A stretch of DNA of 64,000 bases, taken from positions 15,164,803 through 15,228,802 of the forward strand of contig OX243821.1 in NCBI GenBank assembly GCA_945859605.1, in the 5' to 3' direction. The translations under genes were made by a program, and so were the position numbers. Under the pieces are notes generated by a model, which did not search any database, had not been told where the DNA came from, and saw only the letters and a program-made list of their open reading frames with translations. The stretch is from Lumbricus rubellus (Eukaryota; Annelida; Clitellata; Crassiclitellata; Lumbricidae). Shown here one piece after another: positions 1 through 64,000 of this stretch; within the stretch, counting starts at the first letter, position 1, and every line of letters begins with the position of its first letter.

Positions 1-866
1 GAATCGACGTACTTCCGTAACTTAACTAGTGAATACGTTACAATAATAATGGAAAAATAGCACTTGGCAACAATGTACATGAAACCATTATATACTGCTA
101 GGCTACGATAATGGAATCTGATTGGCTGAGAAACGAAAAGTGCTCTCATTTAGAAACGGCTAGTGATAACGCATTTCTGTTTTCACATTATTATAGCCCT
201 CTGTCAGGCCTACAATAATTGCCAAACATCTAAGGAAAATGTCCAGAAACATGAAGATGACAACGTTTTGAAAATCGCCATATCTCCCTGTGTTAAAAAT
301 TGAAAGTGCTCTCATTTCAAAACGGCTGACGATAACGCCTTTCTGTTTTCACATGATCATAGGCCTCCGTCAGGCCTACCATAATTACCAAATATCTAAG
401 GAAAATGTCCAGTAACATTTAAATGGCAGCACTTAAAAGAAATTTCTAATTCAATTTTTGAAAGACACATGTGCCAGAAACAACTTTTCTGGACGTTTTA
501 CACCATTTCCAAGCGAAACAGACACTTCCCTGGCGGCCAAGAAAATCGCAGTAAATGCGCTCTCTTTTCAATCCGTCTCTTGTTAATGAATTTCTTTTTA
601 TAATGGATCGTAGCCCTCACTCAGGCCTACCAATGTGCCAAATATCTAAGGAAAATATCAAGAAACGTGGAAATGACAACGTTTTAAAGAATCGACGTAC
701 TTCCGTAACTTAACTAGTGAATACGTTACAATAATAATGGAAAAATAGCACTTGGCAACAATGTACATGAAACCATTATATACTGCTAGGCTACGATAAT
801 GGAATCTGATTGGCTGAGAAACGAAAAGTGCTCTCATTTAGAAACGGCTAGACTAAGTGATAACGC
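1..866. repeat. Tandem repeat, 688-bp period, with internal sub-repeats
   Basis: Positions 1-178 recur almost exactly at 689-862, giving a 688-bp period. Inside the unit, three diverged sub-repeats (near 140-290, 305-430 and 558-688) each run through an 'acggct..gataacgc' start, a 'ttctgttttcacat' segment and 'gtcaggcctac..aattgccaaa.atctaaggaaaatgtc'. The array resumes at 3489, so the DNA between is an insertion. No coding potential is seen. It could be a satellite-like array or the internal part of a larger transposon. Confidence 0.75.
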
Positions 867-1842
867 CCCAGATAACACCGACTCAGGGGACCCGTGCGGT
901 TTTCTCACGGGGTGCCGGTGCGGTTTTCTGACGGGTTTTGACCGCGGTTATCTCGCGGGTCCCGTCAGGTGCACCCCGCGAGCTTGTCGCCGTCTACCGA
1001 CTCTACCGGTATATGCTTTTATTCCGACGCCATTTTGCATGCCGTTTCGAATGCACGAGTATTCTGAGATCGAGATTTGTTTCTGTTGAAGGTAAGTTTA
1101 CGTTTTATTTATTACGCCAAAGAACATGCACCTATCTATATCAACATTTTAGGTAAATGCTGCGTCTAATTTTGGTCGGAATACTTAATAGGCGCGACGC
1201 AGATTGGGTTAAGATTATGGACATTATGGACAACACGTGCTGGGGGTTAGCCTAAAACATGTTCTGCTTCGATTGATTTATGCATTGTTTGCGTGTCCGT
1301 GAGTGTTTAAGTTGATCTTTGATAGGGGAATTGCTTATTATGTTAAACATATCGGCCTTATGCCTCGTGTGCACTGAATTCTTTTTTTTTATCTACAATA
1401 CTAACCCCTAAAAAATTCGTGGTAATCGTGTATTTTAGCGTCGTAAATCATTAACCATTGCGTGGGTTTCAGCGTTGCTTGAATACAAGTCGTATTGACG
1501 AAAAGAATTCTTGCTAAATAGAGGTATGGTGGGATTAATTAAAATGATTTTTTAAAACTGAAATTGAGGCGGACTTTATGACAATAATCTCGCTGAAATC
1601 GAAGCTGGATTGGTGAACAGTAATTTTTGATTCAACAGAAGTGATTTTGCCAATAAAAATAATTTCTGCCTAAATGGAAGCGCAATTGATTAAAAACAAA
1701 TTCTTCCCTAAGCAGAAGCTGGATTGATGAGTAGGATTCTTACCACACTAGAAGTTAGATTGCTGCAATAAACAAAAAATTTACGACACTAAAATGCATG
1801 ATTACCAAATTCGTTTGAAACTTCTGATTTGTATACCCTATT

Positions 1843-2133
1843 GGTAATCCCGAAGACTGCGTGCCTGTATACGAAACAGTATGGTTGCCAACGACTTAGC
1901 TAAATTAGAGCGCTGTGACCTATCAGTCGCATCCCTGATGAAATTCACTCATTAAGTAAGTCAACGCGAAATCTATGTAAAATGGCCAGGTTAATAAAAT
2001 TATAAATGAGGGAAATATTCAGTAAATACAAGCAAATGTAAAATTCGAAACTAAAGCTGAAGCGCTCTATTTTAGCAATTTCTTGGACGGCGATACTGTT
2101 TACATAAACAGGCATGCAGTCTTCGGGATTACC
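1843..2133. mobile_element. GGTAATC-type MITE, copy 1 (291 bp)
   Basis: Terminal inverted repeats begin GGTAATCCCGAAGACTGC at 1843 and end with its complement at 2133; imperfect pairing continues inward (ACAGTAT, then AGAGCGCT). Flanking 8-mers ACCCTATT (1835-1842) and ACATTATT (2134-2141) match at 6 of 8 positions, consistent with a decayed 8-bp target duplication. The GGTAATC terminus is shared with the element at 16188-16651. An 8-bp duplication fits hAT-like or Merlin/P-like transposases; the superfamily is not settled. Confidence 0.6.
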
Positions 2134-3047
2134 ACATTATTAGTCTTTATTTGCCCTTATAGTTGTCTTTATTTGTCTTGTTTACACAATGTCTATCATC
2201 GTTAAATTTTGCTCGTGTTTTGCTGTATTTGCAGTTTATGCGAGTAATTTCCACCTACTGAATGCAAAACAATTTGATTTACTGCCATTTGAAAGTAAAT
2301 TTTAGACTAGACAGGCATTGTATAAAAGTCGTGACTTATAAATTTTAAAGTAATTTTTTAATGACTTAGCTAAAATAGTATGTGAGTCATTTGCTATATA
2401 AATTGGTTTTCAAGGCTTAACTTAAGGTGCAGCATGTTTTTAAAACTAATTTCAAATTGCAATGTCTGAATTTTACTGTCTCTTGTTAGATAAAACTTAT
2501 CTGATATGCTTGTTTTAAAATTCAGGTGTGGTGAAGCAAAATATTCCTTAAAAAACAGCACGAGGAAATGGTCGAGGACGAGTTGGCTGTTTGGTTTGAG
2601 AATTTTATGGATCTTGGCACTCGACGACGTCGGCCGTTGAAATCTGCGCCTTTCAGAAAGACTGAACATCATTTAACATTATCAATAATTTTGATTAAAT
2701 AAAGAACTTCGATAATTTCTGTTGAATAAACTGAGGTGTCATTCAAAGCTATTGTTGATTATTTATTCCTTTAACTGTGTTTGGTAGACAAGACATAAAT
2801 CAATATTATGTTGGAAACCACTCCGAGTAACTTAAGAAAACATTATGTTCGTGTTTCAAATTTTTTCCAGGAATTTCGTGTGTTTAAATTAGGCTACTCC
2901 TTGTTTCATTTTTTTAGCATGCAATTTTTAACTCTATTTTGATGCACCTATTTCATTTTAATTAGGTTCGTGTACTTAAAATGTGCAATGCATGATTCAA
3001 ACATGGTTTTTGCAACATATTGAGTTTTATATTTGTTTTTAAAAGTT

Positions 3048-3205
3048 TTGCATCAAACTTCAAAATGACAAAAAATAATTGCTCCAGCTTTATTCAAACT
3101 CAGGATAAAAGGTAAATAATTCAATATCTGTTGCTCTTTGCTTGAGTTTGAATAAAGCTGGATAAATTATTTTTTTGTAATTTTTGAGTTTGATGCAAGA
3201 CTTTT
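3048..3205. repeat. Imperfect hairpin (fold-back), ~65-bp arms
   Basis: The segment near 3048-3111 (ttgcatcaaact ... ccagctttattcaaactca) is repeated as its reverse complement near 3140-3205. The loop is about 30 bp. It lies inside the 2.6-kb insertion. It may be a degenerate fold-back MITE or a simple inverted duplication. Confidence 0.55.
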
Positions 3206-3488
3206 GAAATGATGAATGAAACTCAATACATGCTGTAAATATGACGTTAAGGGATGGTTCTAGTGTGTGGAGCACATATAGCACAGTTCACAGTACATTT
3301 GGCATACTCTGGGAATCGTTTTTCAGCCCTGGGAATGATCTGCGTAGACTGGCGGGCTAGCCCGTATGGGGCCCGTCCGGAGACCGGGGACAGAACCCGC
3401 TGGGATCCCGCCGGGTTCCCCGTACGGGTCCCGTGGGTCAGCCCGTATGGGACCCGTGAGGTTCCCGAATGGGCTGGTTATCTGGGGC

Positions 3489-3870
3489 AGTTCTGTTTTC
3501 ACATTATTATAGCCCTCTGTCAGGCCTACAATAATTGCCAAACATCTAAGGACAATGTCAAGAAACGTGGAAATGGCAAGGTTTTTAAGAATCGACGCAC
3601 TTCCGTGACTTAACTAGTGAATACGTTACAATAATTATAGTACATTAGTACTTGGAAACAATGCATGTAAATAAAACCATTTTATAGTGCCAGGCTACGA
3701 TAATGGAATCTGATTGGCTGAGACCATGATAATGCAGCGATTTATGCCTGTTATTATTTCGCACAAAGAGCGTGGCCACTAACGAAAAAGTGATCTCATT
3801 TGAAAACGGCTTATGATAATGCATTTCTTTAAAAACGGCCTTATAGTGTACCCCGTTTGCAGCCAAAAGT
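3489..3870. repeat. Third, diverged copy of the 688-bp repeat unit
   Basis: This continues the array of 1-866 beyond the inserted element: the 'ttctgttttcacattattatagcc' segment, the 'gaatcgacg.acttccgt.acttaactag' segment at 3589 and 'ggaatctgattggctgaga' at 3705 all recur. It is more diverged than the first two copies and has an extra insertion near 3725-3780. Confidence 0.65.
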
Positions 3871-4249
3871 GTAATCGAAACAATTCGGTTTTTCTTTGAT
3901 TCCTGCATATTTTGCTCGGCTTCTTCCCACAGCGTCTCTTGACTCTAGCCTATGTGAAATAGATTTATCTAATATAGAGCTTCGCATAAAATATATGCAT
4001 ATAATTATATGTATGATATTGGCCTATCTGAAAATATTGCTTCTGCTGCTCGAGCTACTTAAAGTGTTAGTCTAACACTGATAGGAAATCAAAGTCTATT
4101 TTCACTACTTCGATGACGTCAAAAATCTTACAAGACTGCCTTGGAGACCTTTCAGTAACAGTTTTAAGACAGTTTTTTTCCTAACTACGTCAGAAGTTAT
4201 AAGTAAGTAAGTGAGTACATTGTGAGCAGGCAAGTAAGTATATATGTAT

Positions 4250-4912
4250 GTACAGGCTATGTGCCCATATTGACCGGATTTGTATCAAGGCTTCCCAATC
4301 ACTCTATGCGATACGTGTCCTTGTAGCTCATGGCCTCTCCGGGACGCACTTACATGATGTAGTTCGGTCCACCACCTTAGCACGCCTTCTGTATGCTTCC
4401 TCTGCATGGTCTGGCTTTGCAAATTCTGGTCAGCGGGTGCGTCTTAACGCAATAATACGGAAAATGGTACGTCTCAACTTTCTGCCTGCCGACCAGAAGT
4501 CGTTCGATTACCTCTGTGGTCATGCTGATTCCACCCTCTTCTCTGCTATAGGCCTACTTTGCAATTCAAGCCATGTCTTAGGTCCTCTAGATATTATCCC
4601 CCATTAAGAATGTTTCCTACTCATTCCGTCCTCGTTCTCACAACCGTGAGATTCCTCATGCTAACGCATTAGCCTAACTAGATGTGGTTTTATTACACGG
4701 ATGCTATTCAAATGACCTTAATTTTTATTACTGTTTATTTTTTCTCCCAAATGGTTTCCATAAATGTAGCCTATGTTATGTTTTTTTTAGTTGTATAGGC
4801 CTACTGTGATTATAAAAAATTGCATATTTCGATTTTTGTATGAATGTACACGTTATGTTCTGTTCTCATACAATGTTCCCGCAGTGCGTTGCAGGCGGTT
4901 CAATAAAGCACA

Positions 4913-4948
<36 letters not shown>

Positions 4949-4965
4949 CACTTACTTACCTGTTA
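4250..4965 (+). pseudogene. LINE 3' end (CR1/jockey-like reverse transcriptase remnant)
   Basis: The + strand translation from about 4250 to 4607 reads like the C-terminal (thumb and connection) part of a non-LTR reverse transcriptase: SLYAIRVL, HGLSG, TTLARLLYASSAW and RMVRL-like blocks in order. A frameshift or stop follows at 4607, and later frames still show an 'FRPRSHNREIPHANAL'-like tail. A (CTTA)n microsatellite at 4913-4960 follows an AATAAA at 4901 and looks like the 3' tail. The copy is 5'-truncated and dead. The clade is a guess from the motif pattern. Confidence 0.7.
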
Positions 4966-5172
4966 GGCGCCCCTTGAAGATTAGGCCTGCTACTCAGAAT
5001 TAAGCCTTCTCAACTACAGAGCGGACACTGAATCAGAGTTTCCCGACGATTGCAAGTGAAGGACTTGCCCAAGGTCACTACGCAGCGGCTTGAGGTGGAT
5101 TCGAAGTTTCGAACCTGCAAACCACCGGCAGTAGGCCTAAGGCAACGAACACTGCACCACAGCGACCCACCA
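4960..5172 (-). mobile_element. tRNA-derived SINE (family A), diverged copy
   Basis: On the minus strand this reads as a tRNA-like head (B-box GGTTCGAAACTTCGAATCC, partly duplicated), the family's 'gaccttgggcaagtccttcact' body and the 3' module ending in 'cttcaaggggcgcc'. It directly abuts the LINE microsatellite tail. It is more diverged than the copies at 7012 and 10256. Confidence 0.65.
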
Positions 5173-5378
5173 GTAAGTAAGTAAGAAATAGATCGCTCTG
5201 ATTATGTTATACATTTTTCTGCAGGCCTTAACTCCCATATTATATTTTGACTATTGACACCAACGACCTCATATATATTACAATATTTTTACTGTGCTAT
5301 TATGACGTCATCATTCTCTATCCTCAAATTTATAATCTGCGGAGACTCGTGCGAGTCCAGTTATTGACCGCTGCAAAT

Positions 5379-6816
5379 ATGGAGGTAATTATCCAAATAA
5401 ACCACAAAAATGCATCGATAGATTTAACGTCTACTTATTTACATTTATTATTAATTTTGTGCTGCTCTAAAGATAGCTTGTATACTTATTTCGCCCCTAT
5501 TAGCATCGTAGAAATGGGTTGGTCGGCGCCATGTCAACGCATGGCCGAAATTGCTGTAGCGCTTAACCCCTTTACCGTCCATTAAATTTTTTTAATCTGT
5601 CACCATGGCGGCCAATTATTTTTGGGAATAAATATGTGATATGTATTATATATAAAAAAATATAAATAAATTATATATATTATTATTATTAGATATATTA
5701 TATATTATATTATTATTAGATATATTATATTATTATATTATTATACTATTATATTATTATATTATTATTATATTATTATATTATAATATAATATTTAATT
5801 ATTATTATATATTATTATATTATATTATTATTATATATTTTTATATTATTATTATATTATTTATTATATTATGTATTATATTATTATATTATATATTATA
5901 TTATATTATTATATACATGTATACATAAATATTATACATAAAATAAAAAAATATATATGCTATCTACGAGAATTTGCCGATCATGACTTGCGCTGTATAC
6001 TCTCTTCGACGCCATTTTGATAAAAGGTGCAACATAAATATTCCAAAAATAAGTTCCACTTGGCGAATAAATGAATACTAAACCCATATATATCTTTCCC
6101 CGAGAGAGACTCGGGCTTGCCGAGTAGTTGTCGGCCTGAAAAGTACAGCCCGAGGCCCACTCGGGCTAGCCGTATAATGAAAGATAACGTAGCCCGAGTG
6201 CCTCTCGGGGTAGCCGGTAAAGGGGTTAATGCTAATTTGGATATTAATTATGTAGTGCCGTTATAATTGATGAAACCAGATTGCACAATTTGAACATTAG
6301 ATCCCAGATCTTCTTTGAAAGACAGGTCCCGACATTCATTGACAAGAACTGAGCATTGGTTTCGTGTGATCATGCCGTGATTTCTTATGTTTATCAGTCT
6401 CACTTTGGGGATCTGCATTTTTTTCTCGTGCATTTGCACCTCTGAGCACTGCCATAATCACCTGAACATATAATTTTGTTTCTGTTGACATATATCTAAA
6501 AAGTATTTGTTTTTAACTTTATGCAGTTGGAGGTCATTGATGCGAAGACCAAACGCGGTTTGACAAAACTTGAAAATGTAAGTTTGTTTGTGATCGTAAA
6601 AAATATTGGCTTGCGTGATTTTGCAATGTCTGTGGCGTTACCAGGTAAATGCATTTAATTTCTTGAACTGACTGAGCATTTTGTTTGAGCTGTTACAAGT
6701 GCTGTTAAACTCTTTAAGTTAAAGACTTACATCAATTGTAAAATTAAGTCTCACAGATATTGATTTCGGTGATTTTGAGAGACATATGTAAATTTTATAT
6801 ATATATATTATATATA

Positions 6817-6855
<39 letters not shown>

Positions 6856-9800
6856 GAATTTTCTTTGTTTCTTATTGCATTCAATTTTCCTTCAGATTTT
6901 ACCAACAACAACAATTGGCGATGTGAAGAAAGAGTTCCAGAAAATCAGTAAGATATTCAATGCTTCTGTACTTGCTTCTTTTTACAGAGCTCTGTTTGTT
7001 TGTTTGTATGTGGACTTGTTATAGCGCCCCTTCAAGCTCACTCTACTCAGAGGCGCTCCCGAATGCAGAGCGGACACTGCATCGGAGTTTCACCCCGAAG
7101 CGCTGAGCAATTGTGAGTGAAGGACTTGCCCAAGGTCCTTACGCGGCGAGGTGGATTCGAACCTCGAACCTTACGGCTTCAAGGCAACGACGCCACCACT
7201 ATATGTAAAACTAGTCAGACTATATATTGAATACTTTTTCAAATATTGCGTCTAATCCTAAACTAGAGCTGAACGCAGAGAAACTAGAAAACTGCATCGG
7301 AAATATATTTTAATCGATTGAAACTTTTATAATAATAATAATTACGACAATTTATATGGCACCATAACACAACATCACCTTGTTGCTCCTAGATTTCATG
7401 TTGTGTTGGGAAGATTAAATTGAAAAGTCTCCATTGATGTGTTTATTGTTTTGAATCTAGTTTTATCTGATTTCGAGTTTGAATTTAATTCATGTTTCAG
7501 TTTATACAATCCAGTCATTGACTTGGATGTTTGATCAATTGTCGATTTAGATTTGAAACAATTGTTGTCACTTGGATTTAATCAATTGTTGACATGGATT
7601 TTGATCAATTGCTAACTTGGATTTGGTCCATAGTTGATTTAGATTTGAAGTGATTGTTGACTTGCATTTGTAGCCATTGTTGACTTAGATTTTAAACAAT
7701 TGGTGCCTCTTGGATTTGGTCAATTGTTGACATGGATTTGGATAAATTGTTGACATGGATTTTGATCATTTTGTTGATTTAGATTTGAAGTGATTTTTGA
7801 CTTCCATTTGTAGCCATTGTTGACCTAGATTTCAGACGATTAATAATAATAATAATAATAATAATTACGACGATTTATATGGCGCAGTAACACAGCCATG
7901 CCGTTACAAGGGCGCCTTACAAAAAACAGCTAAGGCAATATCCTGCGAGCAGCCACAAGCGGCGCTCCTCCACATTGACAAAAAATATTAGCCGTTGTTG
8001 ACATCTCGACCATGTTTCATTTCGTTAGTATGTTATTGTTGCTTCTTTCAGAACCAGCCTATTATAAAGATCGTCAGTCGTTTCGAACTGATCCAAGTAA
8101 GCATGAACACTGTCAATGACATTTGTAACCTTCATTCATTCCGAGAATTTATATAGCACCTTTTCAAGAGACATACTTAGAGGCGCTCCCAGCCACAGCT
8201 AATAAAGATAAAAATCAGTAAGATATTCCTTGCTTCTGTACTTGCTTCTTTTTACAGAGCTCTATACGTAAAACTAGTCAGACTATATATTGAATACTTT
8301 ATTTTAAAGATAAAAGTCACGTGAGTTTAGCCGAGGCATCAATTGCAAGGCTGATTGTTTTTAGCATGGCAATCAACATAATGTACTTTGATTTTGTGTT
8401 TGTTGTTAAATTGTCATTTGCGATTCAGTTTATGTTGAACATTGTTCTTTGCACTTGTTACAGTTTTATGTCGACCTCTTTTAGAACGTTTTTGTTTCTA
8501 CTACGGTGTGAGGTGTGATGGCTAATATCTGTGCATATAAATGTGTAATAGGCTCATGTTTTTGCTTTTGTTCGCTAGGAGGGAAAACATTGAAAGATGA
8601 AGAGTTGCTGAAAAACATTGGATTGGCGAAGGGTGGAAAGATCTACTTCAGGGATCTCGGTCCTCAAGTTGGATGGACAACGGTTAGTCATCGTCGAGAA
8701 TTTATGTTGCATTTCTATAGCACCGCTTCAAGCCTTCTACTCAGAGGCACTCCCGACTACAGCGTGGAGTTCCACACCGAAGTGCATGAGCAATTGCAAG
8801 TGAAGGACTTGCTCTTGGTCCCTACATGGTGACTTGAGAGGGGATTCGAAGCTGGAACCCTCCGGCTCCAAGATACCGAGCCCACCACTACACCACTATG
8901 CCCCACACTATAAGTTGAAGTAGTTGCTCTGTTTGGACCAATCTGCTGTTTTGTCTATTGTGTAGGCCACATTGATAGCAATAATGTCTTGAATTTAATC
9001 AGAACATTGATGTTTAGTTGTTTTGATGGATATATCTGTGTTTTATGTCTAGGTCTTTCTGACGGAATATGCTGGACCTTTGCTGATATATGTCGGGTTC
9101 TACTTGCGACCGGCCATCATCTATGGTGCAGAGGCAGCTGACCAACCGAGAGCTCTGGCATCCCAGTAAGCGCAGTCTTCAACATTTGACTTCTTCGCTT
9201 TGTTTGTATTTAGCATCATGAATTGACTGTCTAAATTCTCAACCAAGTGTAAATTCGGTTTGTTAGCTGAATGTGCAATTGTGCATAAAGAACCTGTGGG
9301 GCAAATTACTTTATGATAATCATGTTGTAAGTGCAGAGTAGCTTACAGTGCATAAGTGTCTAGTGTTGATCATTCTGGATCAAGTGTCTGCTCATATGCA
9401 AGTGTGTTGAGTGGTTCTGTGGAATCTCATCTTGTGCTTGAAGTTGCTGTGTCATTATTTTGTAGAGTTGCTTTCATCTGCTGGACATTCCACTATGGGA
9501 AGAGACTTCTGGAGACGATCTTTGTGCATCGATTCTCTCATGCCACCATGCCAATCCTCAACATCTTTAAGGTCTGCTTCTTCAAAATATCTCAGAAGAG
9601 TTGAGAGTAAAAGGCAATGGAGGGGATGTTTGTCTTGTTGGTTTCTGGAAACTCCTTGAAGCATTAGCTGTGCATTGAAGGCTGCTTCAAATGAAGCTGA
9701 GCAGTTCATAACTCGTGTCTCTCTTTGTGTGTGTGTGTGTCTGTCTGTCTGTCTATCTGTCTCTCCCACAGCTGAGCACATATACAGTAGCCCTGTCCAC

Positions 9801-12800
9801 AATGTAACCTCTGTGCTGAGTTACTCCAAGGAAGACTCATATGTAAAGCTAGATGATGTGCTATAAATCTTGATAAATAAGCAGACATTGGTTTCCAATT
9901 TTTGGGATTTAAGCATTTTTAGTTTATCACATAGACTGTTGAGACAAATATTTTCATATAAGGTCTTTGAATAGACTCCACAGTTGTCCAGACTAAGATC
10001 GAACTTAGTAATATATAAGAATTGGGTTAGTGTTTAGTTTCTTTGACTGCCTATTATATTTACAGAATTCAGCGTACTACTGGGGATTTGCGGCTTTCAT
10101 TGCGTACTACAACAACCATCCACTCTACACGCCACCTTGTAAGTTGTTGAGAAGCAGTCAGAGTTGTATAGGAAAGACAAAAATGTTCATTGTTCATGGG
10201 AGAAGCAGAATGTTATAGAAAATATGTACCAGACTCCTATCTTGCATTTGTTTGTATGTGGACTTGTTATAGTGCCCCTTCAAGCTCTCTCTACTCGGAG
10301 GCGCGCCTGAATGCAGAGTGGACACTGCATCGGAGTTTCACGCCGAAGCGCTGAGAAACTGTGAGTGAAGGACTTGCCCAAGGTCCTTACGCGGCGAGAT
10401 GGATTCGAACCTCGAACCTTCCGGCTCCAAGGCAACGACGCCACCACTACACCACCGCGCCCCATTGGTACCATTATATAGAGTACAGCAGGACGAGGGT
10501 TGAATTAGCTCAGGTGTTTACTGCTCTGCTGAGTTTCAAAATGTCTTCCTCCAGTGTGTATTGATATACCTAGAAAATAAATAGTTCAGAAGTTCTATGT
10601 TCATTTTGTTGCACAAATCTGTACGCGAATAATTGTACAAATAATTCTTGGAGTATGAGTTTATATCCATTTTGTTTTATTTGCCATTCAATAATTTCTT
10701 GCAACTTGGGTGCTTTGCCCTCATCTGTTGTTTTCAATCTGGCTGGCAGTACGATTACATTGGAATTTTTACGTCGTGGTATAGTAAAAGTGAATTTGAA
10801 AAAGTTACAGTCATCCTTGGGCATGCCCATCGGCGAGGCGCTCATCTCCTTTCTTTAGAAGCCATTGAGCCGGCAATGGACGAATCCCAAGGTCCTGGAT
10901 ATGGGGCCAGTGTTGTCACAGGACTTGCCGGTTTGAAAGCCAGTGATCAATTGCCTAGAAGTAAGGGCTAAAAGGTGTGTTGCTTAATGTTTAGTAGAGA
11001 GTGCATCTGAATGGGTGCTGTGCAAATTGGGACTGATTGATTGAGAAAGATTGAATTCGTCCATATCATTCGACTTTTTTTCCAATCACTTGTGCACGTT
11101 GTATTTAGTCGTGATGGTTTAGTACAGATTGTTGTTTGTTTGGCTTTCTTTTAGCATATGGACTGGCTCAGCTTTACTCAGGACTAGTTGGCTTTGTGGT
11201 AAGAACTAAAAAAATTCTTAGACCTGTAGTTTGGTAAACACTGGTTTATTGTGCAACTTAGTTTCTGTGATGTTTTGAATTAGATGTGAACACTTTTATG
11301 GTGTTCTTCGCTCTTGTGCTTTTTGGATCTGTTATTGATTTGAAAAATGATGTCCACATAGATATTTCCTCTTCTGTGTGCTGAGAACATCATTCTTTGA
11401 TTGCAGTATTGCATGAATTTTTATTCTTCTTACATTAAGTTACTTGATGGAACTGTCACAGCCATTCAGTAATTTTTGAAATAACATCTAATAAAAGCTG
11501 ATAAAATATTTAATTAACAAAGTGATGCTAAAGTATGCAACCAATGTGTCTAAAGGTTCTTTCCTTAACCCTTTGAACCCAGCTGGCCAGTTTTCCTGCC
11601 TGTTATCCATAGCGTTATGGGAGCTTCGGGTTCAAAGGGTTAAAAGTCTAGAATATCATAATTCCATCATATCTTAATACAATGCTACCTGCTTACAGCA
11701 ATCCTAGACTGTTGCATTGCTCTTTTACGCTTTTTCAACTGAGGCAGCATCTCAGAGCCATCAGACAACTGTTCTCTAACACTGTCTCTACTGCCTTAGT
11801 TCATGCATTTGTCAGTTCCGCTGTTTATTCACTTCTCCCGAAATGTTCTCCCTCCCTTCATCTGTCTCAAATGCTTAGTGGTCTCCCCTGCTTTTCGTAT
11901 ATTTCTGCATATATGCTTAAAGTATTGCACTGACATCCTCGCATTCACTAAAGCTGCAGTACTTATCGTGTAGACTTACAAGCAGTCTACTGTTTTGTAT
12001 AATTTATTTCTTTAGCTTTGTGAGCTGGGCAACTTCTCTATCCATCTGGCGCTTAGGAACCTTAGACCACCAGGTAACTAACACCAGTTCTTATTTCAAT
12101 ATAGTAAATACACTTTTGAAAGGGGATTCAGGTGGCATAAATCCGCTGACTAATAAGATGAAAGAGAGAAAAGAAGAGAAGAAGTGCTATTTGATATTTG
12201 CTGCTCACTTTAGATAGTAGCCCATAAAAGTGTTGTGGTCATCATTGCAGATGATGCTTTACTGGTCAAAGTTGGCATAATTTTATGAATGCTACCTGCG
12301 TATCTGAGCCCATTCTATGCAGATCCTGTCAATCCATCTCTGGTTGATGAATTTATTGAGTCAAATGTGAATCATTCAATATCTACTTTGAACTAATTCA
12401 GAGTTGGGCAAAAGTAGAGACCTAACATTTGAGAACATGGTATTTTTCAGCTCACAGTTTACAACAGCTGACTATTTTTAATTGACTTCTTGACACTATA
12501 AAGGAAGGTTGTTTATCCTACATAATTATTATGTTTAACTGAATGAATTAACTTAACTGCAATCCAATATGTACCCACCAAATTTTTTCTTTGAATGTCA
12601 CTTCATACAAGTATTTCATTACATGGAAGTACAATTTGGATGCAGTTTAAGTTTTTTTAGTTGTAATTAAACGTTAATTTATTAACTGCCAATGAATATG
12701 TTATTGTAATATTTATCCTGTACTTAAATGGAAAATGCTTTCTGGTTGTCAGGTACCAAGGAACGTCGCATACCAAAGCCCACTTCAAATCCATTGACAA

Positions 12801-13724
12801 TTCTCTTCAACTTTGTGTCATGTCCAAATTACACGTATGAAGTGGGCGCGTGGGCTGGATTCACAATTCTCTCACAGTCCCTGCCAGGTGAGCCACATAT
12901 TAACTACCAATGTTAGTAGAGAAATTGTACAGGGCTACTACTATTAATAATAATAATAATAACAATAATAGATTGAAAATAATTATAATTATTATTTTTT
13001 AATTTCAAACTGATGCAGTATGATTGTGACGCATAGTATGAACAGATGATGTCAGGTTATTACAGGGGTTAAATTTTAACTGTCTGGCAGTCCATCTAAT
13101 AATGCTCATTTAACCAAGGCTATCTGCCAAATAGAATGGTGAGCTAACCCTTGGGAGGGTAGCAGGAAGGGATGTGCTCTTTGTGCCGAAGTGTTACCAT
13201 TGCCCTAAGTCTTCACCCTTATTGTTTTGTATTATATATTGCATATCTTGATGACGAAAAGCAAATGTGCTGTGTCTCGTTAGGAAATAACAGACAAGTT
13301 TGTTGTGCTTGTTCACTGTGCTAACATCAGACTTTCACACAATTGATCTTATTAGGATCGTGCATTGGGTTTTAGCAGCAGACTGAAAATCATTTTTGAA
13401 CCCGGAGCTCCCGTAACTCTATAGGTAACGGGCCGCTATAGAGGCCATTAGGGTTCAAAGGGTTAATAACCAATATTTGTTTCTTTGGTTTGAGGTGGAG
13501 TAAGCTACTTTTTGCCATGGATATATCTTTTTTTTATTAAAGTTCTTCTCTGTCTGCATCACTTAACATTGCATGTCTGGGTGTTCTGTGTTGTAGCACT
13601 TCTCTTCACGATTGCTGGACTTGGTCAGATGACGATCTGGGCGTTGGGCAAGCACAAGAACTACAAGAACGACTTCAAGGATTATCCACGCGGAAGAAAA
13701 GCGATTATTCCGTTCGTCATCTGA
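5379..13724 (+). CDS. TECR: Trans-2,3-enoyl-CoA reductase (very-long-chain), 12 coding exons
   Basis: TECR catalyses the last, NADPH-dependent step of the ER very-long-chain fatty acid elongation cycle and also acts in sphingosine degradation. Exons: 5379-5384, 6527-6577, 6896-6947, 8052-8096, 8579-8682, 9053-9165, 9466-9571, 10066-10138, 11155-11198, 12016-12073, 12753-12887 and 13597-13724. All junctions are GT-AG and in phase, giving 304 aa (human about 308). Residues 1-85 form the ubiquitin-like N-terminal domain; the rest is the multipass steroid-5-alpha-reductase-like domain. Family blocks include FLTEYAGPL, the [17 protein letters not shown] block (candidate catalytic Lys136), YYWGFAA, LGNFSIH and CPNYTYE (residues 241-247, holding the tyrosine equivalent to that required in yeast Tsc13), ending IIPFVI. 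The two-codon first exon (ATG GAG) is the least certain part. Introns carry SINEs, LINE fragments and miniature DNA transposons. Confidence 0.93.
5563..6230. mobile_element. piggyBac-like MITE, 668 bp, TTAA-flanked
   Basis: TTAACCCCTTTACCG at 5563 and its exact complement ending at 6230 bound the element. TTAA target duplication plus CCC-type ends is the piggyBac signature. Imperfect pairing continues inward (tttttgggaataaatatg against its complement near 6045). The centre (5640-5960) is almost pure TAT/TTA repeat. The right part repeats CTCGGGCTAGCCG-like segments in alternating orientation (6105-6215). No transposase. It lies in TECR intron 1. Confidence 0.7.
7012..7204 (-). mobile_element. 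tRNA-derived SINE, family A
   Basis: This is a well-preserved minus-strand copy in TECR intron 3. Reading from the right it has the A-box-like 'tagtggtgg' region, the B box GGTTCGAATCC inside 'gaggttcgaatccacc', the body 'aaggaccttgggcaagtcc' and 'gctcagcgcttcggggtg', then the hairpin-forming 3' end 'gagcgcctctgagtagag..cttgaaggggcgctataacaag'. Compare 10256, 44050 and 49876. Confidence 0.8.
7840..7990 (-). repeat. Partial repeat with (TAA)n tail and 'tttatatggcgc' module
   Basis: A (AATAAT)n run at 7843-7863 is followed by 'ttacgacgatttatatggcgcagtaacacagcc..gttacaagggcgcc'. A related start occurs at 7329-7375 ('aataataataattacgacaatttatatggcacc'). These look like the 3' ends of a minus-strand retroposon family with a TAA microsatellite tail. 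Confidence 0.45.
8137..8200 (-). repeat. Solo LINE/SINE 3'-end module
   Basis: It reads 'tttatatagcaccttttcaagagacatacttagaggcgctccc', preceded by 'attcattcc' (tail). This is the complement of the common 3' hairpin module seen at the ends of SINE family A and of a LINE near 30050. No tRNA-like head is present. Confidence 0.5.
8708..8905 (-). mobile_element. tRNA-derived SINE, family A (diverged), after TECR exon 5
   Basis: The minus-strand copy starts 26 bp beyond the exon 5 donor at 8682. The B-box region is altered ('gaagctggaaccc'). The 'caagtccttcacttgcaattgctc' body and the 'gagtgcctctgagtagaaggcttgaagcggtgctatag' 3' module are recognisable. It does not interrupt coding sequence. Confidence 0.7.
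10256..10465 (-). mobile_element. tRNA-derived SINE, family A
   Basis: A near-consensus minus-strand copy in TECR intron 8. Complete head (gggcgcggtggtgtagtggtgg), B box in 'gaggttcgaatcc', body and 3' stem-loop module ending at 'ataacaagtccacatacaaa'. It is closely similar to 7012, 44050 and 49876, so it is a relatively young copy. Confidence 0.8.
11565..11643. mobile_element. Tiny piggyBac-like palindromic MITE (79 bp)
   Basis: TTAACCCTTTGAACCC at 11565 is mirrored by GGGTTCAAAGGGTTAA ending at 11643, leaving only about 47 bp between. TTAA flanks plus CCCTTTG ends fit piggyBac. It sits in TECR intron 9; a related degraded copy is at 13391-13466. Confidence 0.6.
11690..11935 (+). pseudogene. 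Degenerate LINE reverse-transcriptase fragment in TECR intron 9
   Basis: The + strand translation contains [16 protein letters not shown] and [13 protein letters not shown], matching the palm-to-thumb pattern of CR1/L2-type LINEs (..LRxIRR..LS...A..LVHAFVxSRxDY). The catalytic region is absent, the expected DYCN is lost and the frame closes at 11933. It is an old dead fragment. Confidence 0.6.
13391..13466. mobile_element. Degraded copy of the 79-bp piggyBac-like MITE
   Basis: The right end, GGGTTCAAAGGGTTAA at 13451-13466, is intact. The left end has decayed to 'tttttgaacccggagctcccgtaac'. The interior matches the complement of 11565-11643 (gaagctcccataacgctat) with several changes. It lies in TECR intron 11. 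Confidence 0.55.
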
Positions 13725-15780
13725 TCCTCACGTTGAATTTAAAACTTAGGGCACAGCTTTTTGCCGCACGAGCAACAGCCGATATATACAGTTGACTGAC
13801 TGACTGGGTTACTCACATAAGCCATGTGTGTTTTTTACATTCTTCCTACAACTTATGTGTGACATGTGTTACAGTATTTAGAATTTGATGATAAGTCTCC
13901 AGTTGGCCATGTCTCAGACAATTTTGGATCATATTGAAGTTGAGGCAGAGCATCAGTAAGTAAGTACTTGCATATTATTGCCGATATAATTAATCAGCAC
14001 TTTGGATGTATTTAGTCTCAGTGTCAGAAGTGTGAAACTATGTGAAGGGAGATTGTGCTAAACCCAAATGGAAATAGAATTTAGGTAAAGATATAAAACA
14101 AAATGCATATGTCACAAAATACTTCTGTTTACAAGATAAACGAACAAGTCATTTGCAATTATGTCATATCTTAGAATATAAATCTGTGTTGCTTGTTTGC
14201 TGAAGTTGTTTATAAAGCATTTTAATTTCTTGAATCTGTTCTTACTTAATTTACTTAGCTTAGTTGGTTTAGGTGATTGTCATCTTGGCAAATTTGTCGC
14301 AAAATCTCTCATTTTTAATTAGTATTTTAAATGCTGATGCCCATCTTAATTGGGAGTGTCTCCATGGTGGGTCATAGCTGTAATATGGTTTGGGTTTTTT
14401 AATTGCCATTGAGGCCTAAGATACAACAGGGCTGACAAGAAAAATTCTGGGCACCTAGACAGAACAGTCACAGGCTCCTAAATTATCTTGCCACTAAATG
14501 AAAAACTTTTTAGCAAGAATTTTAATGTAATTATGCATGTAGGGCCTATGTACACTTGTTATAGCGCCCCTTAAAGATTGATAATGGATGATATAGGAAG
14601 GATACAAAAAACTCGAGAAAGCACAACAGAGGAGCAGTGGCAACATTTTGCATTCAAACCTGCCCAGAGGCAGAGAACATGAAGAAGAAGAATAGGAATT
14701 AAATTTAAGAATAAATAAATATAAATGTAATATTCATCATTTATGAATTCATCACATAACATTTTAAAAAGAAAAGCACGCAAAGCTCTTTGTTCTCTAG
14801 TTAGTTATTATTACTTATAATATAATTATAAACAATATATATTTTAAACAGAACAAGAAGAATAGGAATTAAATTTAAACTGTTGAACCAAGGATTTTAA
14901 CCTTAATAATTTACGTCATTGATTTTAACAGAGACATCTATGGCGCGCTTGTTTTGACTTGCTCAAAGATTTTAACCGAAATGTAGGCTATTATGACGCG
15001 TCACGCGTTTGTTTTATTATGACGTTTCAAAATCGATACGTCACAAACAACGGCAATATTTATAAACGCGATCATAATTCAATTTTGAATAGTTGACGGT
15101 CTTGGTCAAGAGTTCGTGCAAGTTTGATTAAACGATAAATAATATTAAAAAGTTCTTGCAAGGGCAGCGCCGAGTTCGTAAGTTTGATTACAGGGTAGGC
15201 CTAATATTTTCACACCGATAATTTAAAACATTCGAAGCCATTATCGACGATTTATCGTGCCTTTGATGTGAAATTATAGGCCTTAATTCTTTTCGCTCGT
15301 CAGTAACGTTGTATGGCAAATTGTAGTTCAAATTTAGCCTACCCGTTATACATAGGTTAATTATAGAGCGCCTATAGGCCTAGTTTGCTATGTTTATGCG
15401 AGACTATTAGATCATTACAGTTTCATTTAGGCTATTCACACAGTCGAGGTAATAGTTTTGAATGGGGGCACATTTTTCACTGTAACGGACCTTAATTAGG
15501 CCTAGAGTGAAGAAAACCAATTTATGTGCTATAAGCCTATAGGCCCTAGCAATAGACCTAGGCATACAACAATGCAGTGTCTAAATGCAACCAGAAATTG
15601 CAATTGTAAGTACTTATTTGTATAAAGCGGCTCGTAGAAATCGAATGACATTTGCTACCGATTTGATTTGAAAAATTATACAGCGCGTGTTTTGTGTCAG
15701 CCCACGAGTTTGCATACTCACTTTATTATTTTAATGCGTGATTTGAGATCTTTTCCAACAAAGCTCTGTGTTTCCGCCCA
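13725..15780. other. TECR 3' flank to RPS12 promoter; mostly unannotated
   Basis: This holds the presumed TECR 3' UTR (no unambiguous poly(A) site chosen), a solo retroposon 3'-end fragment at 14545-14578 ('cttgttatagcgccccttaaagatt'), and a short duplicated string 'aagaagaataggaattaaattta' at 14685 and 14858. The rest is AT-rich unique-looking DNA with no supported gene. Confidence 0.4.
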
Positions 15781-15789
15781 GAATGCAAT

Positions 15790-15827
15790 CCTTCCTTTGC
15801 TCATGAGGTTTAGTGTGCAGCGCCATT
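15790..15827 (+). promoter_or_regulatory. Probable RPS12 5'TOP non-coding first exon
   Basis: A pyrimidine run CCTTCCTTTGCTC starting about 15790 resembles the 5' terminal oligopyrimidine start of ribosomal protein mRNAs. A good donor (ATTGTAAGTA, GT at 15828) follows, and the next acceptor is at 15963, just before the ATG exon. The transcription start is inferred; only the TOP-like run and the splice signals are seen. Confidence 0.5.
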
Positions 15828-15978
15828 GTAAGTATAGTCGTGTTGTTTTTATCTCAAATATTCCCATCACTCGCTTATCATCTAAATACAAAATGTATTG
15901 TAGTTTGTAGGATATTCAAAGCGCTACAGGTTCTAGCGAGAATTTTTTGCTTTTATTTTGCAGAAGGATTTCGAAATC

Positions 15979-18900
15979 ATGTCTGACGTAGAAGGGTAAG
16001 TGAATCCCATGCTTTTATTGACCACGCGTAGGGCCTACTCCCATCCAATCGCTTGTAATTTTTGTATTTAAAACTCTTGTTGAAGACATTTAAAGTTATT
16101 ATTGTTTACGCACTGTGAAGACTGAACATTGCTTTGCAAGGAGAATGATGCCTCATAGGATCACTTTAATTAAGTTGTAAGACCGAGGGTAATCTTCTCG
16201 TTTAGCGTCGGAAATTATTTCAATGGTTTCAATGGTAGCATCCGATAATTATATACTCTGGATTTATATGATCGTTTCACCTCAGCGTCCGAAAATATTG
16301 ATGTCAATCGCGTCATTCAATAGTTGCTATCCAACTTCTGTTTAGATAACAATTATTTTTCGTCAATCCAGCTCCAGTTAGGCAAGAACATTTTCATTAA
16401 TCCAGCTTCAATTTCAGCAGAATGACTGCACTAACCCTAAAACTAACCCTAACCGACCCTCACGACGCCTAACCTGAGCCCTAACCGACCCTCACGCGCT
16501 AAATCCCGCTTCTATTTCGTCAGGAAATATTAGTCATCGAATTTATAAATTTTAAACGGCGAGACGCGTAAAATACGGAGCTGAAAAGACGGAGTATGTA
16601 TTATAGGATGCTACATTGAAATAATTTCCGACGCTAAACGAGAAGATTACCAGACCGAGAAAGCGGTATTGACTTCGGTACGCTATCGCTTATTTTCCAA
16701 GTTATCGAAAACTTTTCTCTGGTAATAGAAAGCTTGTATTGAAAGCTACAATATATGTATGCCGCTTGCATAAAGATATGATTATACTATGTTATTTTGA
16801 TACCGTGTCTCTAAAGTTTTGCACCACTTCGTGAGTTTAATTGGCATGGACTTGGTCGCCGATGTGCAAGAGCTAAAATATATAGCTGCCCCAGATTGGG
16901 AATGAATAGAGTGCGTAGACCTACACCAGCCTAATATTTCCGTAAAGTAAGACTAATAAGTGAGCCAGTAATAGTCCATGAAAGTGGTATTGGAATAACG
17001 TATATAGCATTTATTATGAAATTTATACGAAATAGCGCAATTTTTGCAGATGTCAGAAATGGACGGTTGAAGTGGAAGCGCCTGTGAATAGATTTATTGA
17101 AAGAATGCTTAATAAATTATTTAAATGAATTAATGTTGTTGAACTGATGGCTAATCACTTTTTAGTGCTGCATTTCAGTGTGATATATAACTAGAGATGG
17201 TAAACGATAATCATGTATCTGCTTATGGGTTTCAAAATATGTTAATCATTTTTTCTGTTTACGAAAATGATAATTGATCCATTGATTTTTTTAAATCATT
17301 TTGAAAACTTTTAAAAGATGATTCATGCATTCGTGCTGACTATTTATAATCATATCATCATTGCGTTAAAACAAACTAACTGCAACAAATAAATGGAAAC
17401 ATACTCCGAGCCGCTGGCAGCCCCATGTGCAGCAAAAGAAAAAAGACTTTAGATTTATGAATAAAAGTTTGATTGGTGACGTAGTAAACACAACTTTGAA
17501 GGGAATCCGTTCCAGCTTCTAGATGTTATATGCTAAACTCTGTTTTGTTATGAATTGATGCGGTGTAGAGATGATGTTGCTGCGGCTGCGACGGCGCCTA
17601 CCCCAGTTGCCGTCTCTACCGGTCCGATGGACCTGAATGTCGCCATCCAAGAGGTGCTGAAGACAGCGCTCATTCACGACGGTTTGGCACGTGGCCTTCA
17701 CGAGTGCACAAAGGCGCTCGATAAGCGCCAGGCTCATCTGTGCGTTCTTGCAAACAACTGCGACGAACAGAACTACGTTCGACTCATCGAGGCTCTGTGC
17801 GCTGAGCACGGAATTAACCTCATCAAGGTAGTTAACCAGTTTTTGTGGTTACATTGATTATCCTGTTATGACGAGAGGCGTTATGTAATTAAATACAATG
17901 TAGTTTAGTTGCATTGTTAGATGTGGGAAAGTTTGCTTCTGTATTTTCCAACTTAGTTTTAAGACGTTTAAAATTGAATATTACGCATGTGTTAGTATGT
18001 ATGTTTGTTTTAGAACACTTGTATGGCACCTTTGATGATGATTGTGTTTGTTTCCAGTCACTTTTAAGTTGTTCTGGTTTAATACCTCTGAATCACTCAA
18101 CAAATGTGTCTTTAAAAGATGAATGCAAAACGTTTTCTGAACTATTAAAGATGCAGGCATTAATTCGATGCATTTATATAGCACCACTTAAAAAACTCAA
18201 CTCAGGAGCACTCCAAGCCCATCCACGGCAAAAGAAAAGACATGAGAGATTTATGAAACAAGATTTGATTTTATGAAGCAAGATTTGATTTTTCAGATGT
18301 AATAAACACAGCTTTGAAGTTTGAACAGAGGTCATTCCAGATGGATGGCCCTACAAACATAATTATGTCAGGCGGCAGATTATTCCAGAGAGACAGAGTC
18401 TCATCTAGCTTTGAACGCCAGACATCACTGACAGGATCCTCAGACATTATACTCTTGTAGTCAGCATATATGATGAAATCTGCCTAGTTTATTTCTGCTT
18501 CTCTAAAGACCGCTTTGATTGAATACTTTGGCTGAATGTACGGCATTGCTGAATGTGATTGTAGAGAATATCAATTCTCCTCTTTTGACAATTCACGTTC
18601 ATTTGTGTGACAGTTAGGAATTCAAAATTGTAACATACATGTTATAAATTCAAGTCACTTTAAGACTTGGATCCGTCATGTTAAGATGAGGTATATAATA
18701 GGTTTGCTGACTTTCCAATTAATGTTATATGTTGTGGTTGTCTAGGTTGAGAGCAACAAGAAGTTGGGCGAATGGGTTGGCCTTTGCAAGTTGGACAAGG
18801 AAGGAAAAGCGAGAAAAGTTGTTGGCTGCAGCTGTGTTGTAGTCAAGGTCAGTGAATCATGTTATTGTCAGAAATATCATTGTTACAGATATTTTCTTCT

Positions 18901-20195
18901 GCAGAGCAGTCTACAATAAGCAAATTGGAAGCATTCATTCATTAATTTTATGCACTTATATAGCACCTTTCAAAAACCTACTTATTTACATGTTTATTTA
19001 CATCATTTCCGAGTGCTTTGCAGTGTCTCTTTCTGTAACTAATTAAATATGTGGCTGGAAAAGATGATGTTTTACCATGAGAACTCTGTGATGACACAAA
19101 TGCTCCCTCTTCTGAATTGTAATTGAGGATTAGCTTTGTATCTGAGATTCCGGGTAATTTACACTTATTTACAAAACCTACTCATTTACATTGTTTATTC
19201 TGAGAACATGCTGGCTGAAATTAAAGATTATTTTTACATTTTATTGGCCAATCAATGGTAAGAATGCCTGTGGAATCTGCTGTGTTTATGAAACGAGCAT
19301 CAGGTGATATATGTATGTAAACTAAATCCAAAAAGCTAATGCTGTGCGTGCATAAAATGTAATCTGACAAGAAATATGAATGCTTTTTAGAACAGTAGGT
19401 TTGGTTTTTGCACTGTAGTGTAAGTATTAGCACTCAGAAATATCAAGGTATGATGTAGAAGCTAGTAAATAACTTTGAGTGCTTCAGTGTCCCTCTCTGT
19501 AACATTATTTAGTTATGTGGCTAGTGAAAATGACAACTATTGTTTGACCATGGGAACTCGGTGATGACACAAATGCTCCCTCTTCTGAATTGTAATTGAG
19601 GATTAGCTTTGTATCTGAGATTCCTGGTAAAAAAATCATTTTAAAAGGATTTTCTTACTACAAACTGAATTTCGTCACCAAACATTGTCGAGATTCTCTG
19701 GTGTTTCATTAAAGTTTACAATTGAAAATTTAGCGAGGTTCACTTGTTCAAATAAGAATTTGTTTTGTTTCATAAAGACTTTATGATGTAGTTTTTTAAT
19801 TTAATTTTTTTTATTCAGCTTTATGTGTTGTTGTGTTGCTCCGTGCCTTGGCACGGATTTTTTGCTTGCCTCTTAATCTAAGCGTTGCTCAGCTACGATA
19901 ATTATCATGTCAACTCCTTGAAGCTATTGATTGGACGGCACTCAATGATGATACAAATGCTCCCTCTTCCAATTTTTAGATGAGGATTAGCTTTGTCTGA
20001 GATGCTTTGTGACCTTTCTGAAGTGGAAAGTGAGACGTTGTTGAAGCTGTGACTTTAATTGTGAGTTTATTTCATTGAAAGTGTTGACACATTTACCATA
20101 TTCAATGATTCAATGTTTTTTGTTGTTGGTAGGATTACGGAAAAGAAAGCCAGGCCCTCGATGTTCTCAATGAGTATTTCAAGACTCGCAAGTGA
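15979..20195 (+). CDS. RPS12: 40S ribosomal protein S12 (eS12), split gene
   Basis: eS12 is a structural protein of the small ribosomal subunit head/beak region, of the L7Ae/L30e fold. Coding exons: 15979-15995, 17569-17827, 18746-18847 and 20133-20195, joined by GT-AG introns into 146 aa. Signature blocks are [58 protein letters not shown] and ending EYFKTRK. The alanine-rich N-terminus is longer than in human (132 aa). The ATG exon begins at the acceptor at 15963, with an upstream non-coding exon likely. AATAAA lies at 20274-20279. Intron 2 holds a 464-bp MITE, and the last intron holds three snoRNA-like repeats, fitting a snoRNA host gene. TECR lies 2 kb upstream on the same strand. Confidence 0.95.
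16188..16651. mobile_element. GGTAATC-type MITE, copy 2 (464 bp), intact 8-bp TSD
   Basis: Exact 8-bp direct repeats AGACCGAG flank the element (16180-16187 and 16652-16659). The inverted ends match from GGTAATCTTCTCGTTTAG through 'ttatttcaatg', roughly 38 bp, and continue imperfectly. The interior carries CCCTAA-rich text and two copies of CCCTAACCGACCCTCACG (16430-16500), which look telomere-like but are internal. No transposase. It lies in RPS12 intron 2. It shares the first 7 terminal bases with the element at 1843. Confidence 0.75.
18165..18310 (-). repeat. Retroposon-like repeat fragment in RPS12 intron 3
   Basis: The 'tttatatagcaccacttaaaaaactcaactcaggagcactcc' module is followed by 'gatttatgaaacaagatttgatttt..agatgtaataaacacagctttgaag', which is also found, diverged, at 17450-17515. 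This indicates an old interspersed family present twice in this gene. Confidence 0.45.
19078..19152 (+). ncRNA. C/D-box snoRNA candidate, copy 1 (SNORD100-like)
   Basis: C box GTGATGA (19088-19094), D' box CTGA (19112-19115) and D box CTGA (19142-19145); short terminal pairing GAA/TTC brings the ends together. The guide just 5' of D' (GCTCCCTCTT) can pair with the conserved 18S rRNA segment AGAGGGAGC, placing the fifth nucleotide opposite a G. From recalled knowledge, vertebrate SNORD100, hosted in RPS12, is assigned to 18S Gm436 in that same segment. The host gene, box order and guide agree. The second guide, upstream of D, has no target I can name. Confidence 0.65.
19551..19626 (+). ncRNA. 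C/D-box snoRNA candidate, copy 2 (SNORD100-like)
   Basis: This is the best-formed copy: terminal stem GGAA/TTCC, C box GTGATGA (19561-19567), D' CTGA (19585-19588) and D CTGA (19615-19618). From the C box to D it is essentially identical to copy 1, and the homology extends about 70 bp upstream ('cagtgtc.ct.tctgtaac ... atgtggct'), so the two arose by local duplication inside the intron. It carries the same putative 18S guide. Confidence 0.65.
19928..20012 (+). ncRNA. C/D-box snoRNA-like copy 3, degenerate D' box
   Basis: C box ATGATGA (19945-19951), conserved guide 'aaatgctccctctt', but the D' box has become CCAA. The downstream 'gaggattagctttgt' and D box CTGA (19997-20000) are kept. The terminal stem is poor. 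It is either a decaying duplicate or a one-guide snoRNA. Confidence 0.45.
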
Positions 20196-20519
20196 AGATG
20201 AAGAATCGTCTGAATGTGTGACTGTCTTCGGTTCTAGGCAACGAGGGGGAACAGTTTCACAAAGTTTAAAGTGAATAAAACATCGCCTTCACAATCCCGC
20301 TTGTCTTCTTGTTTGTTGCCTTTTTATGTTATAGTCTTGTGAGAAATGTGAGTGTGCTGAGCTGTGAACAAAGATGTTGAGGTGCAAATCGATTTTAGAA
20401 TGAAGATGAGTAATTGTTTCCAGAACAGTAGTGCCACAAGTGAACTCGAGAAGAAAGTTAGTAAAATGCAACAATAATAATTATATAGCCGTGCAATACC
20501 AATGATGTGGGAGTAGATG

Positions 20520-20985
20520 TTCATTGATTTAATTAATTTCTATATTGCCCTTAAAGAAGCCAACACCGAGGTGCTCCCAGTTCAAACACGGTGACCTTGC
20601 TATAGTCTTTCCCGTGCAGAACTGCACATTGGGAAACTGCTTGTTTATCGCCAGCCACCTGGATCCATGTCGGCTCCAGGCACTATGATGTGACACTGAT
20701 AAAAAAGTCTTCAGGAACCTGTAAAACACTAATGGATCAACCATGCGTGATGGGTGTATCTCCATTGGGAGTGCATTCCAGATGTGCTTGATAGTGCTAT
20801 GTACATCAAAAGGAAATTGAAGCAATACTGTACAGAACTACAGGTTGCTGCCCGACAGAATTTAGCGTTCAAGGCCCAGGTTGAGCTGCTAAGATAACTT
20901 GATTCAAATGTAGGCATTGGTTTAGGAGTGAAGGTGCAAACCTGCACATTACTGAAGATGTGTTACAGTTGCTACCAAGTCTGAC
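20520..20985 (-). pseudogene. LINE 3' end remnant downstream of RPS12
   Basis: The minus-strand translation has HIWNALPMEIHPSR...FYRFLKTFL, the usual C-terminal pattern of CR1/L2-like LINE proteins (W-N-x-L-P ... F-x-x-x-L-K-x-x-L). The minus-strand 3' end is the degenerate hairpin module 'gagcacctcggtg..ttctttaagggcaatatag' at 20533-20580. Confidence 0.5.
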
Positions 20986-20989
20986 TTCT

Positions 20990-21115
20990 GAACAGTGCCC
21001 CAATTAAGACCGTTCTCTTTAGCCGTGGTTGTGGCGGGAACGCTTCGGAGTAGGTTCTATTGAAAAGGCACTATACAAATGTCTTAAATGAAATGAATTA
21101 ATGAATAGATTTGAA
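20990..21115 (+). repeat. LINE/SINE 3'-end module with AATGA-type tail
   Basis: It reads 'cgcttcggagtaggttctattgaaaaggcactatacaaatg' followed by 'aaatgaaatgaattaatgaat'. It is the + orientation form of the module that ends several retroposons here, with a microsatellite-like tail. Confidence 0.5.
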
Positions 21116-21960
21116 AATAGGCCCTGATTGTTTCATAAATATAACCTATTTCTTTTTCTGAATCACCAACTACGTGTCTCTACCATGTTTGATCTACCAA
21201 TAATGGAGAATTTCGAATGGACTGGGCAGATATAGACTATTGTGCCAGGCATGATCAACAGAGTAGCAGAATCTAAGCTATAGAGGCAATTGAGAGTCAT
21301 TGTTCTTTGAAGTATTACTAGGGAGTAGGGCCTACTATTATGTATCTACTGATTGACTGCTGGAGGATGTAGATGTAATACCAACATAATTTTTCGTCTT
21401 CTTTTTTGCCAACTTAATTCTGTCTGCTGCCGTCACAGAAAATTAATTAGTCGAATGTTCCCTAGATGCCGCACTTGATGAGAATAGTGAGAATACAATG
21501 AAAAGTAGCCTATGTAATTCTGCGATGACATCATACGGGGATTGTGACGTCAGCGACTTGTGTAGAAAAGACAATCGCAACGTGTGTAGGCCAAGTAATC
21601 TTTATAAATCTTCAAGTCGCTATTCGACTATATACGTCGTAACCTAGACTGAGTGACACAGAGCCAAAGATTCACCTTGTGTATAAAGTGACAGGTCCAT
21701 TCAGTTCAGATTAGTTTAAACAAATCTCTGTGACTCTCTCTCTCCTAATACGACCAATTCCCCCTCTGTCTGCCTTGGATCTCTCTCTGGTCTATTGCTT
21801 TAAAAGTAGGCTATATGGAATACCGGCAAACTCATAATCATAGCTAGATAAAAGTTTTGGGGCTTATGCAAATAAAGAGACGACGGGGGCCAGCCGCCAT
21901 GGCATACTGGTTAATCCGGCCCATATAGCCCACGTTCTAATATTGGAATCATTCAGAGCC
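21116..21960. other. Unannotated intergenic stretch
   Basis: Unique-looking AT-rich DNA. No open frame, splice-linked exon, RNA gene or clear repeat boundary was found. Confidence 0.4.
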
Positions 21961-21974
21961 CATTATGGTCGAGG

Positions 21975-22195
21975 GTCTTCTATGCGCTCGACACACGCGC
22001 GCGCACACACAAACCAACACAAACACACGCGAACACAAACAAACGCACTCAACCACACACTCACGCGCGCGCACACATCCACCCACACGCACGTACAAAC
22101 AAACAAACCAACACCCACGCATGTACACACAAACCAACACATCCACACACACGAACACAGACACACACAAACCGACACGCACAGGCACGCACACC
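21975..22195. repeat. Degenerate (CA)n-rich tract
   Basis: About 220 bp of C/A-rich sequence on the + strand built of CACACA, ACAAAC and CACGC units. Frames across it look open on both strands only because of composition. Confidence 0.8.
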
Positions 22196-22496
22196 GCTCG
22201 CTGCGATCGTTGCATGCATCAGTTGCTTCACAGGATGTGCATTATTGTTATTATTATTGTTGCGGTCGAGTCGTCGATCCATCCATGTGTTGCTGACACC
22301 GAACACCGCTTCCTCCATCCTTCCATTTCCGGATACATTCGTCCTATATTTAGTCCTACTTATAGTCCGTCGTCGTCACGGAAGAAGGACGCATCAACGG
22401 TCGTCTGTTAGTCCGCTGTGGCTAATAGAGCGCCTCTGTCGGTGGCAGCGTGAACTGTAGGCTACGCACGTGATCGTTGACAGCATTCGTGTGTAT

Positions 22497-22620
22497 TATT
22501 AGATATATATTAGATATATATTATATTTATTTAAATATTATATTTATATATATATATATTATTTATATATATATATTATTTATATATATGTTATATATAT
22601 ATATATATATTATAGCATAG
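22497..22620. repeat. (TA)n-rich low-complexity tract
   Basis: Runs of TATATA, TTATAT and TATTTA with no other bases for most of 120 bp. Confidence 0.8.
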
Positions 22621-23039
22621 GCAGCCATACACACACGTGTTGCGTGTGTCATTTGTAGCGGAAGATTATTTATTATCTGAGGTGAAGCATAACATTCAGT
22701 GGAGTAGGATGTTGACGCGCTATATAAACTGACCCTAAGAAAAAGAAGCAATTATTGTTATACAAGATGAAGACAACTTGAGTAATAATTATTCGTGCGT
22801 GAAATAAAAGTCTATTCCTCGCAAGTAGTAGGCCATAGTTTCAGTTTAACGCACTGTGCGATAAAACAAAGATCATTAGCGACGTCCTCTTCATTTATGA
22901 AGGCTTGGGTCTGGCACTGGCAGAGCTCTCGCAAGTGTAAGCTTAATAGCGTTGATCTGTTATTAACTGCCAGCCGATCTGCGACGTTCGCGCGATTGCA
23001 CAAATCAGTGTTGCCACTGAGGTTTCAAAAAAAAACATA

Positions 23040-23133
23040 GATTTCCTATAAAAAAAAACACAGAAAAACACAGACGTCGCCCGGCCGAAAAGTAAAGAAA
23101 ATTTTATATTTTCGCCGGCAAAAAAGTTGATGA

Positions 23134-23169
<36 letters not shown>

Positions 23170-23490
23170 TCATCCGGTCCGAAAAGTCAAAAAAATTTCT
23201 ATTTTCGCCGACAAAAAAGTTGATGACCTTTTTTTTTTTTTTTTTTTTTTTTTAGTCATCCGGTCCGAAAAGTCAAAAAAAAACCCAGAAACCCAGACGA
23301 AAACCGAAAAAAACACAGATTTTTCCCAAAAAAACCAGAAACCCAGACGAAAACGGGAAAAAACACAGATTTTCCCAAAAAAACACAGAAATCCAGACGA
23401 AAACGGAAAAAAACACAGATTTTCCCAAAAAAAACCCAGAAACACAGACGAAAGCAAAAAAACATAGATCTATGTGGAAAAACACAGCTG
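23040..23490. repeat. Poly(T)-bearing duplicated unit plus ~50-bp minisatellite
   Basis: A unit 'ccg.ccgaaaagt.aa.aaaattt.tattttcgccg.caaaaaagttgatgacc' followed by a long poly(T) occurs twice (about 23078-23167 and 23176-23253). Then a minisatellite of about 50 bp, 'acccagacgaaaacgg.aaaaaacacagattttcccaaaaaa', repeats four or more times to 23470. Confidence 0.75.
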
Positions 23491-23519
23491 TGGCATCACT
23501 GGCACAAATATATATACAT

Positions 23520-23725
23520 GTAGACTAGGTCTATATATAATTTTATATATACAATTATACATATACATATATATATACATTATACACACACATATATATT
23601 ATACACACGTATATACATTATATGTATACATTCATTATACACACACACACACATATATATATTATATACATTATATACACCACATATATATATATATATA
23701 TATATATTAATATATATATGTAATA
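23520..23725. repeat. (TATACA)/(TA)n microsatellite
   Basis: Alternating TATATA, CACACA and TACATA runs over about 200 bp, with no coding or regulatory signal recognised. Confidence 0.8.
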
Positions 23726-24480
23726 TTGCCAGAGAGACTCAAAGTATTTTATTATCCATGGATAGGCCTATTTCGAGCGGCGACCAATCAGATCGGGCGA
23801 CGGAAAAAGCCGGAAACAGTCGAAGCTCAGCGAAGCGGTTGCGTTTGAATGTCGAACAGTAATTTCAGGTCGATGATATTATTATGCTGCGCGGGTTTTT
23901 AGGTATTCGCATGTGAAAACAGTGATGACCTTTTGTCACGCCACGCGTTGATCAGGGATATCCAGTAGGCCTATAGAGAGTCTATGAATAGCAGGATAAG
24001 TCAGATGGATGACATTGCATGCAACAACAAGAGCATCTATAATTATGATGGAAAACAGTTCGTGGTTACGTTTGTGATTGATTGCAATTTTTTAGTAGGC
24101 CTAATGTCGTCCACTTGAACGTTATAGACGTTAGTATGCCCACACTGCATGTAGCCTATGATGTCTAACACTGAACAAATTCGTGAGAAGCGATTCCTGC
24201 GCCATTACTACAGCACCGTCTGACAATGATTCATGCTGTGACTGCGAGCAAATCTGGCCATTATTCTACGGACTTAACCTCTTGATTCTTTGGCTCAGTC
24301 TTCGTCATTTGCCTCAATTCGTATTTCTCTTTGGAATGTACATGCAGTCTCCTTTTGTTCGCTCTTTTGTTTGTTCCAGCTGGCAGTTTCTCTTCTGCAT
24401 TCTCTCTTCTGAAAACCCTCTTCTTCTCGCGGGGCAATAGCGCACTGGGAGCGCTTCTGAACGGTTCATCCTTACACACA
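23726..24480. other. Upstream region of the LamG gene; possible promoter
   Basis: Mixed-composition DNA lying upstream of the signal-peptide exon. No exon, TATA box or repeat boundary was firmly identified. If the LamG start at 24671 is right, its promoter and 5' UTR probably lie within or just after this stretch. Confidence 0.35.
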
Positions 24481-24670
24481 GTCCAGGGTTAAAGTGGTTA
24501 GTGTGAGCAGTGGGAACGTCGAATGGGTGCACAGAGGGAAAGCCTATTGTGTTGCCAAGGTTTCATGGAGCGCGTGCAGTGGGATTAACGCAAGTAAGGA
24601 ATTTCGAGAGCAGTGGGAACACCTACTAGAGACGCTTCATACATACTTACATACAATACAATACAATACA

Positions 24671-25142
24671 ATGTGGCTAATCTGGATGGGAGTTCTGTGG
24701 CTCGCTACACCTTCCGCCACACATGAGATGGGCAGATCAGCGCAGACGACCTCTCGATCAGCAATGTCTCTGCAGCAGACACTAATGTCTGGTCATCGTC
24801 ACCAGCACAATGTGTCTACAGCGAACACAAAAGAAGATGAAAGATTCGATGGAAACGGAGACCGACCGACGACGTCTGACGCCTTCACCTTTCCACCATC
24901 GATCCATCCATCGTTCGTGGAGTACCGGATGGAGTGGCCGGATGGAGAGGGACAGTCCACAAGGATGTGGTTCAGCTTCAGAACGACGAGCAGCGAAGGG
25001 TTCCTCTTCCACCACACGTACCTCGAAGGCGGTGGTGACCACCGAGGCAGGGTGCCACAACTGACGGGCTTCATCAGCAGAGGGATTCTGAGCGTCTCGT
25101 TCTCAATGGGGAACAGCAGCGATCAAATTAACATCGGAAACG
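24671..25142 (+). CDS. First coding exon of a LamG-domain protein, beta-neurexin-like (partial)
   Basis: The ATG at 24671 starts a hydrophobic signal peptide (MWLIWMGVLWLATPSATH), followed by about 60 polar residues with a short His-rich piece (SGHRHQH). The start of a laminin-G/LNS domain follows: SFVEYRMEWPDG, TRMWFSFRTTSSEGFLFHH, and ISRGILSVSFSMGNSSDQINIGN. A good donor (AACG/GTAGGT) ends the exon at 25142. The LNS fold begins in the extracellular part of neurexins, Caspr, agrin and similar adhesion proteins. Signal peptide, short linker with histidines and then LNS is the beta-neurexin layout, and the break point fits where neurexin LNS6 is split. Downstream exons were not found in the window. 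A non-neurexin LamG protein is possible. An in-frame ATG at 24494 is less likely because it would put the hydrophobic stretch 60 residues in. Confidence 0.55.
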
Positions 25143-25369
25143 GTAGGTGGATTTATCTTTGTCTTTAATAATAAAGGAGAAAGTGTTTATGTGTGTTGCA
25201 CGCCCAAAGTTTCGCAGCTATTGGCCTTCAATCTTGCACGGTTGCACCTATACAGGGTGCCATCAGGATAACCAGTGAAGAGTTTGGGGAGTCCCTCACT
25301 ATGGGGGCGGAGTGGGGGCGAAAGACCAAATATGTTTATTTTCACGCCTTCGCCACTTCACTATTTATG

Positions 25370-25475
25370 TCCAATTGCTCAGCAGGATCCCTACGCGACG
25401 ACTTGAGGTGGATTCGAACCTGCAACCTTCCGGCTCCAAGACACCGTGCATACCCCTACACCACCACGCCCCACG
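25370..25475 (-). mobile_element. tRNA-derived SINE, family A, head half only
   Basis: Only the tRNA-like 5' part in minus orientation is present: 'gtggtg..gtatgcacggtgtcttggagccggaaggttgcaggttcgaatccacctcaa'. The body and 3' module are missing. It lies 230 bp past the LamG exon donor, so in the presumed intron. Confidence 0.65.
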
Positions 25476-25699
25476 ATATGACACAGTCTCGTTAAACACA
25501 GCAACAAGCAAACTGCTGGTGCGGGTGTTGCAGCATCTTTTGCACCCACCAAAACGCGGATCGCCTTCCATTAAATATGCACCAGTAATAATAATGATTG
25601 TGTGTTTTCTGGATAGCACGAATTGGCACAAAGCCACACACTGAGTCAATAAACATTCGTGACTTCGTCAAACCCGCGTTTTCAATGAATGATAGATGG

Positions 25700-26405
25700 A
25701 CCAACCTTACCTTACCTTAGTCCTTCCCGTGCAGCTCTGCACATCGGGCAACGCAGCTTCTCCACTCCACTCTGTCCATCGCCACCTCGACAGCATCGTT
25801 CCATGTCATCTCAAGATCTTGTAAATCCTCTCGTATAGTCCCCATCCAGTTCTTCCTTGGCCTCCCTCTGCCACGTCTTCCCTCCGGTGTCCAGATTGTT
25901 GCTTGTTTTGCTCTCCTCTCTTGCTCCATTCTTGTTACATGCCCCATCCACTTTAGTCGCTTCTTTCTGATGATAATCTCCATTTTTCCCTGTCCAGTTC
26001 TTTCTCTGATGCTTTTATTTGTTATCTTGTCTCTCCATGAGATGTGCAGAATTCGCCTCAGCCATTTATGATGTAAAGCCTCCAATCGCTTTCCATTTGC
26101 CACCGTCATTGGCCACGTCTCAGCTCCATACAGAAGTGTGCTCAACACAATAGCTTCATATAACCGGATCTTGACCTTCAAGCTACATCCATTGCTTTTC
26201 CATATCTTCTCTAGTTTTCCAAAAGCCGCATTTGCCTTTCCAATACGAATCTTTATTTCTTTATCGCATCTACTGTCGGCTGATAGTGTGCTGCCCAGAT
26301 AACAGAAGTCTTCCACTATGTCCACACTTCTATCTGCAATCCTGATCTCATCTGTCTCACTCCACTTTCCCACCTTCATAATCTTCGTTTTGATGGACCA
26401 ACAGT
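25700..26405 (-). pseudogene. LINE reverse-transcriptase C-terminal region
   Basis: The minus strand is open for about 230 residues, through KIMKVG...FCYLGSTLSADSRC, IGKANAAFGKLEKIWKS, LYEAIVLSTLLYGAETW, HHKWLRRILHISWRD, RKKRLKWMGHVTRM and GRRGRGRPRKNW. These are the standard C-terminal blocks of a large endonuclease-RT family of non-LTR retrotransposons, found after the catalytic YADD region, which is missing here. The copy is 5'-truncated near 26405. A short ACCTT repeat (25706-25720) sits at its 3' end. The frame is unbroken, so truncation may be recent. Confidence 0.8.
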
Positions 26406-26736
26406 TGCTATAAATTATAATCTTACATTGCAATTAATTTCCTCTGTGAATCAATAATTATTCCGGTCGATATATCGATGCGCAGAAGGAAGCGTTGTTC
26501 TCTCTCTTTTCAACGGTGAACGCCTTTCATTGACAAAACGATCAGATTCTCCTACGTGTCTTTTCCAAAGCCAATCCAAATCCAGGTTATGAAATATCCG
26601 GAAGTTTCAGTCAAAAAGACACAAATGTAGATTGTTTGCTATAGACTTTCAACAGATCGATTGGCAGACAGACAGACAGGCACAGATAGACAAGAAGTCA
26701 GATAAGCAGGAATATTATGTACATGTAGGTATAATT

Positions 26737-26799
<63 letters not shown>

Positions 26800-26830
26800 A
26801 TATGCATAATTCCATATACTTTGCACATGT

Positions 26831-26868
<38 letters not shown>

Positions 26869-26920
26869 GTTGACAGACAGACAGGTAGACAGACAGACAG
26901 ACAGGTACATGTAGACAGAC
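26737..26920. repeat. (TA)n-(TG)n and (ACAG)n microsatellites
   Basis: (TA)n at 26739-26782 passes into (TG)n. After 40 bp, an (ACAG)n run with GGTAG/GGTTG interruptions covers 26830-26920. Confidence 0.85.
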
Positions 26921-27065
26921 ATGCATTCAGGCAGATGAAATAATAATTATGCCAGCCACAGACCGTCTTCTTCCTAATGGCATCTGATTAATTATCGATT
27001 GACTCAAGTACATTTAGATGATGGAAAGGCGATTTCTGGGACCATCATCATCTTTAGAGAAGCCA

Positions 27066-27517
27066 TCACCTGCTGCTGCTGATGCTGCTGATGCTGATGC
27101 TGCTGATGCTGCTGATGCTGCTGATGCTGCTGATGCTGCTGCTGCTGCTGCTGCTGCTACTACTGCTGCTGATGCTGATGCTGCTGACGATGCTGTGGCT
27201 GCTGCTGCTGATGCTGCTGATGCTGCTGCTGCTGCTGATGCTGCTGCTGATGCTGCTGCTGTGGCTGCTGCTGCTGCTGCTGCTGATGCTGCTGACGATG
27301 CTGTGGCTGCTGCTGTGGCTGATGCTGCTGCTGCTGCTGATGCTAATGCTGCTGCTGATGCTGCTGCTGCTGCTGCTGCTGATGCTAATGCTGCTGCTGA
27401 TTCTGCTGCTGCTGCTGCTGCTGCTGATGCTAATGCTGCTGCTGATTCTGCTGCTGCTGCTGATGCTGCTGCTGCTGTGGCTGCTGCTGCTGCTGTGGCT
27501 GCTGCTGATGCTGCTGA

Positions 27518-27551
<34 letters not shown>

Positions 27552-27590
27552 GCTGCTGCTGCTGACGATGCTGATGCTGATGCTGCTGCA
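27066..27590. repeat. Interrupted (CTG)n/(CAG)n trinucleotide tract, ~525 bp
   Basis: CTG triplets interspersed with ATG, TGG, ACG, ACT and ATT variants run for about 525 bp. Several 30-60-bp blocks (for example 'gctgctgctgatgctaatgctgctgctgattctg') are themselves duplicated, so it grew by slippage and block duplication. All frames are open on both strands, giving poly-Leu, poly-Ala or Ser/Ala peptides. No adjacent coding context supports a real protein. Confidence 0.85.
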
Positions 27591-27774
27591 TGGGATAATA
27601 ATTGAAAGCGGATAAATATGAACCGATTATATTTTTCGATCCCTCGAACGGTTATGCGACTTATTGTCTTATATATATATTTGATCTTATATATATAATA
27701 TATATCTATTGAACTGACCATTTATCTTATATAAGATCATACGATAAAACAATCCGCTTTCAGAATTCTCATAT

Positions 27775-27915
27775 TTCAGGCAGGGCGGCGCTAAGCCAGG
27801 GCATGACAACTTTGGAAGGCATGGCAGGGCAAATGCCTTGGTAAAAAGTCTTTGCCATGGTCGTTGCCCTGCCAGAAGTTTTGCCTGCGAGAATTTGTTC
27901 GGACATAATTGTTGT
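27775..27915. repeat. Inverted-repeat-like flanks of the (CCGT)n tract
   Basis: The left flank carries 'ttgccctgccagaag.ttttgcctg..agaatttgttcggacataattgttgtttcttactgtttccgtccg'. The right flank (28285-28350) carries the complement-like 'cggacgggaacggcaagaaacaatatgcctgaacaaattctggcagggaaaaagtt'. The tract is thus the centre of an imperfect fold-back element of about 550 bp. Confidence 0.5.
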
Positions 27916-27931
27916 TTCTTACTGTTTCCGT

Positions 27932-28272
27932 CCGCCCGCCCGTCCGTCCGTCCGTCCGTCCGTCCGTCCGTCCGTCCGTCCGTCCGTCCGTCCGTCCGTC
28001 CGTCCGTCCGTCCGTCCGTCCGTCCGTCCGTCCGTCCGTCCGTCCGTCCGTCCGTCCGTCCGTCCGTCCGTCCGTCCGTCCGTCCGTCCGTCCGTCCGAC
28101 CGTTCGTCCGTCCGTCCGTCCGTCCGTCCGTCCGTCCGTCCGTCCGTCCGTCCGTCCGTCCGTCCGACCGTCCGTCCGTCCGTCCGTCCGTCCGTCCGTC
28201 CGTCCGTCCGTCCGTCCGTCCGTCCGTCCGTCCGTCCGTCCGTCCGTCCGTCCGTCCGTCCGTTCGTCCGCT
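27932..28272. repeat. (CCGT)n tetranucleotide tract, ~330 bp
   Basis: Almost pure CCGT/ACGG repeat with a few CCGA and CGTT interruptions (near 28098 and 28165). About 82 units. It is bounded by 'tttccgtccgcccgcc' and 'cgttcgtccgctctctg'. The open frames here are compositional. Confidence 0.9.
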
Positions 28273-28754
28273 CTCTGAATGCGGACGGACGGGAACGGCA
28301 AGAAACAATATGCCTGAACAAATTCTGGCAGGGAAAAAGTTACAGAGAAAAATTCTGCCAGGGCAATAATTCCGGCCGGAAAAAATTCGCCAATGATTTT
28401 TAGTAAGCGAATCCCAATTTCTCAATATTAGGCTATCGCAACTCAATATGCATAAAAGCATTGCATATAGACTCGAAATTATTCGGAATAAATGCTGCAG
28501 AAATTGCGCGATGATTTTATGGGAAATCAACCGGAGACTCACTGTTTGCATTCAGGTCATACATATTGTCCTACAGAGGTTTGCACAAGAATAACAAGAT
28601 ACTGATTACTTTTTTCTTGTATAAGCTTAGCAATTGTTTCGCTTAAGCTCGGCAGAAGTCTACTCCTTAGTATGGATCATGTTCGAATGAAGAAAGAGAC
28701 CAGGCATTTTTCTGGGCGCCGCTGTTTAAATGCATTACACATGCAAAAACATAG

Positions 28755-28960
28755 GTGGGGCGCGGTGATGTAGTGGTGGGTTAGGTGCCTTTGAGACGGA
28801 GGGTTCCAGGTTCGAATCCATCTCAAGTCGCTGCGTATAGGGACCTTGAGCAAGTCCTTCGCTAGCAATTTCTCGTGCGCTTCGGCGTGAAGCTCCGATG
28901 CACTGTCCGCGCTGCAGTTGTGAGCGCCTCTGAGCAGTGAGCATGAAGGGGTTCTATGGC
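28755..28960 (+). mobile_element. tRNA-derived SINE, family A (+ strand, diverged)
   Basis: The head is 'gggcgcggtgatgtagtggtggg', the B box is in 'ccaggttcgaatcc', the body is 'gggaccttgagcaagtccttcgc' and 'gcgcttcggcgtgaagctccgatgcactgtccgcgctgc', and the 3' module is 'gagcgcctctgagcagtgagcatgaaggggttctat'. Confidence 0.75.
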
Positions 28961-29082
28961 AAATGCAAAAGATAAATAAATGTATATTGCGTAATAATTT
29001 AGAATTGGCCTCTTAACCTGCGCGATAATAATGGACTGCCTCACATAGGGGCAAGAGGGGGAAACTTTCCTCTGGAATCTTG

Positions 29083-29162
29083 CAGGGTAATTGCATAGCG
29101 ATTACTGTAATTTACACACACACTCACTGCCTATACACGTACGGGTCTCATTTGTTTGCTCA
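29083..29162. repeat. ~80-bp direct repeat, copy 1
   Basis: 'cagggtaattgcatagcgattactgtaatttacacaca' through 'gggtctcatttgtttgct' recurs at 29571-29645 with small indels. It may be two halves of a duplicated repeat or flanks of an old insertion. Confidence 0.6.
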
Positions 29163-29570
29163 ACTATATACTCTATACTATAGGCCTACTTATTTGTTTC
29201 AAACAAATTTCTTCGCATCAAAGCACTATTTTATTGATGCTGAAAGTGAAACCATTAATTTAAATTAATATTTAGAAATTAGAAACCTCTATGAAAACTA
29301 CCCGTCTTCTTAAATTCCTGCTTTGCATATTTCAGGCTCTTGTTAAAAGTTATTACTGCAACCATTGTGTTTTGCCCCCTTACAAGAATATCTGCAATCA
29401 CTCAGAGTGATAATTGAAGAGACTGCATGCAGTGAAAAGCTCTCTGGCGACTGACGATAACTGTCTCTTTAGTGAATGCAAAAGGTTGATTGGATGAAAG
29501 AATCGTCCTTTTGCACAGTCTGATTTAGTCAACGGGCAAATTCAGACAACGTATACTATAGAAACCGGTA

Positions 29571-29645
29571 CAGGGTAATTGCATAGCGATTACTGTAATT
29601 TACACACAGTGCCTACACGTAAGGGTCTCATTCGTTTGCTTTGAC
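29571..29645. repeat. ~80-bp direct repeat, copy 2
   Basis: Copy of 29083-29162. The CA-rich middle is shorter here. Confidence 0.6.
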
Positions 29646-29899
29646 TAATTGGTGGCCTAAAGCTTGGAGCTGGAACAACCGCTAATGATGGCAGACAGTT
29701 TGTCCCTGTGAATTATTTATTCACTTGTGACATTTGCCATGAAGCTGCACGTATACATACATGTACAATTTGTACATGTGTATTGTGTAAGCTTACTGCT
29801 CATGCAGTTGCAGTATAGGACCAGCAGTGGCAACCACTGCATTTCTCAGATACACGTCGCTAGCAGTTACTGTATATACTATTTATACATGCAAGAATA

Positions 29900-30070
29900 G
29901 GTGGTTGCTTTGGAATGGACTTCCTTTGTAACTGCGTTTGTTCTCGAGGGTCCACTCTGGCTCTTTCAAGGCACATCTCAAAACTGACCATTTTAGCCGC
30001 ACTGAGGTCGGGAGAGCTTCTGGGTAGCGCCTTGAAGGGCCGCTATAAGCTTATAAATCCGTGTAATGAA
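29900..30070 (+). pseudogene. LINE 3' terminus (CR1/L2-like) priming a (GAAT)n tail
   Basis: A broken frame reads WNGLP, then FSRVHSGSFKAHLKTDHF, the C-terminal signature of CR1/L2-like LINE proteins. The 3' end is 'agagcttctgggtagcgccttgaagggccgctataagcttataaatccgtgtaatgaatgaa'. The tail then becomes the long GAAT microsatellite. Confidence 0.65.
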
Positions 30071-30552
30071 TGAATTATGAATAGATAAATGAATAAATAA
30101 ATGAATGAATGCGGAGAATGAGTGATTGATTGACTGAATAAATAAAGAAATGAATGAATGAATGAACGAACAAATGAATGAATGAGTCAGCGAGTGAATG
30201 AATGAATGAATGAATGAATGAATGAGTGAATGAATAAAGAATGGAATGAATAAAGAAATGAATGAACGAACGAACGAACGAACGAATGAATGAATGAATG
30301 AATGAATAAAGAAATGAATGAATAAAATGAATAAATGAATAATGAATCAATAAAGAAAGAAAGAAATAAATAAATATATGAATGAATGAATGAGTGAATG
30401 AATGAATGCCTAAAATTAATGAATGAATAAAGAAATGAATGAATAAATGAATGAATAAATAAATGAATGAACGAATGAATGAATGAATGAATGAATAAAT
30501 AAATAAATGAATGAATGAATGAATGAATGAATGAATGAATAAATGAATAGGC
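30062..30552. repeat. (GAAT)n microsatellite, ~490 bp
   Basis: GAAT/AATA units with GAAC, GAGT and AAGA variants. It begins exactly at a LINE 3' end, so it probably expanded from that element's tail. Confidence 0.85.
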
Positions 30553-30591
30553 ACAGGTCTACAGATTTCATCTATTTTGCATAGCACATTA

Positions 30592-30670
30592 CACATGATT
30601 TATCTAGCGCCTCTTCAAGATATGACCAACCAACGGAGGCTGATAAATTATAAGGCGCTCGCGAATCGTG
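30592..30670 (-). repeat. Solo retroposon 3'-end module
   Basis: 'atgatttatctagcgcctcttcaagatatgaccaacc..ggcgctcgcg' resembles the minus-strand form of the shared SINE/LINE tail. Confidence 0.45.
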
Positions 30671-31940
30671 TTCCGTCTGCAAAAGCTTTGTCAATGGAAG
30701 ACTATTCGGAGACACACCGTCGTGGCTGATAAGAAGACTTCGCAATGCGGGCAGCAGACAATCTACTGTATAGCAAAGCTCTATCCATAATAATATATTA
30801 CAGACGCAAAATGGTATTTTTTACACCCTCCCGCCCCATGTGGCACCTGTTTACATAAGATAGTGTGGCCATCGTATACGAAAGTCAGTCTTAGTCAGAC
30901 ACAACTGTGGTAGATAAGAGAGCAATCGATAGACACAATTCATAGATCGATAGTTTGATTACATGTCTAATTCCTTCTTTTCCATATACATATACATACA
31001 CATTTACATATACATATCTATATACACTTATACATATACATATATATACATATATATACATACATATATATTTATACATATACATACACATTTACGTATA
31101 CATATATATATACTTATACATATACATATGATACATACTTGTGTATATATACTCATCATACTCCTTTCCATTGCTCCCATTCCAGGATTCATTTTCTACT
31201 TGTGTCCTTGTGTCCTTTCTCTCCGCTTCCGCTTACAGACCTCGAAGGGATCCCTAGCTGATTCAGATCTACAATGAAGGACCCGTCAGATCTCTTGTCT
31301 GATATATGTACTCCCTGCAGTCCATGGCTGCGTCGTTCCCTCTGGCGACCGAATAAAAATCATCTGCGGGACTGATATGTTGCGCGCTACACAAAAGACG
31401 AAATAAGAAAACTATCGCGCTACAAAAAAGCTCTGATTCGTTTTAGATTTGTCCATATCTGTGTATCATATGTATACACATATACATTTACATATGCATA
31501 TAAAAATTATACATATGCATACATATACACATTTGCATTATACATATATACATACACAGATAAATCCACAGTTACATTTACATATATAGTATAGTATTCA
31601 TATACATACAGTACGTATACATACACATATTCAATGCAATACACATGCATATACATACACTTATATATAATCATGATAGATACATGTACATAAATATACT
31701 ATATGCATATACATATACATTTACATACAATCGTATATGCTCTATTATAGATATATACATAGGCCTACACAGCTACACACATGTGTAATATATAAATATG
31801 TAGTGTGAATATAGGAAGGATTATTTTGAGCTATAATATGAGGCGCAACTCGAGCGCTTATCGAAAATACAATGTCATGATGAGAGGAGAGAGAAAATAG
31901 TCAGGTTTGCATGTAAGAGAAATCTGTCCGAAGAAGAAGA
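30671..31940. other. Low-complexity (TATACA)-rich intergenic DNA
   Basis: TATACA/CATATA-rich stretches at 30985-31140 and 31450-31800 with unique-looking spacers. No gene, RNA or transposon boundary was recognised. The Polinton target duplication begins at 31941. Confidence 0.5.
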
Positions 31941-31946
31941 GACGCC
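31941..31946. repeat. Target site duplication of the Polinton, left
   Basis: GACGCC, repeated exactly at 40801-40806. Six bases is the Maverick/Polinton length. Confidence 0.92.
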
Positions 31947-32305
31947 AGTAGTAGAGGAGATCATTTTATAAACCACTCAAAACAACAATTAAGCTAATTG
32001 AAAGTGACAGCTCTGTAAAGGTCCTTTTCCAAACCACGTCAAAACAAAATGATTAACTACTTCTTTGATCTATATAGGAAACAGCCTGGTCTAGGAAAAT
32101 GCTGACTAATCACTTCTTTGATGTATATAGGAAACAGCCTGGTCTAGGAAATAATGCAATAGCAATTATTGTTTTGATTTACATATGATTAATTACTTCT
32201 TTGATGTCACTGGTCCAGGAAAAGAGACTGGTTTAGGAAATAATGCTGATGCTACATTTCCTTTGATGATGAATAACACTCTTATGGCACGCAAACCAAC
32301 ATTCC

Positions 32306-32392
<87 letters not shown>

Positions 32393-32531
32393 GTGTCTGT
32401 CTGTCTGTGTGTCTGTGTGACCTCTTTGTATACTGCAGATGTGTACAATAAATTATTATTCCTTCACAAGGCATTGCGACCCCTAGCTCCCCATAGGCAA
32501 CGCCAGCACTCTTGGACACTGTGCAATAAAT
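31947..32531. repeat. Polinton left terminal inverted repeat (~585 bp)
   Basis: It matches the complement of 40228-40800. It has three iterated segments of about 55-80 bp containing 'acttctttgat..a' and 'cctggtctaggaaa' (from 32047, 32105 and 32187), then a (CTGT)n run at 32308-32410 and a unique 120-bp inner end stopping at 'gtgcaataaat'. The differences seen from the right copy are repeat number plus about two substitutions near 32458 and 32480. Confidence 0.92.
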
Positions 32532-32625
32532 GAAAATATGGCGGCAACATGCTGCATCAATATAAAAGTCTCTATTCATTACATGGCATTTCATTATTAA
32601 TTTTATATTCTAAAGAACGGTTGAC

Positions 32626-32946
32626 ATGTGTCCGACTATTAGTAAATGTGAAATGGACGTGTGTGGAAACTACAAATGTGACTGCTGTATGTGCCAAAGT
32701 GAAGATGAGGAAAGCGTTGAAAGTGAGAACGAAAAACATGTAAAGTATAATACCTTGAAACTGAAATTTGACAACGAAAATCTAAAGAAGTCTGTCATTT
32801 GTAAAGTCTGTAAAGAAAGACAAGTACAAATACTATCTCTTCCATGTGCACATATAAATATGTGTGAGCCTTGTGCAGACATTGCAACACACTGCCCCTC
32901 TTGCTGCGAGCGCATCCTTGGAACTGTTAGAATATACATGGCATAA
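32626..32946 (+). CDS. IAP-type RING finger protein of the Polinton
   Basis: A 106-aa protein whose C-terminal half is a C3HC4 RING: C59-x2-C62, C74-x-H76, C80-x2-C83, C90-x2-C93, ending GTVRIYMA. The spacing and the GTVR-type C-terminal tail are typical of inhibitor-of-apoptosis (IAP) RINGs, which act as ubiquitin E3 ligases. No BIR domain is present. The N-terminus (residues 1-25) is Cys-rich (CDCCMC) and followed by an acidic stretch. It is the first gene after the left TIR, 38 bp before the ATPase. A role in manipulating host ubiquitin or apoptosis is inference only. The ATG at 32626 was chosen because the frame upstream runs into the TIR boundary; Met11 is an alternative. Confidence 0.85.
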   Translation: MCPTISKCEMDVCGNYKCDCCMCQSEDEESVESENEKHVKYNTLKLKFDNENLKKSVICKVCKERQVQILSLPCAHINMCEPCADIATHCPSCCERILGTVRIYMA

Positions 32947-32984
32947 AAAGGAGAGAACACGACAAAAGACGTTTACTATTCATT

Positions 32985-33599
32985 ATGGATGCAACTTGGA
33001 TACATCCATTCTCTGCTATAATCAGCGGCCCCAGCGGTTGTGGAAAGACGAAATTCACTTTACGTTTTATAGATCATTTAGAATACATGGTCAAGCCTGG
33101 TATAGAAAAAATTATATGGTGTTATGGCATTTACCAAGAAATTTTCGACAAATACACACAAGTTCAATTTCACGAAGGATTGCCCGACTTGAATATTTTC
33201 GATGGAAAGCAAAAGACTCTACTTGTGCTAGACGACCTTATGAGCGAAACTGACCAGAGGGTTACAAACTTATTCACCAAAATTAGTCATCACATGAACG
33301 TTTCTATACTCTACCTGACGCAAAATCTTTTCTACAGTGGCAAGCATACAAGAACCATCAGCCTGAATGCCCACTACTTTGTTCTTTTCAAAAATGTTAG
33401 AGACAGCACGCAGGTTGCAATATTAGCACGACAGATGTTTCCAGGCAAAGCCAATTTTATGATAGAAGCATTCCACGATGCAACAATGGCACCTTTCGGC
33501 TATCTTTTGATCGATCTGAAACCAGAAACTGACGAACGTTGCCGCCTGAGAACAAATATTTTTCCGGGCGAGGTGCATTACGTATATATGAGGAAATGA
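32985..33599 (+). CDS. Genome-packaging ATPase (FtsK/HerA type)
   Basis: A 204-aa P-loop ATPase: Walker A GPSGCGKT at residues 15-22, Walker B LLVLDD at 79-84, and a sensor-like ILYLTQNLF segment after it (about residues 108-116). In Polintons and related viruses of the PRD1-adenovirus lineage this family drives DNA into the preformed capsid. Size and position beside capsid genes fit. The frame is intact. The next gene starts 41 bp later. Confidence 0.9.
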   Translation: MDATWIHPFSAIISGPSGCGKTKFTLRFIDHLEYMVKPGIEKIIWCYGIYQEIFDKYTQVQFHEGLPDLNIFDGKQKTLLVLDDLMSETDQRVTNLFTKISHHMNVSILYLTQNLFYSGKHTRTISLNAHYFVLFKNVRDSTQVAILARQMFPGKANFMIEAFHDATMAPFGYLLIDLKPETDERCRLRTNIFPGEVHYVYMRK

Positions 33600-33640
33600 A
33601 TATAAAGTCCTCACAGACTCTCATCTCTCATTCACTCAAA

Positions 33641-33970
33641 ATGTCTGCAACCATAGAGGAGAAATTTGAGAAACTCAGACTGCTTAAAGAGTCTTCGCCT
33701 AAAGTAAGGAAACAGATTTTGAAAGACTGTAATTCTTCTCTGCTTTGCTGTCTTTGCGAGTGTGCACTCAACATTTTAAAAGGCACGGTGCCTTTGAAAG
33801 AGAGTCAGAAGAAAAGACTCGCTCGATTCAAACACAAGTTGAGAAAACTTGCATCGAAAAAGATTCGAAGAAAAATCAAAAAGCGTATAGTACAGACTGG
33901 TGGCTTCATAGGTGCATTACTGACTCCTGTGCTTTCTTTTCTGGGCACATTGCTAAGCAATAAAATATAG
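33641..33970 (+). CDS. Small basic protein with C-terminal hydrophobic/amphipathic segment
   Basis: A 109-aa protein. Residues 1-45 are mixed and contain a Cys cluster (CCLCEC). Residues 55-85 are strongly basic (KKRLARFKHKLRKLASKK). Residues 87-108 form a Gly- and Leu-rich hydrophobic tail (GGFIGALLTPVLSFLGTLL). Similar basic-plus-hydrophobic proteins occur in other animal Polintons; by analogy with adenovirus pVI this could be a membrane-active or core protein, but I cannot assign it. It ends 1 bp before the next ATG. Confidence 0.7.
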   Translation: MSATIEEKFEKLRLLKESSPKVRKQILKDCNSSLLCCLCECALNILKGTVPLKESQKKRLARFKHKLRKLASKKIRRKIKKRIVQTGGFIGALLTPVLSFLGTLLSNKI

Positions 33971-33971
33971 T

Positions 33972-34628
33972 ATGGAACACACAAAGAAGATGGTTTTGGT
34001 GGAACCTAGACAGATAGAAAAATGGAAAGAGACTATGCTAGACAAAACATTGTCTAAATTGGATACACAGATGTACGACATTCTGCATAGGAATATTCCA
34101 GACGATGATAAAGCCAAACTGTACACCAACAGCTTGAGTCGATACTTACACATTGACAAGCCCAGCATAGTTACCAAGTTCGATTCCAAAGAAGGTGCAG
34201 TGGAAGCGGCGGAAGCGGGCGACCCCAACAAATCTAGCAGCAGCAGCAGCAGTATAGAGACGCAAGTCTTGGAAACGGTACCAAAGAAATGGAAAACTCA
34301 AGCTGCTAGACTCTTGTCGCACATGAAGAGCAATCCCGACGTGTCTTGGACTTCTAAAGGTGAACTTATTTTGAAGGATGCAACTATTCCGAAAACTCAC
34401 ATGGTCGATTTGGTCAACGATCTGATGAGGAAACGTACGACGGCTTCTCCACCCACCGGCTGGAGACTCTTGGCAGAAGCTCTGAAAGACTCAAACATAC
34501 CTCGCGAGTTGATAGGAAATCAAGAACGTTGGATGTATATTAATAGCCCCATCGAAGAATCCTCAACACTTACTCCAAAGAACATTCGTGGAAAACAACA
34601 AAGTCTGTCGAGTTGGATAACTTACTGA
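33972..34628 (+). CDS. Polinton protein of unknown function (218 aa)
   Basis: N-terminal about 75 residues are helical-looking (VEPRQIEKWK..LSKLDTQMYDIL). A Ser-run linker follows at about 89-95, then a C-terminal conserved-looking region: KKWKTQAARLLSHMKSNPD, SWTSKGELILKDATIP, MVDLVNDLMRKR, PPTGWRLLAEALKDSNIPRELIGN. The latter pattern is familiar to me from Polinton-type loci in other invertebrates, where it sits next to the integrase, but no function is known to me. The start codon overlaps nothing: it follows the previous stop by 1 bp. Confidence 0.7.
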   Translation: MEHTKKMVLVEPRQIEKWKETMLDKTLSKLDTQMYDILHRNIPDDDKAKLYTNSLSRYLHIDKPSIVTKFDSKEGAVEAAEAGDPNKSSSSSSSIETQVLETVPKKWKTQAARLLSHMKSNPDVSWTSKGELILKDATIPKTHMVDLVNDLMRKRTTASPPTGWRLLAEALKDSNIPRELIGNQERWMYINSPIEESSTLTPKNIRGKQQSLSSWITY

Positions 34629-34642
34629 TTTTTTGAATATCG

Positions 34643-35677
34643 ATGGAGTCGTACTTTGATCCAAAGACACCTGGCAGCTTTGCAGGCGTGTCATCCTTTC
34701 AGAGACATGCTAATGGACAATTTAAAGAAAAAGATGTTAAAAATTGGCTGACCAAACAAGATGCATACACGTTACATAAACCTGTTAGATTGAACTTTAG
34801 GCGACGAAAGACTTTCTCTGTTGGTATTTGCGATCTTTGGCAGGCCGATCTGGCCGATCTTTCAGCATTGTCGAAATATAATGATAAAAATAAATATATT
34901 TTAACCTGTATAGATGTATTTTCTAAATATGCTTGGGTGGTGCCCCTTAAATCAAAGTCCGGTGTGGATCTGACTGAGGCATTTTCCATCATTCTTACCG
35001 ACAAACAGCCAGCCAATCTGCAAACTGACAAGGGAACAGAGTTCCTTAATAAAAACTTTCAAAATATGCTACGCAAAAATGCCATTCGCTTTTACACATC
35101 TGAAAATAGCGACATAAAGGCCTCTATAGTTGAGCGTTTCAATAGAACTCTCAAGTCCAAGATGTGGAAATACTTTACTTATAAGAATACTTATAGGTAC
35201 ATAGACATTTTGCAAGACCTCGTACATTCGTACAACCACACGCACCATAGAAGCATAGGCATGGCCCCCATTGAGGTTTCTAAGGAAAATGAAAATAGTA
35301 TTATCAAACGTTTGTATGGTGAAAAGAAACACCCGCCCGATTGGAAATATGAAGTGAACGACAAGGTCAGAATAGTAAAGGCTAGGATGGCTTTTCAAAA
35401 AGGATATTTACCAACATGGTCGACTGAAATTTTTAAAATTATAAGGCGTGTGCCTACCGATCCAGTAACGTACGAACTCGAAGATTTGGCTGGTGAACAG
35501 ATAAAGGGAAAATTCTACGAATTTGAGTTGCAGAGAATTTTAAAGGATGACGATGTTTACACGGTTGATAAAATTCTGAAAAGCCGTAAGCGGCGCGGTA
35601 AGACTGAATACTTTGTAAAGTGGAAAGGCTATGACACTAAATTCAACTCTTGGACACACGATATATTCAGCCTTTAG
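34643..35677 (+). CDS. Retroviral-type integrase with C-terminal chromodomain
   Basis: A 344-aa DDE integrase. Catalytic residues by position are D69 (WQADLADL), D129 (QTDKGTEF) and E164 (VERFNRTL), with 34 residues between D129 and E164, one fewer than the usual 35. A C-terminal chromodomain covers about residues 299-342 (YTVDKILKSR...EYFVKWKGYD...SWTHDIF), which may direct integration to marked chromatin. This is the Polinton c-integrase; it would make the 6-bp duplication seen. No HHCC zinc domain is obvious at the N-terminus. The frame is intact. Confidence 0.93.
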   Translation: MESYFDPKTPGSFAGVSSFQRHANGQFKEKDVKNWLTKQDAYTLHKPVRLNFRRRKTFSVGICDLWQADLADLSALSKYNDKNKYILTCIDVFSKYAWVVPLKSKSGVDLTEAFSIILTDKQPANLQTDKGTEFLNKNFQNMLRKNAIRFYTSENSDIKASIVERFNRTLKSKMWKYFTYKNTYRYIDILQDLVHSYNHTHHRSIGMAPIEVSKENENSIIKRLYGEKKHPPDWKYEVNDKVRIVKARMAFQKGYLPTWSTEIFKIIRRVPTDPVTYELEDLAGEQIKGKFYEFELQRILKDDDVYTVDKILKSRKRRGKTEYFVKWKGYDTKFNSWTHDIFSL

Positions 35678-35726
35678 CTTCACATTCTTGCAGTCTGTCA
35701 GAGCACGCATGCAAGTAGTAACGACA

Positions 35727-36587
35727 ATGGCGCACTTCTATCTAACTTTACCAAGCAATTCTTCCATGTCCCATTTCCCCAGCAATACAACTGCGCACTT
35801 TACAACGAAATTGGAAAATGACATTTCCCTTTCTGGTCGATGGGAAGCTGCTTTGATAGAGCTGCAATACCCACACACGTGGTACAATGTGCAAAGTGGA
35901 CAGGGCGACTTTATGTATAACCATATTCCTAAAAGAACAAATCCCAAAGATGAGTGGTATTCTATACAAGAATTGTGTCATATTCCTGCTGGCTATTACG
36001 AAAGCCTGGAGGATATAGTTCATGCGGTGAACTCGAAAATAGAGTCTGCGACCAAATTGCATTCGCTCGTCCGTCACCCAAAATTTAAATACGATAAAGT
36101 AACCAAAAGACTCACAGGTAAAATAAATCTCGCTACAAGTATTGGATTCTCTTCACATCTGTGCGATATTTTTGGTATAGGAGAAAATCAGAAAGTTATC
36201 GAAAATTTCGATTACGGCCACTATGTACACGAAAGTCGATACGAAGATTATGTCAAAGCGTGGGACGAGATGCCCGACAAGGAATGGATTTCTGATATGA
36301 CCTGCAATATAAATCCAGCATTTTCACACGTGTACGTGTATTGTAACATTTTGGAATCTGTAGCGCTTGGCGATGCGAAAGCGCCTTTGCTACGCGTAGT
36401 TAATATAGACGGCAAAAGCGGGGACACCATGCATGTTATATACAGAAATGCAATATATGTACCGATTCAACAAAAGACTTTCGGCGCTATAGAAATATAT
36501 ATGAGAGGTGACAATGGCAAGTCCATACCATTCGAGCATGGGAAGTCGTTCGTTATACTTCATTTCAGACAGTGTAGCAACATATAA
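35727..36587 (+). CDS. Minor capsid (penton-like) protein candidate, paralogue A
   Basis: A 286-aa protein starting MAHFYLTLPSNSSM, the same start as the next gene, which is why ATG 35727 is preferred over upstream ATGs. Conserved blocks shared by the two paralogues are LSG.WE.AL.E.QYPHTW, LPAGYYE/IPAGYYE, KFKYD..TKRL.G, SLYIYCN-like, and GDAKAPLLRVVN..GKSGD. Predicted to be largely beta-strand. In Polintons a single-jelly-roll minor capsid protein normally accompanies the major capsid gene; that assignment here is inference from position and composition. Confidence 0.65.
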   Translation: MAHFYLTLPSNSSMSHFPSNTTAHFTTKLENDISLSGRWEAALIELQYPHTWYNVQSGQGDFMYNHIPKRTNPKDEWYSIQELCHIPAGYYESLEDIVHAVNSKIESATKLHSLVRHPKFKYDKVTKRLTGKINLATSIGFSSHLCDIFGIGENQKVIENFDYGHYVHESRYEDYVKAWDEMPDKEWISDMTCNINPAFSHVYVYCNILESVALGDAKAPLLRVVNIDGKSGDTMHVIYRNAIYVPIQQKTFGAIEIYMRGDNGKSIPFEHGKSFVILHFRQCSNI

Positions 36588-36589
36588 AA

Positions 36590-37414
36590 ATGGCCCATTT
36601 CTATCTCACCTTACCAAGCAACAGTTCTATGCAATTCTATCCCCAAAATACGATAACAAATTTTATCACAAGATTGGAGAATTCCATTTCTCTAAGTGGT
36701 GACTGGGAAGTCGCTTTATTGGAAATTCAATATCCTCATACGTGGACCAATTTAGATAGAAACGACAGTAGAATATCGTATACACATGAAGTGTTTTCGG
36801 AAAATGGCGACATACTACCAGGGACCATGCATAGAACGACCCGTTTGCCTGCTGGATATTACGAAACTGCACAAAATCTTATCGATTCTATAAACAAATT
36901 TATATTTCAAGTTGCGGACGAGTTGGACATTGCAGAATTTCCAAAGTTTAGCTACGATCCTGTAACGAAGCGACTCAACGGTGATATGAACAGGGGTGCG
37001 AGCGTACAGTTTTCGCCCGTCATATGTTCAATGTTGGGTGTTGCTGCGCGTCAGAATCCAATTCTCAAGTACGATGAAGACGAGGATTACGTTTTTGAAT
37101 TCATGGGCTCTAATGCGTGTGATGTAAATCGTGGATTTTCGTCTCTGTATATTTATTGTAACGTTCTCGAGCAAGTGCCAGTGGGCGACACGAAGGCTCC
37201 CTTGCTGAGGATCGTAAACGTTAGTGGAAAAAGCGGCGACAGCGTGCGTACGAATTACGAAAAGCCCATCTACGTACCGCTACAGCAGAAGAATTTCGAC
37301 TCTATCGAGATAGATATAAGGACCGACACTGGCTCGCCTGTGCCATTCGAAAGCGGAAAGTGCATACTAACACTACACTTCCGGCATTGCAAGATACCTT
37401 ACCTTTTACAATGA
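36590..37414 (+). CDS. Minor capsid (penton-like) protein candidate, paralogue B
   Basis: A 274-aa tandem paralogue of the preceding gene, with the same N-terminus and the blocks SLSGDWEVALLEIQYPHTW, LPAGYYET, KFSYDPVTKRLNGD, YIYCNVLEQVPVGDTKAPLLRIVN and VPLQQKNFDSIEI. It begins 2 bp after gene A stops and its own TGA overlaps the next ATG (ATGA). Divergence between A and B is large (under half identical by eye), so the duplication is old. Confidence 0.65.
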   Translation: MAHFYLTLPSNSSMQFYPQNTITNFITRLENSISLSGDWEVALLEIQYPHTWTNLDRNDSRISYTHEVFSENGDILPGTMHRTTRLPAGYYETAQNLIDSINKFIFQVADELDIAEFPKFSYDPVTKRLNGDMNRGASVQFSPVICSMLGVAARQNPILKYDEDEDYVFEFMGSNACDVNRGFSSLYIYCNVLEQVPVGDTKAPLLRIVNVSGKSGDSVRTNYEKPIYVPLQQKNFDSIEIDIRTDTGSPVPFESGKCILTLHFRHCKIPYLLQ

Positions 37415-37815
37415 AGAAACCATATTGCTGTGATGCTAGCCGATCGGCGTACGAAGACTATTATATGCAACAGAGTGGCAATGGTATGTCTGTATTTCAA
37501 GGCGCTCGTCTTCAGCGCGGTCACGGCTTGGGTAGTTTTCTTGGTGGACTCTTTAGAAATGCGTGGCCGCTTATACAGACTGGTGCTAAAGCGCTTGGCA
37601 AACAGGTACTGAGAACGGGACTCCAGATTGCCAACGATGTCGCCGACGGCGGACAGTTCGTAGACGCGGCCAAGCGTCGCGTCCCAGAAGGTATAAAGGC
37701 GTTTACAAGTTCAAACGATTTTAATACGCAGAGTGGCAGCGGGCGAAAAAGACGTAAGAGATTGCTGAGAAGAAATAAGAAAAGAATCAAGGAAGACATA
37801 TTTGGAACAGTTTAA
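37411..37815 (+). CDS. Adenovirus pX/pVI-like small basic protein candidate
   Basis: A 134-aa protein. Gly-rich HGLGSFLGGLFRNAWPLIQTGAKALGKQVLRTG (cited here as blocks GLGSFLGGLFR, PLIQTGAKALGK and VLRTGLQIANDV) is an amphipathic segment at about residues 37-72, and the C-terminus is very basic (SGRKRRKRLLRRNKKR). The LGGLFR...GAKALGK pattern resembles the minor core/cement proteins of Polintons and adenoviruses. It sits immediately before the major capsid gene, starting in a 4-nt overlap with the penton-like gene. Confidence 0.65.
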   Translation: MKKPYCCDASRSAYEDYYMQQSGNGMSVFQGARLQRGHGLGSFLGGLFRNAWPLIQTGAKALGKQVLRTGLQIANDVADGGQFVDAAKRRVPEGIKAFTSSNDFNTQSGSGRKRRKRLLRRNKKRIKEDIFGTV

Positions 37816-37816
37816 A

Positions 37817-39139
37817 ATGGCATTCGTTCATCCTCAGTCTTGCGAGTGTGCAAAGAGCGAACTGGACCTGTTTAGCGTGCCTGCTACGCAGACAAGCATA
37901 GAAGCCGGCTCGTACGTGGAATATAATCCAATAGCAACCATTTCACAGGGTACACCTATAGAATTTAGCATTACTGGCACCGGACAAGACTATCTAGATC
38001 TGTCAAACACTCAACTGTACGTCAGAGCCTCTATTGTGCGAGCGAATAATGATGCTACAGATGCTGGCGATCACGTTGGTCCTGTCAACCTTTTCATGCA
38101 CAGTCTATTTTCTGAGGTAGACATCACTTTAAACGATACATTGGTCACAGCGTCAAACAACACGTATGCGTACCGCAGCTACTTGGAAACTCTACTAAGT
38201 TATGGCAGTTCAAGCAAAAATTCTCAACTCACCTCTGCATTATTTTACAAGGACACTGCCAGACGCTTTGAGGAAGCTAATCCGCACGACGATGCTGGTG
38301 AAAACATTGGATTCAAGAAGCGCAGTGCTCTGGCCGACGAAGGACGTGTGGTCGATATGTTGGGCGGTATTCACAGCGATCTCTTCTTTCAGGAACGCTT
38401 CTTGCCAAACGACATTAATATAAAAATTCGCTTCGTGCGTAATAAGGATGCATTCTGTCTTATGTCTTCGGCTGTGGGGCCCACATACAAAGTAAAAATA
38501 TTAGAGTGCAAATTGTATGTAAGAAAAGTTAGACTAAGTCCCTCTGTCTTCCTTGCTCATGCTAAAGCATTGGAGATTGGAAATCTGAAATTTCCCATTC
38601 GCAGAGTTGTTTGCAAGACTTTTACGGTTCCTAGAGGAAATTTGGACGTGACACAAGAAAGCCTCTTCTCTGGACAACTTCCGACGCGCATCGTGTTTGG
38701 ATGCATTGACAACGACGCATTCAATGGCACCTACACCAAAAGCCCATACAATTTCAAACACATGAACTTGTCTCAATTAAAAGTATATCTGGACGGTCAG
38801 CAGCAAAGTATAAAACCCCTGGAAACTAACTTTGCAACTGGCCAGTTTGTGAATGCCTATGCCTCGCTCTTCATGGGCACTGGTAAATGGCAGAGAAACG
38901 ACGATAACGACATCTCCAGAGAAGATTATGCGAATGGATATTGTTTGTATGCATTCGATTTAACTCCTGACTTGGCAGAGGGCGACCACTTCAATTTAGT
39001 CAAATCGGGAAATGTGCGGGTGGATATGAAGTTCTCTCAGGCGTTGGAAGCTACAATAAATGTCATAGCATTTGCAGAATTTGAAAATATTCTCGAGATT
39101 GACAGATCACGCAACGTAATATTCGACTACAACAATTAG
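37817..39139 (+). CDS. Major capsid protein (double-jelly-roll type)
   Basis: A 440-aa protein with blocks typical of Polinton/adintovirus hexon-like proteins: LDLSNTQLYVRASI, VGPVNLFMHSLFSEVDITLND, SNNTYAYRSYLETLLSYG, a long middle with beta-strand spacing, and C-terminal YCLYAFDLTPDL...NVRVDMKFSQAL...VIAFAEFENILEID. It resembles the proteins often named F54H12.2-like in invertebrate annotations. It would form the icosahedral shell. ATG 37817 follows the previous TAA by 1 bp; an in-frame ATG at 37802 would overlap the upstream gene. Confidence 0.85.
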   Translation: MAFVHPQSCECAKSELDLFSVPATQTSIEAGSYVEYNPIATISQGTPIEFSITGTGQDYLDLSNTQLYVRASIVRANNDATDAGDHVGPVNLFMHSLFSEVDITLNDTLVTASNNTYAYRSYLETLLSYGSSSKNSQLTSALFYKDTARRFEEANPHDDAGENIGFKKRSALADEGRVVDMLGGIHSDLFFQERFLPNDINIKIRFVRNKDAFCLMSSAVGPTYKVKILECKLYVRKVRLSPSVFLAHAKALEIGNLKFPIRRVVCKTFTVPRGNLDVTQESLFSGQLPTRIVFGCIDNDAFNGTYTKSPYNFKHMNLSQLKVYLDGQQQSIKPLETNFATGQFVNAYASLFMGTGKWQRNDDNDISREDYANGYCLYAFDLTPDLAEGDHFNLVKSGNVRVDMKFSQALEATINVIAFAEFENILEIDRSRNVIFDYNN

Positions 39140-39145
39140 AGAAAG

Positions 39146-39598
39146 ATGGATGGCATTACGATAGAAAATATTCTACGAAGAGATCCCAGATGTGCGACCA
39201 TGTTCGTGGGAGTCTTTGCATGCAATCGTCTACCCAAGTGGATTAATACAAATAGACCCGCTATATTCGTATGCAATACAGACACGTACGGTCGGCCTGG
39301 TATCCACTGGGTGGTGTTATATATCGAAAGCCCAAATTATGGAGAGTTCTTCGACTCATTGGGGAATCCACCAGACGCGCCTTTCAGAACATTTCTACAC
39401 AAGCATTGTACTCGTTGGATTTACACAAATAATCAAATTCAGAGTTTAATAAGTAGATTTTGTGGGCATTATTGTATTTTTTATGCATTACATCGAAGTA
39501 GAGGACTTAATATAAATGCAGTTTGCAACAATTTTACAAGAGACACTGGATTAAACGACTTTTTAGTTCATAGGTTTTTGCATGATATTAATAAATAA
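39146..39598 (+). CDS. Adenain-like cysteine protease
   Basis: A 150-aa C5/Ulp1-fold protease. The catalytic set is in order: H54 (GIHWV), D70 (EFFDSLG), Q99 and C106 (QSLISRFCGHYC). The Q is seven residues before the Cys, as in adenovirus protease. This enzyme matures capsid proteins in the adenovirus/Polinton lineage. It starts 6 bp after the capsid gene and is the last gene; the element's right gap follows. Confidence 0.92.
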   Translation: MDGITIENILRRDPRCATMFVGVFACNRLPKWINTNRPAIFVCNTDTYGRPGIHWVVLYIESPNYGEFFDSLGNPPDAPFRTFLHKHCTRWIYTNNQIQSLISRFCGHYCIFYALHRSRGLNINAVCNNFTRDTGLNDFLVHRFLHDINK

Positions 39599-39694
39599 TG
39601 TTGATTCAATTTAAAAGCCTTGTGTTCTTTACAACGTGCGTGAATGAATTTGCTGCAATGATTTAAAAGGCGAGGCTAAGAATGCGAATAAGAG

Positions 39695-39916
39695 TATTTG
39701 GAAGGTGTGGGAGAAGAGAGTGGGGAAAGGAGGGTGTGAAGGAAGAGGGGGAAAGGAGGGTGTGAAGGAAGAGAGTGGGGAAAGGAGGGTGTGAAGGAAG
39801 AGAGTCGGAAGGAGGGTGTGAAGGAAGAGAGTCGAAAGGCGGGTGTGATGGAAGAGAGTCGAAAGGAGGGTGTGAAGGAAGAGGGGAAAAGGAGGGTGTG
39901 GAGGAAGAGAGGTAAG
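39695..39916. repeat. ~26-bp minisatellite inside the Polinton
   Basis: About eight units of 'gaaaggagggtgtgaaggaagagagtc', purine-rich on the + strand, between the protease gene and the right TIR. Units vary by a few bases. Confidence 0.8.
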
Positions 39917-40227
39917 AATGTATAATACATGAATAAGAATGGATAATACTTTGTTGTGACATTTATTCGTGCGTGCAATGCGTATGTGGTAATGTCCAAG
40001 CGAATTGAGGTGCATATAGACAGATGTATGCGATAAAAGGGTGTGTGATGAGACAAGCGTCTTTGCATTAAAGGTCTATAGATCATTCGAACGGTGCGCG
40101 CCGCATAAGACCGTTATGTTTGATCATTCGTGGTGCTTCTTTGAGACATGCCACATGCTATATCGGTTCACGTGTGCATCAACAATTAAAGGTTGAATAC
40201 ACTCAAAGGCCGTCTCTGATAATAATA

Positions 40228-40366
40228 ATTTATTGCACAGTGTCCAAGAGTGCTGGCGTTGCCTATGGGGAGCTAGGGGGCGCAATGCCTTGTGAAGGTA
40301 TAATAATTTATTGTACACATCTGCAGTATACAAAGAGGTCACACAGACACACAGACAGACAGACAC

Positions 40367-40441
<75 letters not shown>

Positions 40442-40800
40442 GGAATGTTGGTTTGCGTGCCATAAGAGTGTTATTCATCATCAAAGGAAATGTAGCATCA
40501 GCATTATTTCCTAAACCAGTCTCTTTTCCTGGACCAGTGACATCAAAGAAGTAATTAATCATATGTAAATCAAAACAATAATTGCTATTGCATTATTTCC
40601 TAGACCAGGCTGTTTCCTATATACATCAAAGAAGTGATTAGTCAGCATTTTCCTAGACCAGGCTGTTTCCTATATAGATCAAAGAAGTAATTAATCATTT
40701 TGTTTTGACGTGGTTTGGAAAAGGACCTTTACAGAGCTGTCACTTTCAATTAGCTTAATTGTTGTTTTGAGTGGTTTATAAAATGATCTCCTCTACTACT
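40228..40800. repeat. Polinton right terminal inverted repeat (~573 bp)
   Basis: Reverse complement of 31947-32531, with a slightly shorter (ACAG)n run (40338-40441). The three iterated segments are preserved in mirror order. Confidence 0.92.
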
Positions 40801-40806
40801 GACGCC
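40801..40806. repeat. Target site duplication of the Polinton, right
   Basis: GACGCC, identical to 31941-31946. Confidence 0.92.
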
Positions 40807-40939
40807 AGTCTTTTCATTCTGTGGTATCACAGTATTATGTTTCCCCACGGTTCATGCATAGCCCTGCAGGAGTTGATAATATCATACATGTAGGCTACAC
40901 TGAAAAAATGCACAATAAAGTCCTGTATATCTATATATA

Positions 40940-41545
40940 CACTGTGCCCCATAAAAAAACACACCAAAATACTTTTCAAATATCTTCTATAAAACTAAGC
41001 CAATTGTAATAAAAGTTTGTACGTTGTTTCTCAAATAATTTTGCCACAAAATATGTTACATTTTACTTACTCACAGAAGGGGTTGCTGTTGGAGGCAGTG
41101 ACGCAGACTAGGCGTGTTTGGAAACATTTAAATAGAGATTAGTAACTTATAGTTAACATCGCGCAAAGGACACCATTGCGTTGCTGCGACGTGAAACACC
41201 AAGCTTCATTGGACCAGAACTCTGGCCAGCAAACTCACCAGACCTCAATCCCGTTGACTACAGAATTTGGGGTCTAATACAGGAACCCGTCTACCAGACA
41301 GCAATACGGGACATCAACGAGTTGAAGGAGCGCCTCATCGTTGTGTAGGCACAGTTGAAGCAAGCAGAGTGTCATTGACAAAGCTATTCAACAGTGGCGG
41401 CCAAGGCTGAGAGCCTGCGTTCAAGCGAAGGGACATCACCTCGAACATCTTCTTAAATGAAACATTACTTTTTCTTATTTAACATTAGACTTACATGCGT
41501 TTCATGACAAAGGTTTTTTGGTGTGTTTTTTTATGGGGCACAGTG
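40940..41545 (+). mobile_element. Defective mariner/Tc1-type element with ~30-bp TIRs
   Basis: CACTGTGCCCCATAAAAAAA at 40940 is mirrored at the right end (41516-41545), with TA-rich flanks on both sides as expected for TA-target transposons. At about 606 bp it is much shorter than a full mariner (about 1.3 kb) and keeps only the 3' third of the transposase gene. It lies 134 bp beyond the Polinton's right duplication. Confidence 0.8.
41187..41460 (+). pseudogene. Mariner-type transposase C-terminal remnant
   Basis: Translation gives RRETPSFIGPELWPANSPDLN, then PVDYRIWGLIQEP and INELKERL, the motif around the third catalytic residue. The residue after NPV is Asp (NPVDYRIWG), indicating a mariner-like DDxD triad rather than Tc1 DDE. 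A stop at 41348 and a frame change interrupt it; AIQQWRPRLRACV...HLEHLLK in another frame completes the C-terminus. The N-terminal two-thirds is missing. Confidence 0.8.
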
Positions 41546-41621
41546 TATATACAATCTCTTTTTCGGGTTTAGTTACTATCAAATATTGGGCCTGTGTATA
41601 TAAATACCACAAAATAATATA

Positions 41622-41634
41622 TATATATACGGAT

Positions 41635-41676
<42 letters not shown>

Positions 41677-41800
41677 CGTGGCGTGTTTGCGTGTGTGTAT
41701 GTTTGTGTGGCTTTCATATATTAGGCATATACATACCACAAAATAATGTGCGTGTGCGCGTGGTGCGTGCGTGTGCGTGCGTGTGTCTATGTTTGTGTGG
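41622..41800. repeat. (TA)n/(TG)n microsatellites and 'gtgtgcgtgg' repeats
   Basis: (TA)n at 41617-41660, (TG)n to 41676, then two diverged copies of 'gtgcgtg..gtgtgtntatgtttgtgtggcttt' (about 41675-41715 and 41757-41805), separated by 'atat.cataccacaaaataatg', which also occurs at 41602. Confidence 0.7.
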
Positions 41801-42149
41801 CTTTGCCTTGTAATAATTCCTTTGCCGCTGTGAGTCGTCAGCACAGCATGAGCCAATGCGGCAGTCGTCCCAATTAGTACACAATCACTGCTGGACATAC
41901 ACGTACAACATTGTACATGTAGGTCTAATCAGTCCAAAGAATTCCCGCTTCGTTGGCCAACATCGAAAGCGTTGCTTATGTCCGATGAATAATGATGATC
42001 GGAACTACTTCCGTTCTACTCTTTCATTCTGCTGCGATTACTTCCGGTTGCTTCTTCTTATGTCTCGAGTCGCTCGTTCTGTTCCGCTTCCGTTTTACAG
42101 GCGAACGATTTTCGTTCGATGATTCTTGCGTCATAAAAAGTAATTGCGT

Positions 42150-42535
42150 GGTGAAAGAAGAAGAAGAAGAAGAAGAAGAAGAAGAAGAAGAAGAGGAGGA
42201 GGAAGAAGAAGAAGAAGAGTAATAGGAGGAGGAGAAAGAGAAGGAGAAGGAGAAGAATAGGGAGAAGGAGAAGAAGGAGAAGAAGAAGAAGAAGAAGAAG
42301 AAGAGGAGGAGGAGGACAAAGAAGAAGAGGAGGAGGAGAAGGAGGAGGAAGAGGAGGAGGAGGAACAGGAGGAGTAGGAGGAGGAAAAGGAGGAGGAGAA
42401 GGAGAAGGAGGAGAAGAAGTAGAAGAGGAAGAAGGAGAAGAAGACGAGAAAGAAGAAGAAGAGGAGGAGGAGGAGGAGGAGGAGGAGAAAGAGAAGGAGG
42501 AGGAGAAGAAGAAGAAGAAGAAGAAGAAGAAATAA
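42150..42535. repeat. Polypurine (GAA/GGA)n tract, ~385 bp
   Basis: The + strand is almost only A and G (GAAGAA, GGAGGA, GAGAAG), broken by isolated T or C. Such homopurine tracts can form triplexes. Apparent open frames (Glu/Lys or Ser/Leu rich) are compositional. Confidence 0.9.
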
Positions 42536-42654
42536 GAGTTTTGTGAGCTTTATGTGTGAAGCAGACGACATATTATGCCTTCTATCATCGTTTGTTTTGA
42601 CTGCATGCACTGTAAGAACTGGCTATAGATCAGCATACATGAATGGATGGTAAT

Positions 42655-42960
42655 TGTGACTCAACATTTATATAGCGCCATTTGTAGAGCGAGCTAGTCA
42701 GTAAGCAGACCTGTCGTTCTCTATATCGTTCATTCATTTGCTGTGTTCATTCATTTGCAGACCTGTCGTTCTCTAGCGTTCAATCACTTGCTGTGGTCGA
42801 TGCCAATGTCTGAAATTCTTTCTAGACTTTTCTTCTCTTACTTTTCGACACTAAGGCTTGGCTGCTGAGTCAATCTTGTGCGACAATTGGAACCTGTCTT
42901 CGCTCCATTCATACAGATAATTTATATAGCGCCCATTCGAGGAACCTACTCAGAAGAGAA
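42655..42960 (-). repeat. Two retroposon 3'-end module fragments
   Basis: 'acatttatatagcgccatttgtagagcgagc' at 42666 and 'ataatttatatagcgcccattcgaggaacctactcagaagag' at 42917 are the minus-strand 3' module without heads. A 'cattcatttgc..gacctgtcgttctct' string is duplicated between them (about 42710 and 42750). Confidence 0.45.
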
Positions 42961-43990
42961 AAGAGCGAAAGCTACATCAATCGTTAAAGAGAAGAGGTTT
43001 CATTCCTCTTCACTTGAACCATGCATCGTCATCCTGATATTCTATAAGACTCTCAGCCACGCGTCAGGGCTTTTTAAACGTGCAGCTGTACACAAAATGT
43101 GCAGTTCTAAATGGATTTGTGCAGTACTGTTGTAGAAGCACTTCTGTACAGTTAAAACCAGCAAAAATATCATTGTCCTCCGATTGGAAGTAATTTACCG
43201 TGGATGATGGGAAAGAAGGAGTTGTGCAGTTCTAAAAATTTCTTTAAAAACAGCCCTGCCACACGTTCGGCTGATCATGTCGTCTGTGTTCCTAAAATTT
43301 ACAATGACGACCAGAAGACCTTTTCTGATTTAATCTAAATTTAATTTACTAAAAACATCAGGCTTCACAAAAAAGTATTTTATCGGCATCCAAGATGTTG
43401 CCCGACCTAAGACGGCTGAAGAGAATTTGAAAATAGAATGCGTTTTCTACTGTTTTCCAAAGCGTTACGAATCGATCAATTCAACGATAGTCTTGTGAAT
43501 CGTAAAAATATCGTAAAATGCAGAAAATGGTCCTTCCTTTTACGGCTTAAGAAACCTGAAAATGTGTTTTGCAATGCCATCCAAAGCCGGTCAAATCAAA
43601 AACAATCTTGCGATCTGTGGGAAAGTCGTAAAATTCGGATAAGAAATAACCAAGAAATTCCAACGATGTAGGCTATTGGATCATCACGAATTTTATATAG
43701 ACAACGATATTATATTTTTATGTGCTAAAACATCAAAATGTTGAACAGAATGGGGTCGAATCGAAGTCACAGAAGAATAGATCTAACTGCCATAAAGCGT
43801 CTGTAAAAACTTTCAGTTTCTGTTACATTAAAACTATCTACAGAAGAAAACGTAATCGTAATCTCCAGCCGAACACCAGCTTATTCACGAGCGCTGTGAC
43901 TGTCTAGTCTGAAGGGTTGTCAAAAGGAATAGTCCAAAGGAGATTGTAGTCCGCTTTCCAAAGAATCAGAGGTAGCAGTTAGGGTGTTGA
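42961..43990. other. Unannotated intergenic stretch
   Basis: AT-rich, unique-looking. Short open frames (for example 43438-43671) show no family features and no supporting splice context. Confidence 0.4.
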
Positions 43991-44049
43991 TGTAGTGTCA
44001 CGGCTTCGAGGTCAGTGGTTGTTGACAAAATTTGTGCATGTACAATCAT

Positions 44050-44280
44050 GTGGGCGCGGTGGTCTAGTGGTGGCGTCGTTGCCTTGGAGCCGGAAGGTCC
44101 GAGGTTCGAATCCACCTCCCCGCGTAAGGACCTTGGGCAAGTCCTTCACTTACAATTGCTCAGCGCTTCGGCGTGAAACTCCGATGCAGTGTCCGCTCTG
44201 CATCGGGAGCGCCTCTGAGTAGAGAGCTTGAAGGGGCGCTATAACAAGTGCACATACATACATACATACATACATACATG
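44050..44280 (+). mobile_element. tRNA-derived SINE, family A, near-consensus + copy
   Basis: Best + strand example: 'gggcgcggtggtctagtggtgg' (A-box region), 'gaggttcgaatccacc' (B box), 'gtaaggaccttgggcaagtccttcac', 'gctcagcgcttcggcgtgaaactccgatgcagtgtccgc', then 'gagcgcctctgagtagag.agcttgaaggggcgctataacaag' and a (CATA)n tail at 44250-44278. Confidence 0.85.
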
Positions 44281-44351
44281 TTGGTAATCTTATTGGGGTG
44301 TCATCTTCAGCCCTTCGCTACTGGAAGTCTTTTTTATTTCCTCGGGGCTGT

Positions 44352-44422
44352 CACGCTGAGAGCGCCTCTGAATAAGAGGCGCTCTATAAATGCTCATATA
44401 CCATACCATACCATACCATGTA
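44352..44422 (+). repeat. Solo 3' hairpin module with (CCATA)n tail
   Basis: 'gagcgcctctgaataagaggcgctc' is a perfect 10-bp stem with a 5-nt loop, followed by 'tataaatgctcata' and (CCATA)n. It is a compact form of the 3' module that ends SINE family A. Confidence 0.6.
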
Positions 44423-44769
44423 TCTCTATCTTGTATAATGTCTATCAGCGAAGATGGCGGTACTAACGGTCTATGGCGGATTGGCGACAGTTATTATTTT
44501 GCCAGGGAATTTAGGCCTACACTGCTATGCATAAACGGTGGAAGTTGAATAGAACCGAGTGAACAGATGTATTCAGACATGAACAGTAAGCAGAGAAGAG
44601 GATTGATGTGGCGCTATTTTGAGAGTCTTATTGACATCAGAAGCGTCAACATTCCGGATGATTTTTACAGCAACATCTACATGTACGATGCATGTCATGT
44701 AGAGAGCGAGCGGTAACGAGTTCGCGCCCCGTAGAGCAGACATGCTTTGTATGCTGCTATTATCGCTGG

Positions 44770-45030
44770 ACTGTCGACCAAGAGGTCGGGGGTTCAAATC
44801 CCCGCCGGGGCAGAAATTTGCAACGAGATTTCTGTTCCACAAGCACCCCCTAGCCGACTCAGCTATGATGAGTACACTGACCTCACGGTCAGTGGATGAT
44901 GAGACGGCGAGGGAGAGGATTGGCCACCGCCCTCATATGCCGAGGCCTTGAAAATGAAGGCGCTAACACTTCATCCCCATTGGCTAGCCCTCCGGGCTAG
45001 CTAGACGGGATATCATCATCATCATCATTA
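44770..45030 (+). mobile_element. tRNA-derived SINE, family B
   Basis: A tRNA-like B-box arm (gtcgggggttcaaatccccgcc) is followed by a 3' body 'gagatttctgttccac', 'tagccgactcagctatgatgagtacactgacc', 'tggatgatgagacggcgagggagaggattggccacc', 'cctcatatgccgaggcc' and a (CAT)n tail at 45013-45028. A reverse copy lies at 49665-49865. The A-box part is weak. Confidence 0.65.
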
Positions 45031-45269
45031 CCGCTGTTTATTGCAGGCTGTCTGTTCTGTTAGTAATTAGGATTTATGTCTTCTGTAATTTGCACTTTTG
45101 TAAGTAGTTTTAATTGCACAAATGTAAACTGTAGCCGGTTGCGGATTTGCGGCCTGTCAACCGGATTGTTTTAATAAAGAAAACATTATTATTATTTAAA
45201 AAAAAATTTGCCTCGAGGTATTTAGGATCCCTCAGGGACTTATCTCTTAACTACAGCTATCCATTCATC

Positions 45270-45965
45270 CATTCATTCATCCATCCATCAATCAATCAAT
45301 CAATCAAATCAAATCAGTTTATTTCCTGAATACGCACCAAAAATAACAATCAAGGCAGTGAACAGGGAATTGTACATATTTAGTGGTATCAAGGGGAGAC
45401 CCGGAAGGGATGGAAATCCCGCTAATTGGGCCACCCAGTAATCATTGAATTGCAAGGCATAATATACAGGACATGACAGCCGGTTTAAACGATTGCAGAA
45501 ATAGAAATATAATCAGGACAGAAACTTATTAATAGAGGATAGATAACACAACTTAACTAACACTTAACTAACACTTAACTAACACTTAACTAACACACCC
45601 AATTCAACACAATAATTCAAGCAGTTTGATTGATAATATAACAACGTAGGCGTTTCTTGAAGATATGAAGACCATGTAATTGACTGATAGCTGAGGGGAT
45701 ACTGTTCCAAATATTAGCACCAGTATATCTGATCGAAAATAAACGAGTGTTAGTATGAGCAAATGGTTGTCTATACAAATTTGAACTTCTTGTGGAATAG
45801 GAATGAAAATCAGAGGCACGGAAGAACATTTGTCTATACGCTACTGGTAACAAGTTGCGCTCATATCGAAACATAAATTCACCTATCTGAACTGTCCTAA
45901 TTTGTTCAATCTTTAGTAATTTAAATTTCAGAAATAGCTGATGAGTATGAGAATTGTATGGAACA
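45270..45965 (-). pseudogene. LINE C-terminal region and 3' UTR (CR1/L2-like)
   Basis: The minus-strand frame 45617-45950 reads QIGEFMFRYERNLLP, FHSYSTRSSNLYRQP, HTNTRLFSIRYTGANIWNSIP and LHIFKKRLRCYI, the typical end of CR1/L2/Rex-type LINE proteins. A 3' UTR follows, and the element's end is a (GATT)n tail (+ strand CAATCAAT at 45287-45320). The catalytic RT core is absent (5' truncated). (CATC)n repeats at 45965-46080 border it. Confidence 0.75.
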
Positions 45966-46082
45966 TTCATCCATACAGCCATCCATTCATCCATTCATCT
46001 ATACATTCATCCATCCATCCATCCTCCATCCATTCAATTTCAACCATTCATCCATTCATCCATTCATCCATTCATTCATTCG
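45965..46082. repeat. (CATC/CATT)n microsatellite
   Basis: CATCCATTCATC-type units with interruptions. Confidence 0.8.
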
Positions 46083-46381
46083 AGTCATCATAATCGCTTA
46101 GAAGAACTGGCTTCTTCTTATTATTATTATGACTGTGATTTAGGGGTAGAAGCCATCGTCGTTTTGCCGTCAGTTGCAGCAGCAGCAGCCGATGTCCATC
46201 TAATAACAATGTGCACAGCAGCAGCAGTCGTTTCTTCTTTTGTCCACACTGTCAACCGAGTCTTTTTCTATGCCATTGTTCTCTCTTCTCTGTCTGAATA
46301 GAATATAATAGAATATCACTGCGACCAAAAGCCACTGAATCAGAAAGCTGGAAACGGACCGTGTAGCCTACCTTACTTGTG

Positions 46382-46600
46382 GGACACGGTGCCTGGTGTA
46401 GTGTATACGTTCGTTGCCTTGCAACCGGAGGGCTGCAGATTCGAATCCACCTTAAGCCGCCGCGTATAGGGACCTTGGGTGAGCCCTTCATTCGTAATTG
46501 CTCAGCGCTTCGGCGTGAAACTCCGATTCAGTATCCGCGCTGTAGTCTGGAGCACTTCTGAGTAGATTTGTGAAGGGGCGCTTTAACAAGTGCGCACATA
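46382..46600 (+). mobile_element. tRNA-derived SINE, family A (+ strand)
   Basis: The head is diverged ('gacacggtgcctggtgtagtgtatacg'), the B box is 'cagattcgaatccacc', the body is 'gggaccttgggtgagcccttcat..gctcagcgcttcggcgtgaaactccgattcagt' and the 3' module is 'gagcacttctgagtag..tgaaggggcgctttaacaagtgc'. Confidence 0.75.
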
Positions 46601-47740
46601 CATAGGCAGCCAAATCCAAGCAATTATAAACTAAATGTCTAGTTCGTTGAAGCACATTCACTTGGTATTCATTGTGCATAATGTCTATATCAAGTCGCTG
46701 CAGTCTCGACTGCGAAGTGGCTCTATTTTTGAACCAAAGCAAACGCCCGACGTTCTGTGATAGGCCTAAACACCTACATGTACAATACATAGGCTATATA
46801 TATATACATACATACATAAACATATACATAACGTATACAATTATATATACACGTTCGCATACACATACACATTTACATATGATATACAGTAAATATTCAT
46901 AATATTCATATAGTTGAAGTGAGGTAATAATTATCAGCATTGATCTACGTTAATCTACAGATATATTCATGTACACGTAGGCCTACATGTACATGAACAA
47001 TCGTACATGTACTTGTAGCTCAAGAAAATCGAATAAAAATATCATGCAGATCTACATCCTACACTGTTCTACAGTGACAGCAAACGCATGTAAACAAAGT
47101 GAATGATGATTCTGATACGATGATAATCTCCTTCGGAAAATAATTATAGAATCAAACGAAAATATTAGGGCATAATTAGACCAATGCTCCAATAATATTT
47201 ACCGTCTTAGCGCAATCGCTCCAATATATCGCATTATAATTGTTATGTTCAAGTGCAGCCAAAGACTGTCCGAGTGGTCTTAAATGTACATGTAGGCCTA
47301 TGCTGGATTACCAAATGTAGTGGCACTGTTTGGAAAACTGCGGTGGCCCCAACCACACCGAATCACAACAAAAGGACACATACATGACTGTGTAAGGCGC
47401 CGTTTAGGCTAATATTATTAGCTTCGCGCTGTGGATATTCTATTGTGACGTCATCTGATTGTTTTAAAAACACTATTACGTCACTAATTAGTCTATGGAC
47501 AGTATTTGACAGGACGTAATCAATTTGTTTTCTTTAGACTTTTTCTTCTGACGATTTCTCTATGTTATACAAATTTGTTGTGTCACAAACTTCGTCATAA
47601 GCAATGTACGCCTACTGTTAGGACGAATATTTTCATTGGTCTATACAACACCATTGTTACGTCATCAGCGTAGGCCTATATGTTGCTAAGATATTAGCGA
47701 ACTCCATGTTAGGACGACCCATATTTTGTTTGCTTGTTTG
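46601..47740. other. Unannotated intergenic stretch, TATACA-rich start
   Basis: A (TATACA)-like run at 46793-46890, then AT-rich unique-looking sequence. No gene or repeat boundary supported. Confidence 0.4.
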
Positions 47741-47743
47741 CCT

Positions 47744-47803
47744 GTATATGCACTTGTTATAGCGCCCCTTCAAGCTCGCTACTCAGAGGCGCTCCCGTCT
47801 ATA
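47744..47803 (-). mobile_element. SINE family A, 3' module only
   Basis: 'gcacttgttatagcgccccttcaagctcgctactcagaggcgctcccg', the minus-strand last 55 bp of the SINE. 5'-truncated, as expected for reverse-transcribed copies. Confidence 0.6.
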
Positions 47804-48569
47804 TCATACGTATAATGTATGGATTTACACACCACGTAGGCGTATATCTCAATGGGAATCGGTATCTTTAAATGCATAACAACTTTCAGATCAATAACAT
47901 CAGTTATAAATGTAGTCTCTGCCGTCGAATGATAAATCAGAGAGAGATAATAGCATCGTGTGTGTATGTTCAGATTGTGTATACAAACTATACAGATGAA
48001 CCCAGAGGATACACGGCGTCGTATAACATATCAGTACGATCATAAAGTCTATATATGTTGTGGGATACTCCATCTATCGTTCCGTCGGTAGGTCGACATG
48101 TAACGAACGACACCCTGGATGATAGAGAACGATGTCTAGCGCTTCATGAATAGCCGACTCTATAGGGGCGCTATATAAATGCGCTTCATGAATAGCCGAC
48201 TCTTGGTGTAGCAACAAAATGGCGGAGGAGACTCGGGTCCATTTCGGTTGTAATCGCCGTTTACCAACGACGACGACGATTCCACGAACTTAGATCATCA
48301 GGTCATAAACTGCTGCTCCTCCATCGCCACCGCTTGTCAGTACAATGATCCATAGTCGTACCAGAACAACGATAAAGAACAAGACACTTCATTGGGTGGA
48401 AAGAGTGGGTGGTAGGCTCAGGGGTCAATTCCAGTAAAACCCGTTTGCAGCTGGTAGCTCTCTACGTCTTTAAATGCCCTCTACGTGATTTGATATAGCG
48501 CCGGTGAATAAGCTGGTCTCCCTGACGTGGCTTTTGTGGGCGCTGAGAAATTCTCGAAGATTTACATTA

Positions 48570-48940
48570 CATTATGTCTGTAAAATGCCCCTTGTGTCTC
48601 CAAATGCCCTCTACGCCTGTAAAATGCCCCATAGTCTCTAAATGCCCTCTTCGACTCAAAATGTCCTCTACGTCTCTAAATGCCCTCTTCGACTCAAAAT
48701 GCCCTGTACGTCTGCAAACTGCCCTCTACGTCTGTAAAGTGCCCTCTACGTCTGTAAAATGCCCCATAGTCTGTAAATGCTCTCTTCGACTCAAAATGTC
48801 CTCTACGTTTCTAATGCCCTTTTCTGTCTCCAAAATGCCCTCTAGGGCTTCAAATGTATCCTTCGTCTCTGAATACCCTCTACATATCTAAATGCCCTCT
48901 ACGTCTCTAAATGCCCCTTTCGACTCTACATGTAAATGCC
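48570..48940. repeat. ~20-bp minisatellite ('aaatgccctctacgtct')
   Basis: About eighteen units of 'tctgtaaaatgccctctacg' and variants (cttcgactcaaaatg, catagtctctaaatg). Higher-order pairs alternate 'ctctacgtct' and 'cttcgactca'. Open frames across it are repeat-derived. Confidence 0.85.
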
Positions 48941-49463
48941 CTATTCGTCAATCGCATTTTGTGGAAAGCACGGTTTTCAGACTTTAACAAAGAGGGTGCA
49001 TTAAAAGTGATTGGGAAACCGTCGTTAACATTTTTGTAGATTGTTATTTTTGTCCCATAAGAGTATTCGGGAGGCGTTTAAAAGCGAACTGCTCTTGATT
49101 TATTGGACAACTTTGATTGTTCGTTTACAGAATTTGTGTAGTTGTGCCACCAAGACGGGGCAGCGGGAAAATGCCTTGCAGCGGACAAAATTTAATGCCC
49201 TGCAGGGGCCTGGCTACTTTAGATAGCGCCAACAATTCCACCATAAATCGCGACAGAACAAATTTTGACGTACTGCCTGTTTTACTCTTGTCCTGCCGTA
49301 TTATGACTTGCCAAAATTTCATCGCAATTCTTTTAAATCCCCATTTACATTTAATTTCTTCGATCTGCAGAATAATTTCCATGACTCTGACACGGCTGGT
49401 GAAATTGTATTGCTGGCGCCACCACTGGTTCCCTGGTCGGGCTGGGTCCGCTGTGTCTCTGCG

Positions 49464-49573
49464 CGTAAAAGGTCGGGTCATTAATAATTGACGTAATAAT
49501 TGACGTAAAAGGTCGGGTCATTAATAATTGACGTAATAATTGACGTAAAAGGTCGGGTCATTAATAATTGACG
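49464..49573. repeat. 40-bp tandem repeat, 2.75 copies
   Basis: 'cgtaaaaggtcgggtcatta' followed by 'ataattgacgtaataattga' repeats exactly at a 40-bp period. Confidence 0.9.
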
Positions 49574-49664
49574 GACCCTCGTTTTCTTCTGGCATGCAAA
49601 CAAAAGCAACGATGTGAAGAAGAGCAAACCCAAAGCTAACTTCGATGCAGTCATGGGTATAAGA

Positions 49665-49865
49665 AAGGTGTTAGCGACATCATTTTCTTAGCCTCAGCAT
49701 ATGAGGAGGATAGGTGGCCAGTCCTCTCCATCGCCATCGCCGTCTCATCTCCTCACCAACAGTGTACGGTCAGTGTACTCATCATAGCGGGTTTGTCGGG
49801 CGAGGGGGGGTGCAGGTGGAACAGAAACCTCAAAGAATCTTGCCACTGGCGGGAATTTGAACCGC
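49665..49865 (-). mobile_element. tRNA-derived SINE, family B (minus strand)
   Basis: Complement of the family B copy at 44770: 'gttagcg', 'cctcagcatatgagg', 'ggtggccagtcctctcc', 'gccgtctcatc', 'cggtcagtgtactcatcatag', 'gtggaacagaaacctc' and 'ggcgggaatttgaacc' (B-box arm). SINE family A lies directly beside it at 49876. Confidence 0.6.
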
Positions 49866-49875
49866 GGCGCCTTGC

Positions 49876-50100
49876 CTGTTTGCGTGTGCACTTGTTATAG
49901 CGCCCCTTCAAGCTCTTTCTACTCGGAGGCGCTCCCAAATGCAGAGCGGACACTGCATCGGAGTTTCACGCCGAAGCGCTGAGCAATTGCAAGTGAAGGA
50001 CTTGTCCAAGGTCCCTACGCATCGACTTGAGGTGGATTCGAACCTTTAACCTTCCGGCTGCAAGGCGACGAACATACCCACTACACCACCGCGCCCCACT
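49876..50100 (-). mobile_element. tRNA-derived SINE, family A
   Basis: A full-length minus-strand copy: 3' module 'gcacttgttatagcgccccttcaagct..ggaggcgctccc', body with 'agcgctgagcaattgcaagtgaaggacttg', B box in 'gaggtggattcgaacc', and head ending 'ccactacaccaccgcgcccc'. Confidence 0.82.
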
Positions 50101-50301
50101 TGCGATGGACAGTCCAGCCCGCTGACCACTGCACTGCCGATCGAAGATACATGTATATAAACAGAAATTCTGTTTCCGCCGAAAGCCATGTTCTCAGTGC
50201 GACCAACATGCAGCAAAATGTCGACAACGTCAGCCAGAATACTGAGAATAGGATGTGATTTCCCTTACGAATTATGGATGGACGGATGGATGGAAGAGAG
50301 G

Positions 50302-51538
50302 CAGGGGCTTCTATCCCATGTATAGGCGGGCGCGACTTGCGCCCAGTGAAAAACAGGGGGGGAAACAGAAGAAAGCCAAAACTCACGTTGATAGGGGGGG
50401 GAAGGCCAGCCCTGGAGGCAGTGTTTAATCTAGTCATCTCTAGGAAGAAGTTTCCCCAGAAATTATTCCCCCCCCCCATAAACATTTTTCAACATTGTAT
50501 TAGTTATTAGTTAAAATAGTATTATACTATCTACATTATTTCATCACATGAACTGTTTTAATACGCCACGATAAAATTTACTATTACCTAATTAGGCCTA
50601 CAATAATATTATTTAGGGCCTACTATCTTAATAAATGATACAATCATAATTATTATTATAATGATTTGATTTAATGTTAATACTTTTACAAATACTGTAT
50701 TTGTACAACTAAATGCAGTGTTTAATCTAGACATCTCTGGGAGAGAGTTCCCCAGGAAGGAAAATTTTCCAGAAAAATCGATAGGTGTTGTGAACATGTA
50801 CCTATATAGAATCATCTCCTCCCACCCTCCATAAAAAGTATATAACGCAACATTGACACCCCCCTTATATAAATTTGACTGGTTTATACAAGTGCAGTTA
50901 TCCCGTCAGTAGAAGAATTTGACTGCAAAGCATCGAAGTAGGCCCACTAAAAATAAGGTCATGCATCAGCATTTTTGGGAAGTAGGCTAAATGTATGTTT
51001 CATGGAGGAAAATTAGGCGAAAGACTAAAACATGTTGTCAAAAAATTTCTGTCTGAGCGGTTTCCGTTCGCCCAAAACAGCCATTTACCCCTCCCCAAAA
51101 CCTAAATTCCCCAAAACAGTGTGACTAGGAAACACACTGATTAAACACTGAACTAAATGGCTTATCTCCAATGTTATCTGTCAAATTTCAGACTGTCAAA
51201 TTTCAAAATATTTTGTTCCTTGAACACTTAGAAAAACAACATTATTATTATTTAGGCCCACATTGTATTTCATTGCATTGCAGAAATTGCAATGCGGAAA
51301 TTGCAAAAATTTCTTATGGGGGGAGAGACGCATATCACACCCAAAACCCCTGCTCATCTTGACGCTACGTGTTTCGGTGAGCGTCTGCTGGATGCTTGTT
51401 TGTCTCTCCCCCAAGAAACCTTCATTCCCCATAGTTAGGGGACAAGATTACATATTGCCGGGAGAGTAGGTCGGCCCAATAAGGGGGGGGGAGAATATGT
51501 ATTGCGCCCGGCTGCTTAGGGGGGGATAGAAGCCCCTG
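50302..51538. mobile_element. Non-autonomous hAT-like element, 1,237 bp
   Basis: Terminal inverted repeats CAGGGGCTTCTATCCC (50302-50317) and GGGATAGAAGCCCCTG (51523-51538). Exact 8-bp target duplication AAGAGAGG (50294-50301 and 51539-51546). CAGGG-type ends plus an 8-bp duplication are the hAT superfamily signature. The interior has 'gcagtgtttaatctag.catctct.gg' twice (50419, 50716) and poly(C)/poly(G) runs; no transposase is seen. Confidence 0.85.
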
Positions 51539-51728
51539 AAGAGAGGTCGTGGTCGATGAAAAGTCAGCGTAGCGCTATATGTAGAGCAATTATCTTTTGT
51601 ATGTTCATCTGATGAATGTCGTGTATCGCCTGAGGATGCAGTTGTCTTTCCACATCAATTCGCTCTCGACATCAGCAATGTCTGTTTACCAGACATTGAT
51701 TGCATGCTACTGCAACAAATAACGCTGA

Positions 51729-52545
51729 TGTATGTATGTATGTATGATTGTATGCATGTATGTATGTATGTATGTATGTATGTATGTATGTATGTATGTA
51801 TGTATGTATGTATGTATGTATGTATGATTGTATGTATGTATGTATGTATGTATGTATGTATGTATGTATGTATGTATGTATGTATGTATGTATGTATGTA
51901 TGTATGTATGTATGTATGTATGTATGTATGTATGTATGTATGTATGTATGTATGTATGTATGTATGTATGTATGTATGTATGTATGTATGTATGTATGTA
52001 TGTATGTATGTATGTATGTATGTATGTATGTATGTATGTATGTATGTATGTATGTATGTATGTATGTATGTATGTATGTATGTATGTATGTATGTATGTA
52101 TGTATGTATGTATGTATGTATGTATGTATGTACGTACGTACGTACGTACGTACGTATGTATTGTATGTATGCATGTATGTATGTATGTATGTATGTATGT
52201 ATGTATGTATGTATGTATGTATGTATGTATGTATGTATGTATGTATGTATGTATGTATGTATGTATGTATGTATGTATGTATGTATGTATGTATGTATGT
52301 ATGTATGTATGTATGTATGTATGTATGTATGTATGTATGTATGTATGTATGTATGTATGTATGTATGTATGTATGTATGTATGTATGTATGTATGTATGT
52401 ATGTATGTATGTATGTATGTATGTATGTATGTATGTATGTATGTATGTATGTATGTATGGGTCTACGTATAATTATATGCTTGTTTATGTATGTATGTAT
52501 GTAAGTATGTATGTATGTATGTATGTATGTATGTATGTATGTTTA
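51729..52545. repeat. (TATG)n microsatellite, ~815 bp
   Basis: Nearly pure TATG with a short (TACG)n block at 52129-52155 and few other interruptions. Frames in all registers are open for over 250 codons because the 4-bp unit gives a 4-residue peptide repeat; these are not genes. Confidence 0.95.
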
Positions 52546-52546
52546 T

Positions 52547-52745
52547 CTGTCTGTCTGTCTGTTTGTATATGTATGCATATATGCATGGATAGTTGGATAC
52601 ATACATGAACATCATGTCAACAGTGAGAATGAAACCATCAGCGTAGAAAGAGGTCGTGCAGAACATAAACGTATGTACCACCGTTGACAGCAGCTGCTGC
52701 ATTGAAATCATTGTCGTCACGAGAGAGAGACTATACACTACAGTA
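52547..52745 (+). repeat. Inverted repeat, left arm (~199 bp)
   Basis: From the CTGT run through 'gatagttggatacatacatg', 'cagcagctgctgcattg' and 'ctatacactacagta' it is the near-exact complement of 53324-53520; I saw one substitution near 52574. Confidence 0.9.
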
Positions 52746-52849
52746 CAGTGGATGTAATTGACAAATCAGATTCATGGCATTCAATTACCAATAATGACAC
52801 TTGACACGTGGTTCCTGTATAGAAGATTCTTCGCATGCTTGGCTTATTA

Positions 52850-53190
52850 GGCATATTAGACGTATTAGGCGTATTAGGCACATCAAGCATAGAGGGTATA
52901 TTAGGAATATTAAGGAGTATTAGGGAGTATTAGGGATGTTAGGCATGTCAGGCATATTTTGTAGTTGGCATATGAGGCACATCAAGCATACAGGGCATAT
53001 TAGGAATTTTAGGGAATATTGGGAAATATTAGGAATATTAAGCATGTCAGGCATATTAGGCATTACACTGATTACAGGCATATTTGGTAGTTGGCATAAT
53101 AGGAATATTACGCATATTAGGCATTTCAGGTCTACCAACCCTTTCTGGCATAATTATTAGGCATATCAGGCATATTAGGTCGTCTCTAAT
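52850..53190. repeat. Degenerate 'GGCATATTA' short-unit repeats
   Basis: Around thirty 9-12-bp units (ggcatattag, ggaatattag, ggcatatcag) fill most of the spacer between the inverted-repeat arms. A longer duplicate ('ttttgtagttggcatatgaggcac' against 'atttggtagttggcataataggaat') shows block duplication. Confidence 0.75.
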
Positions 53191-53284
53191 TATTTCCGAG
53201 TCTTATTTCATCTTTGTTCTGTATCGGGAAATAACAAGCTTCGATATTGAGAACGATAGCAGACTTACCTGTTTACTTACAATA

Positions 53285-53665
53285 GAATATGAAATTAAAA
53301 TCATGATGCATTTCGATATAGGCTACTGTAGTGTATAGTCTCTCTCTCGTGACGACAATGATTTCAATGCAGCAGCTGCTGTCAACGGTGGTACATACGT
53401 TTATGTTCTGCACGACCTCTTTCTACGCTGATGGTTTCATTCTCACTGTTGACATGATGTTCATGTATGTATCCAACTATCCATGCATATATACATACAT
53501 ATACAAACAGACAGACAGACAATCGTACTGGTAATTGTGAATTTATATAGAGGCAAAGCTGACATACCTGTAGACTTAAATAGAGAATATGAATGCATAA
53601 AAATTAAAATCATGATCCATTTCAATTTATTACATCGTAATCGTATTCGTACTGGTAATCATAAA
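53285..53665. repeat. Duplicated 'attaaaatcatgat' and 'cgtactggtaat' segments
   Basis: 'gaatatgaaattaaaatcatgatgcatttc' (53285) recurs as 'gaatatgaatgcataaaaattaaaatcatgatccatttc' (53586). 'cgtactggtaattgtgaatttatatagagg' (53524) recurs at 53649. These overlap and follow the right arm. Confidence 0.6.
53324..53520 (-). repeat. Inverted repeat, right arm (~197 bp)
   Basis: Complement of 52547-52745, ending in an (ACAG)n run. The spacer between the arms is about 580 bp. Confidence 0.9.
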
Positions 53666-53749
53666 CGTATAGAGGGAAAGCTCTGTTGCTGGGCGAATAT
53701 CTTCAAAAAGACACACACATACACTTACGCACACACGCACACACACATT

Positions 53750-53825
53750 GAGCGCCTCTGAGTAGATATCTTGAAGAGGCGCTATATAAATTCTCAGAAT
53801 GAATGAATGAATGAATGAATGAATA
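53750..53825 (+). repeat. Solo retroposon 3' module with (GAAT)n tail
   Basis: 'gagcgcctctgagtagatatcttgaagaggcgctatataaattctca' followed by (GAAT)5. It is the + strand 3' end shared with SINE A and LINE copies. Confidence 0.65.
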
Positions 53826-53829
53826 CAAA

Positions 53830-53990
53830 CGTACACAGACACGAAACACGCAGTTTTTGCACCCCCACATACCCACACACAATTTTGTACACATACACAC
53901 ACGCACGCACACACACACACGCACGCACGCACGCAAAGTGTTTGCACACCCGCACACACTCACACTCACATGCACAAACACACACATCAA
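53830..53990. repeat. (CACA)/(CACG) tract
   Basis: C/A-rich repeat with (CACG)n blocks at 53920-53935. No coding support. Confidence 0.7.
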
Positions 53991-54339
53991 CACATGGACC
54001 CATAGCTGTTGGATATGAACTTCCTATACTAGTACTCACTATATCTTACACTGCATAATATAAAAATATTATTATAAAAATATTATTATATTTCGCTGAT
54101 CGAAGATGACGTTGACGAACGACTTTCACTTGTGCAGAGTTTACGAAGAAGAAGAAGGCGCTGCTTCGAATAATTCTCAACTTCAGAAGCCGCCTTCGAT
54201 GACGACGACGCCATATTAGAAAAAGGCGCTCAATGAATTAGGAGATCAACCGTCTAAGTCTCACCGGGCGATCGGCCATTATCGATCACCTTCAATCTTT
54301 CGCTCGTCGTCGGCTTATGGCGTTCTGCTTCTGCTTCTG

Positions 54340-54542
54340 CTGGTGGGGCTGCTGGTGGTGGTGATGGTGGTGCTGGTGGTGGTGATGGTGGTGGTGATGG
54401 TGGTGATGGTGGTGGTGGTGGTGCTGGTGGTGGTGGCGGTGCTGGTGGTGCTGGTGGTGGTGGTGATGGTGGTGGTGGTGGTGGCGGTGCTGGTGGTGAT
54501 GCTGGTGGTGGTGGTGGTGGTGGTGGTGGTGGTGGTGGTGAA
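54340..54542. repeat. (GGT)n/(GGTGAT) trinucleotide tract
   Basis: About 200 bp of TGG with GAT, GCT and GCG variants. On the complement it gives proline-, histidine- or threonine-rich frames that are artefacts. Confidence 0.9.
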
Positions 54543-54645
54543 CCCGCATCCTCCATTCACACATCCCCAGATAGATCCCTCGATCGGTAGAAATATTGTC
54601 CCACACGAATTCTCTGGGGACCGATCAGTCTTCCTATTTACGCCC

Positions 54646-54647
<2 letters not shown>

Positions 54648-54681
<34 letters not shown>

Positions 54682-54790
54682 AGAGAGAGAGAGAGACAGA
54701 CAGAGACATAGACAGAGACAGAGAGAGACAGAGACAGAGAGACAGACAGACACAGATGGACACAGACGACACAGAGACAGAGACACACTG
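54648..54790. repeat. (TA)n then (GAGACA)n
   Basis: (TA)n at 54648-54678 followed by GAGAGA/CAGAGA units to about 54790. Confidence 0.85.
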
Positions 54791-54959
54791 CATCCATTCT
54801 AAATGATGGTGTCAATTGCATTGTGCTACACTTGCGTTTCCAACGGCATTGCAATTGATTCGATAGAACTTGGAAACTTCCATTTTCGGAACGTGAGTGA
54901 GATCGTATATATAGGGCGGCGATGTCAAGGATTGGCCTGGATAACCAGTTGAAACCGGT

Positions 54960-55170
54960 GTCGACCTCTGACCATATATATATATATGCATATATATGAT
55001 ATAATATGTATGCAAAACTATGCATATATATGATATAATATATATGCATATATTTTATAAATGATAAAATATATATGCATATATATATGCATATATATGA
55101 TTTAATATATCATATATATAATGATATAATATATCATATATATATAATGATATAATATATCATATATATT
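54960..55170. repeat. AT-rich repeats, 'atgatataatatatcatat' units
   Basis: Two tandem blocks (55114-55140 and 55145-55167) of 'tatataatgatataatatatca', preceded by similar 'gcatatatatgatataata' units. All are self-complementary. Confidence 0.75.
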
Positions 55171-55312
55171 TGCAAGTCAACGGTGTACATTGATGCGTGA
55201 CTTCGCCAGATCCATCATATGATCTACGGTACTATACAGCCTACTGACCTCTGTCCATAAATATATAAATATACTAGCTGTACCCAGCCACGCGTTGCTG
55301 TGGCAGAAAAGA

Positions 55313-55366
55313 CCTCCCCCTCCCCTCCCCCTCCCCCTCCCCCTCCCCCTCCCCTTCCCCTCCCTC
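55313..55366. repeat. (CTCCCC)n microsatellite
   Basis: Nine or so CTCCCC units on the + strand, preceded by 'cccagccacgcgttgctgtggcagaaaag'. The opposite strand is G-rich and could form a quadruplex. Confidence 0.85.
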
Positions 55367-56064
55367 ACACCGTCCTTTAGTGACAGCGGATATAGCCCAA
55401 GAATTTTAGGCCGCTTTCGTAATATTCCGCTCGCTTATGACGTCATGGGACGCAACCTCATTGATGTATCGTCACTGTGTTTTACGGGTGAAGACAATTC
55501 GGAAATTTGCAAGCGCATGGTTTCGTTGAAGTTGCAAATGGCGGGCGAACGGATTGCAAAGTTCACTTTTTGTGGAAACGGTTGCGTTTTTTCGGGTGAA
55601 AACATCTTAACACGCGGTTGAATGGGAATGGAAAGTGTTGTAAAATTTTCAAGACAATCGGTGGGTCACTTTCAGCGTGAAAATGCGACGAACTTTTGGA
55701 AAGTTCATTTTTATTTATATAGATATGACAGCGTTCAGTAGCATATATTTATTTATATATTATGTATGTATTTATTTATTTATTATATATTTGATTATAT
55801 ATAATATTATAGCAATATATAAAGTTATATTGTATATTTATATATTTATATATATTATATATACACCAATATGTTTGTCGGATTCAGTTGAGGGTCTGTA
55901 GCTGAAACACGGATAGCAATTCAGCGAAGGATGAGAAACGTAATCGTTTAATTATTGCTGGGTTTAAGCGGCTGTGACAACATCCATGTCTGCTGCTGCA
56001 GTCAAATGCATGGCACCGTGTGTCTGGTGAAAAACGAGTGTGGCCACCAGCAGAGCCACAGAAA

Positions 56065-56285
56065 TTGCAGGTGGATAAACCGAGAGAGAGAGAGAGAGAA
56101 ATTGTGGGTGGATGAACCGAGAGAGAGAGAGAGAAATTGTGGGTGGATGAACCGAGAGAGAGAGAGAGAAATTGTGGGTGGATGAACCGAGAGAGAGAGA
56201 GAAATTGTGGGTGGATGAACCGAGAGAGAGAGAGAGAAATTGTGGGTGGATGAACCGAGAGAGAGAGAGAGAGAAATTGTGGGTG
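56065..56285. repeat. ~35-bp minisatellite, left part (LTR element target)
   Basis: Six to seven units of 'gtgggtggatgaaccgag' plus a variable (GA)n and 'aaatt'. The array is interrupted by the LTR retrotransposon at 56286 and resumes at 63885. Confidence 0.9.
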
Positions 56286-57401
56286 TGTCACGAGTTGCCC
56301 TTGTAAATAGTATTGGGCCCATTGTTGTAGACCTATGCATTATATACCTATATTGTGTTATGTCGTATATAATAGTATTATGTGCTTAAATGACAGTTTG
56401 ACAATAGTATATAGATATACCTATAATAATCTAGCTTATATAATTATATCGATGGTCGTCGATGGTCGTTGGGTCCAAAAGGTGTGTCGGGGGTAAAGGT
56501 CATCTGTCTGGAAGGCAGATAGGCCTATATAGGCAAGAGAACGGACTGTCTGGGGGTCAGTCGTCGGAGGAGAGTCAGTCGGCGGTCAGTCGTCGGAAGC
56601 TGTCGTCGAGGAGTCATCAGTCGTCGGTCGGAGATGCGAAGTGGGCATGCACGCTGAACTTTGCTGAAGGACGTTCGAGCGTAGGACAACGCACAACGGT
56701 GCAAGAAGGTGAATACTGGGCACAACGGTGCTACCAGGCGAAGTCCGAGCACAACGGTACTACTACCAGACGAGGACGGTCTAGAAGGGGCGGACGCTTT
56801 CCCGCCATTTTCTCCGTCGCTTTCCGCCACTTCGTCGCAACTTCTCTACCACGTGACCACGTCTATGCTAGACGTGGGCGGTGTCTGTGAGAGCGGAATC
56901 TTCTCCGCCACTTCTACGACCGAGGTGGGCGGTGCCGGAAGAAACGGGCACTCCTCTACAAGACGCGACCAGCGGTCGTAGCTGGAACGCCAGCAGGACG
57001 GGAACTCTCGACGCTGGGTTCGAGAACGGACCAACGGACGCCTTCAGAACCAACCAGACCAGTGAGCCGACCGAAGCCCTTCGCTGCGTAACAGGACTTC
57101 TTCACACCTGCAGAAACTGTCTCCATGCGAACGGAAACGTGAGTGGGGGCGAAGTTTTGTTGGGGGGTCTGGGGGAGGGCACGACCATCGATTAGGGCTC
57201 TATAGGCGTAGCCTATAATTAACGAAACTGTTTTTGCTATATATGTAGCTATGTCTTTTAGTTCAATTTCAGTTGTCTTTTTATCTGAATAATTTTCTAA
57301 ACGAGTTCATGCTTTGTTTTCTAGTATTTCGATGACAATATTCTAGACACCCTTTCCTTAATAGGCTAGGGCTAACTCGCCATTTAAGATAACTCATGAC
57401 A
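56286..57401 (+). repeat. 5' LTR
   Basis: TGTCA...TGACA ends; 1,116 bp. 'cttatataattatat' near 56433 could supply a TATA element. GC-rich middle (56560-57180). Apparent open frames inside are identical in both LTRs and show no protein features. Confidence 0.95.
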
Positions 57402-57404
57402 ATG

Positions 57405-57422
57405 TGGTGGCAGCGGTGGGAT
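57405..57422 (+). promoter_or_regulatory. Primer binding site, tRNA-Leu
   Basis: TGGTGGCAGCGGTGGGAT, three bases after the LTR, is complementary to the 3' end of common animal tRNA-Leu (…CCGCTGCCA plus CCA). Confidence 0.8.
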
Positions 57423-57762
57423 GGTTGAGTTTGTTTAGGATATGGTCGTTGTATTAGGAACATAAGCTATATTTGACTCGATAGAATTATACGGGGATTT
57501 AGACACTGATTAAACAATATAGCTAAACGCATTGAAGCATTGCTAAAGATAATTTATGCTATTATAGCGTAGGTGTTTCACGCTGCATAAATAGGCCAGT
57601 GGGATTGTTTAAAGATCTGTTGTAGACTTAGTTAAACATACTTCTTCTATAGTGTCGCCTATAGTGAGGTCTAAGGTAATTATCTAGACTGAATAGACTA
57701 GCATTTGTCGCTTAGGGGATATTCTGTTTCAGTTTAGCCCAGCCGGCTAATTATATTGCAAC

Positions 57763-58695
57763 ATGGAGCAATTGATAGCTCTTGCCGAAAGGAGTGGCTT
57801 GAAAGGGCCTGAGCTTCTTGAGTTTGTGGAAAAGCACAGAGCTGACGAAGAAGCGCGACAGAAACGGATTCTTGAGCGAGAAGAGAGAGCAGCTGACAGA
57901 GAGATGCGTAAGTTTGAATTGGAGCATCAGGCTAAAGTGGAAGCAGAACAAAACGCACTCAAGAAGTTTGAGATGGAGCAACAGGCTAAAGCTGTAGCCG
58001 AAGAAAACGCACTCAAGAAGTTTGAATTGGAGAAACAGGCAAAAGCTGAATCCTTAGACTTGGAAAGACAGGCTAAAGCTGAAGCCGAAGCCAATGCAAT
58101 GAGGAAGTTAGATTTGGAGAGACAAGTAAAAGCAGAAGCCGATGAATCTGCAATGAGAAAATTGGAACTTGAAAGAAAGATGAAACAGGAGGCGCACGAG
58201 CAAGCATTGGAAATGCAAAAGGAGCAACATGAACAGTCCATGGCTTTGGAGAAAGCTAAGCTCGAAGGAAAGACTGTACGGCAGGCTAGTATCAGAAGTG
58301 TTAGTGAAAACGCAGCATCTGAAGAGGATGGTGAAGAGGAGGAGGAAGAGGAGCGGACCTCGGATTTTACAGTCAATGCGAGGAAAGGACCAAAGCTGCC
58401 TCCATTTGAGGATGGCAAAGATAATATGGACGCTTATCTGAGAAGATTTGAGAAATATGCGTCTATTCGAAAATGGAAAAGGCAGGAATGGGCAGTTTAT
58501 TTGGCCGCACTTTTGAAAGGACGCGCTTTAGATGTGTTTGCGCGTATGCCGCCTGAACAATACGACGATTACGACGCATTGAAAGATGCTCTTCTGAAAA
58601 GATATCAGATGACGGAAGAAGGCTTTCACAAGCGGTTTAATAACTGTAGACCGGAAACTGGAGAAGCGCCTCAACAATTCATCACCAGGTTATAA
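57763..58695 (+). CDS. gag: Gag, N-terminal part, ended by an in-frame TAA
   Basis: A 310-codon frame from ATG 57763. Residues about 25-170 are a highly charged coiled coil built from ~24-residue repeats (KFELEHQAKVEAEQNAL, KKFEMEQQAKAVAEENA, and so on). An acidic run (EEDGEEEEEEER) follows, then the gag core: LPPFEDGKDNMDAYLRRFEKYA, WAVYLAALLKGRALDVF, YDALKDALLKRY, APQQFITRL. The TAA at 58693-58695 falls in the middle of this retroviral-type gag domain; the same frame continues directly (SYLMRWIELAKV). It is therefore either a recent disabling mutation or a suppressed stop. The unusual position, not at the gag/pol border, favours mutation. Confidence 0.85.
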   Translation: MEQLIALAERSGLKGPELLEFVEKHRADEEARQKRILEREERAADREMRKFELEHQAKVEAEQNALKKFEMEQQAKAVAEENALKKFELEKQAKAESLDLERQAKAEAEANAMRKLDLERQVKAEADESAMRKLELERKMKQEAHEQALEMQKEQHEQSMALEKAKLEGKTVRQASIRSVSENAASEEDGEEEEEEERTSDFTVNARKGPKLPPFEDGKDNMDAYLRRFEKYASIRKWKRQEWAVYLAALLKGRALDVFARMPPEQYDDYDALKDALLKRYQMTEEGFHKRFNNCRPETGEAPQQFITRL

Positions 58696-58701
58696 AGCTA
58701 C

Positions 58702-61700
58702 TTGATGAGATGGATTGAGCTCGCCAAAGTCACTCAAGACTTTGATGGATTGAAGAGTTTGCTGGTAAAGGAGCAGTATCTCTCGGTAGTGAGCAAAGAA
58801 TTGTCGCTGTTCTTGAGAGAAAGGGCGCCAAAAGACCTTCAAGAACTCGCTAAATTAGCGGAGACCTACATAGAGGCACACGAAGGAAAGTCAAAACAGT
58901 CATACCAGTCGGACTACGGAGAGAAAGAAATAAGAACAGAGGGAAAATTTCTCAAGCCAGACTTCACGAAGGAAAATGAGAGGGCTGGAAAGAAAGACCA
59001 AAAACGTAATGGGGCTACTGATAGGCCTTGTTTTTTTTGTAACCGATACGGGCACTCCTATAATTCATGTCGGTTTAGAATGAATACGTCACATAAAGCA
59101 GCAGGAATGCAGACTTCCTGGAAGCCTAGAAATGCATGGCAGAACCAGAAGAAAAAAGCTGAGAACAAGAAAGATAAATCAGCATCTTCCGCAGTTGATA
59201 AGAAAACGCACCAAACGACCGCAACTTCAACCGATCCAGAAGGAACGCTGGTCAAGGAAGGGTGTGACGAAAATGCTGGTCAGGCGTTGAAAAATCTGTC
59301 CGATGGTGAAGATGGCGAACTAAGATGTGGTTGCAAAGCGCACGTCATAGCTGAAGCCTGTAGACCGGGTAAATACGGAACTGATATGAAGACAACGATT
59401 GGTTATGTAGGAGATCAACAGGTCGAAGTGCTTCGAGACACCGGATGTTCGTCAGTGGTTGTAGCCAGGAGGCTGGTGAAAAAGAATCAGATGACTGGGA
59501 AGCATGAGTTGTGCATTCTGATTGACAAAACTACGAGGAAAGTGCCAACCGCTATCATTGAAGTCAGAACGGACTACTTCACAGGGAAAGTGAAAGCGCT
59601 CTGCATGAAGGAAACATTATACGATCTTGTAATTGGAAATATATCTGGAGCGGAACTACGGCCCAGATCCTTCGACAAGAGTACTGAGGTACATGAACAA
59701 GACTTGTTGATTGACGCAGAGAAAGATGCGGGGTGTACTGAAGAGCAGTTGAATGTGACATCAGCTGTGGAAACCCGACATATGAAAGAGAAAGCGAGAG
59801 CATTGCCAAAGCAATTACGAGTTCCAGACTTTCAGAATGAAGTCACATTGGAAACGTTAAAGAAGGAACAAGCTGAAGACAGTTCATTGAAGAAATACTG
59901 GGAGTATTCTACACAGAAAGAAGCGACTGGAACGAACGATGACGATCGCATCGTACGCTTTGATGTGGAACGAGGACTGCTGTACCGCAAGTTTCAATCA
60001 CCACATCATAACTTCGGCGATGAAGTGAAACAGCTGGTAATTCCATCCAGGTTGAGAACCAGAGTAATGGAAATAGCCCATAGCTCAATTCTTGGAGGAC
60101 ACTTGGGCATTCACAAAACTCAAGAGAGAATTCTATCTCAATTCTTTTGGCCAGGATGCTACAGTGATATCGGAAGATACTGTCGATCCTGCGATATTTG
60201 TCAAAGAACCTTGCCGAAGGGGCGAGTTCAGAAAGTGCCTTTGATCAAGATGCCGATAATTGACACGGTCTTTAAGAGATGCGTGGTCGACCTCATTGGA
60301 CCACTTCCATGCTCAGAGCGAGGACACCGGTACATTCTAACATTAGTGGATTGTGCAAGCCGCTATCCGGAGTGTATCGCGCTTAAGCAAATTGACACCT
60401 GTTCTGTTGCAGAAGCATTGCTTAGCATCTTTTCAAGGATGGGGGCGCCATTGGAACTGCTCTCGGATAATGGATCACAGTTCACAGGAGCAATGATGAA
60501 GGAAGTAGGTCGACTTCTGTCGATAAAACAATTATTCAGCACTCCATATCACAGTCAAAACTGTGGATTGGTTGAAAGATATAACGGAGTCATCAAACAA
60601 ATGCTTCGGAAAATGTGTGCAGAGAAAGTGAAAGATTGGGATCGATACTTAGATCCTTTGATGTTCGCATATCGTGAGGTCAGTAATGAAAGTACGGGAT
60701 TCAGTCCATTTGAGATGATTTACGGAAGACCTGTGCGAGGATCCATGGCGATCTTGAAAGAACTGTGGACTAAAGACATTGCTGAACCAGAGGAGAAGAC
60801 GACTTATGAGTATGTTGTCGATCTGAGGAATCGTCTTCAAGAGACTTGTCATTTAGCGCAAGAAAATCTGCAGAGAGCCGCTGATAAATATAAACGTAAT
60901 TTTGACAAGCATGCCAAGCCTCGAAAGTTTGATCCAGGCGATAAAGTACTGCTACTGTTGCCTACAGAGAGCAACAAACTGCAAATGCAATGGAAAGGTC
61001 CATTTCAAGTACTGAAACGATTCGGAGAAGCTGATTATGTAATCCAGTTTCCTCACCGAGCAAAGACGTTCCATGCGAACATGCTGAAACGCTATTATGA
61101 GCGTCAACCAGAGACAGAGAACAGACCGAGCGAGGAAGCCGTGAACGACGAACTGCAAGCTGTAGGAGCAGCTGTTGTCGTCGAAGAATTGTCTGATGCA
61201 GAGATGAGAATGACAGGTGAAGGAAATCTGCCACTCTTTAACAATCTGCAGAAAGAGACCTACAAAGATGTGGAGATAGGCCACGATCTGTCAGAGGATC
61301 AGAAGAAGGAGGTCGAAAACCTCTTGGAAGAATTCCAAGACATCTTCAGTGATGTGCCAGGAAGAACCAACCTAGTCAGACATCGGATCCAGCTGACGTC
61401 GAATGTCCCAGTGCGGAAGAGGCCATATCCTGTGCCTTATGCAATGAGACAAGAATTGGACAAAGAAATCGACGATATGATCAGGTTGGGAGTAATTGAG
61501 CCTTCAACATCAGCATACGCCTCTCCTATGTTGCTAGTAAAAAAGTCAGACGGATCCAATAGGCCTTGTGTGGACTTCCGGGACTTGAACCGGATCACGG
61601 AATTTGATGCGGAACCGATGCCGCAGGCCGATGAGATTTTTGCCAAGTTAGCAGGCAACAAGTTCTTCTCAAAGTTTGATCTTTCAAAGGGCTACTGGGG

Positions 61701-62661
61701 AATCGAAGTCGAACCAGAATCCAGGGACTGCACGTCGTTTATAACGCACCGTGGACTCTATCGGTTTGTTACTATGCCATTCGGATTAGTAACGGCTCCT
61801 TCGACCTTCTCAAGAGCCATGCGGAAGCTCTTGGATCGTAGTCAGAATCTGGATAACTATCTTGATGATGTGCTATGCCATACTATTGGATGGCCAGATC
61901 ATCTGAGCTCTCTGCGGGACTTCTTTGTAAGAATACGCAGGGCCGGTCTAACACTTAGACCATCCAAATGTCAAATTGGAGAACAAGGCATCGACTTCTT
62001 AGGACATAAGATAACTGATGGAATGATTCAGCCAAGAGCGGAGAAAATTGGAAAGATCGCAGAAGCTTCACGGCCAGAAACCAAGAAACAGGTTCGCTCT
62101 TATCTCGGTTTAGTGGGCTATTACCAAAAGTTCATACCGAACTTTTCAAGCATCGCCGCTCCGCTAACTGATCTGACGAGGAAGAATCAGCCGAACAAAG
62201 TCATTTGGGGTGACGCGCAAGAATTAGCTTTCCAAGAGCTAAAGCAGCATCTGATGAATTATCCAATTCTCAGATTGCCGGACTGGAGCGCAGAGTTCAT
62301 TTTGCAGACGGACGCTTCGAATTATGGCGCAGGCGCAGTTCTTCTACAGGAAGTAGATGGCGTTAAGCATCCTATTGCCTACGCCAGTAGAAAATTTCTA
62401 CCAAGAGAGACCCGATACTCAACGATTGAAAGAGAAGGACTAGCAATAGTATGGGCGCTACAAAAATTCCAGGTGTACTTGTTTGGAAAACACTTCTGGT
62501 TAGAGACGGATCATCAGCCTCTGATCCATATTCAAAGAGCCAATCCAGTCAATGGAAGACTAATGCGCTGGGCTTTAATTTTGCAGCCGTATTCCTTTAC
62601 CATACGCTCAATTAAAGGGTCTGAAAATGTGGGGGCCGATTTTTTAAGCCGCCATCTGTAG
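58702..62661 (+). CDS. pol: Gag C-terminus and Pol: zinc knuckle, protease, integrase, RT, RNase H
   Basis: 1,319 codons in the same frame as gag. Residue positions counted from 58702: rest of the gag core (1-60); CCHC knuckle C110-x2-C113-x4-H118-x4-C123; aspartic protease DTG at about 246 (LRDTGCSSVVV); integrase HHCC (HLGIH...CRSCDIC, about 465-500), then D (VVDLIGPL), D (LSDNGSQF) and E (GLVERYNG), about 530, 588 and 624; RT about 890-1150 with NRPCVDFRDLN, FDLSKGYWGIEV, MPFGLVTAPSTF and the catalytic YLDD; RNase H with LQTDASNYGAGAVL, STIEREGLAIVWAL, LETDHQPL; end DFLSRHL. All catalytic motifs are intact. The listed start is only the first Met after the TAA; translation would normally come from gag. 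Confidence 0.95.
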   Translation: MMRWIELAKVTQDFDGLKSLLVKEQYLSVVSKELSLFLRERAPKDLQELAKLAETYIEAHEGKSKQSYQSDYGEKEIRTEGKFLKPDFTKENERAGKKDQKRNGATDRPCFFCNRYGHSYNSCRFRMNTSHKAAGMQTSWKPRNAWQNQKKKAENKKDKSASSAVDKKTHQTTATSTDPEGTLVKEGCDENAGQALKNLSDGEDGELRCGCKAHVIAEACRPGKYGTDMKTTIGYVGDQQVEVLRDTGCSSVVVARRLVKKNQMTGKHELCILIDKTTRKVPTAIIEVRTDYFTGKVKALCMKETLYDLVIGNISGAELRPRSFDKSTEVHEQDLLIDAEKDAGCTEEQLNVTSAVETRHMKEKARALPKQLRVPDFQNEVTLETLKKEQAEDSSLKKYWEYSTQKEATGTNDDDRIVRFDVERGLLYRKFQSPHHNFGDEVKQLVIPSRLRTRVMEIAHSSILGGHLGIHKTQERILSQFFWPGCYSDIGRYCRSCDICQRTLPKGRVQKVPLIKMPIIDTVFKRCVVDLIGPLPCSERGHRYILTLVDCASRYPECIALKQIDTCSVAEALLSIFSRMGAPLELLSDNGSQFTGAMMKEVGRLLSIKQLFSTPYHSQNCGLVERYNGVIKQMLRKMCAEKVKDWDRYLDPLMFAYREVSNESTGFSPFEMIYGRPVRGSMAILKELWTKDIAEPEEKTTYEYVVDLRNRLQETCHLAQENLQRAADKYKRNFDKHAKPRKFDPGDKVLLLLPTESNKLQMQWKGPFQVLKRFGEADYVIQFPHRAKTFHANMLKRYYERQPETENRPSEEAVNDELQAVGAAVVVEELSDAEMRMTGEGNLPLFNNLQKETYKDVEIGHDLSEDQKKEVENLLEEFQDIFSDVPGRTNLVRHRIQLTSNVPVRKRPYPVPYAMRQELDKEIDDMIRLGVIEPSTSAYASPMLLVKKSDGSNRPCVDFRDLNRITEFDAEPMPQADEIFAKLAGNKFFSKFDLSKGYWGIEVEPESRDCTSFITHRGLYRFVTMPFGLVTAPSTFSRAMRKLLDRSQNLDNYLDDVLCHTIGWPDHLSSLRDFFVRIRRAGLTLRPSKCQIGEQGIDFLGHKITDGMIQPRAEKIGKIAEASRPETKKQVRSYLGLVGYYQKFIPNFSSIAAPLTDLTRKNQPNKVIWGDAQELAFQELKQHLMNYPILRLPDWSAEFILQTDASNYGAGAVLLQEVDGVKHPIAYASRKFLPRETRYSTIEREGLAIVWALQKFQVYLFGKHFWLETDHQPLIHIQRANPVNGRLMRWALILQPYSFTIRSIKGSENVGADFLSRHL

Positions 62662-62754
62662 GCCTAAATAGGAACTAGGATAAGTAAACCTAGATATTAA
62701 CAGGGCAATCGTTTTAGTTTTAGTTGTAAAGAAAAGCTAAGTTAGTTTTCTCTT

Positions 62755-62766
62755 AAGTGGGGGGCC
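62755..62766 (+). promoter_or_regulatory. Polypurine tract before 3' LTR
   Basis: 'aagtggggggcca' immediately upstream of the 3' LTR; expected plus-strand primer site. Confidence 0.7.
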
Positions 62767-62768
62767 AT

Positions 62769-63884
62769 TGTCACGAGTTGCCCTTGTAAATAGTATTGGG
62801 CCCATTGTTGTAGACCTATGCATTATATACCTATATTGTGTTATGTCGTATATAATAGTATTATGTGCTTAAATGACAGTTTGACAATAGTATATAGATA
62901 TACCTATAATAATCTAGCTTATATAATTATATCGATGGTCGTCGATGGTCGTTGGGTCCAAAAGGTGTGTCGGGGGTAAAGGTCATCTGTCTGGAAGGCA
63001 GATAGGCCTATATAGGCAAGAGAACGGACTGTCTGGGGGTCAGTCGTCGGAGGAGAGTCAGTCGGCGGTCAGTCGTCGGAAGCTGTCGTCGAGGAGTCAT
63101 CAGTCGTCGGTCGGAGATGCGAAGTGGGCATGCACGCTGAACTTTGCTGAAGGACGTTCGAGCGTAGGACAACGCACAACGGTGCAAGAAGGTGAATACT
63201 GGGCACAACGGTGCTACCAGGCGAAGTCCGAGCACAACGGTGCTACTACCAGACGAGGACGGTCTAGAAGGGGCGGACGCTTTCCCGCCATTTTCTCCGT
63301 CGCTTTCCGCCACTTCGTCGCAACTTCTCTACCACGTGACCACGTCTATGCTAGACGTGGGCGGTGTCTGTGAGAGCGGAATCTTCTCCGCCACTTCTAC
63401 GACCGAGGTGGGCGGTGCCGGAAGAAACGGGCACTCCTCTACAAGACGCGACCAGCGGTCGTAGCTGGAACGCCAGCAGGACGGGAACTCTCGACGCTGG
63501 GTTCGAGAACGGACCAACGGACGCCTTCAGAACCAACCAGACCAGTGAGCCGACCGAAGCCCTTCGCTGCGTAACAGGACTTCTTCACACCTGCAGAAAC
63601 TGTCTCCATGCGAACGGAAACGTGAGTGGGGGCGAAGTTTTGTTGGGGGGTCTGGGGGAGGGCACGACCATCGATTAGGGCTCTATAGGCGTAGCCTATA
63701 ATTAACGAAACTGTTTTTGCTATATATGTAGCTATGTCTTTTAGTTCAATTTCAGTTGTCTTTTTATCTGAATAATTTTCTAAACGAGTTCATGCTTTGT
63801 TTTCTAGTATTTCGATGACAATATTCTAGACACCCTTTCCTTAATAGGCTAGGGCTAACTCGCCATTTAAGATAACTCATGACA
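62769..63884 (+). repeat. 3' LTR
   Basis: The same length as the 5' LTR and, by eye, identical but for one base. Preceded by the polypurine tract. Confidence 0.95.
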
Positions 63885-64000
63885 GGGTGGATGAACCGAG
63901 AGAGAGAGAGAGAGAAATTGTGGGTGGATGAACCGAGAGAGAGAGAGAAATTGTGGGTGGATGAACCGGAGAGAGAAATTGTGGGTGGATGAACCGAGAG
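63885..64000. repeat. ~35-bp minisatellite, right part
   Basis: Continuation of 56065-56285 ('gggtggatgaaccgagagag...aaattgt'), running off the window end. The first five bases are the target duplication of the LTR element. Confidence 0.9.

What the first reader, a model, noticed from the sequence alone, without database searches (positions are those of the whole stretch)
31947..40800. Complete Polinton/Maverick of only 8.9 kb lacking DNA polymerase B
Seen: exact 6-bp duplication, AG/CT ends, long TIRs and ten unbroken genes including ATPase, integrase, capsid proteins and protease. No polymerase-sized frame exists anywhere between the TIRs. Established: Polintons are normally 15-20 kb and carry protein-primed PolB. 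Inference: this is a lineage that packages and integrates but must use a replicase supplied in trans (a full Polinton, a coinfecting virus or the host), akin to a satellite relationship. Intact genes and near-identical TIRs argue for recent mobility rather than decay.
Basis: partly seen in the sequence, partly recalled or inferred. Interest (0 to 1): 0.88.

Follow-up and report, generated by a model that had tools for sequence, protein, structure and literature searches.

The report
Polinton split into two mobile halves
This virus-like mobile element carries capsid, packaging and integrase genes but no DNA polymerase and belongs to a whole family of such copies in its genome, where a separate inserted element that has the same type of ends and shares a stretch of apparently non-coding DNA with the family carries the polymerase, so the two are likely halves of one Polinton that depend on each other.

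Summary
In detail: 31947-40800 is an 8,854-bp element with a 6-bp target duplication, AG/CT ends, 585/573-bp inverted repeats and ten open genes, and no DNA polymerase B (PolB). It is not a one-off deletion. The host genome (unnamed, 787 Mb) holds a family: 15 copies with both ends (14 of them 8.76-8.86 kb) plus a second subfamily (three copies measured, 8.6-8.7 kb) with the same ten genes; none of those read has PolB. Between the subfamilies all ten genes have dN/dS of 0.02-0.27, so they were kept working without a linked polymerase. The same genome is rich in PolB genes (89 scored, 86 without internal stops); none lies within 30 kb of the 40 listed capsid elements. The one PolB copy read end to end is a separate 8,968-bp element with its own 6-bp duplication and AGTAG/CTACT ends, and none of the ten genes was found in it. 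Its left kilobase matches the right end of the second capsid subfamily in blocks of 73-90% identity; 83 kb of control DNA gave only a G-rich tract. Best reading: a split (bipartite) Polinton whose halves likely complement each other. Main gaps: one complete PolB element, no genome-wide linkage search, no experiment.

The parts
31941..31946 (.). target-site duplication GACGCC, left
   Evidence: exact 6-bp repeat next to the TIR ends
31947..32531 (+). left terminal inverted repeat, starts AGTAGTAG, contains a CTGT microsatellite
   Evidence: 585 vs 573 bp, 3 mismatches, one 12-bp indel
32626..32946 (+). RING-finger protein, 106 aa
   Evidence: PF13920 1.2e-07; dN/dS against subfamily B 0.04-0.08
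32985..33599 (+). A32-type packaging ATPase, 204 aa
   Evidence: PF04665 5e-05, just over the curated cut-off; dN/dS 0.06-0.10
33641..33970 (+). small basic protein, 109 aa, function unknown
   Evidence: open in the 15 A copies; dN/dS 0.09-0.12
33972..34628 (+). 218-aa protein, function unknown
   Evidence: no family match over a cut-off; dN/dS 0.09-0.13
34643..35677 (+). retrovirus-type integrase with C-terminal chromodomain, 344 aa
   Evidence: PF00665 7.4e-11 and PF00385 1.4e-09; dN/dS 0.14
35727..36587 (+). first of two paralogous beta-rich proteins (Pa), candidate minor capsid or penton protein, 286 aa
   Evidence: model pLDDT 91.7, beta-rich; fold not compared with known folds; the role is inferred; dN/dS 0.22-0.27
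36590..37414 (+). second paralogue (Pb), 274 aa, least conserved between the subfamilies
   Evidence: 46% identical to Pa; 74-75% identical to B copies; dN/dS 0.19-0.22
37411..37815 (+). small protein, 134 aa, candidate virion component (inferred)
   Evidence: no family match (tested without the first codon); dN/dS 0.11-0.18
37817..39139 (+). double jelly-roll major capsid protein, 440 aa
   Evidence: Foldseek best matches Sputnik MCP 1.8e-13 and PBCV-1 capsid 2.4e-12, TM-scores 0.43-0.51; 2,369 homologues; dN/dS 0.02-0.03
39146..39598 (+). adenovirus-type C5 cysteine protease, 150 aa
   Evidence: PF00770 4.8e-05, over the cut-off; dN/dS 0.03-0.06
39700..39964 (+). GGAAGAGG-type repeats and tail after the last gene, weakly similar to the left end region of the PolB element
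   Evidence: best block (39819-39964) 68% over 167 columns, E 1.7e-11; the repeat part also resembles a G-rich tract outside elements
40223..40448 (+). CTGT array and 96-column flank, matching the PolB element in the same order from the end
   Evidence: flank 68% over 96 columns, E 3e-04 with the array masked
40228..40800 (-). right terminal inverted repeat, ends CTACTACT
40801..40806 (.). target-site duplication GACGCC, right

Best explanation
This is the capsid-and-integrase half of a Polinton that is likely split into two separately inserted mobile elements, whose polymerase half is predicted to copy it while it would supply the integrase and the capsid. Shown: the C element (two subfamilies, A and B) carries ATPase, integrase, major capsid protein, protease and six further genes, has 6-bp duplications at its ends and no PolB in the copies read; all ten genes are under purifying selection. 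Shown for one copy read end to end: the P element (C17:3003311-3012278, 8,968 bp) carries PolB with exonuclease and polymerase motifs, none of the ten C genes was found in it, it has a 6-bp duplication of its own and AGTAG/CTACT ends, and its left kilobase, apart from the outermost 0.28 kb, matches the right end of B elements. Inferred: PolB made from P elements replicates both kinds of DNA from their ends by protein priming; integrase made from C elements inserts both; C capsids package either; the shared terminal module is where common proteins act.
For: Family and TSDs. No PolB in the window or in L009-L032. Purifying selection between A and B: dN/dS 0.02-0.27, dS 0.15-0.85, ten of ten genes, four A-B pairs. 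Recent mobility: TIR pairs 0-2.6% mismatched in 15 copies, one with no mismatch. PolB abundant and kept: 89 scored places, 86 without internal stops; dN/dS 0.05-0.12 in the eight of nine PolB pairs that differ. P element ends, TSD CGCATG and 264-bp TIR at 98.9%. None of the ten proteins found in the P copy (best E 0.13 in L040, L043, L044), all ten found in the control L028. Of 40 listed C places none lies within 30 kb of the 89 listed PolB places, nearest 43 kb. Shared module: P 285-1260 matches four of four B right-end pieces, three of them in three blocks and L032 in one, 73-90% identity, best E 1e-144; the control of 82,690 nt of non-element DNA gives two overlapping matches of 67-68 nt in one G-rich tract.
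Against: Only one P element was read end to end; for the other nine PolB loci the left 4-5 kb was not seen, so some could belong to full Polintons. The genome-wide searches for capsid genes and for the P left half did not complete. In the homologue lists four pairs of capsid and PolB relatives share a contig length (32,451; 32,263; 21,071; 18,791 bp), which suggests that elsewhere the two genes are linked as usual. The module match is strong for B but short and weak for A. P's own 264-bp repeat does not match the B ends, and its right end has no match there at all; the tips of P and C agree only in AGTAG. The ten PolB loci show only short chance-level or microsatellite matches to the A element. 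A shared module can also arise by one capture event. Eight of the 15 A copies have at least one broken gene, integrase in five of them.
Confidence: 0.6

Rival explanations
1. Satellite of an ordinary Polinton: the C family lost PolB long ago and is replicated in trans by complete Polintons of the same genome or by an infecting adintovirus-like virus; the P element is then only another derivative.
For: PolB is abundant and nine of ten PolB loci were not read to both ends; relatives with capsid gene and PolB apparently on one contig exist in public data.
Against: None of the 40 listed C places lies within 30 kb of a listed PolB (both lists are cut); a complete PolB-bearing element without the ten genes and with its own TSD exists. 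A pure satellite of a full virus would not need its own capsid, ATPase and protease, yet all are under purifying selection.
Confidence: 0.22
2. Integrase-only mobility: the C element moves as a DNA transposon through its integrase and host replication, in the manner of Ginger elements, and needs no PolB.
For: It has an rve integrase with chromodomain and clean 6-bp duplications.
Against: It does not explain strong constraint on capsid, ATPase and protease genes nor the terminal module that B elements share with the PolB element.
Confidence: 0.08
3. One-way parasitism: the P element is a selfish replicon that captured a terminal module of a C element and now uses its integrase (and perhaps capsid), giving nothing back, while C elements are replicated by something else.
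For: No integrase was found in the P copy read; the module match could be a capture; first-look candidates for PolB (1,619) outnumber those for the left end of C elements (270), though the two searches are of different kinds and not strictly comparable.
Against: C elements still need a replicase; PolB of the P type is the replicase found here (other replicases were not searched for). Mutual dependence is the simpler reading.
Confidence: 0.1

Closest known systems
Polinton/Maverick elements (Polintoviricetes)
   Same: 6-bp TSD, AG/CT ends, long TIRs, rve integrase, A32-type ATPase, C5-type protease, double jelly-roll capsid protein
   Different: 8.6-8.9 kb instead of 12.7-24.6 kb (intact vertebrate Mavericks, PMC8097293, passages seen); no PolB in the same element
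Adintoviruses and other 'meldviruses'
   Same: Polinton relatives of animals; capsid fold matches include adintovirus and adomavirus proteins
   Different: The passage seen of PMC11071296 tells of genomes with such virion proteins that lack both PolB and integrase; here integrase is kept and PolB sits in a second element
Polinton-like viruses (PLVs) and the Tlr1 element
   Same: Capsid module without a standard PolB; Tlr1 has rve integrase and capsid genes but no DNA polymerase in the older annotation (PMC4642659, passages)
   Different: Many carry other replication proteins (helicase or primase types, or a PolB-helicase fusion, passages); none is recognised here. Use of resident Polinton integrases in trans was proposed there, the mirror image of this case
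Bidnaviruses (segmented DNA viruses with Polinton-type PolB)
   Same: A segmented DNA genome with a PolB of Polinton type (starts of abstracts seen; passage)
   Different: Single-stranded DNA viruses with parvovirus-type capsids; no integrase (recalled)
Ginger DNA transposons
   Same: Integrase-type DNA elements related to Polintons (start of abstract)
   Different: No capsid module (recalled)

Membership tests
Polinton/Maverick | protein-primed PolB encoded in the element ('all Polintons encode' it: PMC4642659, passage) | tested here: not met
   no PolB match at E<=1 in the window or L009-L032
Polinton/Maverick | retrovirus-type (rve) integrase | tested here: met
   PF00665 7.4e-11
Polinton/Maverick | 6-bp TSD and TIRs beginning AG | tested here: met
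   L021 by eye
Polinton/Maverick | packaging ATPase, protease and double jelly-roll capsid protein | tested here: met
   (capsid by a low-confidence model)
Polinton/Maverick | size of about 15-20 kb | tested here: not met
   8.76-8.86 kb in 14 A copies, 8.6-8.7 kb in three B copies
Single deletion derivative (non-autonomous copy) | one or few copies of a longer parent, genes decaying without constraint | tested here: not met
   two subfamilies, all ten genes constrained
Bipartite (multipartite) virus-like system | complementary core genes on separate molecules | tested here: met
   C copies without PolB, P without the ten C genes; P rests on one complete copy
Bipartite (multipartite) virus-like system | shared cis-acting ends or common region | tested here: inconclusive
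   a common terminal stretch is there: P 285-1260 against four of four B right-end pieces, weak for A; the outer repeats differ, and whether the stretch acts in cis was not tested
Bipartite (multipartite) virus-like system | co-replication and packaging of both parts | not testable with these tools
   needs experiments
Bipartite (multipartite) virus-like system | no unsplit version in the same genome | tested here: inconclusive
   0 of 40 C places within 30 kb of 89 PolB places, but both lists are cut
Polinton-like virus (PLV) | alternative replication protein (helicase or primase type) in the element | tested here: inconclusive
   no clear replication protein among the ten by Pfam or PHROGs (the ATPase also matches RNA_helicase PF00910 at 1.9e-04 and a helicase-loader PHROG at 0.002, through its P-loop part); small proteins of unknown function remain

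The most novel reading that the evidence does not exclude
A truly bipartite Polinton: an integrating double-stranded DNA virus, likely of an animal, whose genome is permanently divided into a capsid/integrase segment and a polymerase segment, each inserted separately in the host chromosomes, kept together only by mutual need and a common terminal module.
Probability: 0.45. Interest if true: 0.92.

Novelty: new variant of a known kind. Interest (0 to 1): 0.82.

Why it matters
Polintons are defined by carrying polymerase and integrase together. A lineage in which the two are split, both parts numerous and under selection, would show how an integrating dsDNA virus can become multipartite while resident in a genome, and would make a testable system for trans-replication, co-packaging and the origin of segmented DNA viruses such as bidnaviruses. 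It also warns that surveys which require PolB and capsid gene in one element will miss such families or call them fragments.

Tried and rejected
Scans of viral contigs with the capsid protein, a capsid alignment and a PolB alignment found no relative, so no outside locus with context was obtained. PDB sequence searches gave nothing for the capsid protein and only ankyrin and zinc-finger noise for PolB. Pfam did not call the 1,111-aa PolB whole but did call its pieces at 2e-25. The capsid model has low confidence; its fold matches have E of 1e-12 to 1e-13 but TM-scores of only 0.43-0.51. The Pa model is good but was not compared with known folds. The deletion-derivative and assembly-join readings were rejected. 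The idea that the module shared by C and P is a dispersed genomic repeat was tested in the non-element DNA held and rejected, except for its G-rich part (one search also gave one 27-nt match at E 0.007 in a flank of L017); the whole genome was not searched for it.

Literature: seven searches, listings and starts of abstracts seen; passages seen of PMC11071308, PMC11071296, PMC8097293, PMC4642659, PMC12220804 and PMC6431247. In these listings and passages I saw no split Polinton described; most subscription papers are not held, and two wanted papers were not held.
Full report
What is there. The element spans 31947-40800 (8,854 bp), flanked by GACGCC on both sides, with AGTAGTAG/CTACTACT ends and 585/573-bp terminal inverted repeats that differ by 3 substitutions and one 12-bp indel at the CTGT microsatellite. 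Ten forward genes fill the interior: RING protein, A32-type ATPase, two proteins of unknown function, integrase with chromodomain, two paralogous proteins (the first beta-rich by model), a small protein, major capsid protein and C5-type protease. The capsid assignment rests on a model of low confidence (pLDDT 58) whose best matches in the PDB are the Sputnik and PBCV-1 double jelly-roll capsid proteins at E of 1.8e-13 and 2.4e-12, with TM-scores of 0.43-0.51. No PolB is present: tblastn with a PolB of the same genome finds nothing at E<=1 in the window.

Not a single copy. The window lies in an unnamed 787-Mb genome. A search with the left 1,954 bp listed 40 places, the number scored out of 270 candidates: 15 match from or near the left end (13 from position 1 at 95% or more, one from position 1 at 89%, one from position 141 at 92%), one starts at position 801, and 24 start at positions 606-613 at 90-93%. 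I fetched 20 of these places besides the window; 19 of the 24 were left. Subfamily A: L009-L022 are colinear with the window element at 94-99%. Fourteen of the 15 (window included) have exact 6-bp duplications in the script; the fifteenth (L021) has one (GACAAT) if its left end is placed 5 bp further out by eye. Fourteen are 8,757-8,855 bp; L022 is 8,114 bp and lacks part of the right side. L023 is partial and its ends were not examined. TIR pairs within copies have 0-2.6% mismatches, none in L011, which suggests recent insertions. All ten genes are open in six of 15 by the strict count (window, L009, L010, L011, L017, L020); L015 is also open throughout when read by open frames. The other eight have one or more broken genes; the integrase is affected in five of them (L012, L014, L016, L018, L022).

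A second subfamily. Five of the 24 B places were fetched (L024-L028). They carry the same ten genes in the same order, with a truncated or broken frame in two (L025 Pa at 94% and L026 the 218-aa protein at 54% of its length), and other terminal sequences (AGTAGTG...CACTACT; about 44 bp of the two ends look alike by eye in the rows). Of four right ends looked at, three gave exact 6-bp duplications and lengths of 8,619, 8,712 and 8,709 bp (L025, L027, L028); for L026 the end was not found, and L024 was not tried. Between the window copy and four B copies (L024, L025, L027, L028) dN/dS is 0.02-0.03 for the capsid protein, 0.03-0.06 for the protease, 0.06-0.10 for the ATPase, 0.14 for the integrase and at most 0.27 in any gene, at dS of 0.15-0.85. 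Both subfamilies have thus been maintained as working ten-gene units without PolB; a decaying deletion derivative would not show this.

Where the polymerase is. A search of the same genome with PF03175 scored 91 of 1,619 candidates; 89 places are over the curated cut-off, 86 of them without internal stops, mostly in open frames of about 1,100-1,200 codons. None of the 40 listed C places is within 30 kb of a listed PolB place; the nearest is 43 kb away. Both lists are cut, so this is suggestive only. Ten PolB loci were read with their near flanks. The protein has exonuclease motifs and the polymerase motifs DCNNLY, KLMNNSIYGK and DTDS (motif names recalled); protein priming is inferred from its kin, not tested. 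None of ten has a stop within the stretch aligned in one frame; in eight this covers nearly the whole main exon, in two only part (L033 to residue 962, L041 from 313), so these two are probably frame-broken. dN/dS is 0.05-0.12 in eight of nine pairs, and the ninth, L037/L038, has no coding difference at all.

A separate PolB element. Around L040 the flanking 5 kb on each side were read. Inverted repeats of 264 bp (98.9%) bound a stretch of 8,968 bp, C17:3003311-3012278, which starts AGTAGGGTG, ends CACCCTACT and is flanked by CGCATG on both sides. It holds the PolB exon of about 1,110 codons, an upstream open stretch that ends in a GT donor, so that PolB is probably spliced, and none of the ten C genes: tblastn gave nothing better than E 0.13 in L040, L043 and L044, while the same proteins find all ten genes in the control L028. 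Of the nine other PolB loci, L037, L038 and L042 have a CTACT end after which close copies part; L036, L039 and L041 show such an end by motif alone; L033-L035 showed none with the patterns used.

The link. P and C elements share more than their style. P sequence from 285 to 1260, just inside its left repeat and apparently non-coding (longest ATG frames of 60-100 codons, repeat-rich), matches the right end of B elements in all four right-end pieces held, in blocks of 73-90% identity with E down to 1e-144; L032 matches in one block, the other three in three. The A element shows the same order of parts (CTGT array with flank, then GGAAGAGG-type repeats with tail) at about 68%. In 82,690 nt of non-element flanking DNA the only matches are two overlapping ones of 67-68 nt in a G-rich tract. 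Not shared: P's own 264-bp repeat does not match the B ends, and P's right end has no match there. So the polymerase element and the B capsid elements carry a common terminal stretch, as expected if common proteins act on both, though a single capture event could also explain it.

How it likely works. C elements supply integrase, capsid, protease and packaging ATPase; P elements supply the polymerase. PolB would copy both kinds of DNA from their ends, the integrase would insert both, and the capsid could carry both. The sharing steps are inferred; presence, absence, ends, duplications and selection are shown, for P in one complete copy.

Against the reading. In the homologue lists four capsid/PolB pairs share a contig length (P0002/P0125 32,451 bp; P0086/P0129 32,263; P0062/P0192 21,071; P0115/P0142 18,791, compared by eye), so in other organisms the genes are probably linked. 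The first pair holds the second-listed capsid relative (83%) and the fourth-listed PolB relative (64%), which fits a common parent that was unsplit. Three contigs with capsid relatives of 80-82% and 13-17 kb length (P0005, P0009, P0013) have no such partner among the 120 PolB rows listed, but that list is cut. Unsplit elements in this genome were not excluded, because the decisive searches did not complete.

Known or new. By the published definition (all Polintons encode polymerase and integrase; passage) neither half as read here qualifies alone, although each works like part of one. Intact vertebrate Mavericks are 12.7-24.6 kb (passage). Genomes with adenovirus-class virion proteins that lack both PolB and integrase have been reported (passage), and use of resident Polinton integrases in trans has been proposed for PLVs (passage). 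In the seven searches made I saw no report of a Polinton split into a capsid/integrase element and a polymerase element. I rate it a new variant of a known kind.

Noticed in passing
window 56444-63678: A Ty3/gypsy-type retrotransposon: matching repeats near 56444-57195 and 62927-63678 enclose long open frames (314 and 1,321 codons, gag-like and protease/integrase/reverse transcriptase-like by eye), so it looks recent.
   Followed up: no
L034:177-683: A PC4-like domain protein (PF02229, 2.2e-21) lies next to PolB on the opposite strand, so some PolB elements may carry a second replication-type gene; tblastn found no copy of it in the other stretches L009-L044.
   Followed up: partly
L037 and L038: Two PolB loci on different chromosomes are 99.9% identical over 4.27 kb and then part right after a CACTACT end: a very recent copy event.
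   Followed up: partly
window 35727-37414: Two tandem paralogous genes (46% identical) of which the second is least conserved between subfamilies (74-75% protein identity against 98-99% for the capsid protein), as if it were a spike or attachment protein.
   Followed up: partly
window 32305-32424 and 40340-40446: The CTGT arrays inside the TIRs differ by 12 bp between the two ends, and TIR lengths differ within other copies too, so they change after insertion or are not copied exactly.
   Followed up: partly
window 37817-39139: The best hit of the capsid model in the viral structure library is a 496-aa protein of a wasp bracovirus (Cotesia sesamiae, 37% identity, E 1.4e-27, TM 0.3), a possible Polinton-derived gene in a domesticated virus.
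   Followed up: no
A copies L012, L014, L016, L018, L022: Integrase is the gene most often broken in otherwise intact A copies, which would fit inactive insertions still supplying capsid proteins, or chance, since it is one of the longer genes.
   Followed up: no
window 51660-52540: A roughly 0.9-kb ATGT-type tandem array, open in several frames: one of many long microsatellites in this window.
   Followed up: no
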